This document shows positions 1-64,000 of a DNA stretch of 64,000 bases, piece by piece. The notes under the pieces are model-generated. The model was not told the DNA's origin and searched no databases. It saw only the letters and a list, made by a program, of their open reading frames with translations. Source of the stretch: Fibrobacter sp. UWR2 (GTDB lineage: Bacteria; Fibrobacterota; Fibrobacteria; Fibrobacterales; Fibrobacteraceae); assembly GCF_002210285.1 (NCBI RefSeq), contig NZ_MWQE01000001.1:806001-870000 (forward strand), given 5' to 3'. Every line of letters begins with the position of its first letter. Positions within the stretch are counted from its first letter, which is position 1. Both the position numbers and the translations under genes were made by a program.

Positions 1-175
1 TGACCGCTGGTTCCTGGACCGCATCGCCACGCACATCCTCGCTTACGAAGGCGATTCGAAGGTGGTGTGGTTCGAAGGCAACTGGAGCGAGTACGAAGCC
101 GACCGCCGCAAGCGCTTGGGCGAAGATGCCGACAATCCGAAGCCCATCAAGTACAAGACTCTCACGAGACAATAA
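1..175 (+). CDS. ettA: Energy-dependent translational throttle protein EttA (ABC-F), C-terminal fragment
   Basis: The frame is open from base 2 to the TAA at 173-175 and begins upstream of the window. The 57 visible residues start [13 protein letters not shown] and end [11 protein letters not shown]. This is the tail of an ABC-F ATPase: the DRWFLDR segment follows the switch His of the second ABC domain, and the FEGNWSEYE and KPIKYK stretches match the EttA C-terminus. EttA binds the ribosomal E site and gates entry into elongation according to the ATP/ADP ratio; it is a soluble cytoplasmic protein. A strong terminator follows within 15 bases. The assignment to EttA rather than another ABC-F member rests on this tail alone. 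Confidence 0.85.
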
Positions 176-188
176 TTTTCAGAGTGTC

Positions 189-220
189 ACCCCGGCCACA
201 GTGCCGGGGTCGCCTTTTTT
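189..220 (+). terminator. Intrinsic terminator after ettA
   Basis: An 8-bp GC-rich perfect stem (ACCCCGGC at 189-196 with GCCGGGGT at 203-210) has a 6-base loop and is followed by CGCC and six T. It lies between ettA and a convergent minus-strand gene. Confidence 0.9.
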
Positions 221-235
221 GTGTATGTGCCGAAA

Positions 236-835
236 CTAGTCCTTGATGCAACGGATGGAAAAGAGAAAGTTCTTGTCGCTTTCTCCTTCTCCCATTCCAT
301 TGAAGTCATGGCCTATGGCCACGCTTTGGGCAACATCGCTGTTGATTTCGGAAGAAGTCCAGAACACCGCCCATTGGCCGCGTCCGTCTGATGGGAGAGC
401 GGAGAAACCGTAGGTATCCTCGCCATCCCCCCTAAAACGCCAGCCACTTGTTGACTTGAGTGCCTTGCCTGCCTCCAGCTCGCCCCCAGCCGTCTCAACC
501 AGCTTGTCCCATTCCCATTTTGCCGGCAGATGCCAGCCGGTTGGGCATGCCTTCATGGCTTCGTTCCAGGCATATGTGCGTCCGTACTTGTCACAGTTTC
601 TTTTCTTGTCATCCAGGCAACAGTTACAGATCGCTGTTCCCCCATGGCAGAGTTTCTCTGTTATTTCGTAATTCAGGTTCTCGGCCATCCATACCTGGTT
701 CCCAATCCTTGCTATTCCGTAAACTTTGCCATCGCGAGTGTCCGTCATGGTTTCGCTGAATTTTTTCTTGCCCAGTTCGTTTTTTGCAACAAAAGCGACA
801 GCCGCAATAATAAGGATAATGAGAATTTTTTTCAT
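236..835 (-). CDS. Fibrobacter major paralogous domain protein (TIGR02145-like), single domain, membrane-anchored
   Basis: A 199-residue protein. Residues 3-19 are a hydrophobic anchor or signal (MKKILIILIIAAVAFVAK) without a lipobox Cys. The rest is one copy of the Fibrobacter paralogous domain: TDTRDGKVYGIARIGNQVWM, AENLNY, a Cys-rich stretch, YAWNEAM, CPTGWHLP, LKSTSGW, YGFSALP, FWTSSE and a final SIRCIKD. The function of this family is unknown; the fold is probably related to FGE/C-type-lectin-like domains (inference). An upstream in-frame ATG at 901 exists, but the ATG at 835 is preferred because AGGAAG precedes it and the signal begins there. Three related genes lie at 48.7-55.8 kb with 2, 2 and 4 copies of the domain. 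Confidence 0.85.
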   Translation of the reverse strand: MKKILIILIIAAVAFVAKNELGKKKFSETMTDTRDGKVYGIARIGNQVWMAENLNYEITEKLCHGGTAICNCCLDDKKRNCDKYGRTYAWNEAMKACPTGWHLPAKWEWDKLVETAGGELEAGKALKSTSGWRFRGDGEDTYGFSALPSDGRGQWAVFWTSSEINSDVAQSVAIGHDFNGMGEGESDKNFLFSIRCIKD

Positions 836-945
836 GGCTTTACTTCCTGGATTTGCTTTTCTCTTAATATATGCTTTTTTAGGGAAAAAATATCGTAACA
901 CGAATGTTAGGGCCTATATTAAGTTATCTTTTCCCTGCTACACCC

Positions 946-1590
946 ATGATCCACGTTTTTAGACATGAAATTCGCCTGATTTTCCGGGAACCGCGTTTCT
1001 GGATTCCGTTCATCATCCCGCCGGTGATTCTCGCGGCGAGCCAGGCGATTGCGGTGTCGCGTTACGGCGGGCAGATTATGCAGGGCATGGAAGGCTACAT
1101 GATGCTCCTGCTCGGTTGCCTGATGGCGCCGATGGGTGCGCCCCTTGCGGCTGACAGTTTTGCGGGCGAGCGCGAGCGCAACTCGCTTGAACTTTTGCAA
1201 CTTTCCCCGATTGCGCCGACGAGCCTCTTCTGGGGCAAGCTTCTGGCGATTCTCCCGTTCCCGGTGCTGTTCGCTATTCTGGCGCAGGTTGCCTACTGGT
1301 TTGCGCATCCCGAGATTCCATCGACGGCGGCAATCGCCTCGATTCTCGGGGCGGTCTCCGCGGTGCTTCTCACGACGTCGTTCTCGCTGGTACTTTCCCT
1401 GCGCATGAAGACGGTGCGTGCGGCGACGCAGTTCTCGCTGTTCTTTATCGTGCCGCTCCTTTTGTTGGTGCAGCTCAGTTACGAGGCTTTCTTGCAGGGC
1501 GTTGCCGTTCCGGCGGCGGTCCTGGTGGTATCTGTTGCGGTGTGCGCCTTTACGTCGTTTGTCTGCATGCGCAAGTTTGCGAGCATGTAA
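946..1590 (+). CDS. ABC-2 type transporter permease-like membrane protein
   Basis: A 214-residue integral membrane protein with about six hydrophobic segments. It starts MIHVFRHEIRLIFREPRFW, typical of ABC-2 permeases, where a cytoplasmic helix before TM1 carries the E.R...R.PRF pattern. The motif FAGERERNSLELLQLSPI (about residues 73-90) is the hallmark cytosolic loop E.E..TLE.L...P. Such permeases pair with an ABC ATPase to export drugs, polysaccharides or Na+. No ATPase gene is adjacent, and the substrate is unknown. The start at 946 is chosen over the ATG at 904 because it gives the standard N-terminus; neither has a strong Shine-Dalgarno. The gene is divergent from the paralogous-domain gene and 12 bases before the hydrolase gene. 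Confidence 0.8.
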   Translation: MIHVFRHEIRLIFREPRFWIPFIIPPVILAASQAIAVSRYGGQIMQGMEGYMMLLLGCLMAPMGAPLAADSFAGERERNSLELLQLSPIAPTSLFWGKLLAILPFPVLFAILAQVAYWFAHPEIPSTAAIASILGAVSAVLLTTSFSLVLSLRMKTVRAATQFSLFFIVPLLLLVQLSYEAFLQGVAVPAAVLVVSVAVCAFTSFVCMRKFASM

Positions 1591-1602
1591 GATAGGTCTC
1601 TC

Positions 1603-2142
1603 ATGCACTACCTTATCGTTCCCGGTTACGGTAATTCTGGCCCCGATCATTGGCAGACTTATTGGGAAAAGAGCCTGCCCGATGCAAGCCGTGTCCAGCA
1701 GCGTAGCTGGGAGGGCCCCAAGAAGGCGGAGTGGGTCGATACGCTCGACAAGGCGGTGTCTTCGCTCAAGTCCGATACGATTATTGTCTCGCATAGCCTG
1801 GGGGTTGCGACGACGGTCATTTGGCTGCAGAAGGTGGCGGCCGAAAAACGCCTGCCCGGCTGTGTCAAGGGCGTGTTTCTTGTTGCGCCTGCGGATGTCG
1901 AAACGATTGACATTGTCGAGGACTTTGCGCCGATGCCTCTGGAGAAGCTGCCGGTGCCTTCGTGTGTTGTCGCAAGCGAGAACGACGAGTACGTGACTAT
2001 CGAACGTGCGCGTATGTTTGCGGAGGCGTGGGGCTCGATGTTCTTTGACGTGGGTCGCAAGGGGCATATCAATGCGCTTACGAACCTCGGCGAATGGGAA
2101 GAAGGCCGAGCCCTCCTGAAGGAATTTGAAAAAATTCTGTAG
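1603..2142 (+). CDS. RBBP9/YdeN family serine hydrolase
   Basis: A 179-residue alpha/beta hydrolase of the small RBBP9/YdeN type (Pfam Ser_hydrolase). It starts MHYLIVPGYGNSGPDHWQ; the GYGNS.PDHWQ.YWE pattern is diagnostic. The catalytic triad is visible: Ser65 in SHSLG, Asp128 in ENDEYV and His155 in KGHIN. The length matches the family and there is no signal peptide, so it is cytoplasmic. Substrates are generally unknown. It starts 12 bases after the permease stop and may be cotranscribed with it. Confidence 0.88.
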   Translation: MHYLIVPGYGNSGPDHWQTYWEKSLPDASRVQQRSWEGPKKAEWVDTLDKAVSSLKSDTIIVSHSLGVATTVIWLQKVAAEKRLPGCVKGVFLVAPADVETIDIVEDFAPMPLEKLPVPSCVVASENDEYVTIERARMFAEAWGSMFFDVGRKGHINALTNLGEWEEGRALLKEFEKIL

Positions 2143-2253
2143 GGACTGGTTTTCCTGAAAATTTTTTTGTAGATTGTTTCCAACCCGTTTCGGGTTGTGT
2201 CGGCTGTCGAGTGACGCCCTTTATTTATATATCTTAAAAATCTGGGAGGCCTT

Positions 2254-4026
2254 GTGCCTCGTAAAAACATGGAGGAAAGCCGTGGCTGCTTTATGCCCGC
2301 GGTAGCTTGCCTCGTTATTGTTTTACTTCTTTGCCTGGGGCGCGCGTGGTGCGCTGAGCGCGACGTGCCCGACAAGGTTTCGCTTGATTTCGTGGATGCG
2401 AATATCCAGGAGGTGGCGCGTTCGGTTTCGCTGGCGTACGGTGTGCCTGTCCTTGTTGATGGCGGAATCGAGAATAAGGTTACGTTCCATCTCGATGGCG
2501 TGGGACTCCTGGAGGGGCTCACGTCGCTGTGCTCTACCCTCGGGCTGGAGGTTTTTCGCGATGGCTCGGTGTTGCGCATTCGCAAGCGGGTGGATCATGG
2601 CGAAAATTACTTCCGGATTGCGGATTCGCTAGTCACGCTGGCGGTGGAACGGCGTGACGTGCGGGACTTTATCCGGGATTTTTCTGCGAATACGGGCTTG
2701 AATGTGCTTGCCGCGCCCGATGTTTCAGGAGAAATTTCCGGGAGGCTTTCGGCGGTACCCGCAGTAACGGCGCTCCGGACAATCCTTGAAATACATGGCT
2801 TCCGCGTGCGGCGTGATGCGGATTGTTACCGTGTGGAGCGCTCTCGCAATACGCCTGTGGGTGGCGCGGGTGCGAGCGGCTCTGTGCCCGATATCGCCGT
2901 AGACGATTCCCTCTATTCTGTGGAACTGGATGGCACGTCGCTGGACGTTTTCCTCAAGGAATTTGCGCGGGTGGCCAACCTCAATCTGGTCTTGTACGGC
3001 GATGTGCATGAAACTTCGCAGATGCGTTTTGAACGCGCCCCGCTGGCGAATCTCCTGCAGTCGCTCTTTCGCGGGAGCCGCTACACCTATGCGTTGAACT
3101 CGAATACTTTGTTTGTAACAGAGCGCGGGGCGAAAAACGTGCTCTCGCGAACGGAACTTTACCCGCTGAAGGCAACGACGCCGGAGTCACTCGTGCCGCA
3201 ACTTTCCAAACTGTTGCCGGGTTCGGGGCTTGTCGTGTCGGAAGTGAAGGAACAGAATGCGCTGATGCTGCGCGGCTCGCCCACAGAAATTGCGGAGGCA
3301 ATCGCCATCCTTGAAAACCTGGACAAGCCCGCCATGCAGGTGACCATCTCGTGCGTAATCGTGGAACTCAAGCGCGGGCGCAACTTTGAAATCGGGCTCC
3401 ACAGCGGCTCTACGCGCAAGACGGGCGAGAACGACCTGGGCGTGCGCGGGTTCTGGGATTTTATGGGGAAGGACGTTTCCGCCTCGGGCGCGTTCGGGAA
3501 AATCGGGATTCTCCCGGCGCGTTTCGAGATGGAACTATCTGCGATGGAAGAGAACAACAGGGCCGAAATCCTTGCGCGCCCGCGGCTCACGACGCTCAAC
3601 GGGAACAAGGCGGAACTCAACGTGACGAATACGGTGTATTACCTGGTGAGTCAGGTTTCTGCCGATGGCTACCCGATTACGGATTACCGCAGTTTCAATG
3701 ACGGCATCTCGCTCGAAATCACGCCGACCGTGACGCAGGGCGGGAGCATCACGCTGAACATTTCGCCCGAAATCAAGACGGCGGGGCGCTCGAGCGGGGA
3801 TGGCCCGCGGGACATCAGCACGCGAAACCTGAAGACGACTGTCACGCTGAAAAACGGCGAGACGCTTTGCCTGGGCGGCCTCGTACGGAAGGGCAAGTCG
3901 GAGGTGCGCACGGCGGTGCCGTTCCTCGGGAGCATCCCGTTTATCGGCAAGCTGTTCAGTTACGTGAGCGAGGTTGACGACGAGAGCGAACTGGCCATCT
4001 TCATCACGCCCGAGGTGAATTTCTGA
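2254..4026 (+). CDS. Type II secretion/type IV pilus-like secretin with three N-terminal N0/STN-like repeats
   Basis: A 590-residue outer-membrane secretin (GspD/PilQ superfamily). GTG is used as start, with GGGAGG four bases upstream; an ATG at 2269 has no such site. Hydrophobic residues about 16-32 form the signal peptide. Three similar ~75-residue modules follow (about 40-110, 125-195, 215-290), each with a pattern like VSLDFVDANIQEVARSVS, resembling N0/STN domains. Next comes an N1-type domain (YPLKATTPESLVPQLSKLL) and the secretin core, with ILARPRLTTLNGNKA, LEITPTV, LKTTVTLKNGETLCLGGL and VPFLGSIPFIGKLF. Its stop overlaps the next ATG (TGATG), so it leads a translationally coupled operon. 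Whether the machine is a T2SS or a pilus cannot be decided: the ATPase, platform protein and major pilin are not in the window. Confidence 0.88.
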   Translation: MPRKNMEESRGCFMPAVACLVIVLLLCLGRAWCAERDVPDKVSLDFVDANIQEVARSVSLAYGVPVLVDGGIENKVTFHLDGVGLLEGLTSLCSTLGLEVFRDGSVLRIRKRVDHGENYFRIADSLVTLAVERRDVRDFIRDFSANTGLNVLAAPDVSGEISGRLSAVPAVTALRTILEIHGFRVRRDADCYRVERSRNTPVGGAGASGSVPDIAVDDSLYSVELDGTSLDVFLKEFARVANLNLVLYGDVHETSQMRFERAPLANLLQSLFRGSRYTYALNSNTLFVTERGAKNVLSRTELYPLKATTPESLVPQLSKLLPGSGLVVSEVKEQNALMLRGSPTEIAEAIAILENLDKPAMQVTISCVIVELKRGRNFEIGLHSGSTRKTGENDLGVRGFWDFMGKDVSASGAFGKIGILPARFEMELSAMEENNRAEILARPRLTTLNGNKAELNVTNTVYYLVSQVSADGYPITDYRSFNDGISLEITPTVTQGGSITLNISPEIKTAGRSSGDGPRDISTRNLKTTVTLKNGETLCLGGLVRKGKSEVRTAVPFLGSIPFIGKLFSYVSEVDDESELAIFITPEVNF

Positions 4027-5141
4027 TGTGGACGCGTGTGGCTGCTGTCGATGCGCACCTCTGGACGTGGGAGGTCGTGACGGGCTTTGACGGGGTTCTC
4101 GATTCAAAGACCTCGCACGCGCGTTTCGCCGAGGATTTTCCGACTGTCGCGGAAGCTTGCCGGAACGGAGAATGCGCGGCATGGCCGATATTCCGCGAAA
4201 TGGTGAGTTTCAACAGCACGGATGGGCGAAAACACCGGTATCTCGTGATGCGCCCCGACGTGGCCCTGGGTGCCTACCGGAAAAATTTTGACCGCGTTCT
4301 CCCGCGAGTTGCCGAATTTTACGGATGTGCAGATAAACTAATGCGTGAAGGGGAGTGTGCCGGTGGCGAAAGTGCTTGTTGCGGGAGTAGCCTGCGCGAA
4401 AGTTGCGGGAACTGCCGCTTCGCATTCCTAGATAAAGGCGCTCTTTACATTCTCGTCTTTTTCGAAGGACGGCTTTGCCACTGGACTTGCGAACCTGGGT
4501 GCGATGCGGCCGCGGCAGGGGAGAGGCTCGAACGCTTCGACGAATTCCTGAGGCGCGACGACCTGTTCTCGAGAGCGGAAACCTGGTGCAAGCGGCTGGT
4601 CTGCGTCGACGGCGCCGGAGAGCGGGATCATCGTGAATGGCGACGACGCGCACGCAAAGATCCGTTCTGGAAGGCGGTGGACCTTGACGAATGCGCTGGC
4701 CTGAAACCCCGTGCGAAAAGGAAAATCGTCTTGGCAACTCTGATCGGGATGGCTTTCGCGTTTGCGGGCGGCGTAACCTTCTTTGACAATGGGATTGCAT
4801 ATACGAGGCCGGTTCCGGATTTGTCGCCGGTACCGGAGTATGTCTTGGGTGTTGGCGGCGAAGACCCGTACGAAACGGAAGTAGTCGAAAAGTTTGATGA
4901 AGAAAAACCGCGTGCAAAAAATGTACGCGCAAATGTCACGGTTCCAGAATGTTCTATGCCTGTTATAAAGTTGTATGGGGTGGTCGAAGGGCGTCTGGTG
5001 CAGGCGAGCATTGACGGGGGAGAACGCGCTTGGCTTCGTATGGGCGATTCTGCCGGCAATTACAAGGTGGCAGACATCGGTAAGGACAATGCGGTATTGG
5101 TGTGCGGAGAGAATCGCGTGGAGGTATACAATGGGCGATAA
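4026..5141 (+). CDS. Bitopic secretion-system assembly protein, GspL/PilM-like cytoplasmic part plus GspC/PilP-like periplasmic part (predicted)
   Basis: A 371-residue protein with one transmembrane segment at about 236-258 (IVLATLIGMAFAFAGGVTFF). The cytoplasmic part ends in a basic stretch (HREWRRRARKD). It contains six Cys between residues 101 and 130 (101, 111, 118, 119, 127, 130), including a CGNC pair. The C-terminal periplasmic 55 residues (IKLYGVVEGRLVQ ... GDSAGNYKVADIG ... VLVCGENRVEVYNG) have the pattern of the GspC homology region/PilP domain, which docks on the secretin N0 domain. Position between secretin and pseudopilins fits an inner-membrane assembly protein. The GspL/PilM likeness of the N-terminus is weak; the GspC/PilP likeness is moderate. 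It overlaps the secretin stop by 1 base and the next gene by 11. Confidence 0.6.
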   Translation: MWTRVAAVDAHLWTWEVVTGFDGVLDSKTSHARFAEDFPTVAEACRNGECAAWPIFREMVSFNSTDGRKHRYLVMRPDVALGAYRKNFDRVLPRVAEFYGCADKLMREGECAGGESACCGSSLRESCGNCRFAFLDKGALYILVFFEGRLCHWTCEPGCDAAAAGERLERFDEFLRRDDLFSRAETWCKRLVCVDGAGERDHREWRRRARKDPFWKAVDLDECAGLKPRAKRKIVLATLIGMAFAFAGGVTFFDNGIAYTRPVPDLSPVPEYVLGVGGEDPYETEVVEKFDEEKPRAKNVRANVTVPECSMPVIKLYGVVEGRLVQASIDGGERAWLRMGDSAGNYKVADIGKDNAVLVCGENRVEVYNGR

Positions 5142-6099
5142 GCGGGGTTTTGCCCTTACCTTCATTCTTGTGATTATCCTTGCGCTGACAATCCTCTATG
5201 CGGGACTGTTGCGCATTTCCGGAGGGCTTTCACGCCAGACGGCGCGCTATGTTGCAGACGTGCAGGCGGTTTACGATGCTGAATCGGCTATCATTGCGAA
5301 TCTATCAGGATTCCCTGACGGATTCTTTGTGGGGCTCCCGCATGTGAGTGCCGAACTCGATGGCCCGTGGGGCCTTATGTGTGCCCCGATGGCGCACAAA
5401 ACGCCTACGGCCTCCGTACGGGATGGCTTACTTTGTGCAGAATACGGCACGCGGTATACGCGCAGACGCTTTGAGGAATGGTTTACGGCGCTTTCTGCAT
5501 ACCGCAGCGACTTGCGGGAACGCATCGGCGGCTCGCCCGGATTCCGCGAGGTTTCGGGCAACAGGCGCTTCTTTCGGCTTGATTCTTCCGTCGCGTTGCA
5601 TGTAAGCGATGGCGACCTTACGCTTGATTTTGATACGCATGTCCCTTCTGCGGCCTTCATTGTCGATGGCTCTGTGAACGTGAAGGGGCGCGCCCGATTT
5701 GATACCTTGCGCATCTTTGCGGATGGCGACATCCGCCTCGGCGGGGAAGTTTCCGCTACCCGCCTGGAGGTGTATTCCGGCGGGTCCATCGAGGCCAATT
5801 CCCGCGTGCAGTTTTCGGGAATGCTCTATGCCCGCAAAGACGTGACAATCGGCGACCGTGTGCGCGCCGTGTTCCCGAGTGTGGCGGTTGCCGTCGGTTC
5901 CGGGGACTGCAGCGTGACGCTTGCAGGGCACGCCGCGTTCGCGGGCGTGCTCGCGGCACCGGGCGGTAACGTGGTGGTGGATACTCCCGACAGCCTCGCC
6001 GGAGCCGCGTTCCCCGGAACCGTGCGCGACTCGTCCCAAGCGCTCCTGCCTGCGTTCTTCGACGGGGAGAACGTCGTCTTCCGGAGGGCCGCAAAGTGA
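5131..6099 (+). CDS. GspK/PilX-like pseudopilus protein with a beta-solenoid-like C-terminal part
   Basis: A 322-residue protein. The start ATG at 5131 has GGAGG six bases upstream and overlaps the preceding gene by 11 bases. The N-terminus MGDKRGFALTFILVIILALT resembles the PilX/GspK type: a short basic leader, then a hydrophobic helix without the Glu5 of major pilins. From about residue 155 it reads as short repetitive beta strands (AAFIVDGSVNVKGRARFDTL, IFADGDIRLGG, LEVYSGGSIEAN, GMLYARKDVTIGDRV, VAVGSGD). This is the pattern of bactofilin-like or polymer-forming beta-helices, not the alpha-domain of classical GspK. It is probably an envelope-anchored tip or minor pseudopilin. The solenoid reading is inference from periodicity. 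Confidence 0.65.
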   Translation: MGDKRGFALTFILVIILALTILYAGLLRISGGLSRQTARYVADVQAVYDAESAIIANLSGFPDGFFVGLPHVSAELDGPWGLMCAPMAHKTPTASVRDGLLCAEYGTRYTRRRFEEWFTALSAYRSDLRERIGGSPGFREVSGNRRFFRLDSSVALHVSDGDLTLDFDTHVPSAAFIVDGSVNVKGRARFDTLRIFADGDIRLGGEVSATRLEVYSGGSIEANSRVQFSGMLYARKDVTIGDRVRAVFPSVAVAVGSGDCSVTLAGHAAFAGVLAAPGGNVVVDTPDSLAGAAFPGTVRDSSQALLPAFFDGENVVFRRAAK

Positions 6100-6482
6100 T
6101 ATCCTGTGATAGACATCCCGTGGCAAACGACACATTTATGTCCCAAAATAAAGACATTGCCCTCGATAAACGGAATGGTTTTACCCTCCTAGAAGTCCTC
6201 GTCGCGCTCGCCGTCCTTGCTGCCGGCGCGGTGGCGCTCGGGCACTACGCCGGCGCCTTCAACCGCGTCTCTTCCGCCGAAATAGCCCGTGCCGACTCCG
6301 CCGTTGCCGCTGTAGCTTACCTCGATTCCATCGCCGTATCGCTCTCGCCCTGCACCGACACAGTCCTAATGCGTGCAGAAACCTTCCTGCTCCCAGGGCC
6401 TCGCGCCCTCCAGTGGGTCGAGGTCCATTCAGGTAACTTCACGTTGAGGAGGCTTGTGCGATGCGCAAGGGCTTCACGCTGA
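6096..6482 (+). CDS. Minor pseudopilin, GspI/PilV-like
   Basis: A 128-residue protein with a prepilin peptidase site: after a long leader (residues 1-28) comes NG|FTLLEVLVALAVLAAG, with Glu5 and a hydrophobic helix. Cleavage by prepilin peptidase and N-methylation of Phe are expected. The start is GTG at 6096, overlapping the TGA of the upstream gene (GTGA), with GGAGG eight bases upstream; an ATG at 6138 is an alternative with a shorter leader. After the helix there are about 70 residues, short but within range for GspI. It overlaps the next pseudopilin gene by 22 bases, so the four genes behave as one translational unit. Confidence 0.8.
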   Translation: MISCDRHPVANDTFMSQNKDIALDKRNGFTLLEVLVALAVLAAGAVALGHYAGAFNRVSSAEIARADSAVAAVAYLDSIAVSLSPCTDTVLMRAETFLLPGPRALQWVEVHSGNFTLRRLVRCARASR

Positions 6483-6670
6483 TGGAACTCATGGTGGCGC
6501 TCGCCACCGCCGGCATACTCGTGTCCGTCGCCCTCGGCATGTACGGCTCGTTTTACCGCGGGTACGTCGCCAGCCGCGATGCCTACGCTGCGGCCACTTC
6601 CGAACGCCTGCTCCAGATGCAAAAAAGCATCCGCGAAATTCGCGGATGCCCAAATGCTAATCGTCTGTAG
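6461..6670 (+). CDS. Pseudopilin, GspJ/PulG-like, apparently truncated
   Basis: A 69-residue protein starting MRKGFTLMELMVALATAGIL: a short basic leader, a Gly|Phe cleavage site and Glu5, a classic class-3 signal. After the helix only about 35 residues remain (YGSFYRGYVASRDAYAAATS...), whereas GspJ-type pseudopilins are about 200 residues. The last 15 codons coincide with the hairpin and A-run that form the terminator of the convergent minus-strand gene. This indicates that the 3' part of the gene was lost and replaced. It could still encode a short pilin-like peptide, but I read it as a 3'-truncated remnant. Confidence 0.65.
   Translation: MRKGFTLMELMVALATAGILVSVALGMYGSFYRGYVASRDAYAAATSERLLQMQKSIREIRGCPNANRL
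6621..6649 (-). terminator. Terminator of the minus-strand glycosyltransferase gene, lying inside the truncated pseudopilin
   Basis: A 9-bp perfect stem (GCATCCGCG at 6627-6635 with CGCGGATGC at 6641-6649) is preceded on the plus strand by six A. On the minus strand this is a stem followed by TTTTTT, 24 bases after the glycosyltransferase stop. Confidence 0.85.
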
Positions 6671-6672
6671 GT

Positions 6673-8232
6673 TTATGCTGCCTGCAGGGCTTCCTTTTCG
6701 GCCTTGCGGGCTTCCTTGCGGACCCTGTGCATCTCGATGAGGTTGCTTATGTAGTGCATAAAGCTGAGTACGCCCACAGAGAGGAATCCGACTGCGTAGA
6801 GGGCGAGGAACGGTCCGATAATGAACTTCTGGGCGCCGATGTATTCGAGAAGACCGAAGATGCAGTAGACTCCGACACCCAGTTCGATGACGGCCTGCCA
6901 CGGGAACTTCTGTGCGTAGTGGCTCTTGGCCTTCTTCTTGGATCCGCCGCTCTTCGGGGTGCGGACGAAGCTGCCCTTGGAGCCGATTACTGCGGAGAAC
7001 ACTGCGCGGGAGTTGCTGACTGCGATGCCTACGCCAAGCGCCATGAGGATGGGGAGGCTAAGCAGGCGGATCTTCCAGCCGGTGTAGCCGGAGCAGCGCT
7101 GTGCCACGAAGTAAAGAACGGAAGGAGCGATAGCGGCAAGGAAGATAAAGCTGAAACCGACGGTGTAGCCCCAGTTCGGGATGTGCGCGACCGGGTCGAA
7201 GAATGCGAGCAGAGGCCAGGCGCAGAGTGCGGTAAAGAGCATGCAGGGGTGGATGGAGTAGTGCGTCGTGTGGAGGATGGCGCCAATCTTTACGCGGAGA
7301 GGAACCTTGGCCTTGAGCACGCGCGGCAGAATCTTGATGGCCGTCTGGATGGAACCCTTTGCCCAGCGGAACTGCTGTGCCTTGAACGCGTTGATGTCGT
7401 TGGGGAGTTCGGCCGGAACGATCACGTCGAACACGAACTTCATCTTCCAACCAGCGAGCTGAGAACGGTAAGAAAGGTCCATGTCTTCGGTCAGCGTGTC
7501 GCCTTCCCAGCCGCCACCGCCGTAGATGGCCTGCTTGCGCCACACGCCTGCGGTACCGTTGAAGTTCATGAACAGCTTACCCCAGCTACGGGCGGACTGT
7601 TCCACCACGAAGTGACCGTCGATACCGATGGACTGGGCGAGCGTAAGACCGGATTCCGTGCGGTTCAAGTGGCCCCAGCGGCCCTGGACCAGACCAATCT
7701 GGTCGTCCATCACCAGGTAGGGGATGGTCTTGAGGAGGAAGTCCTTCTCGGGCACGAAGTCCGCGTCGAAGATGGCGAGGAAATCGCCCTTCGCGACGGC
7801 CATGGCTTCCTTGAGGGCGCCGGCCTTGTATTCGGAACGGTTCGTGCGGTGGATAAGCTTGATGTCGTAGCCCTTGGCGGCAAGTTCTTCGACCTTCTTC
7901 TTGGCGACTTCGTAGCACTCGTCGGTGGAGTCGTCCAGCACCTGGATCTCGTGCTTGTCCTTCGGGTAGTCGATGGCGCACACGGCCTCGAGAAGGCGTT
8001 CGACGCAGTTCGCTTCGTTGAAGATGGGGAGCTGGGTCGTGACCTGAGGGAGCTCGTTGATGGAATGCTCGCGGTAGAACTTGAGGATATTCTTGCGGTC
8101 GGTGAGTCTTGTATGGCGACTGTTCTTGAGGAACAGGTATATGCTGTAGTAGCAACTAAAACCGTAAATCACCAATCCCACGCCGGCGATGACATAGACT
8201 ACGAACATTGCGTAGAGAAGGAAAGTATTCAT
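6673..8232 (-). CDS. Processive family 2 glycosyltransferase (cellulose/mannan synthase-like)
   Basis: A 519-residue inner-membrane enzyme. One N-terminal TM segment (about 5-30) is followed by the GT-A catalytic domain: QLPIFNEANCVERLLEA, Asp in LDDSTD, the metal-binding DAD in FDADFVPE, the catalytic TEDMD and the processivity motif QQFRWAKG. Four to five TM segments follow, as in bacterial cellulose synthase-like and glucomannan synthase-like proteins. It should polymerise a beta-linked polysaccharide from a nucleotide sugar and move it across the membrane. No PilZ domain or BcsB partner is seen, so cellulose itself is uncertain. It is a single-gene unit with its own terminator. The ATG at 8232 lies upstream of TM1. 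Confidence 0.9.
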   Translation of the reverse strand: MNTFLLYAMFVVYVIAGVGLVIYGFSCYYSIYLFLKNSRHTRLTDRKNILKFYREHSINELPQVTTQLPIFNEANCVERLLEAVCAIDYPKDKHEIQVLDDSTDECYEVAKKKVEELAAKGYDIKLIHRTNRSEYKAGALKEAMAVAKGDFLAIFDADFVPEKDFLLKTIPYLVMDDQIGLVQGRWGHLNRTESGLTLAQSIGIDGHFVVEQSARSWGKLFMNFNGTAGVWRKQAIYGGGGWEGDTLTEDMDLSYRSQLAGWKMKFVFDVIVPAELPNDINAFKAQQFRWAKGSIQTAIKILPRVLKAKVPLRVKIGAILHTTHYSIHPCMLFTALCAWPLLAFFDPVAHIPNWGYTVGFSFIFLAAIAPSVLYFVAQRCSGYTGWKIRLLSLPILMALGVGIAVSNSRAVFSAVIGSKGSFVRTPKSGGSKKKAKSHYAQKFPWQAVIELGVGVYCIFGLLEYIGAQKFIIGPFLALYAVGFLSVGVLSFMHYISNLIEMHRVRKEARKAEKEALQAA

Positions 8233-8419
8233 CGTTTTAAAAACCTTTGCATAATTGAATGCTTGGCGCCAAATATAGAAACCATTAGGCTATTTTGCCA
8301 TATTTCGTTGCTATTTTTTATGCGAAAAATGTTGATAAAAACGACATTTTTTACAAAAATTGCCAATTTTGTGCTTTTTCCGACAAAGCGTTACTAAATT
8401 GTAAATTTGGGCAAAAAAA

Positions 8420-8962
8420 ATGGATAAACGGGAAACTGACAATACGATAACGCTTAGCCGGTGGATGGACGCCCATCGCGGTGAACCTGGGTTCGAAGAC
8501 GCCCTTCGGAGACTTGTCTCGTATGCTTGCGTGGAGTGCTTCCGCAGGGCTGTCGGGGTGGTTCTTGCACCCGAGGAGGCTCTTGCAAGGATGGTCGCCG
8601 CCCGCTTGCCAGGGTGCCCGCTGGGGGAGTGGCTCGAGGATCCGCAGGCAAACTGCGCTGCGATTGCCGCCTTCTGTGACCAGGCGAAGTCCGGACCGCT
8701 GCCCGAGGGCCTGTCTGCAGATTTTCCCGATGTGCTGGACCTGCGGGGTGTCGTATGCCCCGGAAATGCCGTGCGCTCCAGGCTCGTGATGGCGGGCTAT
8801 CCGCTTGGCAAGACTCTGGAAATCCTGCTTGACGAGGGCTCCCCGGTCGAAAACGTCCCCGGAGCGCTGGTCGCGGACGGCTGCCACATCGTCTCCCGTG
8901 AAAAAAAACAGAACTATTGGGCTATTTCTGTGGTCAAACCGGATAATAAGAAAGTAAATTAA
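8420..8962 (+). CDS. TusA-like sulfurtransferase-domain protein with an uncharacterised N-terminal extension
   Basis: A 180-residue protein. Residues about 105-175 form a TusA/SirA fold: VLDLRGVVCPGNAVRSRLVM, then LEILLDEGSPVENVPGALVADG and a final strand YWAISVV. The active Cys is present, but the usual CPxP is CPGN, a variant known from TusA domains linked to sulfite/nitrite reductase-like proteins. Residues 1-104 are helical and match nothing I recognise. TusA domains carry persulfide sulfur for tRNA thiolation, molybdenum cofactor or dissimilatory sulfur metabolism. It leads a three-gene operon (4 and 10 base gaps). Only a weak ribosome binding site is visible before the ATG at 8420. Confidence 0.7.
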   Translation: MDKRETDNTITLSRWMDAHRGEPGFEDALRRLVSYACVECFRRAVGVVLAPEEALARMVAARLPGCPLGEWLEDPQANCAAIAAFCDQAKSGPLPEGLSADFPDVLDLRGVVCPGNAVRSRLVMAGYPLGKTLEILLDEGSPVENVPGALVADGCHIVSREKKQNYWAISVVKPDNKKVN

Positions 8963-8966
8963 GGGC

Positions 8967-9554
8967 ATGGAAAATAGGATTCTCATAATCGGCGACGAAC
9001 TCTTCGGAGAACAGGGCGAGGTGGCCTCGCGCTGTGCCGAGATGCTCCTTTGCAGGGCGCCTAGCCGCCCCATGCAGTTTTCCATCAATGCCCCCATGCT
9101 GCTTCCCATACCGCAGCTTATCCAGCGAGCGGCGTCTGACATCATCGGCAAGAAGGCGGGGCGCATCGTTCTCGGGCTCGGGCTCCGTGACCTGCGGAAG
9201 GAGGCGGGGGATGGCGCGAAGACTGCCGAGAACTACTCGAACCTTGTGAGCGAGCTTGTGAACAAGACCCAGTCTGGCATCATGGTGGTGACGATTCCTG
9301 CTGACTTTTTCCCGGATGCCCGCGACCAGATAGATATTGTGAACGAACGCATCCGCGGGCTACAGTCGCTGTATCCCGACCGGGTGAAAGTGTTCGACTT
9401 TGCCGCCCATGCGGAGGTTTTCAAGGAAAAACAGCTAGAAAGGGGCAAATTCGCCCGTAGCCTGTATTCAGACGATGCCAAACCCACCTCTTTGTGCATT
9501 ACGCTGCAGTCACTGTTTCTTGAAGATTGTATATTGAAAGAGATTAAAGAATAA
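8967..9554 (+). CDS. Hypothetical protein with SGNH-hydrolase-like fold (predicted, possibly inactive)
   Basis: A 195-residue protein starting MENRILIIGDELFGEQGEVA. The layout (beta strand, GD.., helix; IVLGLGLRDLR; IMVVTIPADFFPDAR; a family of Asn/Arg-rich turns) follows SGNH/GDSL hydrolases. The nucleophile Ser of GDS is Glu (GDE), and no clear DxxH is found near the C-terminus, so catalysis is doubtful. No signal peptide is present. The gene sits four bases after the TusA-like gene and ten bases before the zinc-ribbon gene, so the three products probably act together. The fold call is inference; function unknown. Confidence 0.5.
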   Translation: MENRILIIGDELFGEQGEVASRCAEMLLCRAPSRPMQFSINAPMLLPIPQLIQRAASDIIGKKAGRIVLGLGLRDLRKEAGDGAKTAENYSNLVSELVNKTQSGIMVVTIPADFFPDARDQIDIVNERIRGLQSLYPDRVKVFDFAAHAEVFKEKQLERGKFARSLYSDDAKPTSLCITLQSLFLEDCILKEIKE

Positions 9555-9564
9555 AGGAGATATC

Positions 9565-9903
9565 ATGAGCTTACTAGATGACAATTTTGCAAGGAAGATT
9601 GCCGCCCAGAGTAGGGCATGGACCATGACCCACGACCAGGCTAAGAAAGACCGCGGGCCCAGGCAGCCGGCAGAACCCAAGATGGGAATCTGCGACAAGT
9701 GCCACAAGGAGGCGCTTGTGCGAGCCTTCCGTAGCCGCCAGACCGACAGGACAGACGGCGCTGCAAGTTTCGGGACGGTCATCAAGCACTACTGCGAAGA
9801 TTGTGCTCCCAAGTCTCGCGCCCAGAAGGATGCCGAAGTCCCGCAGCTCACGAGCAAGCAGGTGAAGAACCTGATGAAGAGCGCAAAGAAGGGCCTGCTT
9901 TAA
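9565..9903 (+). CDS. Small zinc-ribbon-like hypothetical protein
   Basis: A 112-residue basic protein with two Cys pairs: CDKC at about residues 43-46 and CEDC at about 76-79, a spacing that suits a treble-clef or zinc-ribbon. The N-terminus MSLLDDNFARKIAAQSRAWT and the Lys-rich C-terminus (KNLMKSAKKGLL) are likely helical. The ATG has an ideal AAAGGAGATATC leader, so this is a real and well translated gene. It is last in the operon with the TusA-like and SGNH-like genes and is followed by a bidirectional terminator. A nucleic-acid-binding role is possible but not shown. Confidence 0.7.
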   Translation: MSLLDDNFARKIAAQSRAWTMTHDQAKKDRGPRQPAEPKMGICDKCHKEALVRAFRSRQTDRTDGAASFGTVIKHYCEDCAPKSRAQKDAEVPQLTSKQVKNLMKSAKKGLL

Positions 9904-9932
9904 TAGTTCTTTCTTGATTTTAGTTTATACAG

Positions 9933-9962
9933 AAAAACACCCGCAAGCCTGCGGGTGTTTTT
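9933..9962. terminator. Bidirectional terminator between the zinc-ribbon operon and rpsD
   Basis: A 13-bp perfect stem (9933-9945 with 9950-9962; core CACCCGCA/TGCGGGTG) has a 4-base AGCC loop, with five A on one side and five or more T on the other. It can serve both convergent units. Confidence 0.92.
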
Positions 9963-9990
9963 CTTTCCAAACTTGCGTTTGTAAGGTCTA

Positions 9991-10596
9991 CTACCTGGAG
10001 TAGTATTCCACGACGAGCTGTTCTTCGAGCTTGACCGGGATCTGTTCGCGGAGCGGGAGCTTCACGAGCGTACCTTCGATCTTGTTCGTGTCGACAGTCA
10101 GGTATTCAGGGGCGGCCGGAGCGTTGGCAGCGGCTTCCTTGATCTGAACGTGTTCCTTGGACTGCTCGCGGATAGCGATCACGTCGCCGGCCTTGATCTG
10201 GCGGGCCGGAGAGAAGCTACGGACGCCGTTCACGGTGAAGTGGCCGTGCGTAACGTACTGACGGGCAGCAAAGATTGTACGGGCGAAACCCATGCGGTAG
10301 ACGAGAGCGTCAAGACGGGTTTCAAGAAGAATCATCAGGTTATCACCGGCAGAACCTTCACGACGGTTAGCTTCCTTGTATGCCTTGGCAAGCTGAGCTT
10401 CGGAAATGTTGTAGGTGAAACGGAGACGCTGCTTTTCGACCAACTGCTGCTTGTAAACGGAAGCAGACTTCTTGCGGTTCTGACCATGCTGGCCAGGAGC
10501 GAAGTTACGGCGATCGAGCGCCTTCTGAGTCTTCTGAGAAACGGCAATGCCCAGGGAGCGGGCGACCTTGCCTTTCGGTCCACGGAAGGAGGACAT
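9991..10596 (-). CDS. rpsD: 30S ribosomal protein S4
   Basis: A 201-residue S4. It binds 16S rRNA and nucleates 30S assembly; S4 domain at about 92-155 (METRLDALVYRMGFA-type segment, then QYVTHGHFTVNG). The N-terminus MSSFRGPKGKVARSLG lacks the four Cys of zinc-binding S4 (C-minus form). RRNFAPGQHGQNRKK is the conserved N-terminal rRNA-binding loop. The ATG at 10596 follows GAGGTATAAT. The gene stands alone: no rpsM, rpsK, rpoA or rplQ flank it, so it lies outside the usual alpha operon. Confidence 0.97.
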   Translation of the reverse strand: MSSFRGPKGKVARSLGIAVSQKTQKALDRRNFAPGQHGQNRKKSASVYKQQLVEKQRLRFTYNISEAQLAKAYKEANRREGSAGDNLMILLETRLDALVYRMGFARTIFAARQYVTHGHFTVNGVRSFSPARQIKAGDVIAIREQSKEHVQIKEAAANAPAAPEYLTVDTNKIEGTLVKLPLREQIPVKLEEQLVVEYYSR

Positions 10597-10675
10597 ATTA
10601 TACCTCTTTGAGGAAGCTCTTTGGTTCAGCTTGCAAATTGGCAGAGCTTGGCGCGACTTGCAAGATTAGGCCCCA

Positions 10676-10703
10676 AAAATAGCAATCCTGGGGCGAATTT
10701 CAA
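10676..10703 (-). promoter_or_regulatory. Candidate sigma70-type promoter for rpsD
   Basis: Read on the minus strand: TTGAAA, 16 bases, TATTTT, about 80 bases before the rpsD start. The match is 5/6 and 4/6 to the consensus; the spacing is one base short of optimal. Confidence 0.35.
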
Positions 10704-10728
10704 GGCTTTTGCCGTTTTTAGGGGCAAT

Positions 10729-12438
10729 TTAGCGCACGTTTATGGTCAAAGTGTCCCTCATGAGGGGGTCCGCCATGCTTTGGGCGATGAGCCTGGCGTC
10801 CTTGTCGGCGGCATCCTTCTGCGCGATAAGGTAGAAGGATGATATTTCCTGTTCGCCCTTGCAGTTCTCGAGCTGGCTTATGTAGGCGGCGTTGCCGAGC
10901 GTGGTCAGGTCTTCGCAGGGGACGAACCACTTGACGTTGTAGCTAGTCTTGTAGGGGACGGTCTGGAAGGCGAAGTCGGAGAGCATTACGGTGTCGCCGG
11001 GGTTCACGCGCTTGCTGCTGTAGGTTTCGTCCTTTGCCTCGTTGTAGAACTTGAGGGAGTCAAGCGACCCGGGCCTCTGGATGAACGTCCTGAGGGTGAG
11101 GTTCGAGTCGGTAAGGGCCTTGGAGTTGAGTTGCAGGTAGCGCAGGTACACGGGCCCATCCTTCTTGGCCTTGAAACTGTGGGAAAGGCTGCTAATCGTG
11201 CCCACGGAGTCGCCCTTGGCGTCGATGAGCCAGTACGATGCCCTCGGGGTGTCCTTGCATTCCAGATACTTGCAGTAACCGTCCATCTCGTGGTACACGA
11301 CGAGGGAATCTCCCTTCTTCAGGTCGGCGAGCCACACGTAGTGGTCCTGGCGCAGGTAGTACTTGGTGGAGTCGTTTGCGGGGCGCACGATGGTGAGCGT
11401 GTCGCCGGGGTACACGATGGAGTCGGGGTTTGCCAGGTATTCGCCCTGGTTCAGCCTGCGGAAGCGGGTTGCCGCCTCGAAGGTCGCGAACGGCCCGTCA
11501 AGGAAACTCACGACGTTGCTCGGGTACAGCGACAGTGTCCATTCGGCAGAATCGTTGGTGACAAGCAAAGTGTCGAGCGTGTCGGTAGCGGGGGAATAGA
11601 CGTTCTTGTCCGTGTCGACGAGTTCGTACTTGTTGATGCTGTAGCCCTGTACGGAGAGGTTTACGCTGAAACCGGTTTCGACCTTGAAGGCGATGTCGAT
11701 TTTCTTCGGGGCCTCGCCGATGAGGAGGATGCCGCGTACGGTGTCGCGCAGGTCAATGCTGACGTGCGCGGAATCGCCCGTGTAGTTGTAGTAGCCGGTA
11801 TCAACGTCGGCCTTGATGCGCAGGTGCGCTGAAGAGTCGAAATCTGCTGCGAGGTCGAGGTAGTAGAAGTCGTCGTTGAATGCAATAAAGCTGTTTAGGA
11901 GCATGTCGGCGCCGGAACCCGGAACCATGTAGTTGCTATAGACGGAATCCTTCTTCTGGGAATTGTACACGGGCATGAGCGTGCGGAGGTTGCCGCTCTT
12001 TTCGCCTCGGATACGGATGGTGTCATTTTCCATGCCGCTAGTGGCTGCAAGTACGGTTATGCGCGTGCCCTTGGGATAGTCCCCGAGAAACAGCGAGACG
12101 GTCGTGCTGGTGCTGTCGAGGCACACGATGTCATCGTGGCAGATTTTTTCGATATAGGTAGAATCCTTGGCCTTCTTGCCAGTGGAATCCTTTTTGCCTT
12201 TGATGGTGACGGTATCCCAGGTCGCGAGTTCCATGTAGAAATTCATCGTGTCGCCCGCGGTGAGTGTGTCGCGGTAGTCGATATCCAGTCTATCGCTAAT
12301 CGAAGAACTGGACTTGAACGAGTCCTCGGCATAGCTGCCGTTGTCGTCGGTAACGGACGATGAATTTGTGTGCGAGGTCTCGCTACAGGCGAAGAACACG
12401 GGGATTACTGCAAATAGGGCAAGGATTTTCGTATTCAT
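10729..12438 (-). CDS. Large surface lipoprotein of unknown function
   Basis: A 569-residue protein. MNTKILALFAVIPVFFAC|SETS is a lipoprotein signal with Cys18, then a Ser/Asp-rich linker. The rest is beta-rich, with recurring short segments such as DTLTAGDTMNFYMEL, IVYPGDTLTIVRP and VNPGDTVMLSDFAF. This suggests several Ig-like or jelly-roll modules about 100 residues long. No catalytic motif is recognised. A TTG at 12453 is possible, but the ATG at 12438 starts the signal. It lies 21 bases after the double beta-helix gene and is probably cotranscribed with it, so it may bind the same polysaccharide or anchor the larger protein (inference). Confidence 0.75.
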   Translation of the reverse strand: MNTKILALFAVIPVFFACSETSHTNSSSVTDDNGSYAEDSFKSSSSISDRLDIDYRDTLTAGDTMNFYMELATWDTVTIKGKKDSTGKKAKDSTYIEKICHDDIVCLDSTSTTVSLFLGDYPKGTRITVLAATSGMENDTIRIRGEKSGNLRTLMPVYNSQKKDSVYSNYMVPGSGADMLLNSFIAFNDDFYYLDLAADFDSSAHLRIKADVDTGYYNYTGDSAHVSIDLRDTVRGILLIGEAPKKIDIAFKVETGFSVNLSVQGYSINKYELVDTDKNVYSPATDTLDTLLVTNDSAEWTLSLYPSNVVSFLDGPFATFEAATRFRRLNQGEYLANPDSIVYPGDTLTIVRPANDSTKYYLRQDHYVWLADLKKGDSLVVYHEMDGYCKYLECKDTPRASYWLIDAKGDSVGTISSLSHSFKAKKDGPVYLRYLQLNSKALTDSNLTLRTFIQRPGSLDSLKFYNEAKDETYSSKRVNPGDTVMLSDFAFQTVPYKTSYNVKWFVPCEDLTTLGNAAYISQLENCKGEQEISSFYLIAQKDAADKDARLIAQSMADPLMRDTLTINVR

Positions 12439-12459
12439 ATTCGTACCGGTCAAAATGCG

Positions 12460-15400
12460 TTAGTTGAGGATAAAGAACTTCTGTTCGGCGTTGAATGCCT
12501 CGCCGATGATCTTGAGGGTGTACTTGCCAGTGGGGAACGCCTTCGCCTTGAACTTGAAGTTGGTCTTCTTTTCGCCGGCGAGTTCGCGGGCGGCAACGGT
12601 GAGCATGCGCTTGCCGGATTCGTTCACGATTTCAATCTGCACGAACTGCGGGTAGCCCACGGTCAGGTCGAAGTTGCATTCCAGGTTCACGATGTCGATG
12701 TTCACCTTAGAGAGCGTGTAGCCGCCGTCCATCGCCTCGCCGCCCACGGAGCGGGAGTTGTCGTAGTACCCGACATAGAGCGAAGGCGCAGAATTCTTGC
12801 CTGCGTTTCTTGACTTGATAAATGTCTCGCCGGGTTCAACTGCGGTGAGGATAATCGTGTAGAGTCCGGATGCGTGTTTCCTCTTGAAGAATTCAGTGAG
12901 CGTTGGAGTGCGCAGGAAGGCGCCGAGCGGGGCCTTCGGGTTGATGGTGATAATTCCGAGGAAGTCAGCATACTTGGTGTCGATGCCGCCACCGGAGTTC
13001 TTGCGGATGTTGAACTGTCCGCCGGGCTGGTCGAGGTTAGCCGGAGCGTTTTCCCAGGTGAGTTCGTCGCTCCTCCAGTCAATGCCCTGCTTGTCCTCGC
13101 CGAAGGTAGCGTCTTTCGAGGTCTCCTTCAGGCCGAATATGTTGAGCTGTACGGGCTTCTTGATGGAGTCGGTATCGAAGTCTAGCTTGAGGGCCGCGTC
13201 GAACAGCGGACCTGGGAGCGCAGATAGGTCGAACTTGAGGTAAATCTTGCCGGCATCGTTCTTGTCGTTTGCCACGCGCAGGTTCTCGTCGGTGCTGTGC
13301 GGTGAGTAGTTGTCGAACTGCGAAATCCAGGCGTCCATGCCGCGACCGCTCGGAATATTGTCTCCGCTATGGTCGAGGGTAGTGTAACGCTTGTCGAACA
13401 CGTAAACCTTGCCTGTGTCCGTACCTTCGGTGTATCCGTCGTTTGCCTTGAAAAGCAGGTTGTAGCGCCCGCTGGCAGTAAACGTCACGTCGGTCTCGTA
13501 TTCCAGGGAATCGGAGAAGGATACCTTTCCGGGGCCTGCGCCCTTTTTCCAGACCACGGGAACGCGGCAGAGTCCGTCTCCGCGACCGTCGTCTTCGACG
13601 GAGCCGACAAGATGTAGCTTGTTGGGCTGTACCAGAATGTTTTCCCTGGACACGCTAGCCTTAGGAGGTTCGTTCTGACCCTGCTTGGGGGCGTATCCGG
13701 TGTAGAGCGCCATCATCACTCCGCCCGACTCGTTGTGGGGAAGGTCCGTGTTTTTGAGGGAGTAAACCTTCGAGCCCTGACGGGATTCCTCGACAACCTT
13801 TGCGTAGGGGTTCCCGCGGGTAAGCGTTTCCTTGAGGCCTACGATGGAGATGCTTGAGTTGTCGTTGATGAACATCGGGGTGTTCTTCGCCTTGTCGCTT
13901 GCAATGACGTTCACGCCCAGGAGTTCCGCGGAACCCTTGTTGAAGTTGTGGAGGACCGTGTTGCCGTCTTTTGCGGTAAGGCCCAGGATCCAAATGGACC
14001 CGCCGTTGTTCATGATCTTTGGCCCCTTGGTGTCGCCCGTCATTGTAATCTGGCGGCCCCACAGGCGCTGCTGGCTTGTCTGAATGGTGCCTACGGCGAC
14101 GTCTTCCATGAAGATGTCGCCTGTGGAGAAGTCGTCGGACTCATACGACTTGAGGTACATGTTCTTGAGAATTACGGTGCGCTTGGAACGGTTCGTGATA
14201 CCGCTTGCAAACGTGGAAAAGCGCTCGATGGTGATGTCTACGAAGGCTCCGTCCTCGATGATGAACTTGCCCTTGCCGTCGATCTTTCCTTCGGTACCGA
14301 TAAGCCTGTGGATGCGGTTCCTGAGGTAGATATCGCGGTTGATGGTCCAGCGGCCTCCCGGTGGGAAGAATATGGTCTCGGCACCGTCGTCGATGGCGTC
14401 CTGGATGGCCTTGGAGTCGTCCGAGCCGTCGTTCGCCTTGCCTCCGTATTCGCCGGTGATGGAAGTCCAGTACATGGACTTCTGCTCGGGGTTGCTCGGG
14501 GTCTCGGTGACAGCGAGCTTCATTGAGTTCTTGGGACTGTGGCAGAGCTGGTGGTTCGCCTGCGTGGAGAATTCGACAATCTCGGTATTGGATATGGACT
14601 CGTTATAGGCCTTGTGTGTGCTCTTTATCTTGGACTTGTACTTGCTGACCACGACAGCGCGCGCAAACAGTTGCCCTTCGTTTACGATGGCGGTAATCGG
14701 CTTTGCGGCCTTCTTGCCCGGGTCGTATTCCAGGGTTCCATCTACGAGGACCATCGATGCGTCCTGCCCATGGTTGTAGATGGCGGTCGAACCACCCTTG
14801 TAGCGAAGCCCACGGATGGAAAGCATCTGGCCGTCGTTGTCGAGACCGAATTTTTTCTGGCCGCCGAGAGTCAAGTGCTCGAAGGTCATGCTGTTCGATG
14901 TGCCGGCGGTGTAGACGCCCACGTCGAACCCGTCGACTTCCACGTTCTTGAGGAGCAGGGGGCCGATGTTGTCGGTGAAGCCCAGGTCGATACCGTAGAC
15001 ACCCGCGCTGTCGCCCGAGAAAACTTTCACATTGTTGATGGTTCCCTGTATGGCGGCGTTGAATCGGATACCGATGGCGCCCGGATTCTTTTTTCCGGTG
15101 CGGAGCGTGAGGTCGCGGATGGAGTTTCTCTGCCTCGGGTTCGGGCCATCGCCCGTGTAGATGACTGCTTGCGGGAAATCCGGGTTCTCGAAACCGGGAA
15201 CGTCGTCCTGGAGGGCGATGATGGTTCCGCCCATGCTTTGACCCTGGAGGATGGTGCGGCGGTAATCCTTTTCGGGCTTGCCGTTGGCCGAAGGCCACAT
15301 GAGCGCCGATGAAATCTTGTAGATGCCGTGCGGGAGGTAGATGATGTAGTCGCCGTCCGGATGGTCGTTCAAGGCACGCTGTATGGCCTCGGTATCATCG

Positions 15401-15537
15401 GTCTTGCCGTCGCCTTTGGCGTTATAGGGTTCCTCCTTGACATTTACGACATCGGAGCCCATGGGAAATTCCACCTGGGCATAAGCGAAAAGGCTTGTTG
15501 TACAAAGTATCGTTAAAAAAGAGCGCAAAAAAGACAT
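12460..15537 (-). CDS. Secreted double beta-helix protein (pectate lyase superfamily 3/GH55-like) with DNRLRE/CBM96-like and C-terminal sorting-like domains
   Basis: A 1025-residue secreted protein. MSFLRSFLTILCTTSLFAYAQ is a type I signal. Two pectate-lyase-3-like beta-helix domains follow: about 35-330, opening YNAKGDGKTDDTEAIQRAL, and about 365-620, opening ANDGSDDSKAIQDAIDDGA, each with a PHGIY or PPGGRW strand. An Ig/PKD-like region (about 640-730) precedes a DNRLRE/CBM96-like module (about 740-930; KIYLKFDLSALP, WRSDELTWENAP). The last ~85 residues (VQIEIVNESGKRML ... FPTGKYTLKI) resemble a type-IX-like sorting domain. It likely binds or cleaves a plant or envelope polysaccharide. GAGG precedes the ATG at 15537; an upstream ATG at 15564 also has an AAGGTG but would extend the signal unnaturally. 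Confidence 0.8.
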   Translation of the reverse strand: MSFLRSFLTILCTTSLFAYAQVEFPMGSDVVNVKEEPYNAKGDGKTDDTEAIQRALNDHPDGDYIIYLPHGIYKISSALMWPSANGKPEKDYRRTILQGQSMGGTIIALQDDVPGFENPDFPQAVIYTGDGPNPRQRNSIRDLTLRTGKKNPGAIGIRFNAAIQGTINNVKVFSGDSAGVYGIDLGFTDNIGPLLLKNVEVDGFDVGVYTAGTSNSMTFEHLTLGGQKKFGLDNDGQMLSIRGLRYKGGSTAIYNHGQDASMVLVDGTLEYDPGKKAAKPITAIVNEGQLFARAVVVSKYKSKIKSTHKAYNESISNTEIVEFSTQANHQLCHSPKNSMKLAVTETPSNPEQKSMYWTSITGEYGGKANDGSDDSKAIQDAIDDGAETIFFPPGGRWTINRDIYLRNRIHRLIGTEGKIDGKGKFIIEDGAFVDITIERFSTFASGITNRSKRTVILKNMYLKSYESDDFSTGDIFMEDVAVGTIQTSQQRLWGRQITMTGDTKGPKIMNNGGSIWILGLTAKDGNTVLHNFNKGSAELLGVNVIASDKAKNTPMFINDNSSISIVGLKETLTRGNPYAKVVEESRQGSKVYSLKNTDLPHNESGGVMMALYTGYAPKQGQNEPPKASVSRENILVQPNKLHLVGSVEDDGRGDGLCRVPVVWKKGAGPGKVSFSDSLEYETDVTFTASGRYNLLFKANDGYTEGTDTGKVYVFDKRYTTLDHSGDNIPSGRGMDAWISQFDNYSPHSTDENLRVANDKNDAGKIYLKFDLSALPGPLFDAALKLDFDTDSIKKPVQLNIFGLKETSKDATFGEDKQGIDWRSDELTWENAPANLDQPGGQFNIRKNSGGGIDTKYADFLGIITINPKAPLGAFLRTPTLTEFFKRKHASGLYTIILTAVEPGETFIKSRNAGKNSAPSLYVGYYDNSRSVGGEAMDGGYTLSKVNIDIVNLECNFDLTVGYPQFVQIEIVNESGKRMLTVAARELAGEKKTNFKFKAKAFPTGKYTLKIIGEAFNAEQKFFILN

Positions 15538-15618
15538 TGAAACCTCGTTCGGGGTACCATACACCTTTAAATTACTTTTTTTACGGGGAACGAGGAATCC
15601 TGTCTTGCAAAAAAGGGT

Positions 15619-15668
15619 AAAAAAAAGGAGCCAGGCAATGCAAGTGCGAACACTTTCGCTGCCTGGCT
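15619..15668 (-). terminator. Terminator of the Cthe_2159-like gene
   Basis: A 9-bp stem (AGCCAGGCA 15629-15637 with TGCCTGGCT 15660-15668) encloses a second small stem (AAGTG/CACTT, CGAA loop). On the minus strand it is followed by CC and eight T. It separates two co-oriented minus-strand genes. Confidence 0.88.
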
Positions 15669-15781
15669 TTTGGGGTTGGTTTGGAGTGCTTATAACTATA
15701 GAAATTTAACGGGGAATTGGCAGGCTTTTGGGCGTAAAAAATCTGCGCGTGTGATTTTGCTCACTTTTTGCGAAAAACGCC

Positions 15782-17752
15782 CTATTTATAATAGTACTTG
15801 AGCCCGTTCGGGAATTCCAGCGTCTGCATGCCGCTTGTGCTGACCTGTGCCACGGAGGTCACGGAACCGCCATAGAGGATCATGCTGCCCGAGCCCTTCG
15901 GGGCGAATGCCGCATTTGCAGACCCGTAGGCAGTGCCTGCCGTGTAGCTTGTGGCGCTGCAGTTGGGGTATTCCTCGGTCTGGTTCCCGAACCCGAGGAA
16001 CACGCCGCCCGTAATGGTGAACCCGTTATCGGTATCGATGAGGCCACCGGCGCCGTTTATGGAGCAACCGCCGCTGCTGCTGCCACCGGGCGCTCTTCCG
16101 CCCATGCTTCCGCCGCTACTTGCAGGTATTTCTACGATGACTACGCCGCCGCTCTGTTTTGCCGTGCCGTTCGCGTCGAGCACGTCGATGTCGTTACCCG
16201 AGGCGCTGATATAGTGGTAGCCGCCGGTGATGACTATGTAGCCCTTGCTGCTGCTCTGCATGCCGCCACCCATGCTCCAGCCGCCTTGGCTGCTGCCCGT
16301 GCTGGTAGAGCCGTCGACAGAACCGCCTGCGGCATTCCATCCGTCATCGGTGCCGTATGTCGCGGTGACACCGCCTTCGGCGAAGATGTAGAACGCTTCC
16401 ATGCCTTCGCCTGCCTTCTCGACGTTCACGGTAGAACCCGAGAGGTACAGCGCGGAATCCGCATGGATGCCGTCGTCGCCCGCATTGACCTTGATATTGC
16501 CGCCGGTCAGGACTACGTTCAGGTCGCCATGGATGCCATCGCCGCTGGTCGTGGTGATGGTGATATTGCCCTTTTCGACATCGACAAGTTCCTTGCCCTT
16601 GAGGCCGTGGTTCTTTGCGGTTACGTTCACGGTGGTTTCACCGCGGAAGCGTAGGTCGTTGCTCGTATGGATTCCGTTGTTATAGTTGCCCTTCACGGTG
16701 AGAGTGCCTTCGCCCTTGATGGTGAGGTCGTCCTTCGCGTAGATGCAGGCGCTTGTGGTATCTACCTTGGTCTCGTTGCTTGCGTTCACGTAGGTGAAGG
16801 TCTTGGTGCGGTTACTTGCATCGGAGAGGGTGTTCTCGGTGCCGCTCTTGGCGACGACGAATGCCTTGCTCGCCATCTGCACGTAGATGACCGCATCGGT
16901 GTTGTTGGTGAGCGTGAGCCCGCGCAGGTTCAGGTACACGCCGCTGTCACTCTTGGGGGAGTATACGCGAATCTGTGCGTCGCTACCTGTGTAGCTACCG
17001 CTGAAGTCGTAGTCGCCCGCGCAGGTGATCAAGACTTCGCCGCCGTTCACTTGTACACAATTATTGTTGTTTGTGACCGTTGCTCCGCTTGCCGCGTAGG
17101 TGATTGTGGGGGTATTGCCGTTGCTGGGTTCAACGACAGGGTCGCTGCCCGTGCTGACGGAAGATGCAAGCACATTGCCAGTAGAAGATGTGGGTGTGCT
17201 GCCAGCAACACTACTGGAACTGGCATCATCGCCTGTGGCTTCGGACGAAGATGACGCGATAGCTTCTGTAAGGAACTGCTTGTTGCATTCGCCATCGAAG
17301 AAGAATGTCGCTCCATTTGTGTCGCGGTAGTAGGAAACATCTGCAAGCTTGTAAAGGAAGGTTGCCGTACCGGCATCACATGTGGCTGATGCAGAAGATG
17401 GAATGGCGGGTATATCTTCGGGAGGCAACGGTGCCGCACCCGGGTCCTGCGGGAATTCCGTTGCTGCGGAACTTGATGGCGCCTCTTCTGTGGGCGTGCC
17501 GATAGTGCCGTCCGGGTTAATCCAGAAGGCGAGATTCCCACTTGCGTCGAGGCACATGACTGTGGCTCCGTCGGCTGCGTAGAAGCCGGAGTACCCTTCG
17601 GCGAGGCAGATGTTGGCTGCCGTTTCGTTGCCTGTGGTGGCGCCGTCGCCGGCAGGGGCCTGTACGCCCGTGGAATCGTCGGAACATGCGGCCATTAGGC
17701 CGAATGCGAGAACAGAAGAAAGTGCAAGGCTCTTATGTTTTTTTGTAATCAT
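15782..17752 (-). CDS. Lipoprotein with carbohydrate-binding beta-helix (Cthe_2159-like)
   Basis: A 656-residue protein. MITKKHKSLALSSVLAFGLMAAC|SDDS is a lipoprotein signal (Cys23). Residues about 30-210 are a variable Ser/Pro/Ala-rich region with Cys pairs. Residues about 215-560 are a parallel beta-helix of the Cthe_2159 type (Pfam PF14262): GGEVLITCAGDYDFSG, ACIYAKDDLTIKGEGTL, KGNYNNGIHTSNDLRF, NHGLKGKELVDVEKG, SGDGIHGDLNVVLTGG, GDDGIHADSALYLSG. The Clostridium thermocellum founder binds acidic polysaccharides such as polygalacturonate. The C-terminal ~110 residues contain a Gly/Ser-rich loop (SSGGSMGGRAPGGSSSGG). GGGAAG precedes the ATG. It probably sits on the outer surface as a polysaccharide-binding protein. 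Confidence 0.85.
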   Translation of the reverse strand: MITKKHKSLALSSVLAFGLMAACSDDSTGVQAPAGDGATTGNETAANICLAEGYSGFYAADGATVMCLDASGNLAFWINPDGTIGTPTEEAPSSSAATEFPQDPGAAPLPPEDIPAIPSSASATCDAGTATFLYKLADVSYYRDTNGATFFFDGECNKQFLTEAIASSSSEATGDDASSSSVAGSTPTSSTGNVLASSVSTGSDPVVEPSNGNTPTITYAASGATVTNNNNCVQVNGGEVLITCAGDYDFSGSYTGSDAQIRVYSPKSDSGVYLNLRGLTLTNNTDAVIYVQMASKAFVVAKSGTENTLSDASNRTKTFTYVNASNETKVDTTSACIYAKDDLTIKGEGTLTVKGNYNNGIHTSNDLRFRGETTVNVTAKNHGLKGKELVDVEKGNITITTTSGDGIHGDLNVVLTGGNIKVNAGDDGIHADSALYLSGSTVNVEKAGEGMEAFYIFAEGGVTATYGTDDGWNAAGGSVDGSTSTGSSQGGWSMGGGMQSSSKGYIVITGGYHYISASGNDIDVLDANGTAKQSGGVVIVEIPASSGGSMGGRAPGGSSSGGCSINGAGGLIDTDNGFTITGGVFLGFGNQTEEYPNCSATSYTAGTAYGSANAAFAPKGSGSMILYGGSVTSVAQVSTSGMQTLEFPNGLKYYYK

Positions 17753-17975
17753 GGTAAACTTCCCTTTTTGCCAAACAACAACCCGGAATGGGTTCGTTTC
17801 TATTCAAAAAGTTACCAAGAGTTATCCGATTTTTTAGGTTATTTTATGCGGTTTTTGGAAAAAATTACATTGATAATTGGGCGGATTTGTTCCGTTTGGA
17901 ACGAAAGCGGACGAAAACAATCCTGTTGCGAAATTGACAACATTTTGTGCAATCAAAAAAAACTACATTGAGGTT

Positions 17976-19604
17976 ATGATTCTTGTAAAATCACGCACTC
18001 TGGCTTTGGCGACGGCCTTCATGTCGCTACTCCCGTTGCAGACACTTGCTGCATCTCCTGTTGTGGGCGTGGAACGCACGCATAACTTGCGCACGCTCGA
18101 AATGGCTCCGATGCTGTTCGAATACCACAGGCAGACCGTGGGCAGTGAACGCCAGTTCTTTACCTACCCGAGGCGCGATACTTCGTTTATCCGGCACTTT
18201 ACCGAAACGGAAGGCAAGGCGCTACTTTATTACGATAACTTGCGGGGCGGTGCGATTGCCGGGCGAGGGCTTGAACTTAAGTGTCATGAGGGCGATAGCG
18301 CTTGCGTCAAGAATCAAGAAGCCCTTGGTGCAGGGCGCCTGCCGAAGTTTGGTATTGCGACGAGTGTGGTGGGTGGCATTGATTACCGTGCCGGAGAGTA
18401 TGTTAACGACATCGACCGCCGTAGAGGTAAGTCGATGGGTGATACCATTTGGCCGAGTATCGATGGTGGTATTTACCTGCGCGGCTATGCTGATTCGCTA
18501 GAATTCGTGCTCGATGCCCGCATATACGATGAAGGCCATTCTGCAGTAAAGCCGAGGTCTTGGGACCGAGAATTTTTGGAGGTCCAGCGCGAAGAAAATA
18601 ATTCTGGAGTTGAATACACTAGCTATGCACGATACCGTACGCATTTCGCATTCAACTACGACTGGATTCGCGTTGACCTTGCCCGCGACGTGTTGCACTG
18701 GGGCCCTGGCTACTACAACAACTTGAGCTTGAACCAGTTTGCGCTCCCGTATAACATGCTTTCTGTTGATTTGCAGTTTGGCCCGCTTCGCGTATTCAGT
18801 TTTTACGGCGACCTGCGTATTGTAAATAATAGCATGAGCATGGACAATAAGGAAGACCGCAATATATTCGGCCATCGTTATGAACTTGCTATTGGAAACG
18901 GAACTTTCGGCATCAGCGAACTTACGGTTCTCTATGACAACCTGAAGCCTTGGCTTTTTGTTCCGACGGTGCCGCTGTTCATGGAAAAGGGTAACTATAG
19001 CGAAAATTCCAATAATGGTTCTCTTGCGTTTGACTTTAACTACCGATTGTTCAACATGGCGAGAATTTATACGGAATTTTTCTTGGACGATATGGAATCG
19101 CCCATAAGCCTTGTGAAAAACGATAACATCGAAGCCAAGTGGGCTTGGATGGTCGGTGCGCAGGTGGGCCATGACTTTATAGTGAAGGGGCATTTGCTAG
19201 AGGTGGGCTCCCTCGCAGAATATGCGCGCGTTGAACCCTATGTGTATTCGCATTTCGTGAAAAATACGGCGCAGATAGCGCATCTCGGTTACCCGCTTGG
19301 GAACCAGGGTGGCCCCAACAGCCAGACAATCGACTGGAATGTTTATGCACGCCTAGATAAGCATATTTATGCTTCGCTTCGCAATACTTGGTTCTGGAAG
19401 GGTAAGGATTACGGGAGCGCTGTGAACGATACGACTCCGGCCCATAACCACATGAAAATTCCAAAGAAGTTCCTTGATGGCGCGAAAATGCAATACTCGC
19501 TTACGCCTGCGATTAGTTATGAAGGGCAGTATGTGAGTTTTATGGGCGAGATAACCTTCATTGATGACCGCAAGGCGTATATCCGCGCCGGCTTTAAGTG
19601 GTGA
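17976..19604 (+). CDS. Outer-membrane beta-barrel, capsule assembly Wzi-like
   Basis: A 542-residue protein. MILVKSRTLALATAFMSLLPLQTLAA is the signal peptide. The remainder is made of alternating amphipathic strands ending in the aromatic-terminated IRAGFKW typical of OMPs. The run DWIRVDLARDVLHWGPGYY resembles the conserved FGR..WGPG region of Wzi, the outer-membrane lectin that holds capsular polysaccharide at the cell surface. Upstream in-frame starts (for example at 17877) would add a non-signal extension; the ATG at 17976 has TTGAGGTT before it. It is five bases before the U32 gene. Confidence 0.72.
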   Translation: MILVKSRTLALATAFMSLLPLQTLAASPVVGVERTHNLRTLEMAPMLFEYHRQTVGSERQFFTYPRRDTSFIRHFTETEGKALLYYDNLRGGAIAGRGLELKCHEGDSACVKNQEALGAGRLPKFGIATSVVGGIDYRAGEYVNDIDRRRGKSMGDTIWPSIDGGIYLRGYADSLEFVLDARIYDEGHSAVKPRSWDREFLEVQREENNSGVEYTSYARYRTHFAFNYDWIRVDLARDVLHWGPGYYNNLSLNQFALPYNMLSVDLQFGPLRVFSFYGDLRIVNNSMSMDNKEDRNIFGHRYELAIGNGTFGISELTVLYDNLKPWLFVPTVPLFMEKGNYSENSNNGSLAFDFNYRLFNMARIYTEFFLDDMESPISLVKNDNIEAKWAWMVGAQVGHDFIVKGHLLEVGSLAEYARVEPYVYSHFVKNTAQIAHLGYPLGNQGGPNSQTIDWNVYARLDKHIYASLRNTWFWKGKDYGSAVNDTTPAHNHMKIPKKFLDGAKMQYSLTPAISYEGQYVSFMGEITFIDDRKAYIRAGFKW

Positions 19605-19609
19605 CTTGT

Positions 19610-20926
19610 ATGAAGAAACCTGAACTTTTAGCGCCTGCGGGTGATTTGACCCGCATGAAGTACGCGTATGCCTACGGCGCAGATGCCGTATATGCGGGCC
19701 AACCTGCGTTTAGTTTGCGCTCGCGCGAAAACGGGTTCAAGAACCTCGATGACCTTGCTGAAGGTATCGCTTACGCGCACGCCCTCGGGAAAAAGTTTTA
19801 CCTTACGAGCAACGTGATTCCCCGTAATGTAAAGGTGGAGGCGTTCCAGAAGGCGCTTTTGCAGGCGATAGAACTTAAGCCCGATGCCCTTATTGTGGCA
19901 GACCCAGGCTTTGTTGGCTGGCTCCGTAAGACTTGCCCTGATGTAGAAATTCACTTGTCTGTACAAGCGAATACAACGAACTACCTTGCTGCAAAGTTTT
20001 GGTACGACCTAGGAGTACGGCGCATTATTTTGAGTCGAGAACTTCGTTTGTCTGAAATTTTAGAGATAAAGGAACAGTTGCCGGACCTCGAACTAGAGGT
20101 GTTCGTCCATGGTGCAGTTTGTATGGCTATGTCGGGACGTTGTATGCTTAGCAACTGGGTTACGCACCGCGATGCGAACCAGGGCGCTTGCGATAACAGC
20201 TGCCGTATGCCTTACCGCCTCTATGCGAATTCTGGCCCGCAGGCTCAAGATTATCGCGAACACGAGGGTGAATTTAGCTTGCAGCGTACCGATCGTCCTG
20301 AACTTCCGCCGGTCGCTTTGGACGAAGATACCTGGGGCACATACTTTATGAGTAGCCGTGACCTTTGTGCACTCGATGTCATACCTTCGCTTGTTCAAGG
20401 TGGGCTTGATTCTTTTAAAATTGAGGGCCGTACGCGTTCCGTTTACTACTTGAGTCAGGTGGTGCGCGCCTATCGTATGGCAATCGATGCTTCTGTGCAG
20501 GGGCTGGAATCGGGTGCGGAGTGCTCTCCGGAACTCATTCCGCAGGAATCCCGCAGGGCGATAAGCTTTGTAGATGGTCGCGGGTTCATGCCGGGGTTCT
20601 TGAAGGGGCCCTTGCCGCAAAATTACGAGTCTACTCATGTGGCTGCTCAAGGCGGGTGTGTCGCCGCGCAGGTTCTCGACTACGATCCGGTCTCGAATTC
20701 CTTCCGTGTGAACGTGAAGAATCCGTTCTCGATGGACGATAAGCTTGAACTGATGACCCCTTCGGGCATGGCTCCCTGTGAGGTTGCAGGACTTTTGGAT
20801 TTTCGCGGTGCTGCTGCCGATAGGTTGAACCCTGGTACGGAAGGTCGTGTTCTCGTGCAGGGCGATGTGCTTGGGAGCACAGGAAATGCCGAATTTGGCT
20901 TTTTTGTAAGGAAAATCACTGCATAA
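19610..20926 (+). CDS. Peptidase U32 family protein (TrhP/RlhA-like RNA hydroxylase)
   Basis: A 438-residue soluble protein. MKKPELLAPAGDLTRMKYAYAY is the TIM-barrel start typical of U32 proteins; GADAVYAG.P.FSLR follows. The family signature is present near residues 160-180: EVFVHGAVCMAMSGRCMLSN, plus GACDNSCRMPY, giving the four Cys that bind an iron-sulfur cluster in this family. Characterised members hydroxylate tRNA U34 (TrhP) or 23S rRNA (RlhA) with prephenate as oxygen or cofactor source. The ~440-residue length with a C-terminal small domain fits TrhP best. The GTG at 19598 would overlap the Wzi-like gene; the ATG at 19610 gives the standard N-terminus. Confidence 0.85.
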   Translation: MKKPELLAPAGDLTRMKYAYAYGADAVYAGQPAFSLRSRENGFKNLDDLAEGIAYAHALGKKFYLTSNVIPRNVKVEAFQKALLQAIELKPDALIVADPGFVGWLRKTCPDVEIHLSVQANTTNYLAAKFWYDLGVRRIILSRELRLSEILEIKEQLPDLELEVFVHGAVCMAMSGRCMLSNWVTHRDANQGACDNSCRMPYRLYANSGPQAQDYREHEGEFSLQRTDRPELPPVALDEDTWGTYFMSSRDLCALDVIPSLVQGGLDSFKIEGRTRSVYYLSQVVRAYRMAIDASVQGLESGAECSPELIPQESRRAISFVDGRGFMPGFLKGPLPQNYESTHVAAQGGCVAAQVLDYDPVSNSFRVNVKNPFSMDDKLELMTPSGMAPCEVAGLLDFRGAAADRLNPGTEGRVLVQGDVLGSTGNAEFGFFVRKITA

Positions 20927-20953
20927 AACACTTCAAATTCATAGATTTGTGGC

Positions 20954-21406
20954 ATGGCGGTTGATGAAGCGACAAAAAAGCAAGACGAGTTGGAGTTATA
21001 CCAAATTGACGACAAGGCTATTGTTCCCTTTTTTAGGGAACACTTGGAGGATTTGAAAAAATTCCTCGATTCCCACAAGGGCGAAAACTTATCGCTTCTG
21101 GAACTTTTGAAGCAGTTTATACGCACATATCGTCTTCCATTTAACATGCATCGTTATATGGAAGTACAGCGAACGTTCATACAACAGACACTGCGTAGCC
21201 AGCTTGAGAACCGCCAGGCGGCGGTGAGCAACTGGATCCAGGAACATGCGGGTAGGCATCGTGACCGCATGATCCAGCTGCAGTGCCTCTACCTCGAGCG
21301 TATCAAGGATTCGCTGATTCCTCAGGTGAAGGAATTGCTGGAACATCGTATAGAAGCTCTAAAAACAAGGGAATCAGACCATGATAATTCCCAGGGTGCC
21401 GCGTAG
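20954..21406 (+). CDS. Hypothetical helical protein
   Basis: A 150-residue, charged and predicted all-alpha cytoplasmic protein (FFREHLEDLKKFLDSHKG; QTLRSQLENRQAAVSNWIQE; ERIKDSLIPQVKELLEHRIEALK). No family recognised. It has no signal peptide. The ATG at 20954 is 27 bases after the U32 stop, and ATTTGTGGC precedes it without a strong Shine-Dalgarno. A hairpin with a U-tract follows (21435-21477). Confidence 0.6.
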   Translation: MAVDEATKKQDELELYQIDDKAIVPFFREHLEDLKKFLDSHKGENLSLLELLKQFIRTYRLPFNMHRYMEVQRTFIQQTLRSQLENRQAAVSNWIQEHAGRHRDRMIQLQCLYLERIKDSLIPQVKELLEHRIEALKTRESDHDNSQGAA

Positions 21407-21434
21407 GCGTCTGTCATACAGAATTTAAAGTTAT

Positions 21435-21477
21435 ATTTCCACCAGAAACAAGTTCAGCGTTCTAGTGGAAATTTTTT
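21435..21477 (+). terminator. Terminator/attenuator-like hairpin abutting the start codon of the AlgX-like gene
   Basis: A 13-bp inverted repeat with one mismatch (21435-21447 ATTTCCACCAGAA; 21460-21472 TTCTAGTGGAAAT) has a 12-base loop. It runs directly into a T run (21472-21477), and ATG is at 21478. The only purine-rich candidate ribosome binding site (GTGGAAA) is inside the 3' arm. It may terminate upstream transcripts, attenuate entry into the operon, or hide the ribosome binding site. Confidence 0.65.
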
Positions 21478-23490
21478 ATGACTTTTTTTTCAAGAAAGCA
21501 AAATTTATCGTGCATTGCTCCTGCGATGTTCTTTTCGGGGGTTTGTGCTGTTGCTCTTTCTTTCGGGCTGAGTGCCTGCGCCTCGGGTGATTCCCCGAAG
21601 CCCGCGACAGAATCGACGGCGATCCCCGCAAGTGTGTCGGGCGTGACGGCGTTACCGGTGGATTCGATGGTCCCGACGACCGTATTCGAGATGAAGGTCG
21701 TGGATGCCGACAGGCAGGTGCGTGTTGTTAGCAAGCCGACGCTTGCTGCTCTTGACTTTGCTGCTTACTTCGTGAACCCGATTCGCCTTGCGGGCAAGGA
21801 CGAAAGGCCCGAGAACTACAAGGGCGTGAAGGCTGGCGCGAAACTTGCCGAATACCCGTTTCCCATGCTGGACTCGCTTTCGGAATACGAACCTGCTGCT
21901 GTGGCAGGGCGCCAGCCTATGGCCTGGGAACCTCTTTCCAAGATTCTCTATGCGCAGACGGGTAACGATTCTCTAGCCCAGATGCTTGGTGCTATCGAGG
22001 CGGTCAAGTGGGACGAACCTGAGGTTTTCCGCGCTTTCCAGAGCGTAAGCCGCCTCTGGGGGATCCCGATGAGCGATGGTTCCGTCGAGTGGTGGGCAGA
22101 GGTGATGCCCGCACCCTGGACGGGGCGAACTGCGTTCTATGGAAGGTTGAAGTATGCATCGCGAGGTGAGACTGCCGAGGTGCTCAACTACTACCTGACT
22201 GCCGAGATGAATGCCGATGATGCCATGAACTGGGCGCGCACGCTTTCTTCTTACTGGTACCCGACGCTCAATACCGACCTGGAACCGCATACACCGGGAA
22301 GTTTCTGGCCAGAGGGCTCCAAGATGCAGCCCTTTGCCGTGATGCGCGGAAACCCGATGGGGAAACCCATGTGGATCGCTTTCGAGGTGCCTGCGTTCCG
22401 CCTGAGTGCAGAACAGCTCCGCGCGAAGGCCGTTGCCGATTCGCTTGCGGCTGCGGGCGAGGTGGTGCCGGTGAACCGCGCGCTCGACAGGGATTCCTCC
22501 TTCAGACTTTCGACGATTGCCTCGCTGGAAGGCAGTTGCCCCGCGAATGCAGAGACGGCGAAGTTCCGCACGGCACTGGAAAAGACGCTTGCGAAACTCC
22601 CGAAGGAACAGAACGCCTGGGCGACTGCAGGTGCATCGCCCGCGGAGACCTTCCTCTGGTTCCGCCGCAATGCGAACTACCTGCTTGCAGACAAGATAAC
22701 AGGGCAGGACAGCCTGCACAATCCGCTCCCGCGCCTGCTGGAACTTAAACACTACCTGGATTCCATCGGGGTGCAGTTGCTTGTGGTTCCTGTTCCCGTG
22801 AAGGAAGAAATTTACGGCGAGCGCCTTGTGGCAGGGACGCCTGCTGACCTCTGCGTGAACCCCGCGGGCCGCGAGTTTACCCGCGAGATGCTTGCTGCAG
22901 GGCTTGACGTACTCGATATCTACCCGGCGCTCATGGCGGCCAAGGCCGGCGACGAGCCTCCGCACTTTAGCTACCAGCGCTATGACACGCACTGGGCTCT
23001 CCCCGGAATGCTTGCCGCCATGGAACAGCTTGCCGCCCGCGTGACGCAATACGCATGGTATGGCGATGCCGGCGCCCAGCCGGGCTCGCTCAACATGCAG
23101 GAGACGACTACGATGCGCGAGGGTGACCTGGTGGCGCACTTGCCTGATGCCGAGAAGGCGAAATACCCCGCGGACACCTTGCCCGTAATGAAGATTCTCA
23201 AGGGTTCCGAACCCTACAAGGGCGGCAAGAATGCGCCTATCCTCCTGATGGGCGACTCGTTCACGGGCGTATTCGAGTCTGTGGACCAGAAGAGTGGCGG
23301 GCCGGGTTCGCTGCTCGCCTACGCGACCGGCCTCGACGTGCAGGTGCTGACCAGCTGGGGCGGCGGCCCCGGTGTTTATCACCGCATGATGAAGATGAAG
23401 AAGGATATGCAGAGCAAGAGACTCGTCATCTACATGATGACCGCTCGCGATTTCTGGCAGTCCCCGATGGAATGGGATGCGTTAAGGTAA
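21478..23490 (+). CDS. AlgX/AlgJ-like SGNH-hydrolase domain lipoprotein
   Basis: A 670-residue protein. Its lipoprotein signal ends FGLSAC|ASG (Cys about 34). Residues about 395-660 have the AlgX/AlgJ SGNH fold: LWFRRNANYLLADKITG, LLELKHYLDSIGVQLLVVPV, the catalytic Asp-His in YDTHWALPG (Asp503, His505) and the nucleophile Ser594 in LLMGDSFTG. AlgJ/AlgX O-acetylate alginate in the periplasm; relatives modify other polysaccharides. Residues 40-390 are unlike anything I recognise, with several Trp-rich stretches. It is the first of five tightly spaced genes. Spacing to the next gene is one base. Confidence 0.8.
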   Translation: MTFFSRKQNLSCIAPAMFFSGVCAVALSFGLSACASGDSPKPATESTAIPASVSGVTALPVDSMVPTTVFEMKVVDADRQVRVVSKPTLAALDFAAYFVNPIRLAGKDERPENYKGVKAGAKLAEYPFPMLDSLSEYEPAAVAGRQPMAWEPLSKILYAQTGNDSLAQMLGAIEAVKWDEPEVFRAFQSVSRLWGIPMSDGSVEWWAEVMPAPWTGRTAFYGRLKYASRGETAEVLNYYLTAEMNADDAMNWARTLSSYWYPTLNTDLEPHTPGSFWPEGSKMQPFAVMRGNPMGKPMWIAFEVPAFRLSAEQLRAKAVADSLAAAGEVVPVNRALDRDSSFRLSTIASLEGSCPANAETAKFRTALEKTLAKLPKEQNAWATAGASPAETFLWFRRNANYLLADKITGQDSLHNPLPRLLELKHYLDSIGVQLLVVPVPVKEEIYGERLVAGTPADLCVNPAGREFTREMLAAGLDVLDIYPALMAAKAGDEPPHFSYQRYDTHWALPGMLAAMEQLAARVTQYAWYGDAGAQPGSLNMQETTTMREGDLVAHLPDAEKAKYPADTLPVMKILKGSEPYKGGKNAPILLMGDSFTGVFESVDQKSGGPGSLLAYATGLDVQVLTSWGGGPGVYHRMMKMKKDMQSKRLVIYMMTARDFWQSPMEWDALR

Positions 23491-23491
23491 G

Positions 23492-24262
23492 ATGCTTGCC
23501 CGCCTCTCGTCGTTATTTTCCCGATTCTTTTGGCCGCTGTTGCTAATCCTGCTGGCGGTATCGCTCTCGCTCGTGCTGTGGACGGGACGTCCCGAAAGCG
23601 CGAAGTACGCCGAGATGGCGTGTACCTTCGAGAACCGCGCTCCCACATGCATTGATAGCGTTCGCGACTGGCGTGAAGGCCTTGCCTTCTATGACAGTAA
23701 TTTGTCTGTAACGCGCGATCCGCTGGCCTCACTGAAGTCGCTCCTGTGGGATTTCTGGAATATCGAATTTGCTGGGGCGGGCGAGGCGGCTGTTTCTGCG
23801 GAGGCGATCCTCCCGCTGCGGGTACTTGAAACCCGGAAGTCGGGCTGCATGGGGCTTTCGTGGCTTGCGATGATGGTCGCCGAAGCCCGCGGAATTCCGC
23901 TTGATGTGATTCTCCTGCCGGGGCACGTGTATTTGCGCTATGGCAAGGATGACGGCCGTGCGCAGGCCGGATTCGCTCCGAAGACGGTGAACCTGGAACC
24001 CAACCGACGCGGCTATACCTACTCCGATGAGGAATATCGCAAGAAGTACAAGGCGGGTCGCTGGACCGGCCTTGAGTTCAAGCCGCTTTTGCCTGCGCAG
24101 TTTATGGGCCTTGCCGCATTTGATATGGGTAACTTGTACCTGCAAACGGATCCGTCACGTGCCTTGCGCTGGTACCGGCTGGCCGGAGACCTTTTCCCTG
24201 AGTATCCGGGAATCGCCGAGAACCAGAAAATAGCGAAGAGACGCCTTCCGGACTCGCTTTAA
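23492..24262 (+). CDS. Membrane-anchored transglutaminase-like protein (SirB1 N-type)
   Basis: A 256-residue protein. Residues about 13-31 are one TM segment (FFWPLLLILLAVSLSLVLW), leaving a periplasmic domain. RVLETRKSGCMGLSWLAMMVAEARG with Cys119 and LPGHVYLRY with His145 match Transglut_core2 (the N-terminal domain of SirB1-like proteins). The end (YLQTDPSRALRWYRLAGDLFPEYPGI) is one TPR-like helix pair. Such domains may cleave or cross-link peptides, or be non-catalytic. Co-located with an AlgX-like protein and large lipoproteins, so it probably acts in the same envelope process (inference). Confidence 0.75.
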   Translation: MLARLSSLFSRFFWPLLLILLAVSLSLVLWTGRPESAKYAEMACTFENRAPTCIDSVRDWREGLAFYDSNLSVTRDPLASLKSLLWDFWNIEFAGAGEAAVSAEAILPLRVLETRKSGCMGLSWLAMMVAEARGIPLDVILLPGHVYLRYGKDDGRAQAGFAPKTVNLEPNRRGYTYSDEEYRKKYKAGRWTGLEFKPLLPAQFMGLAAFDMGNLYLQTDPSRALRWYRLAGDLFPEYPGIAENQKIAKRRLPDSL

Positions 24263-24298
24263 CCGGTCTGCACATTTCAAATAATCTATTTTAGTGAC

Positions 24299-27115
24299 AT
24301 GCGACCCGATTCGAAGAACGAGGCCCTTTTTGCTGTACGCGCTTTGTACGCCCTTCTAGGCGTATTCTTGTGCTGCATGCTGTGTGGAGTGCTTGGTGCA
24401 TGTTCCAATTCGGAATCGCTTTACTCTAGTGATCCGGGCGATTCGCGGTCTGTCGTTGAAATAGTCACCGATTCGCTCGAAGGCTTGTTGCGTGTGAAGG
24501 CGACCGGTAAGGCGACCGTTCTGGGCTCGGATGAAAGTTCCCGCGCCATGGACCGCCCGACGTTCATCGCCGAATTTACTTACGATTTTTCGATGGGCCG
24601 GCACGAGGTCTCGTGCAGTGAATTCAACGCGCTAATGGAACGCTCAACGGGGCTTTCGCTGGATTGTGCCGATAAGGATTTGCCCGCGACGGATATCACC
24701 TTTTACGATGCGGCGCTCTTTGCGAACGAACGCAGCAAGGCTGAGGATTTCGATACGGCGTACACCTATGTCGGCGCCTTGTTCGACGCCAATCACCATT
24801 GCATAAACTTGGAAGGTTTTGCATTGCGCACCGAGGCCGATGCGTACAGGCTTCCGACCGAGGCGGAATGGGTGCTTGCCGCACGGCAGAAATGGGATGT
24901 TGCGAAGGGTTGGACTGCGGAAAATTCGGATTACAAACTGCATGCGGTCTGTGGCAAGGCGGACAAGGGAGAATTCTGCGATATGGTGGGGAATGCCATG
25001 GAATGGGTGAACGATTGGCTTGGCGTTTACAGTTCCCGCAGGTTTTGGAACTTAGTCGGCGCGCCTGATGGAGGTTCTCTCGGGCAGCGCGTCGTGAAGG
25101 GCGGTAGCTATCGCAACGAAGCATCTTCTATCGCCCTTTTCACACGTGGCGACGTGTATGCGGTCACGTCTTCGACACGCGCCGATTATGTGGGGTTCCG
25201 CCTGGCATTTGGTGCGATTCCCAATCCTTCATGGCTCAGCGGTGACGGCAACGCTCAAGAAAGCAGGGTCATTCCGCTCGCGAATTCGTCGACGGTGCGT
25301 GCTAAGACTGGGACATACCGGACCAAGCTTGTTTTCCGTAATGATGTCTCGGGAAGCCTTTCCTATATCAACTACTCCAGCGGGGAACTTTCCGTGGTCG
25401 GATTGCCCGACTCGCGCGATGCGTACCATCCGGATATATCGCCCGACGGAAAATACGTCGCGTACTGTACGGGACTCGAGGGCGTTTCTGGCAAATCGTC
25501 TGTTTTTGTTCGGCCGTTAAGCGCGGATCCGGAGGTATCTTCCGTAAGGCTCGATGTGAAATCTGCAGCAATCCCTCGCTGGCGCGTTCTTGAAAGTGGC
25601 GATACTGCAATCGTGTATGTGACCGATGCGGGTAACAACAAGGATGAATCGACTTTCCGCGCGACATCCACATGGCAAGTGGTTTTTAAGGCAGGCAAGT
25701 TCGGCTCTCCCGAGAAACTTTTTGACGGCGCCTATCACGACGGAATCAGCGAAGATGGTTCGCTTGCGGTTTCGGGGGCGAGGCTCCTGCGGGCCCGCGT
25801 TGCGGAATCGGGCTCGTCAGTTGCGGGTTCTGCCCGCGATACGGTCTGGTACGGTGGCGAACAGGCGTGCAACGTGTCGCTTGCAAAGGATAGTTCCAAG
25901 CGCAGTCTTTTTCTCGATTTCGGCGGGAAGACCGGTCGTGAATTTGTGGGCGAGGATTACGGGACGCATGAACGCCTCCTCATTATCGACAGTACCGGGA
26001 ACTTGGTGCAGTCTGTTGCCGCTCCGGCGGGTTATTCGTTTGACCACAGCGAGTGGGTGATTGGTGCCGATAATCTTGTCGTTGCAACTCTCACGAATGC
26101 AGGCGGAGCTCATTCGAAGATTGTCCTCGTGAACCTCACGGATTCTTCCATCGTGGAACTTGCCGAGGGTGATGAACTCTGGCACCCCGCCATCTGGGCG
26201 ATGCAGGGAATCCCTGCTGCCGAAGATGCCCTCCTCGATCCGGACAGTGCCGGAGTGTATCTTGTTCCCGGTCTTGACGCCCTGCACCAGTCTATGCGCG
26301 TGAAGATGGAACTCTTCTGGAATAATCACGAGAAAATTGAATATATCCTGGTCGGCAGTTCGCGCGTCGAGGACGGACTCATTCCCGATTCAATCAAGGC
26401 GGGCTATTCCCTGAATATGGGGCATCCCTGGAACTCGATGGATGCATCGTTCTATATTGCAGAGAACTACGCGATGAACCATGCGAAAAATCTGAAGGCG
26501 GTCGTGTTCTCGCTAGACTTTGACTTGTGGCAGAACTACGACAACGTAACGAGAATGCTGATAGATGGCGTGCCGGGATACGTCTACGATGAACATCACG
26601 ATTTTTGGAAGTCAGGTCTACCCGATGCATTTGTGGACAAGGTGAATGAGTGCCTGCCTGCAAGCGAAGCCTATAGGGATGCGTATGTCGATAGCCGCGG
26701 GTTTAATTCCAAGCCGGCTTCGTCGTGGAGCGATCCGTTTGTTGAGACGGATTCTACCTGGACCACTACAAATTCATGGTTGGTCGGCTGGCAGATGAAA
26801 AGGCTCCGCAGTTTCCTTGAGAAGGCGGAAGAACGGGGGGTATATGTTGTCGGTGTCGTGTTCCCGCAGAATCCGCGGTATCGTGAAACCGGTTCGTGGG
26901 GGCGTTATGGACCAAGACGTTCCGAAATGCCTGCCCTGCTCGATTCCATGCAAGTGCTGCAAGAGGAATATGCAAACTTTGTTCTCATGAACGAGAATAA
27001 GATGGGTAAGCACGACTATGCCGATTCCATGGCGCAGAACACGGATCACCTCGCATTCCCGGGTGCCCTGCAGTTGACCCGCCGTTTAGATTCTTTGCTG
27101 GAAACGCTCAAATGA
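24299..27115 (+). CDS. Giant lipoprotein: FGE-like + beta-propeller + SGNH-like domains (TIGR02171-type Fibrobacter paralogous family)
   Basis: A 938-residue lipoprotein; the signal ends GVLGAC|SNS (Cys about 35). Residues about 60-305 are FGE/sulfatase-modifying-factor-like: FSMGRHEVSCSEFNALM, FYDAALFANERSK, YRLPTEAEWVLAAR, MVGNAMEWVNDW, VKGGSYRN and DYVGFRLAFG. The Cys pair of catalytic FGE is absent around GGSYRN, so it is probably a binding domain. Residues about 315-650 look like a TolB/PD40 propeller (YHPDISPDGKYVAYCT; IPRWRVLESGDT). From about 675 there is an SGNH-like domain with GSSR (686-689) and Asp916-His917 in NTDHLAFPG. Family name from memory; function unknown. It ends in an ATGA overlap with its paralog. 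Confidence 0.78.
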   Translation: MRPDSKNEALFAVRALYALLGVFLCCMLCGVLGACSNSESLYSSDPGDSRSVVEIVTDSLEGLLRVKATGKATVLGSDESSRAMDRPTFIAEFTYDFSMGRHEVSCSEFNALMERSTGLSLDCADKDLPATDITFYDAALFANERSKAEDFDTAYTYVGALFDANHHCINLEGFALRTEADAYRLPTEAEWVLAARQKWDVAKGWTAENSDYKLHAVCGKADKGEFCDMVGNAMEWVNDWLGVYSSRRFWNLVGAPDGGSLGQRVVKGGSYRNEASSIALFTRGDVYAVTSSTRADYVGFRLAFGAIPNPSWLSGDGNAQESRVIPLANSSTVRAKTGTYRTKLVFRNDVSGSLSYINYSSGELSVVGLPDSRDAYHPDISPDGKYVAYCTGLEGVSGKSSVFVRPLSADPEVSSVRLDVKSAAIPRWRVLESGDTAIVYVTDAGNNKDESTFRATSTWQVVFKAGKFGSPEKLFDGAYHDGISEDGSLAVSGARLLRARVAESGSSVAGSARDTVWYGGEQACNVSLAKDSSKRSLFLDFGGKTGREFVGEDYGTHERLLIIDSTGNLVQSVAAPAGYSFDHSEWVIGADNLVVATLTNAGGAHSKIVLVNLTDSSIVELAEGDELWHPAIWAMQGIPAAEDALLDPDSAGVYLVPGLDALHQSMRVKMELFWNNHEKIEYILVGSSRVEDGLIPDSIKAGYSLNMGHPWNSMDASFYIAENYAMNHAKNLKAVVFSLDFDLWQNYDNVTRMLIDGVPGYVYDEHHDFWKSGLPDAFVDKVNECLPASEAYRDAYVDSRGFNSKPASSWSDPFVETDSTWTTTNSWLVGWQMKRLRSFLEKAEERGVYVVGVVFPQNPRYRETGSWGRYGPRRSEMPALLDSMQVLQEEYANFVLMNENKMGKHDYADSMAQNTDHLAFPGALQLTRRLDSLLETLK

Positions 27116-29793
27116 TACGCTTGTTTTTATTGATTGCCCTTTTTGTGATCTTGGGTTGTTCGAATTCGGAACTGCCCTATATGGCAACAACATATGAGTC
27201 GCTTGAACAGGACGACGGCATGATTCTTGTGCGTTCGGCCGGAAACGAGACGATTCTCGGGACAAATAGTCGTAAGGCATTGCCTTCGGTGTGTCCGAAA
27301 ATGAGGGTCAAGTTTACCTATGACTATTATATCGGCAAGCGTGAAGTTACCTACGGGGAATATGGAGATGTCCTTGGCAAGGAATACGATCCCGAGATTC
27401 TGGATCAACCTGTCGTGAACGTGACTTTTTTTGATGCTGCCCTATATGCGAATGCGCTGAGTAAAAAGATGGGGCTCGATACGGTGTATACCTATACCGA
27501 TGCCATATTCGATGGTAGCGGTAACTGCGTCTCGTTGCTCGATTTTACGACGCATTTTGATGTGGAAGCGTATAGGCTCCCGACTGAAGCGGAATGGGTG
27601 TATGTCGCGAGGCAGAACTGGAATGCTAAATGTGTCGATACCTTGGACCGGCCCTGCAACTTTATCGGCGGGGTCAAGGAGTGGGTGAATGACTGGATGG
27701 GCGCCTTGAGAAGTGCCGTCTATAAGAACTATGTAGGAGCCTTCAATGGCGGCCTGCTCAATACGAGAATCCTCAAGGGAGGCTCCTTTAGGGATAACCC
27801 CGATGACGTCCGCGTATATAATAGGACGGATGTCTATCAGGTAACCGCCGACATGAAGGCGGACTATGTCGGATTCCGCCTGGCCTATGGAATTATCCCG
27901 AACCCGACAATGACCGACAACAAGGGATTTGCTGTTCATGACGATGTGGACGTCTCCATTTCTTCCGATGCGTTCCGCTCGATGTTCGGGACAATGAACG
28001 GCAAGATTGTCTTTAGGAACGAATCTTCCGGAACCCTCACGTACGTCAATTTTATCAGTGGAAATCCAGTCGTATACGAGATTGACGATTCCCTGGATGT
28101 CTACCATCCTGCCGTATCGCCCGATGGCAAGTTCGTTGCGTTCTGTTCCTTGCCGGAAGGTGTTGCGGGTGAATCGAATATCTATGTCCGCTCGCTTGAT
28201 GTCACGAGTAGCGTGGTCCGGAAACTCGAACAGGTCCACGGTTCGATTCCCCGTTGGCGCGTGCTTGAAAATGGCGATACGGTTATCGTCTTTGTCGACT
28301 ACAATGGAAACAACAAGAATGAGGCCGCATACCAGTCGGCAACGACTTGGCAGGTTGGCTTTGCTCAAGGAATGTTCAAGAAGTTGACCAGGGTTGCTTC
28401 CGGAGCTTACAATGGCGGAATTAGCGAGGATTGGCGCTTGGCTGTTTCTGGTGCCCGCATGCTACGCGCAAAGAGGGCCGATTCGGGAATGTCGTTGCTC
28501 GATGTGGAACAGGACGAGTTCTGGTATGGTGGCGAACAGGCTTGTAATGCTAGCCTTGCCCTAGATGGAACCAAGCGGACGTTGTTCCTGGATTTCGGTG
28601 GCTATACGGGGCAGGCTTTTGCGGGCAGGAAGTATGGTACGCACGAGATGCTCCTTGTTGTCGATAGCCTAGGAAAACTTATTCAGGGAATTCCTGCGCC
28701 GGCTTCGTATAGTTTTGACAATACGGAATGGACGAACCGTAAGGATATGGTTATAGGGACGCTTGTTGACAACGAAGGCGTCCATAGCAAGATTGTCGCG
28801 ATCAATCTGAAGGATTCCTCGGTGACGGACCTTGTCGAGGGCGTCGACATCACGTATCCAGACCTGTGGATGGGAAATGCGATTCCTGTCGAGGAAGAAA
28901 ACGCGCTTTCGCCCGATAGCGCAGGCGTGTACATGTTTGCTGGCGGCAGTATGGAAATGTCTCTGTACCGCTACAAGATGGAACTGCTGTGGCGCTACCG
29001 CGATTCTGCAGATGTGGTGATTCTCGGCTCGTCGCGCCCGCTTTCCGGGATCGATCCGACCATCATAAATTCCTTCTTTGCGGTAAACCTATCACAGACG
29101 CCGAATTCGATGGCTCAGTCGCATGATTTCTTTGAACGCTATGTCCTGGGCAACGTGACGAACCTGCGACACATCGTCGTCTCTCTCGATATCGATTTCT
29201 GGTGGAAGGTCGGGGACGATGACAACCTGTTCTACGATCGCTATAAGCTCTATCCGGGATATGTCTACGACGAGAATCACAACTATTGGAAAGATGACCG
29301 TGATGTGAAAATTCTGGAATTCACGATGGCCTCTGTGGGTACGGAAGAAGCCGACAAGATAATGTTCCATCGCGGGTTGTATTCGACGACTGGCCAGGGT
29401 TGGGACGATTCGCCGACTATTCTGTACGATAGCACATGGTCTCGTACCGACCGCAAGAAGTTTTATAGCAATCTGGGTGTCCTGGAGGACATGATAAAGC
29501 TTGCTGCCGAGAATGGGGTTGATGTTTTTGGAGTTATTTTCCCGCAGAACCCCGCATATGCCAATACGGGTTCCTACGGGCGCTACGGTATCAGGCGAAG
29601 CGATGCCCCTGAACTTATTGCCGAGATTGCGGCACTGGAAAAGAAGTACGCGAATTTCCACTTGATGGATGAAAACAAGATGGGTGAACACGATTATACG
29701 CCATCGATGGCGGCTAATGATGACCATCTGAATCTTTTTGGTTCGCGCAAACTTTCGGGTAGATTGAATACCCTGCTTCAGAAATACCGGTAG
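27112..29793 (+). CDS. Giant lipoprotein, tandem paralog of the preceding gene (TIGR02171-type)
   Basis: An 893-residue lipoprotein with a short signal MIRLFLLIALFVILGC|SNSE. The same three parts follow in the same order: an FGE-like domain (YIGKREVTYGEYGDVL, YRLPTEAEWVYVAR, GGVKEWVNDWMG, KGGSFRDNPDD, DYVGFRLAYG), a propeller (YHPAVSPDGKFVAFCS; IPRWRVLENGDT) and an SGNH-like domain (ILGSSRPLSGI; ANDDHLNLFGS). The middle segment FWYGGEQACN...LD.T.RTLFLDFGG is nearly identical to that of the neighbour, showing a tandem duplication. The active-site-like Ser and Asp-His are kept in both copies, and again the FGE Cys pair is missing. It overlaps the upstream gene by 4 bases (ATGA) and the next gene follows after 2 bases. 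Confidence 0.78.
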   Translation: MIRLFLLIALFVILGCSNSELPYMATTYESLEQDDGMILVRSAGNETILGTNSRKALPSVCPKMRVKFTYDYYIGKREVTYGEYGDVLGKEYDPEILDQPVVNVTFFDAALYANALSKKMGLDTVYTYTDAIFDGSGNCVSLLDFTTHFDVEAYRLPTEAEWVYVARQNWNAKCVDTLDRPCNFIGGVKEWVNDWMGALRSAVYKNYVGAFNGGLLNTRILKGGSFRDNPDDVRVYNRTDVYQVTADMKADYVGFRLAYGIIPNPTMTDNKGFAVHDDVDVSISSDAFRSMFGTMNGKIVFRNESSGTLTYVNFISGNPVVYEIDDSLDVYHPAVSPDGKFVAFCSLPEGVAGESNIYVRSLDVTSSVVRKLEQVHGSIPRWRVLENGDTVIVFVDYNGNNKNEAAYQSATTWQVGFAQGMFKKLTRVASGAYNGGISEDWRLAVSGARMLRAKRADSGMSLLDVEQDEFWYGGEQACNASLALDGTKRTLFLDFGGYTGQAFAGRKYGTHEMLLVVDSLGKLIQGIPAPASYSFDNTEWTNRKDMVIGTLVDNEGVHSKIVAINLKDSSVTDLVEGVDITYPDLWMGNAIPVEEENALSPDSAGVYMFAGGSMEMSLYRYKMELLWRYRDSADVVILGSSRPLSGIDPTIINSFFAVNLSQTPNSMAQSHDFFERYVLGNVTNLRHIVVSLDIDFWWKVGDDDNLFYDRYKLYPGYVYDENHNYWKDDRDVKILEFTMASVGTEEADKIMFHRGLYSTTGQGWDDSPTILYDSTWSRTDRKKFYSNLGVLEDMIKLAAENGVDVFGVIFPQNPAYANTGSYGRYGIRRSDAPELIAEIAALEKKYANFHLMDENKMGEHDYTPSMAANDDHLNLFGSRKLSGRLNTLLQKYR

Positions 29794-29795
29794 AA

Positions 29796-31253
29796 ATGAT
29801 TTTTGTCGTATTCCTGATATCATTTCTGTTTGCCCTGTTTCCGCTGACGGATACGGACATCTGGTGGCATCTGGCGTGCGCGCGCGAGTGGGTGGTGACG
29901 TGGAGTCCCGTCCGTGAAGGACTCCCGAATATCCACGAATATTTTCAGCAGGTTGTTTACTCTGTGTATTGCATAGGCGGAGCGCCGCTGCTTGTGGTCT
30001 TCAAGGCTCTCCTGTGGGGCTCCGTGTTTGCATTGTTCTTGTTCCCTGCGGGTTTGCGCAATCGTCCTAAATCTATTGTAGTGGCGGTTACCGTATTTTA
30101 TTTGTTTGTATTCCGCTACCAGCTGGAAATGCGTCCGGTTGTATTTACGCTCCTGTTCCTCGGTGTGTACTGGAATGTTGTGCCGTGGCTGCTTGTACGG
30201 CTTGCTTCGGGCGATAAGCATGCTGCGGACCGAGTGAAGACCTTCCTTGTGGCGTTTGCCCTGCTTTTGCTGCAGTGGCTCTGGTGCAAGTTTCAGGGGT
30301 TATACATCCTGGGCCCTCTCTTTGCGCTGCTGTGCCTTGCGCATGCGTTGTACAGGAATCGGACCGTGCAACGAACGTTCCAGATGGCTGCGCCTATCGT
30401 ATTTGTAACGCTACTTTTTGCGATGCCCCTTTTGCATAGTGAAGGCGTGCGCCTGTTCCTTTACCCGTTCGGACTCCTGGACCGGCTGCTAGGCATTTCT
30501 CCTTCCGCAGCAATTTTTGCAAGCGAAATTGCGGAGAACCGTAGCCCGCTCACGCTTCTTATGGCGGGCGAAAACTTGTTTGCGTCGGTGTTTATGCTTG
30601 CTGTTGTGCTTTTTTCGTTGGCGTATTCCTTGGTAAACCTGTTCAAGTATCGTTGCGATATGGTTTTGGATGTGAGTTTGTTTGTAACGTCGATTCTTGC
30701 GCTTGTTGCCGAGCGGAATTTTGTGCTGTTGTTCCCGTTGTTTATTGCGGTACTTTGTTCTCCGCGGCCAGAGATTCTCCGTTTGCCGGATTTTGCGGCG
30801 ATGGGGCCTGTGGTACGTGTGTCTCCTGTTGTCCTTGTCGCCTGTTTGCTTGGGTTCTGGGCAAAATCGCTTGCAGCGTACGACATGCATATGGTCGCCT
30901 ACCAGCGCGTGCCTGTGGGTGCTGCCGCCTGGATGAAGGCTCACCCTCATGAGGGCAGGCTTTTCAACGATGACCGTGCCGGCGGCTACCTCGCGTTCAT
31001 GAACCCGTCGGATTCCATCTATATCGACGGGCGTTTCATACTCAAGACGGCGGACTTTTTCGAACGCTACCTGCGCTATTCCGCCGAACCGTCGCTGTTC
31101 CTTTCCGATGCCGATTCCCTGGGGGTCGATCGGGCGCTTTTCCCCCTGCGTTACTATGCCCGCTGGGGAACTGTCATAAAAGCCCTCGAAAAGTCCCCGG
31201 ATTGGTCAACAGCCTATGTTGATGCATACTTTATTGTTTTCGCGAGAAAATAA
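29796..31253 (+). CDS. Multi-spanning membrane protein, GT-C glycosyltransferase-like
   Basis: A 485-residue protein with about ten hydrophobic segments. The start MIFVVFLISFLFALFPLTDT is followed by DIWWHLACAREWV: an acidic motif plus WWHL in the first external loop, as in GT-C enzymes and related D.D.WWHL..G proteins. The C-terminal soluble part has GRLFNDDRAGGYLAFM and SIYIDGRF, conserved in this group of uncharacterised membrane proteins. GT-C enzymes use lipid-linked sugars on the outer face of the inner membrane. If so, it would supply or extend a glycan handled by the AlgX-like and SGNH lipoproteins of the same operon. The start is two bases after the previous stop. No terminator hairpin is evident after it. 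Confidence 0.65.
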   Translation: MIFVVFLISFLFALFPLTDTDIWWHLACAREWVVTWSPVREGLPNIHEYFQQVVYSVYCIGGAPLLVVFKALLWGSVFALFLFPAGLRNRPKSIVVAVTVFYLFVFRYQLEMRPVVFTLLFLGVYWNVVPWLLVRLASGDKHAADRVKTFLVAFALLLLQWLWCKFQGLYILGPLFALLCLAHALYRNRTVQRTFQMAAPIVFVTLLFAMPLLHSEGVRLFLYPFGLLDRLLGISPSAAIFASEIAENRSPLTLLMAGENLFASVFMLAVVLFSLAYSLVNLFKYRCDMVLDVSLFVTSILALVAERNFVLLFPLFIAVLCSPRPEILRLPDFAAMGPVVRVSPVVLVACLLGFWAKSLAAYDMHMVAYQRVPVGAAAWMKAHPHEGRLFNDDRAGGYLAFMNPSDSIYIDGRFILKTADFFERYLRYSAEPSLFLSDADSLGVDRALFPLRYYARWGTVIKALEKSPDWSTAYVDAYFIVFARK

Positions 31254-31635
31254 TATTTAAACCTTACATAACTATTGTAATATCAACGAGTTACGTTTTC
31301 GTAATGTCAAAAAATGCCTTAATTTGACGTAAAAACGCCGTTTTTTCTTAATTTAGTGCTTTTTTGTTCATTATTTTGTTTGTCAAGGGATAGTTCAAAA
31401 TTTTTCTGTTGATATGTTGTGCTTTTGATTGGGATGACAGTTTGATTCCTGCGTGATTAAACACCCCAAAAATGGGGATAGAATCGGGTATAAAATTTTT
31501 TTTCGGGGAAAATACCTTTTTTGTAGCATTTTGGGACCTTTCTCCAAAAAAAATTTCGCCATCGATTTCGCTATGGTTCCTTTATCTAATTTTTAGACCT
31601 AACGATTTTTTAGCCCCTCTTGTTTTTGGTTTATT
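31254..31635 (+). other. AT-rich intergenic region before the dnaA-like gene
   Basis: 382 bases without a convincing gene, rich in A and T tracts. A possible promoter is TTGACG (31324-31329), 17 bases, CTTAAT (31347-31352). A perfect DnaA box lies at its right edge. I see no cluster of further DnaA boxes, no iterons and no purine-rich Shine-Dalgarno before the GTG at 31636. An origin role is possible but not supported by one box. Confidence 0.6.
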
Positions 31636-31643
31636 GTGGATAA
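31635..31643 (-). promoter_or_regulatory. Perfect DnaA box overlapping the dnaA-like start codon
   Basis: TGTGGATAA on the plus strand is the exact reverse complement of the consensus TTATCCACA. The gene's GTG start codon is bases 2-4 of the box. DnaA binding here would block transcription or initiation, so autoregulation is likely if the protein still recognises the standard box. Confidence 0.7.
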
Positions 31644-33117
31644 TACGATTGCTTTATTGAATTTGTCGACTTCGCCCTGGCAGTCCGTGAAGGACTATAT
31701 GATGTCCAGGGGAGAATTCAACGCTTTTGGAATGCAATTCTTCGAAACGATTGAGTTCGAAGGAATGAACGACGGAATTGCATGGATTTCCGTTCCGGAC
31801 AAGTTCCGCGAAACATGGCTCAATAGTCATTATGGTGAACTTTTGCGCGAGGCGTTCGCTTCCGTTGTCGGGAGTTCGTTTGTAGATTACCGTGTGCGAT
31901 TGCGCGAAATGTCTGCGCCGGTTCCCGAGATGAAGCTCGCGAATCCGGTTCCGCCCGTGGTGAAACAGGCTGCAAAGCAGGCGGCTCAGGTGAAGCGCGT
32001 AAAGAAGAAGGCCCTTCTGGGTTCTCCGATGTATGCAAACTATACGTTCGAGAACTTTGTCGAAGGTTCCTGCAATTCGCTTGCCTACAAGGCGTGCGTT
32101 TCTGTTGTCGAGAATCCTGGCGACCGTGCGATGAACCCACTCCTTATCTATGGGGCATCTGGACTCGGCAAGACGCACTTGATGCATGCTGTCGCCGCGA
32201 AACTCCAGTCCGAAAAGCCGGACATGAGAATCGTGTACCGTCAGGCCTACGACTTCCTGCGCGATACGATGTCTATCATCGAGGCTGGTCAGGCGAAGCA
32301 GTGGGAGAAACAGACCGAGTGCAAGGAAAAGTTTAGACAACTTTATTCGGAATGCGATGTTCTCCTCATTGACGATATCCAGTTGCTCAAGAGCGGTGTC
32401 TATAGTCAGAAGATTCTGGCCAAGATGATCAACAGCCTGCGCAACGATGGCAAGCAGGTTATCCTTTCGTGCGATCGCCATCCGGGCTCGTTCAAGAAGC
32501 TTGCCGAGGGCGAAAAGCCTTCTAGGGATGCTGCTGTTCCGCAGTTGACGTCGGTTCTCCTGAAGTATCTGGAAGACTGCGTGGCCGTGGGTATGGACGA
32601 ACCTGATTTGAATACGCGCATGGGTGTTATTCGCATGAAGTCCGAACGTTTGCCGTTCGCAAGCGATGACCGCGAAGAAATCTGCAGGTTCCTCTCCATT
32701 CCGCCCCGTGCAAACTTCCGCCTTATTGAAGGTCTCCTCAACTGGCTCGATGCGATGCATTGCCTGAACGGAGTGGAATTGAACCTGCGCTGCATCAAGC
32801 AGTTGCTGGTTTCCCCGCAGAACGATGGCGCAACGCTTACGCTCAAGTGCATCAGCGAGACTGTCGCCGCGTCGTTCAATATCGATGCTGTAGTACTTTC
32901 CTCCAAGCGCCAGGACAAGGGCGCTTCTATCCCGCGTAAGATTGCCATGTTCCTCTGCCGTGAACTCACGACGGAAACGGAACAGGAGGTGGGAAAGATT
33001 TTTAATCGCGATTACTCCACGGTGATCGCCGCCATTCGTTCCCTGATCGACATGATGGACAAGGATGCAGCCCTTGCAAGGCGCGTCAGGGATATCCGTT
33101 ACATGTTGGAGACCTGA
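31636..33117 (+). CDS. dnaA: DnaA-type replication initiator, divergent (arginine-finger region replaced)
   Basis: A 493-residue protein with all four DnaA domains: domain I (about 10-80; WQSVKDYMMSRGEFNAF), a Lys/Ala-rich linker, AAA+ domain III with Walker A GASGLGKTH (173 on) and Walker B LLIDDIQLL, sensor I VILSCDR and sensor II-type PRANFRLIEG, and domain IV ending EVGKIFNRDYSTVIAAIRSL (canonical D-H-S/T-T-V has Tyr for His). After sensor I, where DnaA has a box VII RL.SRF with the arginine finger, this protein has a longer, Arg-poor segment (PQLTSVLLKYLEDCVAVGMD). dnaN and recF do not follow; instead a 1-base overlap (TGATG) couples it to an epimerase gene. It may be the organism's only DnaA or a paralog; the window cannot decide. 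GTG start, no good Shine-Dalgarno. Confidence 0.82.
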   Translation: MDNTIALLNLSTSPWQSVKDYMMSRGEFNAFGMQFFETIEFEGMNDGIAWISVPDKFRETWLNSHYGELLREAFASVVGSSFVDYRVRLREMSAPVPEMKLANPVPPVVKQAAKQAAQVKRVKKKALLGSPMYANYTFENFVEGSCNSLAYKACVSVVENPGDRAMNPLLIYGASGLGKTHLMHAVAAKLQSEKPDMRIVYRQAYDFLRDTMSIIEAGQAKQWEKQTECKEKFRQLYSECDVLLIDDIQLLKSGVYSQKILAKMINSLRNDGKQVILSCDRHPGSFKKLAEGEKPSRDAAVPQLTSVLLKYLEDCVAVGMDEPDLNTRMGVIRMKSERLPFASDDREEICRFLSIPPRANFRLIEGLLNWLDAMHCLNGVELNLRCIKQLLVSPQNDGATLTLKCISETVAASFNIDAVVLSSKRQDKGASIPRKIAMFLCRELTTETEQEVGKIFNRDYSTVIAAIRSLIDMMDKDAALARRVRDIRYMLET

Positions 33118-33983
33118 TGAAGGTTCTAGTAACGGGAGGTGCAGGCGTCGTAGGGAGGGCGCTCTGCCGGGAACTATTGAACCGCGGTGTGTGTGTGCGC
33201 GTTCTTTCGCTCCCGGGCGATACCCTGGTGCAATCGCTTCCGTCCGGTGTTGAAATTGCTTATGGCAATGTCGCGGATTATGGCTCTATCCGGCCAGCCT
33301 TCGATGGTGTGGACTGCGTTTTCCATCTAGCGGCAATTCTCCTTTCAAATGATGCGGAAGCCTTCGAGAAGATAAATGCGGGCGGTACGCGGAATGTGGT
33401 TTCGGCGTGCCAGGATGCTGGCGTTCGTCGCCTTCTGTATGTGTCGAGTATTTCGGTGACATACCCGGTGCTTACGCCTTATGGCGCTAGTAAACTTGCG
33501 GGGGAGGCTGCGGTGAAGGATTCCGGACTGGAATGGACCATCGTGCGGCCGACGCTCGTGATTGGGGATGGCGGTGGAGTGGAATTCCGGATGTTTGCGG
33601 ATTTCGTGTGTCGGTTCCCGTTATACCCGATGCCTGGCGGCGGAGCCGCGAAGAAGCGTCCGGTTCGGAGTGTCGATTTGGTGAAGGGTATCGCCGCCGC
33701 GGGACTTGCGCGTGATGCTGTGGGCAAGACGTATGCGCTTGCCGGCCCCGAGGTGATGACGATGGCCGAAATGGCGCGCCGTGTGCTTAGGCAGGCGGGG
33801 CTCAGGCATTGGATGGTGCCGCTTCCCTGGTGGCTAGCCCGCATGCTTGCCGTGTTCAAGAACCGTATTGGCGGCAGGCGTGTTTCGGCCGAGCAGGCGC
33901 TTGCCGGGTTCCTCTACGATGCCGTTCCTGACATCGAAAATGCAGAAAAAGACCTCGATTATCACCCGGAACCTGCTTTATAG
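33117..33983 (+). CDS. NAD(P)-dependent epimerase/dehydratase (extended SDR)
   Basis: A 288-residue extended short-chain dehydrogenase. Rossmann motif TGGAGVVG (7-14), HLAA at about 70, Ser in YVSSISV and the catalytic YGASK (Tyr about 122, Lys about 126). VRPTLVIG and RPVRSVDL are substrate-domain markers of NAD-dependent sugar epimerases or hydroxysteroid-type dehydrogenases. No signal peptide. ATG overlaps the dnaA-like TGA by one base, an unusual partner. The substrate cannot be told. Confidence 0.88.
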   Translation: MKVLVTGGAGVVGRALCRELLNRGVCVRVLSLPGDTLVQSLPSGVEIAYGNVADYGSIRPAFDGVDCVFHLAAILLSNDAEAFEKINAGGTRNVVSACQDAGVRRLLYVSSISVTYPVLTPYGASKLAGEAAVKDSGLEWTIVRPTLVIGDGGGVEFRMFADFVCRFPLYPMPGGGAAKKRPVRSVDLVKGIAAAGLARDAVGKTYALAGPEVMTMAEMARRVLRQAGLRHWMVPLPWWLARMLAVFKNRIGGRRVSAEQALAGFLYDAVPDIENAEKDLDYHPEPAL

Positions 33984-34052
33984 CCTTTTTTTTGCTTTTT
34001 TCGTGGATTTTTACGTAGAAAGGAATTATATTCCCTTAAAAAAGGACTAGTT

Positions 34053-35231
34053 ATGAAACGTTTCTTGACTCTTGCTGGTTGCGCGGCTCTCGCGCTTGCT
34101 CTCGGTGCCTGTGGCGATAGCAAGTCGCCCACCGATTCTGACGACATTCTTTCTTCCGGCGGTTCCTCCGCGAAATCTTCTTCCTCGAAGGAGGCGAAGT
34201 CTTCTTCGTCTGTTTCCGAAGACATCCCGAAGGGTGCCCGCGCGGCAACTCTCGATGACCTCGAAAGGAACATGAAACTCAAGGACATGTTCGGAAGGGA
34301 TATCTACCTTGCGACGGGCGAGAAGCACGGCCTGTTCTCGTTCTGGATTCCCGACACGGCGTGGATAGCGGTCCCGTCCGATTTCAAGGATGGCGTGATT
34401 AGTTTCAGTTCCGGAGCCATTACCTCTATCAAGATTGAAAACAAGGCGATTGAGTCTATGGAAGAACTGGTGGAGAAGGATTCGGACCACTCCATGAGAT
34501 TTATCGTGAACGAGGACGACCAGCTGCAGTATTCTCTGGATGGGGGCAAGTACAAGGATGTCACCGAGGCGACAGTCAAGAAGAATTCCTCAGTCATTTC
34601 GAACGGCGACAGCCTTGCATCGAAGGAACTCTTTTGCAAGACCGGCGAGAATACCTTTACGGGTTATAGCTTCTATAAGGGCCGCTATGTGGCGACCGAT
34701 GTTGTCCGAAATGCCAAACAAACGAACGATTCTCTTGTATCCTGGTCTGCCGGCTATTACGACATCCACCGCGGCAAGCTCCTGATGCGCCCGTTGTTCT
34801 ACAGTGCTCCTGTGTATGCGCTGGTGTCGGCTTCCGTAAGTTCGGATTATAAGACGTTGACTATATCAGCGGAAGATGTCTCGTGCACGTTGAGCGAATT
34901 GAAGTATAACGAAGTACCTGCGGCCGATCTCGAGGGAGAATGGGAGTCCGACGAAGGCGGCCTCACTTGGTCCCTTGACATGCGCGCCGACCGTACCTTC
35001 GAGGTGAAGGCCTTCAAGGGCAACGAGAACAAGGCTCTCAAGCAGGGAATCTGGGATGTCTACGGCAACCAGCTGCTGATGAAGATGACCGGCTGCCTGG
35101 GTGGCAAGTGCACTCCGGCCGTGATAGGCTCTGTCTCGAAATGGAAGGCAGGCTCGTTCTTCGACTACGGCAATTCGGATCCCGACGATCCTTCGATTCC
35201 AGAGTCCTGGAATGCTCCGGAATATGAATAA
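34053..35231 (+). CDS. Lipoprotein with Ser-rich linker, unknown function
   Basis: A 392-residue protein. MKRFLTLAGCAALALALGAC|GDS is a lipoprotein signal, followed by a linker of SSSS and AKSSSS repeats (about 33-55). The rest is beta-rich; the final third (LEGEWESDEGGLTWSLDMRA ... FEVKAFKG ... KQGIWDVYGNQLLMKMTG) looks like a lipocalin-like or 'copper resistance NlpE-like' single barrel (inference). AAAGGACTAGTT precedes the ATG. No catalytic motif seen. Confidence 0.7.
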   Translation: MKRFLTLAGCAALALALGACGDSKSPTDSDDILSSGGSSAKSSSSKEAKSSSSVSEDIPKGARAATLDDLERNMKLKDMFGRDIYLATGEKHGLFSFWIPDTAWIAVPSDFKDGVISFSSGAITSIKIENKAIESMEELVEKDSDHSMRFIVNEDDQLQYSLDGGKYKDVTEATVKKNSSVISNGDSLASKELFCKTGENTFTGYSFYKGRYVATDVVRNAKQTNDSLVSWSAGYYDIHRGKLLMRPLFYSAPVYALVSASVSSDYKTLTISAEDVSCTLSELKYNEVPAADLEGEWESDEGGLTWSLDMRADRTFEVKAFKGNENKALKQGIWDVYGNQLLMKMTGCLGGKCTPAVIGSVSKWKAGSFFDYGNSDPDDPSIPESWNAPEYE

Positions 35232-35259
35232 TTGTGGCTCGCACCATTGAATGACTTGG

Positions 35260-35285
35260 AGCACGTGCCCGACAAGGCACGTGCT
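35260..35285. promoter_or_regulatory. Strong hairpin without T-run before a small membrane-protein gene
   Basis: A 10-bp perfect inverted repeat (AGCACGTGCC 35260-35269, GGCACGTGCT 35276-35285) has a 6-base loop and no following T run. It ends ten bases before the ATG at 35296. It may be an mRNA stabiliser, a weak terminator or an operator. Confidence 0.5.
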
Positions 35286-35295
35286 GTGATGTAGT

Positions 35296-35700
35296 ATGGA
35301 ATTTTATCTCTTTTTCCCATTATACCTTTTTATCGCTATTTATTGCATTAGAGTAAAAAGGGCTAGTATTGGTGATTTTGTAGAGATCCGTTGGGATGAC
35401 CAGCCTGTGCTATTTTTGTCCGTTGTCTTTCTGTCCCTTTTATGTGCTGTTGATGGTTTCTGCAATATCGTGTCAATATTTAAGCATCCGATAATTTCAG
35501 ATGAGAAACTGAAAATTATAGATGATGCCACAACCCTTTTCTTCGCTCTTGTTACGCTTGCCATATTTATATGGGTAAAGAAATTCAGGATAAGGAAGAA
35601 GGATTATACGTGGAAAGGAACACCCTTAGTTAGGTCTTTTTTTGTAGTTATCTTTCTTGTTGGTGCCGTTTCGTTTTGCATGGATTTAATAGGAGTCTGA
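35296..35700 (+). CDS. Small four-TM hypothetical protein, AT-rich
   Basis: A 134-residue protein with four hydrophobic segments (about 2-18, 38-58, 80-95, 111-130). It is clearly more AT-rich than the neighbours, suggesting different ancestry. No family recognised and no ribosome binding site of note; the ATG follows GATGTAGT. It ends two bases before nadE. Confidence 0.5.
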   Translation: MEFYLFFPLYLFIAIYCIRVKRASIGDFVEIRWDDQPVLFLSVVFLSLLCAVDGFCNIVSIFKHPIISDEKLKIIDDATTLFFALVTLAIFIWVKKFRIRKKDYTWKGTPLVRSFFVVIFLVGAVSFCMDLIGV

Positions 35701-35702
35701 CC

Positions 35703-37250
35703 ATGAAGGTTTATATAGCGCAGATGGAAGTTGTTCCGGGAAAGCCGGAAGAGAATATCAAAAAGATGAAGTCCGTGGTTGCCCGTGCCAAGAAGGCGGG
35801 TGCCGATATCGTACTTTTCCCCGAGTATGCGATGACGGGGGATTACTTTAGGCTGGGCTCGATGCAGGATGAAATCGGGTTCCAGATCAAGGAACGCGAT
35901 GCGGACGTGATGCTCGAAAAGCTTTCGAAAGGTATCGAGATTCTCGTGGGTACGAGCGCCATGCTCGACGAATGCATGTACAACCACTATGTCAATGGCT
36001 GCATGGACGGCTGGGACAATGATTTCGAGGTCGTTTCCGATTACCAGGAATTCTCGGTCCTCAAGGAAGAGGATGTCGATGAGTTCTGCTTGGATTTTGT
36101 GAAGGAAAACAAGAAGGCTATCGTCTATATGGGTGCCGTCGGTACGGAAAATTCCGGCAAGAACATCTATGCGCTCGATGGCGGTTGTCGTGTGTACGAC
36201 AAGACGGGCAAGGTGGTCTACCGTATGCCGCAGTTCCGCGAGTGCGAGGCGTTATTGGATATTACGAAGGGTCGCGTGAAGTTTATTTCGGGCGAGAAGT
36301 CCGTGAAGCCTGCCGAGCCGGTTGCAGTGCTGCACGATGCACTCGTGTACATGATCCGCGAGAACTTGAAGAAGTTCCATATCGAACGTATGGTCATCGG
36401 TGCGAGCGGCGGTATCGACAGCGCCGTCTCTGCAGTGCTGTATGCGGAGGCGATTGGCGCGAAGAACGTGTACCTCGTGAACATGCCGACGCGATTCAAT
36501 TCCGATACCACGAAGAATGCTGCCCGCGACTTGGCGAAGAACCTGAAAGCGCCCTACATGGTCGCCCCGATTTCGGACATGCTGAATGCGGTGTGCGAAA
36601 GCCTCGGCAAGTGCAAGTTCGAACGTAGCGACAGGAAAATCAATATCGAGGGCCTTGCGTACGAGAACCTGCAGGCACGAACCCGTTCTTCTTCCGTGTT
36701 GCTTTCTATTGCGTCGGTGCTCGGTGCAGGCATTACCTGCAATGGCAACAAGAGCGAGGCCACTGCCGGCTACTGCACTCTTTATGGTGACAGCTGCGGC
36801 GTGATGTGTGCGCTCGGCGACCTCTGGAAAACCCAGGTGTACGAACTTGCCCGCTACATTAACCGCAAAAAGGAAATTATCCCGAAGGCCTCTATCGACG
36901 TGCCCGCGAGTGCGGAACTGAGCGAGGCGATGAATGTGGACGAGGGCAAGGGCGATCCGATCAAGTACCCGTACCACGACAGGCTTTTTGCATACTGGGT
37001 GGACCAGAACCATGGCCTGGACGAGACGGAGAAGCTGCTCGAGAAGGGGACACTCTGCAAGGAAATCGGTGCCGACCCGAAGTATTTCAAGAAACTTTTC
37101 AAGACTAAGGACGAAGCGCTCGAGGACATGCGTGCATGGCACAGGCGTTTCCGCGGGCTGGCGCTTGCAAAACGCATCCAGTTCCCGCCGATTCTTTCGG
37201 TGAGCGGGATGGCGTTCGGCGGCGAGTACCGCGAGAGCCAGGGCGTGTAG
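35703..37250 (+). CDS. nadE: NAD+ synthetase, glutamine-type architecture but with a shortened glutaminase domain
   Basis: A 515-residue protein. The C-terminal synthetase domain (from about 210) has the ATP-pyrophosphatase loop SGGIDSAVSA at 235 on, MPTRFNSDTT, LQARTRSS, GNKSEATAGYCTLYGD and PASAELSE, all standard for NadE, which amidates deamido-NAD+ in the cytoplasm. The N-terminal nitrilase-like domain keeps its start (AQMEVVPGKPEENI) and Glu41 in FPEYAMTG. The stretch with the catalytic Lys (NYGVFDE-type) and Cys (ICEDLW-type) is not found: the sequence passes from MYNHYVNG to AIVYMGAVG. The domain is about 50-60 residues short. The enzyme may depend on free ammonia. ATG at 35703 is chosen over one at 35676 by homology. 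Confidence 0.9.
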   Translation: MKVYIAQMEVVPGKPEENIKKMKSVVARAKKAGADIVLFPEYAMTGDYFRLGSMQDEIGFQIKERDADVMLEKLSKGIEILVGTSAMLDECMYNHYVNGCMDGWDNDFEVVSDYQEFSVLKEEDVDEFCLDFVKENKKAIVYMGAVGTENSGKNIYALDGGCRVYDKTGKVVYRMPQFRECEALLDITKGRVKFISGEKSVKPAEPVAVLHDALVYMIRENLKKFHIERMVIGASGGIDSAVSAVLYAEAIGAKNVYLVNMPTRFNSDTTKNAARDLAKNLKAPYMVAPISDMLNAVCESLGKCKFERSDRKINIEGLAYENLQARTRSSSVLLSIASVLGAGITCNGNKSEATAGYCTLYGDSCGVMCALGDLWKTQVYELARYINRKKEIIPKASIDVPASAELSEAMNVDEGKGDPIKYPYHDRLFAYWVDQNHGLDETEKLLEKGTLCKEIGADPKYFKKLFKTKDEALEDMRAWHRRFRGLALAKRIQFPPILSVSGMAFGGEYRESQGV

Positions 37251-37273
37251 TTCTTTAACCCGATAGGAGTGCT

Positions 37274-38182
37274 ATGATTAGACGATTGATGGATTCGCTG
37301 GATTCCGTGCTGCTCGGCAAGCATGAATCCGTTGAAATGCTCGTGATGGCACTCCTTGCCGACGGTCACGTGCTCATTGAGGATGTTCCGGGAACTGGGA
37401 AGACGACGCTTGCAAAGGCGCTCGCCGTGGCCATAGGAGCGGACTTTGCCCGCATCCAGTTCACGCCTGACTTGTTGCCTGCCGACGTTACGGGGGGCGC
37501 CGTGTACAGGGCGAATACCGGCGATTTTGAGATCCGCAAGGGTCCCGTGTTCACGCAGGTGCTATTGGCTGACGAGATCAACCGTGCGTCTCCCCGCACG
37601 CAGAGTGCACTATTGGAAGCGATGGAAGAACGCCAGGTGAGCCTGGAGGGCGAGGCCCACAGGCTGCCCGAACTCTTCTTTGTACTTGCGACGGAAAACC
37701 CGGTGGAGTTCCACGGGGTTTTCCCGCTGCCCGAGGCGCAGATGGACCGTTTTTTGGTGCGGCTTTCCATCGGGTACCCGACGCTCGATACTGAATTGCA
37801 GATTTTGCATGAACACCGTGAAGGCACGCCGCTCCAGAGGCTTTCTGCGGTAACGAGCGTGCAGGAGATTCTTGCGGCTCGCGAGGATGTCCGCAAGATC
37901 CATGTGGACGAGGCTCTCGAACGCTATGCGGTTAGGCTCGTGCAGGCGACCCGCAGTGACGCGGGCGTGCGGCTTGCGGCAAGCCCTCGCGCCGGCCTCA
38001 ACCTGGTCAAGATGGCCCGCGCGAGTGCCTACGTTGCGGGCCGTGACTTCGTGAATCCGGATGACATCCAGAAGGTGTTCTATCCGGTCATGGAACATCG
38101 CGTGTTTGCGAAGGAGAGTGTTCCTGGCGCTTCGCATGCTATCCTCTCGGGAATCCTCTCGCAAACCTCTATCCCTAGGTAA
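37274..38182 (+). CDS. MoxR family AAA+ ATPase
   Basis: A 302-residue cytoplasmic ATPase of the MoxR type. Walker A GTGKTT at about 41-46 after HVLIEDVPG; PDLLPADVTG; Walker B LLADEINRASP; sensor TENPVEFHGVFPLPEAQMDRFL; the lid domain with R.G.R in AASPRAGLNLVKMARA. MoxR ATPases act as chaperones for partner proteins with vWA or DUF58 domains. AGGAGTGCT precedes the ATG. It heads a MoxR-DUF58-TgpA operon with gaps of 2 and -4 bases. Confidence 0.93.
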   Translation: MIRRLMDSLDSVLLGKHESVEMLVMALLADGHVLIEDVPGTGKTTLAKALAVAIGADFARIQFTPDLLPADVTGGAVYRANTGDFEIRKGPVFTQVLLADEINRASPRTQSALLEAMEERQVSLEGEAHRLPELFFVLATENPVEFHGVFPLPEAQMDRFLVRLSIGYPTLDTELQILHEHREGTPLQRLSAVTSVQEILAAREDVRKIHVDEALERYAVRLVQATRSDAGVRLAASPRAGLNLVKMARASAYVAGRDFVNPDDIQKVFYPVMEHRVFAKESVPGASHAILSGILSQTSIPR

Positions 38183-38184
38183 GC

Positions 38185-39411
38185 TTGAGGCTGTCTTTTT
38201 TCAAGTGGTTTCTGGATTCAATCCCCAGGACTCCGCGCCGTGCCGGAATCCTCATGCGGCTCTATTACCTGTGGCGCGAACGTTTTACCTATGCGGGCCG
38301 CGCCTGCGCGAGTCTGTTCCTGTTTTCGCTGGTGGTGGGCTTTGTCGCGAATTTCTGGCTGCCGTGGGTTTTCTCGGGAGTCTGTTTCCTTTTCATGCTG
38401 ACGCTTGTCCCGTCGCTTTTCATGACGGCGCGCAGGACCCGTGTCGAAGGGCGCGGTATCCGCGTCGTGAATGCGGTGGAGGGGAATGTCGCTCATGTCG
38501 AACTCCAGTTCCGCGCCCTGAGTTCTCTCGACTACGCGACACTTTCTTGCGGGCGGATAGATACTTCGCTTGTCTGCAAGGAATCCGGACCCGCGCTGTC
38601 GTGCCTGCCCGGGAGCGACCATATGCTTCGTTGCGATATAGGCACGTCGCGTCGGGGGGCCTTCGTGATTCCGCGCGTGTCGCTCGTCGTTCCCGAGATT
38701 AGGGGTATGCTCTGCTGGCCTTTTGACTGCGGGGAGGCCGAACTTCTCGTGTACCCGCGAGAGATTGCTGTGCGCTCGTTTGCCTACCTCACGATGGGGA
38801 AGAACGGCCAGGCGTTTGCCCCGCTCCTCATGCCGGATTTTGGACGCGGCCTCGACTTTGTGGGCGTGCGCGAATACCGCGAGGGCGATTCCCTGCGCGA
38901 CCTGCACCACAAGGCGTTCGCGCGCTACGGTCGCCCCTTCACCAAGGAATTCGAGGTGGAACGCGGAGCGGGCATCGTGCTTGTCGTTGATGTTGCCGCC
39001 CGCACGATACAGGAAAAGTACCGCGTTGAGCCCTTGATCCGGCTCGCGGCCGGCGTTTGCCGTTGGCTGTGTGAACGCGGAATTCTCGGTCGGCTCTTCA
39101 TAGGCGATAGCGAGATTGCGCTGAATGCGGATAGCCGCTTTGACGCCTGCCTGGAGGCCTTGGCGCGAATCCCGCGTGCGGAAGTTTTCGAAAGATGGGT
39201 GCGCGGTTCTTCGGCAAAATTGCCTGCGGGTAAAGTCTGGTCGCCCGCGGCGCGCCCGATGGGGCCTGTGCTTCGGTTAGGCCTTGACGTGGAATCGAAC
39301 CCGCTTGTCCACAAGCAGGTTGTCGTCACTACGTCTGCTGCGAAAGATTGTGCGGAAGATGCTCTGTTTGTCGACATGGATAGGCTAGGTGCGGAGGGGG
39401 TGTCGCTATGA
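38185..39411 (+). CDS. DUF58 domain protein
   Basis: A 408-residue protein with two TM segments (about 45-62 and 66-82) followed by a beta-rich region and the DUF58 core: DFVGVREYREGDSLRDLHHKA (the diagnostic R.Y..GD..R.I.W.A-type motif, here with His-His), RPFTKEFE, and IVLVVDVAART, a vWA-like strand. DUF58 proteins are the usual partner of MoxR ATPases. The start is TTG at 38185, three bases after the moxR stop, with AGG upstream; an ATG at 38254 is the alternative. It overlaps the TgpA gene by four bases. Confidence 0.87.
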   Translation: MRLSFFKWFLDSIPRTPRRAGILMRLYYLWRERFTYAGRACASLFLFSLVVGFVANFWLPWVFSGVCFLFMLTLVPSLFMTARRTRVEGRGIRVVNAVEGNVAHVELQFRALSSLDYATLSCGRIDTSLVCKESGPALSCLPGSDHMLRCDIGTSRRGAFVIPRVSLVVPEIRGMLCWPFDCGEAELLVYPREIAVRSFAYLTMGKNGQAFAPLLMPDFGRGLDFVGVREYREGDSLRDLHHKAFARYGRPFTKEFEVERGAGIVLVVDVAARTIQEKYRVEPLIRLAAGVCRWLCERGILGRLFIGDSEIALNADSRFDACLEALARIPRAEVFERWVRGSSAKLPAGKVWSPAARPMGPVLRLGLDVESNPLVHKQVVVTTSAAKDCAEDALFVDMDRLGAEGVSL

Positions 39412-41330
39412 AGAAGTTTGCCCCGCGCGAACGGGCTAAAATGCTTCTCCTCTGCATGACCAGCATCAACCTGGGCATGTCTTCGGGGCTGATATGGCTT
39501 GGCTTTGTTTTCTTTGCGGCTTTCATGGTGGCTTTTTTCCGCTACGACGCCTCGCGCGTCCCCGTGTACCGCAAGTCGATTGCCTACGGCTTGATCGTCC
39601 CCTTCGCCATCTGGTGGGTGCTTAGCCCGGAGGCGGAATTCGGGATTTCTCCCTGGCTGGTGTATATTCCCGCGTACTATCTCTTGTCGCTTGCGCTGTT
39701 GCAGGTGCGCAGCCTTGGCAATGGCGGACACGATGTCTTTATCCTCTTTAACGGCGTGGCGGCGATGCTGCTGAGCTGCTATCAGGGGAACGCAAGCGGA
39801 ATTGCGTATGTCCTTGTGGCGCTCCTGATCCTTGTCCGTGCCTACGCGCGGCCTGGAGTCAAGTGGTGGAAACATGCCCTCTTCCTGCTGCTTTTGGCGG
39901 GATTCTCGGCCATCTCGTATGCGGGTTTCCAGTACTGGCGCCACCACCGTAGCTACAGCGCCGAACGCATGGCGAACTACTACGAGAAACGCAACCTGAT
40001 GGGGTTTGATCCTGTGGTAAAGCTCGGGTCGTTTGAATCCAATTTTGCGGGCCGCTATAACCGCGAAATCGTGTTGCGCGTCTGGGATTCGCTGCCGCCG
40101 TACCATATGCGCGCCGCCGTATATGAGAAATATGTCGGCGGATTCTGGAAGTTGCCCGAGGTGCCGGGGAAAAAACTCTACCCCGCGCGCTACGAGGTGG
40201 ACTATGCCGTGTTTGAGACTTCGGATTCTGTGTCCAGTCCGGAACACTCGCGTATGGTCTGGGTGCAGTCCCCGCTCGACAATTTTGGGTTCCTGTTCGC
40301 GGCTCCCGGTGCGGTAGGTGTGGCGGCGAAGAATGCGGATTCCCTAGAATATGATGAATCGGGAATTTTCTCGAAGGCGAACGGGAAACGTAGTGACTGG
40401 TATTACTTTGTCCCTAACAGCGAGGAAAGTTCGGTGGTGGGCTTGCCGCATGGGGGCGATACGCTTGTCCCCGCCGCCTTGCGCGGCTTCCTGGATTCGG
40501 TCGCGGTCGAGGTTGGTCTGCACAATGACACTCTTGCGCTTCCGCCCGAATCTTGCCTTTTCGCGATAGAGAATTTCTTCGCGAGACATTTCGAGTATTC
40601 GCTCGTCGTTCCCGATGCGGGCAAGTCCGGAGAGGATCCGTTGCGGTCGTTCTGGAAGTCGCGCGCAGGCTATTGTGAGTACTTTGCTACGCTTTCTGCG
40701 CTGTTGCTGCGAATGCAGGGGATACCCGCGCGCTATGTGACAGGCTTCGTGCGGCCGGAATCTGTAGAGGGTAGACCCTATGCCGTATTCCGCAGGTACA
40801 GTTCGCATGCCTGGGTCGAGGTATTCAACGGCAGGGAATGGAAGCCTTTCGACCCGACTCCTCCCGCGTTCGTTGTCCAGAGGGTGCAACCTTCATGGCT
40901 TTCGCAGAAACTAGAAGGCATTCGCGGTTGGTTCTCTCGCGTGCTCCATGTGCTCAAGGAAGGCTCCTGGCGCCGTACGGTGGATTCGTGGCAGGGCTTC
41001 GCGCAGGCTCTTCTCGGCTCTCCGTGGCTTTATGTAGCACTTGTGCTTGCTGTGGCGGCTGTTCTCTTGCTTCGCATGGTCAAGAAACGGCGTAGGGCGG
41101 ACGGAGGTAGTTCTAGTGCATCCCGTATTCGCTGGGTCCATGCGCTTGTCCGTGCAGAACAAGCGCTCTTGCGACTTGGTTTTTCACGCCTTCCTGGTGA
41201 AACAGTCGGAAATTTCTTGCGCAGGCTTGAACGCGAGGAGTCGGTGCCGCAAAAAGGGCGCGCCCAGTTTGAGCGTGCCCTAGAAGTTCTCTATGAGTAT
41301 GAACGGATGCGTTGGAAACGCCTGCCATAA
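39408..41330 (+). CDS. TgpA-like membrane transglutaminase
   Basis: A 640-residue inner-membrane protein. About six TM segments span residues 12-175, then a periplasmic domain with a transglutaminase core: Cys423 in RAGYCEYFATLSALLLR, His467 in YSSHAWVEV and Asp482 in FDPTPP complete the triad. A further TM at about 545-562 is followed by a cytoplasmic DUF4129-like tail (VRAEQALLRLGFSR..GET...FLRRL). TgpA-type proteins with MoxR and DUF58 form a widespread conserved module, perhaps peptidase or cross-linking activity at the envelope. ATGA overlap with the DUF58 gene. Confidence 0.9.
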   Translation: MKKFAPRERAKMLLLCMTSINLGMSSGLIWLGFVFFAAFMVAFFRYDASRVPVYRKSIAYGLIVPFAIWWVLSPEAEFGISPWLVYIPAYYLLSLALLQVRSLGNGGHDVFILFNGVAAMLLSCYQGNASGIAYVLVALLILVRAYARPGVKWWKHALFLLLLAGFSAISYAGFQYWRHHRSYSAERMANYYEKRNLMGFDPVVKLGSFESNFAGRYNREIVLRVWDSLPPYHMRAAVYEKYVGGFWKLPEVPGKKLYPARYEVDYAVFETSDSVSSPEHSRMVWVQSPLDNFGFLFAAPGAVGVAAKNADSLEYDESGIFSKANGKRSDWYYFVPNSEESSVVGLPHGGDTLVPAALRGFLDSVAVEVGLHNDTLALPPESCLFAIENFFARHFEYSLVVPDAGKSGEDPLRSFWKSRAGYCEYFATLSALLLRMQGIPARYVTGFVRPESVEGRPYAVFRRYSSHAWVEVFNGREWKPFDPTPPAFVVQRVQPSWLSQKLEGIRGWFSRVLHVLKEGSWRRTVDSWQGFAQALLGSPWLYVALVLAVAAVLLLRMVKKRRRADGGSSSASRIRWVHALVRAEQALLRLGFSRLPGETVGNFLRRLEREESVPQKGRAQFERALEVLYEYERMRWKRLP

Positions 41331-41348
41331 GGACAGGCTTGTTTCCGG

Positions 41349-41858
41349 CTATTCGCCTACGCGAACATAGTATTCAGCCGCGTTTTCCTTGGTAAGAGCG
41401 TCTGTCATGTCGTTGGCATGGAACAGAGTCGTATTCAGGTTCAGGCTGCGTTCGTTAATTGTCGGCATGACGGTGTAGGAACGGTTCGTTTCCAGGCAGT
41501 CCGTACGGCCGAGCTTGATATTCAGCACATTGCCGGTGATACTCCAGGTGCCGTAGGTGGAGGTCCCGCCGCAACCATTGCCAGCCATTTCGGAAAGGAA
41601 TCCGTCCGTGGTGAATACAAAGTGGAACTTGCCGTCGTCCGTGAATTCGAGCGTACTTGGGGCCGAAGAAAAGTCGGTGAAGATCTGGCTTCCGTCCTTG
41701 GCCTGAATGGCCTGTAGGTTCCATTGGCCGACGAGGCAGTCCTCGTTAAGGCCCTTGGCGCACATATCGGCGCGGGATGGCTTGGATTCCTCGCTGCCGC
41801 AGGCGGCAAGGAGGCTGATGCTTGCGGTGACGATTGCTGTCGTAATAACCTTTTTCAT
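41349..41858 (-). CDS. Small lipoprotein, lipocalin-like
   Basis: A 169-residue protein. MKKVITTAIVTASISLLAAC|GSEE is the lipoprotein signal. The mature part LVGQWNLQAIQAKDGS, TLEFTDDGKFHFVF, TYGTWSITGNVLNIKLG resembles small lipocalin-like domains of bacterial lipoproteins. Four or more Cys may form disulfides. GGAGGAATTCC precedes the ATG at 41858, so longer in-frame extensions to 41996 are not used. Convergent with tgpA, 18 bases apart. Confidence 0.78.
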   Translation of the reverse strand: MKKVITTAIVTASISLLAACGSEESKPSRADMCAKGLNEDCLVGQWNLQAIQAKDGSQIFTDFSSAPSTLEFTDDGKFHFVFTTDGFLSEMAGNGCGGTSTYGTWSITGNVLNIKLGRTDCLETNRSYTVMPTINERSLNLNTTLFHANDMTDALTKENAAEYYVRVGE

Positions 41859-42054
41859 GGAATTCCTCCGTTGAATACATAGGGAATATAAATAAAAGTT
41901 CGTTTTTGCGTTACCTTGATTGATGGAATGGCGTGAAATTTGCATGCGATTTCCCCAAAAAAGGCGCTTTTGTCGCCGTGTTGCATATAAATACAACGGA
42001 ATATGGATTTATGGTGCGGATGGACCTGTTTTTTTGGTTAGATTTTAATTAGAA

Positions 42055-42073
42055 CGGATTAACAAATAATCCG
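42055..42073. promoter_or_regulatory. Inverted repeat upstream of the CE6-like gene
   Basis: CGGATTA, 5 bases, TAATCCG: a perfect 7-bp inverted repeat 24 bases before the ATG, in an otherwise AT-rich leader. It may be an operator or a leader hairpin. Confidence 0.4.
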
Positions 42074-42097
42074 GTCGTTGTTTATGGAGAGTGTAAA

Positions 42098-43345
42098 ATG
42101 ACAATCAGAAAATTGATCTTGGCGGCCTGTGCCGCCTCGGCCGTGTATGCGGCACCGGATCCTAACTTCCACATCTATCTCGCGTTTGGCCAGTCCAACA
42201 TGGAAGGCCAGGGCGATATCGGGAATCAGGACACGACGGTTGACAAACGTTTCCAGGTTCTCTGGGCGGCCGACAACGGCTCATGCTCCGGCAAGACCAA
42301 GGGCCAATGGTCCAAGGCGACTCCCCCGCTGGCGCACTGCCAGGGTGCGAAGCTTGGCCCCACGGACTACTTCGGCCGCACGATGGTCGAAAAGACAGAC
42401 CCCCAGATCAAGGTGGGCGTCATTGTGGTCGCTGTTGCAGGTTGCAGCATCAAGCTGTTCGACAAGGATCAATATGCAAGCTACGCCCAGGGTCAGCAGA
42501 GTTGGATGACCCAGCGAATCAATACGTATGGCGGCAACCCTTACGGCCGCTTGATCGAGATGGCCAAGAAGGCGCAGGAAGAAGGTGTCATCAAGGGCAT
42601 CATCTTCCACCAGGGTGAAACCGATGCCGGTGACGGCAACTGGCCCTCCAATGTCAAGAGGGTCTACAGCAACATCATCAAGGACTTGGGCCTCGGCGAC
42701 GATATCCCGTTCCTCGCAGGCGAAGTGCTGCGCAGCGGCGTGAGCAGCGGTGCCAACAACAACATTGCGAAACTCCCGCAGCAGTCCAAGAACTTCTACG
42801 TCGTCTCTTCCGAAGGCTTCAACCAGGCATTGGGCGATGGCCAGAACGTCCACTTCACCTCGCAGGAATATCGCGATTTCGGCAAGCGCTACGCCGAAAA
42901 GATGATCGAGGTCCTGGGTGACAAGATCAAGCCGGTGGCGACGGCTTCCAGTTCCAGCGCCGAACCTGAAAGTTCTTCGAGTGCGGTAGCCTCGAGTTCT
43001 AGTGTCGTGGCTCCGAAATCGAGTTCCAGCGTTGTTGCTCCGCCTTCTAGCGCTGTTGAAGAATCCAGTTCCTCGACAATCGCTATCGGCGTTGCCCCGG
43101 TTGTTACTGCCCATATCGGGAAGGCTGTCGTGAATGCCAGCCGCGTGACCGTGCCTGTCAAGGTCGACGGCGCCTCCATAAACGCGAAGGTGTTCAGCAT
43201 GCAGGGCAAGATGGTGCTTGACTTTAGCAACAGCTATGTCGGCGGTGCGCTCGGATTTGATACCGCAAAACTCCCTGCGGGTAGCTACATGCTCTCGGTG
43301 CAGGTCGGTTCCGAACGTTCTGTACAGAAGGTGCAAGTTAAATAA
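42098..43345 (+). CDS. Secreted carbohydrate esterase, CE6/sialate O-acetylesterase (SASA) type
   Basis: A 415-residue protein. Signal peptide MTIRKLILAACAASAVYA|A. Catalytic domain about 22-280 with LAFGQSNMEGQG (nucleophile Ser33), VVAVAGCSIK, FHQGETDAG (oxyanion block), and NVHFTS with His252. CE6 enzymes remove acetyl groups from xylan, fitting a plant-fibre degrader. A Ser-rich linker with SSSSA and PKSSSS repeats (about 285-325) leads to an ~80-residue C-terminal beta domain (VFSMQGKMVL ... LPAGSYMLSVQVG) like a T9SS-type sorting or surface-attachment domain. Its stop codon lies within a 25-base tandem duplication. Confidence 0.88.
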   Translation: MTIRKLILAACAASAVYAAPDPNFHIYLAFGQSNMEGQGDIGNQDTTVDKRFQVLWAADNGSCSGKTKGQWSKATPPLAHCQGAKLGPTDYFGRTMVEKTDPQIKVGVIVVAVAGCSIKLFDKDQYASYAQGQQSWMTQRINTYGGNPYGRLIEMAKKAQEEGVIKGIIFHQGETDAGDGNWPSNVKRVYSNIIKDLGLGDDIPFLAGEVLRSGVSSGANNNIAKLPQQSKNFYVVSSEGFNQALGDGQNVHFTSQEYRDFGKRYAEKMIEVLGDKIKPVATASSSSAEPESSSSAVASSSSVVAPKSSSSVVAPPSSAVEESSSSTIAIGVAPVVTAHIGKAVVNASRVTVPVKVDGASINAKVFSMQGKMVLDFSNSYVGGALGFDTAKLPAGSYMLSVQVGSERSVQKVQVK

Positions 43346-43389
43346 GCCAGAGAGATATCTGGTAAAATAAGCCAGAGAGATATCTGGTA
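43340..43389 (+). repeat. Exact 25-bp tandem duplication at the end of the CE6-like gene
   Basis: Two adjoining identical units, 43340-43364 and 43365-43389. The first contains the gene's TAA. Each unit contains the small inverted repeat CCAGA-6-TCTGG. Confidence 0.95.
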
Positions 43390-43398
43390 GGAAATGTG

Positions 43399-43428
43399 CC
43401 CGGGGCGCTTGCCTCGGGTATTTTTTAT
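43399..43428 (+). terminator. Terminator after the CE6-like gene
   Basis: Stem CCCGGGGC (43399-43406) with GCCTCGGG (43411-43418), 8 bp with one G-T, a 4-base loop and a T-rich tail TATTTTTTATT. The tail reaches the end of the convergent trmO-like gene. Confidence 0.85.
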
Positions 43429-44105
43429 TCTACGGCAATGACGGTGAGCGTGTCGCCTGTAACCTTGAACTTGAAGTTCTTGCCGGCGAATGATAGCCCG
43501 TAAATCCGCTCGGGGTCGTCCTGGTAGTGCGGACGCGGGTCCTGCCTCAATATCTCGACGAGGGCATCGAGTTTGCCTTCCGGTACCAGGCGCGCAATCT
43601 CGGGTGCGATTTCCACCTGCAGGCAGTCGTACCGGCGTGCTTCCGCAAACCCGCCCTTTGCACCCTCGACGCTGTCGGCGTAGGGCAGGTAGGGCTTGAT
43701 GTCAATGATGGGAGTGCCGTCCATGAGGTCAGCTCCGCTCACGATAATTTCCGGCCCCTCGGGCCCGTCCAGGCGCACCTCTTCTATCTTCACGCAGCTC
43801 ATTGCGATGGGATTCGGGCGGAAACTGCTTCTTGTGGCGAATACACCGAGCCTGGTGTTCCCTCCGAGGCGCGGGGGTCGCACGGTCGGGTGCCATGTAT
43901 CTCGCACGTTTTCTGAAAAAATCCAGATAAGCCAAAGGTGGCTGAACCCTTCCAGCCCGCGCAAGGCGTCTGGGTTGCGGAATTCCGGCTCGAAGTGAAT
44001 CACGGAACGCAATGACGGAACAAGCCCGCTCTGGCGGGGTATCCCGAATTTTTCGGGAAAGTCGCTTTTGATGCGGGCTATGACCTTGAAGTTGTAGGAA
44101 TCCAT
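43425..44105 (-). CDS. trmO: tRNA (N6-threonylcarbamoyladenosine37-N6)-methyltransferase TrmO-like
   Basis: A 226-residue cytoplasmic protein of the UPF0066/YaeB/TrmO family. Signatures: IARIKSDFPEKFGIPRQSGLVP, EGFSHLWLIWIF, VRPPRLGGNTRLGVFATRSSFRPNPI (the SAM-binding fold's conserved loop, with G.FA.RSP-type RSSFRPNPI), SGADLMDGTPIIDIKPYLPYAD, and a C-terminal extension DDPERIYGLSFAG. TrmO methylates t6A37 in tRNA-Thr. The length agrees with E. coli (235). The gene is on the minus strand, 32 bases after a histidine phosphatase gene. Confidence 0.9.
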   Translation of the reverse strand: MDSYNFKVIARIKSDFPEKFGIPRQSGLVPSLRSVIHFEPEFRNPDALRGLEGFSHLWLIWIFSENVRDTWHPTVRPPRLGGNTRLGVFATRSSFRPNPIAMSCVKIEEVRLDGPEGPEIIVSGADLMDGTPIIDIKPYLPYADSVEGAKGGFAEARRYDCLQVEIAPEIARLVPEGKLDALVEILRQDPRPHYQDDPERIYGLSFAGKNFKFKVTGDTLTVIAVE

Positions 44106-44137
44106 TCGTTAGCGATTCAGGCTGTGCATGCCCTGAA

Positions 44138-45253
44138 CTAGCTAGACATTGTGCCTTCGTCAAGGCCCTTGACCGGCACGTACTTGACGGTTCCGTCGGC
44201 CTTGATGATCACGGCGACACCGGCGAGGAAGTTCAGCCAACTCTTGTCTTCGTGGTGCTTCATTTCGAGCGCACGGTTCGTTGCGAAAATGGTGAGCGGG
44301 TAGAGCATCTGGTCGTGCGAAACGACAACGTTGATACGGCCCTGCGGGGCAATCTTTGCAAGGACAATTTCGTTCATGAACTGGGCCCCGCGTTCCATCA
44401 GGTCGTAGTAGCCTTCATTGTAGGTCGTGGCGGGGTCAAGGTAGTCGTTGTATGCCCAGCGCGAAACGACGTCATAGCTGGTGGGCTCGTTGGCGTAGAA
44501 CTCCTCGATCTTGGCGTGGTCTTTTTCGAACCAGCCGCCGTTCAGGTCCTTGAGAGCGGTATGCGTGATTTCTGTTTGGCCGCGGCCCTGTGCAATGGCC
44601 ATGCAGGTCTGCAGTGTGCGAGCAATTTCGGAATGCCAGTACTTGATTTCTTCGGTTCCGGCGATGTGCTGGCCAACGCGGTCGGCCTGAACGTATCCCT
44701 TGCCGGTGAGGACGCCCGTCGAGTCGGTGGAGGCGGTACGGTGGGCGTGGCGCAGGAGGAACACGACCTTGTCGGTGGCCTCGAGGGACTCGTAGATTTT
44801 CTGGATGCCGACGAAGCTTGTGTAGGCGGCTGCGTTCGGGTCAAACGGGGTCGGGTCTTCGTCATCCTGGACGTTGCCGGCGAATTTCCCGTCGCAGGTA
44901 ACCTTGACGCCCGAAGCGACAGTGAGGGGTTCGGTGGTGCATCCCATGTCGGGGACGGCGACGGCGTCAGTCGTGAATTCAACCGGAGTCGTGTCTACAG
45001 CGGAAGATACCGGCGGCACGCTGGCGGAGGAACCCGGTTCGACAGCGGAAGAGGGGGGCAGAGTTTCCGAGGAGGTCGGCTCGATTGTAGATGAACCTGG
45101 AACCGATTCCGAGGAACCGGGAAGCGCTTCCGAAGAAATGGCCGGCTGGCTGCCGCCTTCGGGGCCGACAGGGCTACTGGATTTGTCATCGCCGCAGGCT
45201 GTGATGGCGAGGGCGGCAAGCAGGGAAATCGGAAGTAATGCAAATTTTTTCAT
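44138..45253 (-). CDS. Histidine phosphatase-family lipoprotein
   Basis: A 371-residue protein. MKKFALLPISLLAALAITAC|GDD is a lipoprotein signal, then a long Ser/Pro/Glu-rich linker (about 25-90). The C-terminal domain has the histidine phosphatase (phosphoglycerate mutase fold) core: VVFLLRHAHRTA (His nucleophile; RHG is RHAHR), LTGKGYVQADRVGQHI, EIARTLQTCMA and VVVSHDQML. A secreted surface-anchored phosphatase of this family could act on phytate-like or other phosphoesters, but the substrate is unknown. GAGGAGCCCT precedes the ATG. Confidence 0.85.
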   Translation of the reverse strand: MKKFALLPISLLAALAITACGDDKSSSPVGPEGGSQPAISSEALPGSSESVPGSSTIEPTSSETLPPSSAVEPGSSASVPPVSSAVDTTPVEFTTDAVAVPDMGCTTEPLTVASGVKVTCDGKFAGNVQDDEDPTPFDPNAAAYTSFVGIQKIYESLEATDKVVFLLRHAHRTASTDSTGVLTGKGYVQADRVGQHIAGTEEIKYWHSEIARTLQTCMAIAQGRGQTEITHTALKDLNGGWFEKDHAKIEEFYANEPTSYDVVSRWAYNDYLDPATTYNEGYYDLMERGAQFMNEIVLAKIAPQGRINVVVSHDQMLYPLTIFATNRALEMKHHEDKSWLNFLAGVAVIIKADGTVKYVPVKGLDEGTMSS

Positions 45254-45363
45254 AGGGCTCCTCGTGGTGCTACTATTCTTTCTTGAATATGTAATTATTT
45301 GACGCCCGATTTACAAGTAAATTTTCGCAAAGACTACAGGTTTGGGCCCGTTTTGGGGTCATT

Positions 45364-46167
45364 CTATGTTTTGGAAGTCGTTTTTTGCGAATCCTGGGCG
45401 GAATATTCGTCGGTGGCGAGGGCGTTCCGGCGCTTGAGTTCCTTGTTTAGAGGCCAGTAGATGGCTGCGAAAAGGACGTATCCGCACAAAAGTACTATCC
45501 AGTGGTTCAGGTGGAGGAAAATCTCGAGGTAGCGCATCTCGGCGAACATGAATGGACCCGCGATCAGGAACAGGGGGAGCTGCCTGCACTGGTCCCCGAG
45601 CGAGAAGCGCGATTCGTAGCTTACGATGGAGTTCATCATCGGAAAACTCGTGCAGAACCCGCCCATAAGGCGCTTGATGACCATGAGTCCCGAAACGACG
45701 CCGGCGATGGCCGGGGCCTTGATGTAGATAGGCAGCGGAGTCTTGTAGCGTACGCCGGACTTGTACTTTTGCGTCTGGAACAGGATTACGCCTACGGCAA
45801 AGTCAAAAATGCATGCCCCGATAAAGTAGGGTTCCCCGTCCGGGATTCTGGGCATAAGGAATGTCCCGAGTGCCACAAAGAAGGCTAGTCCCGCGGCAAT
45901 GGAGGGGATAATCGGGATTTTTACTTTGTAGTGCAAAATTCTCACGATATGCACGTACAGGAGGCACATGAACCCCGAAATGGCGTTCGCGGTGCCCATG
46001 GGGAGCCCGACAGCGATATAGGCGAACCCGCAGGGGATGGGGATCGTGGCGGCGACAGCCTTGAGCTGGGGGTCGCGGGTATAGGCGCTGAAAACACCGA
46101 GTGCCGTGACCATAAAAACGAGCAGCCAGTCGTAGAATTCAAAATGGAAATTGAGACTTTCCAACAT
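45364..46167 (-). CDS. Hypothetical membrane protein (about seven TM)
   Basis: A 267-residue integral membrane protein with hydrophobic segments at about 13-28, 38-58, 60-78, 85-105, 117-133, 155-170 and 220-240. Motifs IPIPCGFAYIAVGLPMGTANAISG and GGFCTSFPMMNSIVSYESR are distinctive but match no family I recall. The hydrophilic C-terminus is Lys/Arg/Asp rich. It is divergent from the pyrophosphatase gene, sharing a ~105-base spacer. Confidence 0.65.
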   Translation of the reverse strand: MLESLNFHFEFYDWLLVFMVTALGVFSAYTRDPQLKAVAATIPIPCGFAYIAVGLPMGTANAISGFMCLLYVHIVRILHYKVKIPIIPSIAAGLAFFVALGTFLMPRIPDGEPYFIGACIFDFAVGVILFQTQKYKSGVRYKTPLPIYIKAPAIAGVVSGLMVIKRLMGGFCTSFPMMNSIVSYESRFSLGDQCRQLPLFLIAGPFMFAEMRYLEIFLHLNHWIVLLCGYVLFAAIYWPLNKELKRRNALATDEYSAQDSQKTTSKT

Positions 46168-46272
46168 GGAGTGTAAATTTAAACAAAAATTAGGTTACTT
46201 TCTTCGATTTTCGTTATAGATTTCTTTATAGGTCGTCGGACGCCGGCCAAAATATAGCAAAGAGAGGCCTCT

Positions 46273-48642
46273 ATGCTTACAATTCCAGCTTATTGGTATT
46301 TGGTTCCGGTTGCAGCATTGTTTGCGCTGGGAATGGCACTGTTCTTTTACCGGTTCATGAAGCGACAACCCGACGGCAACCGCAAGATGAAGGCTATTGC
46401 GCATTTTGTGCGCGTGGGCGCCTTTGCCTATCTCCGGCGGCAGTACAAGACGGTTTCCATCGTTTTTGCTGTCCTTTTCCTGGTCTTCGTGGTACTAGCA
46501 ATAATGGGCATCCAGAACCCGTTCGTGCCGGTGGCGTTCCTGACGGGCGGTTTCTTCAGCGGCTTGTGCGGGTTCCTCGGCATGAAGACTGCGACTTATG
46601 CGAGTTCCCGTACGGCGAACGGCGCCATCAGCAGCCTGAACCGCGGGCTTGTCATCGCTTTCCGCAGCGGTGCGGTGATGGGGCTTGTGGTTGTTGGCTT
46701 TGGCCTTCTGGATATTTCGGCCTGGTTCTTTTTGCTCAACTACATTTACGACCATAACGTGTGGAATTTCGGGGCCGACGTCGCGGCCAAGGTTTCGCTT
46801 GGGGCCTGGACTGCCGACATGGTGAATAACGCCGAATGGGCCCATGCGAAGATGGTGGAAATCACGACGACGATGCTTACCTTCGGGATGGGTGCATCCC
46901 TGCAGGCCCTGTTCGCCCGTGTGGGCGGAGGCATTTACACGAAGGCCGCCGATGTCGGCGCCGACCTTGTGGGCAAGGTGGAAGCGGGCATCCCTGAAGA
47001 CGACCCGCGCAACCCGGCTACCATCGCGGACAACGTGGGCGACAACGTCGGCGACGTTGCCGGCATGGGCGCGGACCTCTACGAATCTTATTGTGGGTCT
47101 ATCCTTTCTACGGCGGCACTGGGCGCCGCCCTCCCGATGGGCGGGCTCAAGCTCGTGATTGCCCCGATGATTGTCGCGGCCATCGGGATTGTGCTTTCGG
47201 TGTTCGGCATTTTCATGGTGCGAACCCACGAAGACGCAAATACCAAGTCCCTGTTGCGTTCGCTTTTGACAGGGACGCTCGGGTCTTCCGTGCTTATCCT
47301 TGTGGCAGTCTTTGCGTTGGTGCGGCTTGACTTTATCTCGATGGGTATTTTTGGCTCGGTGCTTTCGGGCCTTGCTGCCGGTGTGATGATTGGCCAGTTT
47401 ACCGAATACTACACGTCCGATGCGTACAAGCCTACGCGCGGCATTGCGGGCCAGGCGAAACTCGGGGCCGCAACGACGATTATCGACGGCATTTCCGTGG
47501 GCATGTTCTCGACGGGTCTCCCCGTGATTACGATTGTCGCAGGCATTGTCGCCGCCTTCGGGTGTGCGGGTGGATTTAGCAACATGGCGATGGGCCTCTA
47601 CGGCGTGGGCTTTGCTGCTGTCGGCATGCTGAGTACCCTAGGCATCACGCTTGCGACCGATGCGTTCGGGCCGATTGCCGACAACGCGGGCGGCAACGCC
47701 GAGATGGCGGGCCTCGATCCGGAGGTGCGTTCCCGTACCGATGAACTCGACATGCTCGGGAACACGACTGCTGCGACGGGCAAGGGTTTTGCCATCGGGT
47801 CGGCGGCACTTACGGCGATGGCTTTGCTTGCCTCGTATGTGGAAGAAGTCAAGATATGGATTGGCCACCTCGCTACTTCGGCGGAAGGTGTGTGGAAGGT
47901 GGGTTCGGTGGCTTTCGTGAACAAGGCTAGCGACCTTGCCGCTGCAGTTTCAGATATAAGCGGTGTAAAATTGCTCGATGAAGGTACGCGTGCCATCGCC
48001 GAGAACGGTAGCCTCGTGGGCATGGTGGCAAGCCGCGCCGATTACACCGACTTTATGCAGATTTACAACCTGAACCTGATGAACCCCATGCTGCTCGGCG
48101 GTCTGTTCATCGGTGCGATGATGACGTTCGTGTTCTGTGCGCTCACCATCAAGGCGGTGGGGCGTGCGGCTAGCGCGATGGTGGAGGAGGTGCGCCGCCA
48201 GTTCCGCGAGATTCCGGGAATCATGGAGGGCACCGCCGAGCCGAACTACGCGCGCTGCGTGGATATCTCGACGACGGGTGCCCAGCACGAGATGATCGTG
48301 CCCTCCATCCTTGCGGTGGTCGTGCCCGTGCTGGTGGGCCTCTTCATGGGTGTAGCGGGCGTGTTCGGACTCTTGGCCGGTGGCCTCGCTTGCGGCTTCG
48401 CGCTTGCGACGATGCTCAATAACGCGGGTGGCGCCTGGGATAACGCGAAGAAGTTTGTCGAGAAGGGCAACTACGGCGGCAAGGGCTCCGATACGCACAA
48501 GGCTGCCGTGGTGGGCGATACCGTGGGCGACCCGTTCAAGGATACCGCCGGGCCTTCGCTCAACATCCTCATCAAGCTCATGACCATGGTGAGCGTCGTG
48601 TTTGCTGGCGTCGTCGTGCGCTTCGGCAATATGTTCTTTTAA
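46273..48642 (+). CDS. hppA: K+-dependent membrane-bound pyrophosphatase (Na+ or H+ pump)
   Basis: A 789-residue integral membrane ion pump with about 16 TM segments. It couples PPi hydrolysis to Na+ or H+ export. Catalytic-site motifs: DVGADLVGKVEAGIPEDDPR, IADNVGDNVGDVAGMGADLYE, ADNAGGNAEMAGL and, near the C-terminus, NNAGGAWDNAKKFVE with KGSDTHKAAVVGDTVGDPFKDT. The signature GNTTAATGKGF has Ala500 and Gly503 at the positions that mark K+-dependent enzymes (K+-independent ones have Lys and Thr). Many K+-dependent forms pump Na+. An RBS-like AGAGAGGCCTCT precedes the ATG. Confidence 0.95.
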   Translation: MLTIPAYWYLVPVAALFALGMALFFYRFMKRQPDGNRKMKAIAHFVRVGAFAYLRRQYKTVSIVFAVLFLVFVVLAIMGIQNPFVPVAFLTGGFFSGLCGFLGMKTATYASSRTANGAISSLNRGLVIAFRSGAVMGLVVVGFGLLDISAWFFLLNYIYDHNVWNFGADVAAKVSLGAWTADMVNNAEWAHAKMVEITTTMLTFGMGASLQALFARVGGGIYTKAADVGADLVGKVEAGIPEDDPRNPATIADNVGDNVGDVAGMGADLYESYCGSILSTAALGAALPMGGLKLVIAPMIVAAIGIVLSVFGIFMVRTHEDANTKSLLRSLLTGTLGSSVLILVAVFALVRLDFISMGIFGSVLSGLAAGVMIGQFTEYYTSDAYKPTRGIAGQAKLGAATTIIDGISVGMFSTGLPVITIVAGIVAAFGCAGGFSNMAMGLYGVGFAAVGMLSTLGITLATDAFGPIADNAGGNAEMAGLDPEVRSRTDELDMLGNTTAATGKGFAIGSAALTAMALLASYVEEVKIWIGHLATSAEGVWKVGSVAFVNKASDLAAAVSDISGVKLLDEGTRAIAENGSLVGMVASRADYTDFMQIYNLNLMNPMLLGGLFIGAMMTFVFCALTIKAVGRAASAMVEEVRRQFREIPGIMEGTAEPNYARCVDISTTGAQHEMIVPSILAVVVPVLVGLFMGVAGVFGLLAGGLACGFALATMLNNAGGAWDNAKKFVEKGNYGGKGSDTHKAAVVGDTVGDPFKDTAGPSLNILIKLMTMVSVVFAGVVVRFGNMFF

Positions 48643-48672
48643 AAAATTTTTACTTTTTTATTGGAGGTTACG

Positions 48673-50232
48673 ATGAAGAAGGAACTCCAATCCAAAATCT
48701 TGATGCCGCTTTTTGCGACAATTGCCCTTGTCGCTTTTTCTGCTTGTGGCGATGACAATAGCGGAACCTCAACGCAACCATCGGACGAAGAGTCGTCCTC
48801 TAGTGTATATGAGAACAACGATGATGAATCTTCTTCCAGCGTCACACCGAAGTCTAGCAGTTCTGCGAAGTCCTCTTCCAGCGTAACGCCGAAATCGAGT
48901 TCTCACAATGACAAGTCAAGCAGCAGTTCTGCAAAATCTTCAAGTTCTATAACTGCTTGCAAGAGTGAAAATGAAGATTCGTGCGAATACGGCGAGCTGG
49001 TAGATGATCGCGATGGCAAGACCTACAGGACTGTAAAGATCGGCGATCAAGTGTGGATGGCCGAAAATCTGAATTACGAACCGGCCGATAGTTACTGCTA
49101 TTCTATATTAAATAGTGAATGCCCTAACGGGTTAGTCGAGAATTGTGCCAAGTATGGTCGCTTTTACAATTGGGAAAGGGCTATGGAAGCCTGTCCGAGC
49201 GGATGGCACTTGCCAAGCATTGACGAATGGAGGACTTTGTTCAAAACGGTCTCTGGAAATAACGTCAAGATGACAGCGAATTTGCTCAAGTCTACGACAG
49301 GATGGTCTGACGATGGCAACGGTACGGATGCATTCGGCTTCACGGTTCTCCCGAGTGGATTCGCAGAATGGAGTAGTTATTATGGGGAAGGTGCAGAAGC
49401 GAATTTTTGGAGTTCCACAGAATACACTCGTTATGATGGTGCGTACATGGTGTCTTTATCTAACTATGATGATTTTGCATATGAGAAGGATGCCTTCAAG
49501 GAAGACCTCTTCAATAGTGTCCGTTGTGTGATGGGTTCCTCGTCGAGTGGAATGCCGAAATCAAGTAGTTCCATTGCGTCAGTTGAATATGGTGAACTGA
49601 CGGATTCCCGCGACGGACAAACGTACAGGACCGTGAAAATTGGTGACCAGGTATGGATGGCTGAAAATCTTAATTTTGAAACGGCCTCTAGTCACTGCTA
49701 CCTTGATTCAGCGAAATATTGCGAGAAAACCGGTCGCCTTTATTGGTGGGCGGATGCGGTAGGCAAGTCGGAAGAGGAGTGTGGCCTTGGAAAATTGTGC
49801 TCCCTGCCGTCGGGGAATATCCAAGGCGTTTGCCCGGATGGATGGCACTTGCCGAGCTATGCGGAATGGGAAACGTTGTTGACTTTCGTTGGTGATAAGA
49901 ACTATGCGGCACCGTCACTCAAATCTGCATCGGATTGGGACTTGTGCAGTTGCACAAATGGAACAGGTTTCTCGGCTCTTCCCGCTGCGAGAATGTTTGG
50001 TGATAGAGATAATCCAAGCTATGATGCTCCCGAGGAGCCCTATGCGCTCTTTTGGAGTTCTTCAGAGTATAAACAAGAGGTTTCTTCTAAGGTTTCTGAC
50101 GATGAGTGGACTCATTTGGTTTATGGCAATGTATACACGTTTGGGTTAGATGAACACTATGATAGTGCGAGTCTGAGTATCAGTGATATTAGTAAAGAGG
50201 ATGGTCTCTCCGTCCGTTGCGTCAAGGACTAG
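48673..50232 (+). CDS. Lipoprotein with two Fibrobacter major paralogous domains
   Basis: A 519-residue protein. The ATG at 48673 has GGAGGT before it; a TTG at 48661 is the only longer option. The signal ends FSAC|GDD; residues 35-95 are a linker of SSSS blocks. Domain 1 (about 103-290) opens CEYGELVDDRDGKTYRTVKI and ends SVRCVMG; domain 2 (about 306-519) opens EYGELTDSRDGQTYRTVKIG and ends SVRCVKD. Both keep the WMAENLN and CP.GWHLP cores and even numbers of Cys, suggesting disulfides. A short hairpin with TATTTT follows. Surface-exposed, unknown function. Confidence 0.88.
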   Translation: MKKELQSKILMPLFATIALVAFSACGDDNSGTSTQPSDEESSSSVYENNDDESSSSVTPKSSSSAKSSSSVTPKSSSHNDKSSSSSAKSSSSITACKSENEDSCEYGELVDDRDGKTYRTVKIGDQVWMAENLNYEPADSYCYSILNSECPNGLVENCAKYGRFYNWERAMEACPSGWHLPSIDEWRTLFKTVSGNNVKMTANLLKSTTGWSDDGNGTDAFGFTVLPSGFAEWSSYYGEGAEANFWSSTEYTRYDGAYMVSLSNYDDFAYEKDAFKEDLFNSVRCVMGSSSSGMPKSSSSIASVEYGELTDSRDGQTYRTVKIGDQVWMAENLNFETASSHCYLDSAKYCEKTGRLYWWADAVGKSEEECGLGKLCSLPSGNIQGVCPDGWHLPSYAEWETLLTFVGDKNYAAPSLKSASDWDLCSCTNGTGFSALPAARMFGDRDNPSYDAPEEPYALFWSSSEYKQEVSSKVSDDEWTHLVYGNVYTFGLDEHYDSASLSISDISKEDGLSVRCVKD

Positions 50233-50258
50233 GCTGATTTCAGATAGCAACTAAAATG

Positions 50259-50280
50259 TCCTCCCTTCAGGAGGATATTT
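50259..50280 (+). terminator. Weak terminator after the first two-domain lipoprotein gene
   Basis: Stem TCCTCC (50259-50264) with GGAGGA (50270-50275), a 5-base loop, then TATTT. Short stem and short T run. Confidence 0.5.
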
Positions 50281-50332
50281 TGCATATAATAAAAGGGACT
50301 TGCTATATTTACCACAGATTATAGAAGGAAAT

Positions 50333-51922
50333 ATGAAGAACTTGTGGTGTCATCTTGTACTTGCGCTGTTCTTGGCATTTTTCTTTGTCGCCTGTGGTGA
50401 CGACGGTAGCGATTTCGTGACACGTCCGGCGGGCGACTCTTCGTCTAGCGTCAAGTCCAGCAGTTCGGTGAAGTCGTCGAGTTCGTATAGGGCTAAATCC
50501 TCCAGTTCGATTACAGAGGCTGTCTTTTGCAAGACAGAAGCGGAAGATGTCTGCGAATATGGAACCCTGACGGACAAGCGCGATGGTCAGACCTACAAGA
50601 CGGTGAAGATTGGCGACCAGTGGTGGATGGCCGAAAACCTCAACTATGCGGCCTTGGAGCCGACGGCGTGGGAAGATTCTTCGAGTTTCTGTTACGACAA
50701 TAAGCCGGCCCATTGCAAGATATATGGTAGGCTGTACACCTGGGCTGCTGCGGTGGGCAAGTCCGATGGTGAATGTGGCTATGGAAAGAAGTGCTCCCTG
50801 CCTGCGAAGAATGTCCAGGGTGTTTGTCCCGATGGTTGGCACTTGCCCAGTGAACGAGATATTATACACTTGCTTATGGCTACGGATGAATATTCTCATG
50901 TCGGTACAAACTTGAAAGCCTTTAGTGGCTGGCTCGAGTATAGAAGTGGTACGGGTAATGGTACCGATGACTACGGCTTTTCGGGACTGCCTTCCGGCAT
51001 CAAGACCTTCGATGCGGATTACCGGTATGAGGGAATCTTCACGTATTTCTGGAGTTCGACGGAAATCGATGCATACCACGCTCACACGATGTCCTTGCGA
51101 TATGATCGCTATCTCATGCTTTTTGATTATACAAAGCTCCGTGCATATTCTGTCCGATGTCTCAAGGATTCTGCTGATGACTGGGACGATGATGACGATG
51201 ACGGCACTGATGATGAGACAAGCTCCGTGACCATGACGATGCCCTGCAAGACCAAGACGAAAGATGATTGCGAATATGGTTCGCTGACCGATAAGCGTGA
51301 TGGCCGGACGTACAGGACGGTGAAGATTGGAGACCTTTGGTGGATGGCTGAAAACCTCAGTTACCCGTATCTGCAGCCGACATCGACGCTCGATTCTTCG
51401 AGCTTCTGTGTGGATAACGATTCTGCCCTGTGCGATTCGCTTGGGCGCCTGTACCTATGGAGTGCCGCTATGGATAGTGCTGCGCTATTTGGCTCGGACG
51501 GCAAGGGGTGCGGATGGGATGGGCAGTGTTCTGCCAGCGGTGTTGTCCGCGGCGTGTGCCCGGAAGGCTGGCACTTGCCCGATACTTTGGAATTTAGCAA
51601 TCTTTTCATTGCAGTGGGTGGCGAGAATGAGGCCGGTATAATGTTGAAATCTACATCTGGCTGGGAATATGATAAGGGGAAAAGAGGTGGTATAGACGCC
51701 TTCGGGTTTACGGCAGTGCCTGCCGGATTATGGGTGGAAATGGATAATAATCCATTGGATTTCCGTGCCCAGGAGTCGTCTGCAATCTATTGGACTTCTA
51801 CAATGGATGATCGTGGAAACACCGATGCTCATAATAGGGAAGTCCGTGACGAGTGCGATTATGCTCTTACGTGGAGCTCTTCTATGAAAGACGCGTATTC
51901 TGTTCGTTGCGTCAAAGACTAA
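50333..51922 (+). CDS. Lipoprotein with two Fibrobacter major paralogous domains, Asp-rich linker
   Basis: A 529-residue lipoprotein; the signal ends FFFVAC|GDD. ATG at 50333 follows AGAAGGAAAT; the longer start at 50300 is rejected. A Ser-rich linker contains SSSSVK repeats. Domain 1 (about 79-280) and domain 2 (about 310-529) both open CEYG.LTDKRDG.TY.TVKIG and end YSVRC.KD. They are joined by a run of Asp (DDWDDDDDDGTDDE), which could bind cations. Domain 1 has CKIYGRLYTWAAAVG and domain 2 CDSLGRLYLWSAAM, typical of the family. Confidence 0.88.
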   Translation: MKNLWCHLVLALFLAFFFVACGDDGSDFVTRPAGDSSSSVKSSSSVKSSSSYRAKSSSSITEAVFCKTEAEDVCEYGTLTDKRDGQTYKTVKIGDQWWMAENLNYAALEPTAWEDSSSFCYDNKPAHCKIYGRLYTWAAAVGKSDGECGYGKKCSLPAKNVQGVCPDGWHLPSERDIIHLLMATDEYSHVGTNLKAFSGWLEYRSGTGNGTDDYGFSGLPSGIKTFDADYRYEGIFTYFWSSTEIDAYHAHTMSLRYDRYLMLFDYTKLRAYSVRCLKDSADDWDDDDDDGTDDETSSVTMTMPCKTKTKDDCEYGSLTDKRDGRTYRTVKIGDLWWMAENLSYPYLQPTSTLDSSSFCVDNDSALCDSLGRLYLWSAAMDSAALFGSDGKGCGWDGQCSASGVVRGVCPEGWHLPDTLEFSNLFIAVGGENEAGIMLKSTSGWEYDKGKRGGIDAFGFTAVPAGLWVEMDNNPLDFRAQESSAIYWTSTMDDRGNTDAHNREVRDECDYALTWSSSMKDAYSVRCVKD

Positions 51923-51950
51923 TTCCATAATCCTGCACTTTATCGCCTGA

Positions 51951-51991
51951 TATCGCCCGCTGGGCGGTATTTTGCGTTATACCGCTATTTT
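51951..51991 (+). promoter_or_regulatory. Two overlapping, mutually exclusive hairpins between lipoprotein and HAD genes
   Basis: Hairpin A: TATCGCCC (51951-51958) with GGGCGGTA (51962-51969), followed by TTTTG. Hairpin B: GCGGTAT (51964-51970) with ATACCGC (51979-51985), followed by TATTTT. They share the segment 51964-51969. Either could terminate; together they look like an attenuator layout. Confidence 0.5.
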
Positions 51992-52021
51992 GTCCCTATT
52001 TGAATGCTATATTAGGGAAAG

Positions 52022-52855
52022 ATGAAAATCCTGTTCACAGACCTTGACGGCACGCTCCTGACCGACGACAAGCGCATCTCGGAAACCGACATGCGCTCTA
52101 TTCGCGCAATGATTGATGCTGGCCACAAGTTCGTGATGACTACGGGCCGGCCGCTTACGAGCGTGAAGCAACTGGCGGAGCAGTACGGGTTTCTGGAACC
52201 GGGATTTTTCCTTGTGAGTTTCAACGGCGGGCTTATCTACGATTGCGGCGAGAAGAAACCGATTCTCACGCGCTACATTCCTGTTGACGAGGTCAAGGCC
52301 ATCATGGATGCTGCGCATGCCCGCGGGATGCACGCGCACACCTACTCGGGCGACCTCGTTGTTTCGGAATATGAGACGGAACAGCTCAAGACGTATTGCC
52401 GCCTGATGAAGATGGATTACGTGGTGGTGAAGGATATTCGCGAGTATTACGGCGAGTTCGTGAATGTCGTAGTGAAGCCGCCCATCAAGGTGAACATCAT
52501 TACGCCCTTCGAACATTCGGGCCTCGTGGATTTTCGCACCGAAATGCGGAAGACTACTGAGGGCAGGCTTTTCGACGTGTTCAGCAAGCCCGAGATGCTC
52601 GAGTTTTCGCACATGCAGAGCAACAAGGGAGCTGCAGTGAAGTTCATGGCCGACTTTTACAAGGTGCCGGTTGCCGATACGATTGCGGTGGGCGACGAAG
52701 AGAACGATTGCCCCATGATCGAAGCGGCCGGTGTCGGAGTCGCGATGGCGAATGCATCGCAGGTGGCGAAGGACATTGCCGACTACGTGACCGCAAACGA
52801 CAACAACCACTCGGGAATCGCCGAGGTTATCGAGAAGTTCGTGTTGCAAAGTTGA
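52022..52855 (+). CDS. Cof-type HAD-IIB phosphatase
   Basis: A 277-residue cytoplasmic hydrolase. Motif I LFTDLDGTLLTDD with nucleophile Asp7 and Asp9; motif II TTGRPL; C2-type cap (about 85-185); motif III Lys in SNKGAAVKF; motif IV VGDEENDCPMI. Cof/YidA-like enzymes dephosphorylate sugar phosphates or related small molecules. The ATG is at the A in GGGAAAGATG, overlapping the purine-rich region, so the Shine-Dalgarno GGGAAAG is unusually close. Flanked by lipoprotein genes without evident functional link. Confidence 0.92.
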   Translation: MKILFTDLDGTLLTDDKRISETDMRSIRAMIDAGHKFVMTTGRPLTSVKQLAEQYGFLEPGFFLVSFNGGLIYDCGEKKPILTRYIPVDEVKAIMDAAHARGMHAHTYSGDLVVSEYETEQLKTYCRLMKMDYVVVKDIREYYGEFVNVVVKPPIKVNIITPFEHSGLVDFRTEMRKTTEGRLFDVFSKPEMLEFSHMQSNKGAAVKFMADFYKVPVADTIAVGDEENDCPMIEAAGVGVAMANASQVAKDIADYVTANDNNHSGIAEVIEKFVLQS

Positions 52856-52873
52856 TTTTTTAAGGGGAAAACG

Positions 52874-55777
52874 ATGAATTGCTATAGGAAGGAAAAAATG
52901 AACTTGTTCGGTGCGGCTTTTGTTGCCGTGTCTGTGCTGTTTTTAGCGGCGTGTGCCGACGAAGAGTCTACCGATCCGGGGGATAGGGAAAATCCGGCCA
53001 TACACGATACCGATGTCTATACCCAGGCCAAGAGTTCTGATGAATACAAGAATCCCGATGTAGAATATGGCAAAATGACCGACCCGCGTGATGGAAAGGT
53101 CTACAGGACGGTAAAGATTGGTAACCTGGAATGGATGGCGGAAAACCTGAACTTTTCGGATTCGGAATTGTTGCCCAATATCGCTGATGGTAACTGGTGC
53201 TATGAGGACGATACCTCGTTTTGCAATGTGGGTGGCCGCCTTTATACATGGACGGCCGCGATGAATCTGTCGCCGGATATGCAGAATGCCAGTGTGTGGT
53301 ACTATAGGAGCCCGTCTGCGTCGGAAAGGCGCGGCGTTTGTCCCGAGGGGTGGGTCGTTCCGTCGTACAGTGAATTCTGGTCCCTTGTCGTGAAGACAGG
53401 TTCAACGGGTCGCGCGGGTTTACTGCTCAAGTCGACTAAGGGTTGGCGTGACGGAAATGTTGGCAAGGATACATTGGGCTTTACCGCACTACCTCTTGGG
53501 TTCTATGTAGATGGCAAATCGTATAATGCCGGATTCGAGAGCATATTCTGGACTTCGGATGAAGAGGATTATGGTGTAAACAATGCAAGGAGCATGAAAA
53601 TTTCGTATGATAGCGATGAGTTCGAACTAGATACAGAAAAGAAGTGGTTTGGTTTTTCTGTACGTTGCGTGAAAGATACCTCGGTGATAAGGGTTGCTCG
53701 CGAAGATAGCGTCAGCCGGATGGATGAACTGGAACGCCTCAAGGACCTTTTTGATACGGCCAAGGTGGTAAAGGGAACCTTTGTTGATCCGCGAGACAAA
53801 CGTGAATACCGTACCGTGAAGATTGGGGACCAGACATGGATGGCCGAGAACATGGTCTATCAAGCAGATGATTCCGTTTCGGCATGCTATGCACGTAAGG
53901 ATTCCCTTTGTAAGATATATGGTCGGCTTTATTCGTATGAATTTGCCCGGGATTCCGTATGCCCTGAGGGCTGGACTCTCCCTACGCGGGCGAATTATGA
54001 GGTCTTGCGTAAGTGGACTGGACATGCCGATGTGGTCGACATCTATTATATCGATATCTCTGCCCTCACATTGAAGAGCAAGGAAACTTGGACCGATTAT
54101 AAAAAAGGTGGAGATGCACACGACGGAAGTGGCCTTGATCTCTATGGTTTTGGTGTGCTGGCTGGGGGAAGGGGTACAATTGGTGTTGAAGCTGATTCCT
54201 TCTTCAATAGGGGAGAGAGCGCACACCTTTGGGTCCATGATAATGGTGACGGATATTATTTTTCCATAGACTTTAGCAATAACGATTATAGTACGGGCTA
54301 TAGTGGTCGTGGTCAAAAAGGGTTGGCCAGTGTCCGGTGTATCCAGGGCGATAAACCCGTCTATTATGAATGTCCCGTCGATACATCTAAATACAAAGTT
54401 CCTTCGTATACGGGGGTTGATTCCTCGATTACTAAAGGTGGCTACCTGCAGGATTTGCGAAATAACAAGTATTACAAGGTTGTGACTATCGGTAAGCAAA
54501 CCTGGATGGCCGAAAACCTGAATATCGGCGTAGACGAATATCAGGATCGAATCGCTTGTTATAGGAACGATGACGAAGAATGTGATTCACTTGGTACTTA
54601 TTTCAAGTGGGACGATGCCATGGATTTCAAGAGCGTATTTACTTCGGTTGATGATTATTATTGCCGGCACAATGAAGAACGTCGCGGCGTTTGCCCCAAG
54701 GGATGGCACCTGCCTTCTGAAGATGAATGGCGCGAACTGATTGAAACTGTTGGCGATTCGCTTTCGGCAAACCATATACTCAAATCCAAGAACGGATGGC
54801 AGCAGGAAAGTGGGCTCGATACCTATGGCTTCAATGCGGTTTCTGGTGGGTACAATCCCGGTAGCAGGTGGTCTACCGGAAGGGAACGCTTTGCTTATTT
54901 TTGGTCGAGAACAGAATCGTCGAGGGAAGTGGCTAGGGGCATCTCGTTCAGTGGTGAAAACTGTTCGTTCGTGAAAATGGATTTTGTAGAAAAGGGGACG
55001 AACATGCCCGTTCGCTGCTTGAAGGATGAAGCATTGCTTTCGGAAGCGGTTGAGTTGGTCCCTTACGAGAGTCCGGAACACTGCGTAGAGAAACCGGTTA
55101 CCTATGTATTCGATGACTCTGTGCGTAAGGCCGCCAGCCTGTATGACGAGGAGAAGAATACGCTTCTCGACAAGCGCGATGGCCGTACCTACAAGACGAC
55201 GAAAATCGGTTCGCAAATCTGGATGGCGGAAAACCTCGCCTTCGATTACGATATCGGTTCCGCGAAGAATTTCTGCATTTATAGTAATGCGGATTCCTGC
55301 AGTAAGTACGGCTTGTACTATACGTGGTCTGCGGCTATGGATTCTGCAGGCGAATTTAGGGGAAACGGGGCGGATTCGATTGTGCGCGGCATTTGCCCGT
55401 CGGGTTGGCACCTTCCCTCGAAGCAGGAATGGTACGACCTGGTGGAAATCGTAACGGGGGAACCGTTTGACCAGAGTTATGGATACACGATGAACCAAAT
55501 TGAATATACCCAGAGGGTGCTGAAATCTGTTGACGGATGGGCGAGTTCTGCTTACGCAGGGATAGACAGCGTCGATTTTTACGGGTATCCCATGGGGAAT
55601 TGGATCGGTTCCAAGAAAAAATATGAGGATGTTGGGTCGACAGCTTATTATTGGTCTACCGAATCGATTGACGCGAAGTATGCCAGCATATTTGCCCTGC
55701 ATGCGACGAATGCCTACATGCTTGTACACGTCTTCTCGAAAGGGGATGCGATTCCTGTCCGTTGTCTCAAAGATTGA
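52874..55777 (+). CDS. Large lipoprotein with four Fibrobacter major paralogous domains
   Basis: A 967-residue lipoprotein; the signal ends FLAAC|ADE. Start at 52874 (AAGGGGAAAACG before it), or the in-frame ATG at 52898. Four domains: about 63-272 (VEYGKMTDPRDGKVY...WMAENLNFSD), 293-500 (TFVDPRDKREYRTVKIGDQT), 520-725 (YLQDLRNNKYYKVVTIGKQT) and 750-967 (NTLLDKRDGRTYKTTKIGSQ). Each has a WMAEN and a final VRC.K/Q segment. Domain 2 is most diverged: GWTLP replaces GWHLP. There is no Ser-rich linker. Function unknown; the number of domains suggests a multivalent surface binder (inference). Confidence 0.87.
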   Translation: MNCYRKEKMNLFGAAFVAVSVLFLAACADEESTDPGDRENPAIHDTDVYTQAKSSDEYKNPDVEYGKMTDPRDGKVYRTVKIGNLEWMAENLNFSDSELLPNIADGNWCYEDDTSFCNVGGRLYTWTAAMNLSPDMQNASVWYYRSPSASERRGVCPEGWVVPSYSEFWSLVVKTGSTGRAGLLLKSTKGWRDGNVGKDTLGFTALPLGFYVDGKSYNAGFESIFWTSDEEDYGVNNARSMKISYDSDEFELDTEKKWFGFSVRCVKDTSVIRVAREDSVSRMDELERLKDLFDTAKVVKGTFVDPRDKREYRTVKIGDQTWMAENMVYQADDSVSACYARKDSLCKIYGRLYSYEFARDSVCPEGWTLPTRANYEVLRKWTGHADVVDIYYIDISALTLKSKETWTDYKKGGDAHDGSGLDLYGFGVLAGGRGTIGVEADSFFNRGESAHLWVHDNGDGYYFSIDFSNNDYSTGYSGRGQKGLASVRCIQGDKPVYYECPVDTSKYKVPSYTGVDSSITKGGYLQDLRNNKYYKVVTIGKQTWMAENLNIGVDEYQDRIACYRNDDEECDSLGTYFKWDDAMDFKSVFTSVDDYYCRHNEERRGVCPKGWHLPSEDEWRELIETVGDSLSANHILKSKNGWQQESGLDTYGFNAVSGGYNPGSRWSTGRERFAYFWSRTESSREVARGISFSGENCSFVKMDFVEKGTNMPVRCLKDEALLSEAVELVPYESPEHCVEKPVTYVFDDSVRKAASLYDEEKNTLLDKRDGRTYKTTKIGSQIWMAENLAFDYDIGSAKNFCIYSNADSCSKYGLYYTWSAAMDSAGEFRGNGADSIVRGICPSGWHLPSKQEWYDLVEIVTGEPFDQSYGYTMNQIEYTQRVLKSVDGWASSAYAGIDSVDFYGYPMGNWIGSKKKYEDVGSTAYYWSTESIDAKYASIFALHATNAYMLVHVFSKGDAIPVRCLKD

Positions 55778-55795
55778 TTTTCTATAATTGGGTTC

Positions 55796-55936
55796 ATGGA
55801 AGAAAAGCAGACTTACCGTGAAGTGATGCCGGGCGAGCTCCCGTGCGAAGTGCCGGAATGTGACGGCGTGATGGTTGTCGATCCCGACAATAGCTATAAA
55901 CTCACCTGCGACAAGTGCGGGCACATTAAGGAATGA
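55796..55936 (+). CDS. 46-residue zinc-ribbon protein coupled to hrpA
   Basis: A small gene easily missed: MEEKQTYREVMPGELPCEVP continues to CDKCGHIKE. Four Cys in two groups (Cys17 and Cys22; Cys38 and Cys41) fit a zinc-ribbon. The TGA at 55934-55936 overlaps the hrpA ATG (ATGA), a common translational-coupling arrangement here. The upstream AATTGGGTTC gives only a weak ribosome binding site. Codon usage is like that of its neighbours. Perhaps a nucleic-acid-binding partner of the helicase (inference). Confidence 0.7.
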   Translation: MEEKQTYREVMPGELPCEVPECDGVMVVDPDNSYKLTCDKCGHIKE

Positions 55937-58900
55937 CTCTAAAAATCACCTACCCAGAGCTTCCTGTCGTTGAACATCGGGAAGAGTTCTTCGAGATGCT
56001 CGAGAAGCATCAGGTGGTGATTGTAAAGGCAGACACCGGTTCGGGCAAGTCGACGCAGTTGCCGAAGTTTTTGCTGGAATGGTTCGATGGTAAGACCGCG
56101 GGTGAGCAGGGCGAGAAGGCTGGTTTCAAAATTGGTGTGACGGAACCTCGCAGGCTTGCGGCGATTTCCATTGCGGATCGCCTGCGTGAAGAATTGAAAG
56201 ACGAGACGCTTGTCTCCACTAAAATTCGCTTCTGGGAACAGGGCCAGAGCGACGCCCCCATCAAGGTGATGACGGATGGCATTTTGTTGCAGGAATTCCG
56301 CCGCGACAGGCTCTTTAGGCAGTATTCTGCCATCGTGATTGACGAGGCGCATGAACGCTCGTTGAACATTGATATTTTGCTCGGCATTTTCAAGTCGGTT
56401 CTGCATGAGCGCCCGGAATTCAAACTGATTGTGGCCTCCGCGACGCTCGATGCCAAACTCTTCGAGGAATTTTACGACAACAGCTGCGTGCTCGAAGCCG
56501 AGGGAAGAACGTTCCCGGTGGATGTGGAATACTTTTTCGATGGCGGTTTGGCGGCGCGGACTGCGCTCGACACCAGCGGCAAGGGCGATTCCGGCCTTTT
56601 GGACGAGGCCCGCGATGCGATTCTCGATTTGGAAACGCGCCACCGCGATCACCTGCTTTGTTTTTTACCGACGGAACGCGACATCCAGGATTTGGCGGGC
56701 GAACTTGCGCACGAACTGGATTCCGCGACCTTCGACATCCTGCCGCTTTACGGGCGCATGAGCCCCGACGAACAGCGCCGCATCTTCAGGCATACGGAAA
56801 AGACCCGCGTGGTGCTTGCGACGAACATCGCGGAAACTTCGCTCACGATTCCGGGAATCGCCTATGTGGTGGATACGGGTACGGCCCGCATTTCTCGCTA
56901 CAACGCACAGTCAAGAATCCAGGGGTTGCCCGTCGAGGACATCTCGAAGGCGAGTGCCCGGCAGCGCACAGGGCGTGCGGGGCGCGTAAAGCCCGGTGTG
57001 TGCATTCGCCTCTATTCTCCCGAGGATTTCGAGAAGCGGGACGAGTTTACGGAGCCGGAAATCCGGCGGAGCAACCTCGCGAACGTAGTCTTGCAACTGC
57101 GTAGCCTCGGGCTGGAACTCGAAAATTTCCCGTTCCTGCAGTCGCCGCCGCATTCGGCGTTCCGCGGCGCGTACAAGACGCTTTTTGAACTCGGCGCGTT
57201 GACCGCCGATAATGCTAGCGGGCATGTGACCAAGTTGGGCCGCGAGATGACGCGCCTCCCGATGGACGTGGCGCTCTCGGCGGTGCTTTTGCGGGCGCGC
57301 GATGCCGGCGTATTGCAACCCGCGCTCATTGTCTGTTCGGCCTTGAGCATCCAGGACCCGCGTGTGGTGCCGAGCGAGGAACCGGAACGCACCCGCATTC
57401 GCCAGCTGCACCGCAAGTTCGCGGGCCACAAGAGCGATTTCCTTACGTTCATCTGCATGTGGAACGCCTTCTGCGCCGAATGGGATGGCAAGACCTGGAA
57501 CAAGTTGCGTAAGTTCTGCGACAAGAACAGCCTGCATTTCTTGCGGTGTCGCGAATGGATCGATCTGTACGAACAGTTTGGGCGCATCCTCGACGTGAAA
57601 TTCGAGAATCGCGTGTGCCCGCTCGACAGTTTCCACCGCGACAACCTGCACATCGCCTTGCTTTCGGGATTCCTGGGCGGCATTGCGCTCCGTGACATGG
57701 AAAACGGCTGCTACCGCCTGGTGAGCGGCCGCGAGACGCACGTGTTCCCGGGCAGTGACCTTTACGGCAAGAGCGCGGAATGGCTTTTTAGTGCCGAGGT
57801 GCGCGAGACGAGCCGCATATTCCTCAACAAGGCTGCCGAAATCAAGCCCGAATGGATTATGCAGGTGGCGGAACCTTTCTGCACGCGTCGCTGGTATGCG
57901 CCCACATGGAACCAGGAACGCGGTTTTGTGGAAGCGGTGGAGGAGGTGAGTTTCCGCGGGCTCGTGATTAGCCGCGGCCATCGCGTGGATTATGCCCGCG
58001 TGAATCCCGGTGAATGTGCCGAGATTTTCTGGCGCGAGGCCGTAGTGCTTGGCCAGATGGCGCGACCCTTCGCGTTTATGACGCACAACGAACGCGTCGT
58101 CGAGGATTTGCATGCGTTGGAAGCCCGCAAGCGCCAATTTGGGCTTGCTCCGAGCGAAGATGCCCTGGTGGATTACTACGTGCGCATTGCGCATGAGGTG
58201 AATTCCATCAAGACGCTCAAGGACTACATCCGCGAACATACCGACCAGTTCCTGAAATTCGATGCGAAGTTCTGGCTGGACCAGAGCGAAACGGGCGTAA
58301 GCTATACGGATACGGGTTTCAGCAACCGCGCATTCGATGCCCTGGCGAAGGGTGACAAGAAGAAAACGGCAAAGCCGCAGGAACCCTCTCTCGGAGGCTC
58401 CCTCGAGCAGTTCCGCATCGAAGGGCTCGACGGTTCCTGCCGCATGGTAGTGGGCGAGATGGTTTTCGATGCGATGCGCGACTGCGACGGCATCACGCTT
58501 GACTTGCCTTACGACATGCTCCCGCAGGTGACGCCCGCGACGCTTGCGCTTTCTATCCACCAGTGGCGTGAGTGGATGGCGGAATCCGTCATCCGCGAGA
58601 TGCCAAAGACGGCGAAGAAGCAACTGGAAGGCCGCCGCACGTTTATCGATGACGCCTTCTGCGACAAGCTTAAGGAAAACCCGTACAAGGCACCGCTATT
58701 GCTTTTGTACGAAGTCTTTGCCGGCATAAAACAACTCGATTGCGACATCCCGACGGTTACGCCCGAAAAGGAAAACCACCTGCGGATTCATGCGCGAATC
58801 TTCAAGCAGGGTTTCGCGGAAAAGTTTGCGACCGAAATCAATCCCGAGTGGGGAAGTTTCCGGCTGTTTGCAGCGGTGCGACCCGTCCTCGTGACGTTCG

Positions 58901-59841
58901 GTATAGACTTTGCGCTCGGCGACATGCGCTTCGGCTGGCGTCTCGGGGAATCGGCGCTGATGGCTCCGGCAGAATCCGCCTTCTGGCAGACCTTCCGCAA
59001 GCGCGTGGAAGGCCGCGCGCAGTCCGGTGCCGGCAATCGCACGCAGCCCGATGCCGACTCCGCCCTTATTGTCGACCGTCTGAATATGCTCGAGACGGGT
59101 GGCCTCTATTCTGACGGCTTCAAGACAGCGCTCAAGTCGTGGGCATTGAAGTCGCTTACTGCCGATGAATTGGATGCGAACCGATGCGTGCGCTTCTCGG
59201 GTCTCGAGTATTCCCGCGGCAAGAAAATCAGGGACTTTAGGAACCTCGCTGCGAGTACCCGCAGCGAAGACGAGGAAATCCGGCTGGCGCTGGTGCGTGC
59301 TACGTACGAGTCCGCTCTTCTCGGTGCCGAAACCTTCGTGAAGTTCTGGAACATGCTAAAGGAATTTTCCGTGGCGATGCGTCAGGGAACTGACCATGCC
59401 CGCGATGCGCTGGCAGCATCTCCTTCCAAGAGCGAACTGTCGCAAATTCTCTCGCTTTATGGTTCGAACAAGGAAACAACTTTGTTCGAAAGGCTGTCTG
59501 CCCTTTGCGGAATTGTTCGGCTGAATGCCGCTAGTCTCGACGCTTGCAATAGTCCGGCCCGCCCTGAACTGTCGGTTCGCGACCTCCGCGAAAAATTCCG
59601 CCCCTTCCTCAAGGCCCGTTTTATGAAGGACCACGAATTGAAAAATGCCCGTGATATCCTTTCTAAAATGGAGCGCATGCAACAGGACGATTCTGAATAT
59701 CCGGAACTCTACTTGCAGGCCTCGGCCATGCTCGAGGACTTCGAAATCCTTAAGTTCAAGCGCAAGGGCGATGATGCCGAAGAAATTGTCGAAGAAGATG
59801 CCTTGGCTAAGCTTAAAGGGCGTTTCGGTCGTTTGAAATAG
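55933..59841 (+). CDS. hrpA: ATP-dependent RNA helicase HrpA-like (DEAH box)
   Basis: A 1302-residue DEAH helicase. Motif I GSGKST at 36-41, Ia TEPRRLAA, II DEAH (137-140) in VIDEAHERSLNID, III SATLD, IV LLCFLPTERDIQDL, V TNIAETSLTIPGI and VI QRTGRAGR. Then the HA2 domain, OB fold, and a long C-terminal DUF3418 region typical of HrpA. HrpA rescues stalled ribosomes and processes mRNA. Length matches E. coli HrpA (1300). Cytoplasmic. The upstream 46-residue gene overlaps it by four bases. Confidence 0.95.
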   Translation: MTLKITYPELPVVEHREEFFEMLEKHQVVIVKADTGSGKSTQLPKFLLEWFDGKTAGEQGEKAGFKIGVTEPRRLAAISIADRLREELKDETLVSTKIRFWEQGQSDAPIKVMTDGILLQEFRRDRLFRQYSAIVIDEAHERSLNIDILLGIFKSVLHERPEFKLIVASATLDAKLFEEFYDNSCVLEAEGRTFPVDVEYFFDGGLAARTALDTSGKGDSGLLDEARDAILDLETRHRDHLLCFLPTERDIQDLAGELAHELDSATFDILPLYGRMSPDEQRRIFRHTEKTRVVLATNIAETSLTIPGIAYVVDTGTARISRYNAQSRIQGLPVEDISKASARQRTGRAGRVKPGVCIRLYSPEDFEKRDEFTEPEIRRSNLANVVLQLRSLGLELENFPFLQSPPHSAFRGAYKTLFELGALTADNASGHVTKLGREMTRLPMDVALSAVLLRARDAGVLQPALIVCSALSIQDPRVVPSEEPERTRIRQLHRKFAGHKSDFLTFICMWNAFCAEWDGKTWNKLRKFCDKNSLHFLRCREWIDLYEQFGRILDVKFENRVCPLDSFHRDNLHIALLSGFLGGIALRDMENGCYRLVSGRETHVFPGSDLYGKSAEWLFSAEVRETSRIFLNKAAEIKPEWIMQVAEPFCTRRWYAPTWNQERGFVEAVEEVSFRGLVISRGHRVDYARVNPGECAEIFWREAVVLGQMARPFAFMTHNERVVEDLHALEARKRQFGLAPSEDALVDYYVRIAHEVNSIKTLKDYIREHTDQFLKFDAKFWLDQSETGVSYTDTGFSNRAFDALAKGDKKKTAKPQEPSLGGSLEQFRIEGLDGSCRMVVGEMVFDAMRDCDGITLDLPYDMLPQVTPATLALSIHQWREWMAESVIREMPKTAKKQLEGRRTFIDDAFCDKLKENPYKAPLLLLYEVFAGIKQLDCDIPTVTPEKENHLRIHARIFKQGFAEKFATEINPEWGSFRLFAAVRPVLVTFGIDFALGDMRFGWRLGESALMAPAESAFWQTFRKRVEGRAQSGAGNRTQPDADSALIVDRLNMLETGGLYSDGFKTALKSWALKSLTADELDANRCVRFSGLEYSRGKKIRDFRNLAASTRSEDEEIRLALVRATYESALLGAETFVKFWNMLKEFSVAMRQGTDHARDALAASPSKSELSQILSLYGSNKETTLFERLSALCGIVRLNAASLDACNSPARPELSVRDLREKFRPFLKARFMKDHELKNARDILSKMERMQQDDSEYPELYLQASAMLEDFEILKFKRKGDDAEEIVEEDALAKLKGRFGRLK

Positions 59842-59886
59842 CGCCAGATTGGTCTAGGACCAGTCAAATTTGCTAAATTTGGGGCG

Positions 59887-60717
59887 ATGACTTCTCTACT
59901 TCGCATATTGTGCGCGTTAACGCTCCTGTTCTTGGTGGCGTGTGATTTCTCGATTGGCAAGTTTTTTGGTAATGAAGACCCTGTCATTGTTTCTGTCGGG
60001 TCAACCAAGCTCACGCAGTCTATGGTTCACAAGTATGTTCCCCAGTGGGATTCCCTGGATGACCGTGCCAAACTCGCATTCCTGGAACACTGGATGGAAG
60101 AAGAGGTTATTTACCAGGAAGCAATGGATGCCAAAATCACCAACGATACCATCCTTGCTGCGCAAATTGAAAGTACTGTCCGCAAGATGGTCGTGGATTA
60201 CTACCTGCAGACATTCGCCGATACCATGATGGTGGGCGATGCGGAGAAACTCAATTACTATCAGGAACACCAGGATTCCTACCTTCGTGGAAAGACTACT
60301 ATTTCGGGTGCGGTGCTCCGTTTTAAGACCTGGGCGAATGCTGATGCCTATTACCGCGAAATGAAATCGCGTGTATTCAACAAGGTGCCGACTGAACATC
60401 CCCTTGTTGCAGAAATCCTCACGTTTGATTCTGTCGATGTCTCGCCAGATACCTGCCTCATTCATGATATTCCTTCGTTCCCCGTAGGCAAGCTCTCGAC
60501 TATGCGCTTCTGTGGCAATGGCCTGAAAATGGCCGTGGTTACGGAAAGGCTTGATTCTGCGGAAGTCCGCCCTTACGTGGAAGTTGCGGAGGATGTTTCG
60601 AATTTGGTTTGGCTCGAACATAAGAAAATGGTTATGGAACGGCTCAAGAAGGAATGGAAGATGAAACGCCCTATCTTCTCGAAGTCGCCCGTGTTTACTG
60701 AAAAGGAAAATCAATGA
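59887..60717 (+). CDS. Lipoprotein with SurA/PpiC N-terminal-like chaperone region
   Basis: A 276-residue lipoprotein: MTSLLRILCALTLLFLVAC|DFS. The next part (VIVSVGSTKLTQSMVHKYVP ... AFLEHWMEEEVIYQEAMDAKI) is the helical chaperone region of SurA/PrsA-type folding factors. A parvulin core is hinted at (TTISGAVLRFKTWANADAYYREM) but catalytic residues cannot be recognised, so it is probably chaperone only. It overlaps the SurA-like gene by ATGA, and both should help outer-membrane protein or lipoprotein assembly in the periplasm. Confidence 0.75.
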   Translation: MTSLLRILCALTLLFLVACDFSIGKFFGNEDPVIVSVGSTKLTQSMVHKYVPQWDSLDDRAKLAFLEHWMEEEVIYQEAMDAKITNDTILAAQIESTVRKMVVDYYLQTFADTMMVGDAEKLNYYQEHQDSYLRGKTTISGAVLRFKTWANADAYYREMKSRVFNKVPTEHPLVAEILTFDSVDVSPDTCLIHDIPSFPVGKLSTMRFCGNGLKMAVVTERLDSAEVRPYVEVAEDVSNLVWLEHKKMVMERLKKEWKMKRPIFSKSPVFTEKENQ

Positions 60718-62000
60718 AAAAGATTGGTCTGTTGTCTCTTACGCTAGGTTTGCTTGTTTCTGCGTCTTTCGCTGCGCCTGTGCTTATGGAAGGCATTGCT
60801 GCGATTGTCGACGGTAAACCTATCATGCGTTCGGAATTCCTGAACAACCTTTATCATTTCCAGGAGACTCCCGAAGGTTCCGCAATGAGCGAGGAACAGC
60901 AGAAGCAGTATGTGCTCGACAAACTTATCGAGGAGAAGGTGCTGCTTAGCCGTATTGATCGCGATTCTATTGTCGTGAGTGATGCCGAGATTGACCAACG
61001 CGTGACGGCTCACTTGACTCAGCTTGCGGCAAGCCAGAATGTGAATATGGCGACTTTGGAAAAGGCCATTCGTGCACAGCTTGGGGTAAGCATGGCCCAG
61101 TACCGTGACCAACTTGCTAAGCAGATCCGCAGTCACGTGGAACTCCAGCGTGTCCGCCAACGCCATGTGGGTGTGGTGAGCCCGACCAAGAAAGAGGTCG
61201 ATGCCTTCTACAAGGCCTATAAGGATTCTCTCCCGCGACAGTACAACTGCGTGCAGTTGAGCCATATCCAATTGAAAATAGAACCGGATTCCGCTATCGT
61301 GGATTCTGTGAAGCACATTGCAGAAACTCTTGTCGATAGCCTCAATCTCGGCATCAAGTTTGAGTTGTTGGCCAAGAACCACTCGCAGGATTCCTCTGCG
61401 GCAAATGGTGGCGATCTCGGCTACTTTAGGCGCGGTCTCCTGGACCCTGCGTTCGAAAGGACTCTCGACCAGTTGAAGAACGGACAGTATGCATCTACTC
61501 CGGTCAAGACAGACCGCGGTTGGCACATTGTCCGTGTGATTGGCCGTAAGGAAGATGGCGTGCGTTCGGCCCATATCCTGCTCCGCACGATTCCGACAGC
61601 GGCGGATTCCGCCCGCGTATTGCACATAGCGGATTCTCTCCGAGCCACGATCAAGACTAAGGAAGATTTCTCTGCAGCAGCAAAGAAGTTCAGTACAGAC
61701 AAGTCGAGTAACTTTGCAGGAGGCCTGCTGGGCTGGTTCCAGAAGAACGAGATGGAACCTGCCTATGTGGACCCGGTGGCGAACTTGAATGTGGGCGAGG
61801 TCTCGGAGCCGGTGGAAATAGACGGTTCCTACCATCTGTTCCGTCTGGACGATTCCCGCCAGATTCGCGAGTTCACTCTCGAAGAAGATTACGGCAAGAT
61901 CGAGGCAATGGCTGCGACGCATCTTGAAAACGAGAAACTGAATGCGCTTATCAAGAAATGGCGTGATGAAGTTCACATCGAAATCCGCATGACGGAATAG
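60714..62000 (+). CDS. surA: SurA-like periplasmic peptidyl-prolyl cis-trans isomerase
   Basis: A 428-residue periplasmic protein; signal MKKIGLLSLTLGLLVSASFA|A. The N-terminal chaperone domain opens GIAAIVDGKPIMRSEF, then two parvulin domains: about 180-285 (LSHIQLKIEP, NGGDLGYFRRGLL, GWHIVRV) and about 288-385 (RSAHILLRTIP, FAGGLLGWFQKNEM, YHLFRLDD). The arrangement is that of SurA, the main OMP chaperone. Overlaps the upstream lipoprotein gene by four bases; ftsE follows after 21 bases. Confidence 0.9.
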   Translation: MKKIGLLSLTLGLLVSASFAAPVLMEGIAAIVDGKPIMRSEFLNNLYHFQETPEGSAMSEEQQKQYVLDKLIEEKVLLSRIDRDSIVVSDAEIDQRVTAHLTQLAASQNVNMATLEKAIRAQLGVSMAQYRDQLAKQIRSHVELQRVRQRHVGVVSPTKKEVDAFYKAYKDSLPRQYNCVQLSHIQLKIEPDSAIVDSVKHIAETLVDSLNLGIKFELLAKNHSQDSSAANGGDLGYFRRGLLDPAFERTLDQLKNGQYASTPVKTDRGWHIVRVIGRKEDGVRSAHILLRTIPTAADSARVLHIADSLRATIKTKEDFSAAAKKFSTDKSSNFAGGLLGWFQKNEMEPAYVDPVANLNVGEVSEPVEIDGSYHLFRLDDSRQIREFTLEEDYGKIEAMAATHLENEKLNALIKKWRDEVHIEIRMTE

Positions 62001-62021
62001 TGTTATTGGAAAGTTGCCGCA

Positions 62022-62711
62022 ATGATTCACTTCACCCATGTCACGAAGTCCTACGAGGACAACTGGAAGGCGCTGAATAACATCACCTTCCGTATAAACA
62101 AGGGTGAATTCGTGTTCCTTACGGGACATTCCGGCGCGGGTAAGTCGACCGTACTTAAGCTGATCTATATGGACGAACGTCCGGATGCGGAACGTGGCGG
62201 CCAGGTGATGGTGAAGTTTACGGGCGACTGTGTCTATGATAGCAAGAGTACGCCCGATAGCAAAATTCAGGCTTTCCGCCGCAAGATGGGAATTATCTTC
62301 CAGGATTTCAAACTTTTGCCGGATAGGAACGTCTTTGAAAACGTGGCGCTTGCATTGCGTATAGTGGGGACTCCAGGCAACAAGATTAATGCGGCTGTAT
62401 TCGATGCTCTCGCCCTGGTTGGAATTAGCCAGAAGCGCTTTGCCATGCCCTACACGCTTTCGGGCGGTGAACAGCAGCGTGTGGCAATTGCCCGCGCGAT
62501 GGTGCACAACCCTTACGTGCTCCTGGCAGACGAACCGACTGGTAACCTTGACCCGAAAAACGCCGAGGAAGTGTTCAAGATATTCAAGGAAATCAATGCT
62601 CGTGGTACGACAGTCGTGATGGCGACCCATAACCCGGATTTTTACCTGAACAGCCCGTTCCGTCGCTTGGTCCTTGATCACGGTGAACTCCTGACGAGAG
62701 ACCTGATTTAA
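62022..62711 (+). CDS. ftsE: Cell division ATP-binding protein FtsE-like
   Basis: A 229-residue ABC ATPase. MIHFTHVTKSYEDNWKALNN is the FtsE start; Walker A GHSGAGKST, Q-loop IIFQDFKLLPDRNVFENVA, signature LSGGEQQRVAIARA, Walker B VLLADEPTGNLD and switch His in ATHN. FtsE with FtsX controls septal peptidoglycan hydrolases. FtsX is not directly downstream; a GH9 gene follows. It is likely part of the surA transcript. The Q-loop and DRNVFENVA are FtsE-specific relative to LolD. Confidence 0.88.
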   Translation: MIHFTHVTKSYEDNWKALNNITFRINKGEFVFLTGHSGAGKSTVLKLIYMDERPDAERGGQVMVKFTGDCVYDSKSTPDSKIQAFRRKMGIIFQDFKLLPDRNVFENVALALRIVGTPGNKINAAVFDALALVGISQKRFAMPYTLSGGEQQRVAIARAMVHNPYVLLADEPTGNLDPKNAEEVFKIFKEINARGTTVVMATHNPDFYLNSPFRRLVLDHGELLTRDLI

Positions 62712-62747
62712 CCCCGTTCCTGTTTATTCCTGTATACGAAATCGGTG

Positions 62748-62774
62748 TTTACGGTTGTGCGTTTACACCGTAAA
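62748..62774. promoter_or_regulatory. Inverted repeat between ftsE and the GH9 gene
   Basis: TTTACGGT (62748-62755) and ACCGTAAA (62767-62774), 8 bp perfect, 11-base loop. An alternative pairing CGGTGT (62743-62748) with ACACCG (62765-62770) overlaps it. It ends 17 bases before the GH9 ATG and has no T run, so an operator or leader structure is more likely than a terminator. Confidence 0.45.
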
Positions 62775-62791
62775 AAACCTATTCTTGTACC

Positions 62792-64000
62792 ATGGGCTTT
62801 AAGGTGCGTTATAACCATGTCGGGTATACTCCGGTTTCGCCGAAGGTGTTCTTGCTGGCGGCAGAACCTGCCTGTGTTCCGGGAAAGGGGTTTGCTCCTG
62901 CTTTTGAAGTGGTTTCGCAGTCCGGTTCGGTAGTGTATACGGCGGCGATGTCCGGCCAGAAGGTATGCGACTATACCGATGAATTTATCTGGAAAGGCGA
63001 TTTTTCACCTGTTAGGGAGCCCGGGCGTTACAAGGTCCGTGTGACAGAAGGTGAGAAAGTCCTTTCGGAATCGCATTTATTTGAAGTATCGGAAGGCATT
63101 GCCCCTGAACTATTGCGCCTTACGCTCAAGTCGTTCTATTTCCAGCGCAGTGGCGTAGAATTGCCTGCCGATAAGGCCGGCAAGTGGGCGAGGCCGGCGG
63201 CTCACCTGGACGACTGCATCGAATTCCACCCGAGCATGAATCGCGAGGGCACATGGAATGCGCATGGCGGCTGGTATGATGCCGGTGACTATGGCAAGTA
63301 TATCGTGAATGGCGGCGTCTCGCTTGCTACGCTCCTGCTGGCGGCTGAATTTACGGAAAAGAAGATGGCGGCGCCCGGTATTTGTTTCCCGGCGAACCGC
63401 TCGATGGACTTGCCCCTGTTCCGCAAGAACCTGCTTGACGAAATCCGGTTCGAACTGGAATTTTTCCTGCGTATGCAGGATACGGACGGAGGAGTGTTCT
63501 TCAAGGTTTCTCCAGCTCACTGGGATGGCTTCGTGACTCCGACGCAGTCCGATGAATCACAGAAACGCCAGATCTTGGGGAAGTCGACCACCTCGACATT
63601 GAATTTTGCCGGTGCGCTTGCTCAGGCACACCGCGTGTTTGAAAGTGTAGATTCTGCTTTTGCACAGCAGTGCCTTAGGGCGGCTATCCGGGCGTATGCC
63701 TGGGCGGTTGAAAATCCCGATGTCACCTACCCGCACAATACCGAAGGTAGCGGTGGCTATGGTGACGATCGTTACGATGATGAATTTTTCTGGGCTCGTG
63801 CCATGCTTTTCCGAGAAGTCTGTGACGGGGTGAAGTTTTGCACGGATTGCGAAAGGGGGTCCGACTGCAAGCTATCTCCTTCGTCTGGGAACCTGAGGGA
63901 TTTGCTCCTTCGCGATATGGAAAAGTGCCCGCCATCGCTTGGGCTAGACTGGCGCGATACGCAGAACCTGGGCTGGATTGCCCTCGCATTGCAGTCGCGC
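62792..64000 (+). CDS. Glycoside hydrolase family 9 (endoglucanase/cellodextrinase-like), 3' end outside the window
   Basis: 403 residues are visible, open to the window edge. The N-terminal Ig-like (CelD_N) domain MGFKVRYNHVGYTPVSPKVF runs to about 102 and is followed by the GH9 (alpha/alpha)6 barrel: SFYFQRSG, GGWYDAGDYGKYIVNGG with the catalytic-base Asp pair 163/166, and DDRYDDEFFWARAML. The proton-donor Glu would be beyond the end. No signal peptide precedes the Ig domain and a stop at 62771-62773 rules out a longer start, so the enzyme may be cytoplasmic and act on cellodextrins. A Cys-rich insertion (CTDCERGSDC) lies near residue 350. Confidence 0.9.
   Translation, partial: MGFKVRYNHVGYTPVSPKVFLLAAEPACVPGKGFAPAFEVVSQSGSVVYTAAMSGQKVCDYTDEFIWKGDFSPVREPGRYKVRVTEGEKVLSESHLFEVSEGIAPELLRLTLKSFYFQRSGVELPADKAGKWARPAAHLDDCIEFHPSMNREGTWNAHGGWYDAGDYGKYIVNGGVSLATLLLAAEFTEKKMAAPGICFPANRSMDLPLFRKNLLDEIRFELEFFLRMQDTDGGVFFKVSPAHWDGFVTPTQSDESQKRQILGKSTTSTLNFAGALAQAHRVFESVDSAFAQQCLRAAIRAYAWAVENPDVTYPHNTEGSGGYGDDRYDDEFFWARAMLFREVCDGVKFCTDCERGSDCKLSPSSGNLRDLLLRDMEKCPPSLGLDWRDTQNLGWIALALQSR

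Follow-up and report, generated by a model that had tools for sequence, protein, structure and literature searches.

Five genes follow each other on the forward strand of the window, i.e. the whole stretch of 64,000 nucleotides from Fibrobacter sp. UWR2 that was analysed. They encode an AlgX-like protein (AlgX1, 21478-23490, 670 aa), a transglutaminase-like protein (TG, 23492-24262, 256 aa), two lipoproteins of the TIGR02171 family (F1, 24299-27115, 938 aa, and F2, 27112-29793, 893 aa) and a protein with a GT-C fold (GTC, 29796-31253, 485 aa). The gaps between them are, in order, 1, 36, -4 and 2 nt, exactly as in the first-pass annotation, which had taken the row for an operon that modifies an envelope glycan, and our results support this. 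Chance does not explain the row: its gene order is repeated at dozens of loci in Fibrobacter, and its catalytic residues are kept. Gene neighbourhoods across Fibrobacterota show that the operon is kept across Fibrobacter and not only in this strain, with 1-5 tandem TIGR02171 copies within it. In the literature we found no paper that names TIGR02171 or this combination of genes.

AlgX1 is a lipoprotein (lipobox Cys34) of the AlgX family of SGNH acyltransferase-like proteins. It has an N-terminal domain of no known type (approximately residues 80-390), followed by a C-terminal AlgX domain (PF16822, residues 410-632, E 1.7e-18 in Pfam; 67.7 bits, with a gathering score of 26.5). The translation contains a DTHW motif (22984-22995; Block V, D-x-H) and the nucleophile motif GDS (23251-23259). 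Both D503-T-H505-W and G592-D-S594 are conserved across 46 homologues, with D503, H505, D593 and S594 invariant and the triad present in 46/46. The triad is permuted, with the D-x-H ahead of the GDS serine, and this order is the circular permutation of the AlgX family (PMC9487903). In a phmmer search AlgX1 aligned with AlgJ (4o8v) over the DTHW motif (E 0.014). No AlgX-type C-terminal carbohydrate-binding module was found in AlgX1 with Pfam or in the alignment of the 46 homologues; the protein ends with the SGNH domain and carries its extra domain at the N-terminus, and it is therefore not AlgX proper. Judging from the sequence, its membership in the family holds through the SGNH domain, and with D-x-H and GDS intact it is the AlgX-like SGNH protein that had been proposed for the operon. 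SGNH proteins of the AlgX-like type do not necessarily transfer acetyl, which counts against the reading that we favour below.

The transglutaminase-like protein is membrane-anchored, with an N-terminal hydrophobic segment that can be read from its sequence, and matches PF13369 (Transglut_core2, 3e-9). Its Cys-His-Glu triad (C119, H145, E169) is invariant in 54 homologues. The protein encoded by the last gene of the row spans the membrane several times and ends in a soluble domain; no match to it was found in Pfam or NCBIfam. Its GT-C fold, also proposed earlier, is supported by a structure model (pLDDT 89.2, pTM 0.90) and by a Foldseek search with this model, which returned DPY19 (7.2e-6), STT3, AglB, PglB, ArnT and AftD; all 10 matches with E <0.001 are GT-C enzymes or domains of such enzymes, and the same holds for those that follow down to rank 17. 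D21, H47, Q51, D411 and R413 are invariant, and D21, which is invariant in 30 sequences, is the first-outer-loop Asp of the GT-C superfamily. The closest folds are the protein glycosyltransferases DPY19 and oligosaccharyltransferases, and that the acceptor could be a protein is another point against our best reading.

The two giant lipoproteins had been described by their architecture of FGE, propeller and SGNH domains. The proteins are real, but the architecture is already catalogued: by their full-length scores (1231 bits for F1 and 981 for F2, cut-off 544) both are full members of NCBIfam TIGR02171, a family given no function there, and the window's genome holds 6 copies above the cut-off. 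F2 is 43% identical to F1, and PF03781 (FGE) was matched in both. In the structure model of F1 (pLDDT 90.3), residues 54-306 (24458-25216) form an FGE/C-type-lectin-like domain; its match to the FGE fold has Z 20-27, closest to the Treponema denticola variable protein 1 (2y3c, Z 27.4 with VIA-align). No FGE active-site cysteines were found in F1 between KGGSY and GFRLAFG, and none is conserved there in 155 homologues; we regard the domain in TIGR02171 as a dead pseudo-FGE. It is followed by a TolB-like propeller (residues 325-636, 25271-26206, Z ~23 to TolB). An hhalign comparison of the TIGR02171 propeller with a stand-alone propeller of the pathway core (70%, P 4e-5, about one blade) is only suggestive of homology.

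The C-terminal domain (residues 660-938 of F1, 26276-27112, with Ser688, Asp916 and His917; 28891-29790 in F2, with GSSR and DDHL motifs) is a probable SGNH domain of the DltD-like kind, as far as sequence and model can tell. In the alignment of 54 homologues G48-x-S50 and D278-H279 are invariant, in agreement with the earlier observation that each lipoprotein has its own Ser and Asp-His. The Asp stands at -1 from the His, where the usual SGNH spacing is -3. In the F1 model a strand-Ser-helix and a DH after the last strand give a topology that fits SGNH, and members of the family have weak Pfam matches to DltD, DUF1574 and SGNH (best E 0.0012), the similarity to DltD being below the Pfam cut-off. 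The matches listed for a fold search with the whole of F1 span residues 59-636 only, i.e. the FGE domain and the propeller. A profile comparison of the C-terminal domain with the alignment of the AlgJ-like protein AlgX2 gave nothing meaningful (9% probability), as would be the case if only one of the two is permuted. When the C-terminal profile was searched against PDB sequences, it gave chance matches only.

The window operon is only part of a pathway. In the window's genome (G000) the MBOAT, AlgJ-like (AlgX2) and PD40 propeller partners are found at three further loci, so that the pathway genes are scattered over four, and these partners are co-inherited with the operon. The pathway MBOAT (PF03062 confirmed) lies at G000:C1:920439, and its C-terminal FLYFQF (F467-L-Y469-F-Q-F472), invariant in 10 sequences, fits FXYXXF, the C-terminal acyl-shuttle motif of MBOATs (PMC12148441). 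AlgX2 has kept DTHW and GDS, and the propeller gene at C7 is flanked by two further TIGR02171 copies. An acyl donor enzyme inside the window operon was ruled out, the MBOAT genes of the genome being only at C1:920439 and C4:76078. The MBOAT gene is not adjacent in the window but is clustered with its partners in relatives, and in those outside Fibrobacterota most of the genes stand together. The ancestral order in deep Fibrobacterota is MBOAT-AlgX2-AlgX1-TG-GTC; in Deltaproteobacteria/Myxococcota/Polyangiaceae it occurs in incomplete or rearranged form, and in most ancestral clusters a stand-alone PD40 propeller adjoins the GT-C gene. Genes for GT2, sugar-nucleotide epimerase and SASA/GDSL esterase occur near these clusters; the GT2 gene is close to many of them, which is suggestive only of a polyprenyl-phosphate-sugar donor for the GT-C protein.

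The pathway has six core families (MBOAT, AlgX2, AlgX1, TG, GTC and the PD40 propeller). Among 89 genomes that are at least 90% complete, TG, AlgX1, AlgX2 and the propeller are each present in 60/89 and GTC in 59/89, and all six are absent in 15 of the 80 genus genomes. On an RpoB tree each family changes 9-11 times, and when tested by independent pairs the unlinked core members changed in the same direction in 5.5-6.0 of 6 pairs and never in opposite directions. The six families are thus inherited or lost together. Every pathway genome of the genus has TIGR02171, and 13 of its 15 non-pathway genomes lack it; two genomes of the genus and one from a related genus (G065, G132, G150) keep it without the pathway, and it is missing or partial in a few pathway genomes (e.g. 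G006, G018). The independent-pairs test of TIGR02171 against the pathway was not significant (of 6 pairs, 4.4 changed the same way and 0 the opposite way; median p 0.125). We tie the family to the pathway because it is inside the operon, flanks the propeller gene at C7 and follows the presence of the pathway. Co-inheritance shows a shared pathway, not its chemistry.

We find it fairly likely that these genes form a glycan acylation pathway of the MBOAT-SGNH kind, that a GT-C glycosyltransferase is coupled to it and that TIGR02171 proteins act as its effectors at the surface. In Fibrobacter and some distant bacteria the pathway would probably decorate a cell-surface glycan with acyl groups and a sugar. 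With composition, conservation, catalytic residues, co-inheritance and GT-C fold as observed above, we infer the chemistry, the order of steps and the localisation. Within a dispersed pathway for an envelope glycan, the operon would supply the part that works in the periplasm and at the outer membrane. The MBOAT may carry an acyl group, which is probably acetyl, through the inner membrane and hold it on the Tyr of FLYFQF; the membrane-anchored AlgJ-like protein would take it over, and the AlgX1 lipoprotein would pass it to glycan hydroxyls. The GT-C enzyme would add a sugar from a polyprenyl-phosphate donor, at the periplasmic face, to the same glycan or carrier, and TG and the secreted propeller would be obligatory partners, perhaps in maturation or scaffolding. 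The TIGR02171 lipoproteins could be late effectors at the outer membrane, specific to Fibrobacterota, whose dead FGE domain and propeller bind the finished glycan and whose SGNH domain acylates or de-acylates it. A wider hypothesis, which we put forward tentatively, is that the six components are an ancient pathway by which Fibrobacterota and some Deltaproteobacteria/Myxococcota make and acylate a surface glycan. In this view TIGR02171 would be a new class of SGNH acyltransferases/esterases, anchored at the surface, whose diversification in Fibrobacter served to complete the glycan.

The closeness of the GT-C model to DPY19 and the oligosaccharyltransferases would also suit a system that modifies exported proteins, glycosylated by the GT-C enzyme and acylated by the MBOAT/AlgJ/AlgX chain, with TIGR02171 as dedicated acceptors; this would account for the 1-5 tandem copies, variable in number, between TG and GT-C. 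We consider it unlikely, as these folds are alike at 11-14% identity and ArnT/AftD-type enzymes match too, those AlgX/AlgJ/MBOAT systems whose function is known modify polysaccharides (PMC4148444, PMC12148441), the invariant Ser and His suggest that TIGR02171 is an enzyme, and other phyla have the core but not TIGR02171. It is quite improbable that the TIGR02171 proteins are adhesive or structural surface lipoproteins (e.g. for binding to plant fibre) with nothing but the operon in common with their neighbours, the pathway then being the AlgX-TG-GTC part only: the FGE domain is nearest to the Treponema variable protein and several paralogues adjoin unrelated genes, including genes for polysaccharide degradation, but the catalytic-type Ser and Asp-His are invariant, the family was lost along with the pathway in 13/15 genomes, and the pathway's propeller gene has a TIGR02171 copy on either side. 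That the module degrades or remodels a glycan, with SGNH proteins removing acyl groups, is very improbable, for even if such proteins are commonly esterases, and SASA and GDSL esterase genes adjoin the GT-C gene in two foreign clusters, the MBOAT, which has the acyl-shuttle motif, is co-inherited and clustered together with the AlgJ-like partner, and acyl transfer is therefore favoured.

Fibrobacter is a major rumen cellulose degrader. The proposed acylation pathway coupled to a glycosyltransferase gives the first functional lead for TIGR02171, a large multi-copy lipoprotein family of this genus, and co-inheritance with an acylation and glycosylation gene set makes its role testable, with six partners named. 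The pathway is co-inherited though scattered over four loci, and annotation based on neighbourhood would miss such a case. The surface carbohydrate of F. succinogenes changes in growth on cellulose (PMC6851124), and the pathway may therefore bear on attachment to fibre.

Among known systems, the alginate O-acetylation machinery AlgI-AlgJ-AlgF-AlgX of Pseudomonas (PMC4148444) is alike in its MBOAT, membrane-anchored AlgJ-like SGNH protein and AlgX-family SGNH protein, in the order D-x-H before GDS, and in having two SGNH proteins in series. It differs in that no AlgF or alginate synthase was seen in the pathway clusters, and in that the pathway adds GT-C, transglutaminase-like and PD40 propeller proteins and is dispersed over several loci in Fibrobacter; AlgX has its carbohydrate-binding module after the SGNH domain, whereas AlgX1 has a large N-terminal domain before it. 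PatA/PatB and DltB/DltD (PMC12148441) share an MBOAT with C-terminal FXYXXF, and the SGNH-like domain of TIGR02171 weakly matches DltD, below the Pfam cut-off, but here there are three SGNH-type proteins and no adjoining carrier protein or DltX-like gene was seen. The GT-C protein shares the fold and the invariant first-outer-loop Asp with DPY19, STT3/PglB, ArnT and AftD, at 11-15% identity and without a match in Pfam or NCBIfam. GldK/PorK and FGE/EgtB have the FGE fold in common with TIGR02171, and GldK/PorK is also a lipoprotein, but in TIGR02171 the fold lacks active-site cysteines and is fused to a propeller and an SGNH-like domain. The NCBIfam entry gives TIGR02171 no function, and here the family is tied to a pathway.

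The five forward-strand genes proposed by the first-pass annotation as an envelope glycan-modification operon were confirmed, at 21478-31253, with the gaps it had given. They are AlgX1 (21478-23490), a transglutaminase-like gene, TG (23492-24262), two giant lipoproteins (24299-27115 and 27112-29793) and a GT-C gene, GTC (29796-31253). Pfam finds AlgX in the first product, Transglut_core2 in the second and FGE in both lipoproteins. The last gene is assigned to GT-C by fold: its structure model (pLDDT 89.2, pTM 0.90) matches DPY19 (7.2e-6), STT3, AglB, PglB, ArnT and AftD, and Asp21, His47 and Gln51, close to the protein start, are invariant. A 150-aa gene lies immediately 5' of the operon (20954-21406), and its position and preceding gene are kept in close relatives only (L045, L046, L047). 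At 17877-19604 there is a 575-aa protein with the look of an outer-membrane barrel, for which Pfam and PDB sequence searches gave no match; its WGPGY motif is reminiscent of Wzi capsule proteins.

The operon reading had been made to depend on conservation beyond this strain, and the AlgX1/TG/GTC order does recur across Fibrobacter and near genera, usually as AlgX1-TG-(TIGR02171)1-5-GTC, or as AlgX1-TG-GTC-TIGR02171 in G139/G144 and their kin. Among 167 Fibrobacterota genomes TG has homologues in 100, GT-C in 97 and AlgX1 in 105, the last count taking in some matches to AlgX2 only. In deeper Fibrobacterota and two genera of the same family the order is MBOAT-AlgX2-AlgX1-TG-GTC (L053/L172, L074/L160, L083), the first gene being an MBOAT by Pfam, and rearranged or partial clusters are found in records named Deltaproteobacteria, Proteobacteria, Myxococcales and Polyangiaceae (L161, L169, L171, L174, L175). 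Clustering of unlabelled neighbours showed that a secreted stand-alone PD40 propeller adjoins GT-C in most ancestral clusters and, at many loci in Fibrobacter, follows the operon a few genes 3'. The copy in this genome (C7:8842-10080, L064), between the two other TIGR02171 copies, is 65% identical to the one adjoining GT-C in another genus, and the propeller family is the pathway's sixth core component. The surroundings of deep or foreign clusters repeatedly hold GT2 glycosyltransferases (13 loci), NAD-dependent epimerases (9 loci) and SASA or GDSL esterases, a gene content that fits a glycan pathway.

The six core genes are here spread over four loci (C1:827-837 kb, C1:920 kb, C7 and C11), and they are inherited together. 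In genomes at least 90% complete, TG, AlgX1, AlgX2 and the propeller are each present in 60/89 and GTC in 59/89. Fifteen genomes of the genus lack all (G064, G065, G072, G073, G085, G087, G106-G109, G114, G115, G124, G127, G132), their sole MBOAT match being a distant paralogue (near 1e-73 versus about 1e-225 elsewhere), and the few of mixed content are less complete ones (G081, G083, G110, G120, G137). When 80 genomes were placed on an RpoB tree, every family changed state 9-11 times; for unlinked families taken two at a time, 5.5-6.0 of 6 independent pairs went in the same direction and none in the opposite one (median p 0.031). A second, more distant MBOAT adjoins two GDSL-lipase-like genes in this genome (L085, C4:66000-85000, about 9248-14385), and one of similar score is also present in pathway-less genomes. 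The RpoB open frame of Fibrobacter (e.g. at L176) is about 1434 aa versus about 1255 in deeper relatives, and its match is split near position 551, which suggests a large insertion.

Both giant proteins score far above the NCBIfam cut-off of TIGR02171 and thus belong to a catalogued lipoprotein family without function. The genome has six full copies, two in the operon, two at C7 and single ones at C1:104 kb and C1:224 kb. One lone paralogue stands beside a GT2 and a CotH-kinase gene (L065, C1:216000-234000), another beside an S13 carboxypeptidase/amidase and GH43/SASA/CBM6 plant-fibre genes (L066, C1:96000-114000). Within the genus, full-length TIGR02171 is found in all pathway genomes and is absent from 13 of the 15 pathway-less ones (Fisher 3e-13, ignoring relatedness). 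Presence, for TIGR02171 and the pathway families alike, was set by E-value thresholds judged by eye, with only long, strong matches accepted for TIGR02171. The tree counts are 51 with both, 25 with neither, two with TIGR02171 alone and two with the pathway alone; the independent pairs (4.4 same, 0 opposite) are underpowered at a median p of 0.125.

The product of 24299-27115 was modelled with confidence (mean pLDDT 90.3, pTM 0.83). In the fold search, its residues 54-306 aligned with Treponema denticola variable protein 1 at Z 27.4 and with formylglycine-generating enzymes at Z about 21, and residues 325-636 with TolB at Z about 23; the C-terminal domain had no counterpart among the matches listed. 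The cysteines of the enzyme are missing from the FGE domain, which probably serves in binding or as a structural element. For the C-terminal domain a putative SGNH fold is indicated by model and alignment, where an invariant G-x-S comes right behind the first strand and D-H follows the last one. It is also indicated by weak matches of single members to the SGNH families DltD (three members, best 0.0072), DUF1574 (two, 0.0012) and PF19040 (0.0068) in Pfam, and to DltD in NCBIfam; in the two cases shown the match lies towards the C-terminal motif. The acid is at -1 to the His, not -3, which makes the catalytic arrangement uncertain.

FLYFQF is invariant at the MBOAT end and fits the FXYXXF acyl-shuttle motif, which hands acyl groups to SGNH partners (PMC12148441). 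AlgX2 is AlgJ-like, with a hydrophobic N-terminal anchor and invariant DTHW and GDS, and in AlgX1 the residues D503, H505 and S594 do not vary among 46 homologues and stand in the permuted order that characterises the AlgX family (PMC9487903). In TG, Cys119, His145 and Glu169 are kept in 54/54 homologues. The most economical reading is an acyl relay, in which the MBOAT would pass acyl groups to the AlgJ-like protein, this to the AlgX-like protein and this to a glycan that the GT-C protein would also glycosylate, with TIGR02171 as the putative outer-membrane effector. We infer the chemistry, the glycan and the action site of TIGR02171. As the surface O-antigen carbohydrate of F. succinogenes is reported to drop on cellulose (PMC6851124), one may speculate that the glycan matters for fibre degradation.

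The working analogue is the O-acetylation of alginate, in which AlgI supplies AlgJ/AlgF and the polymer itself is modified by AlgX (PMC4148444). With a different AlgX architecture and three further core families, the present pathway is a distinct system.
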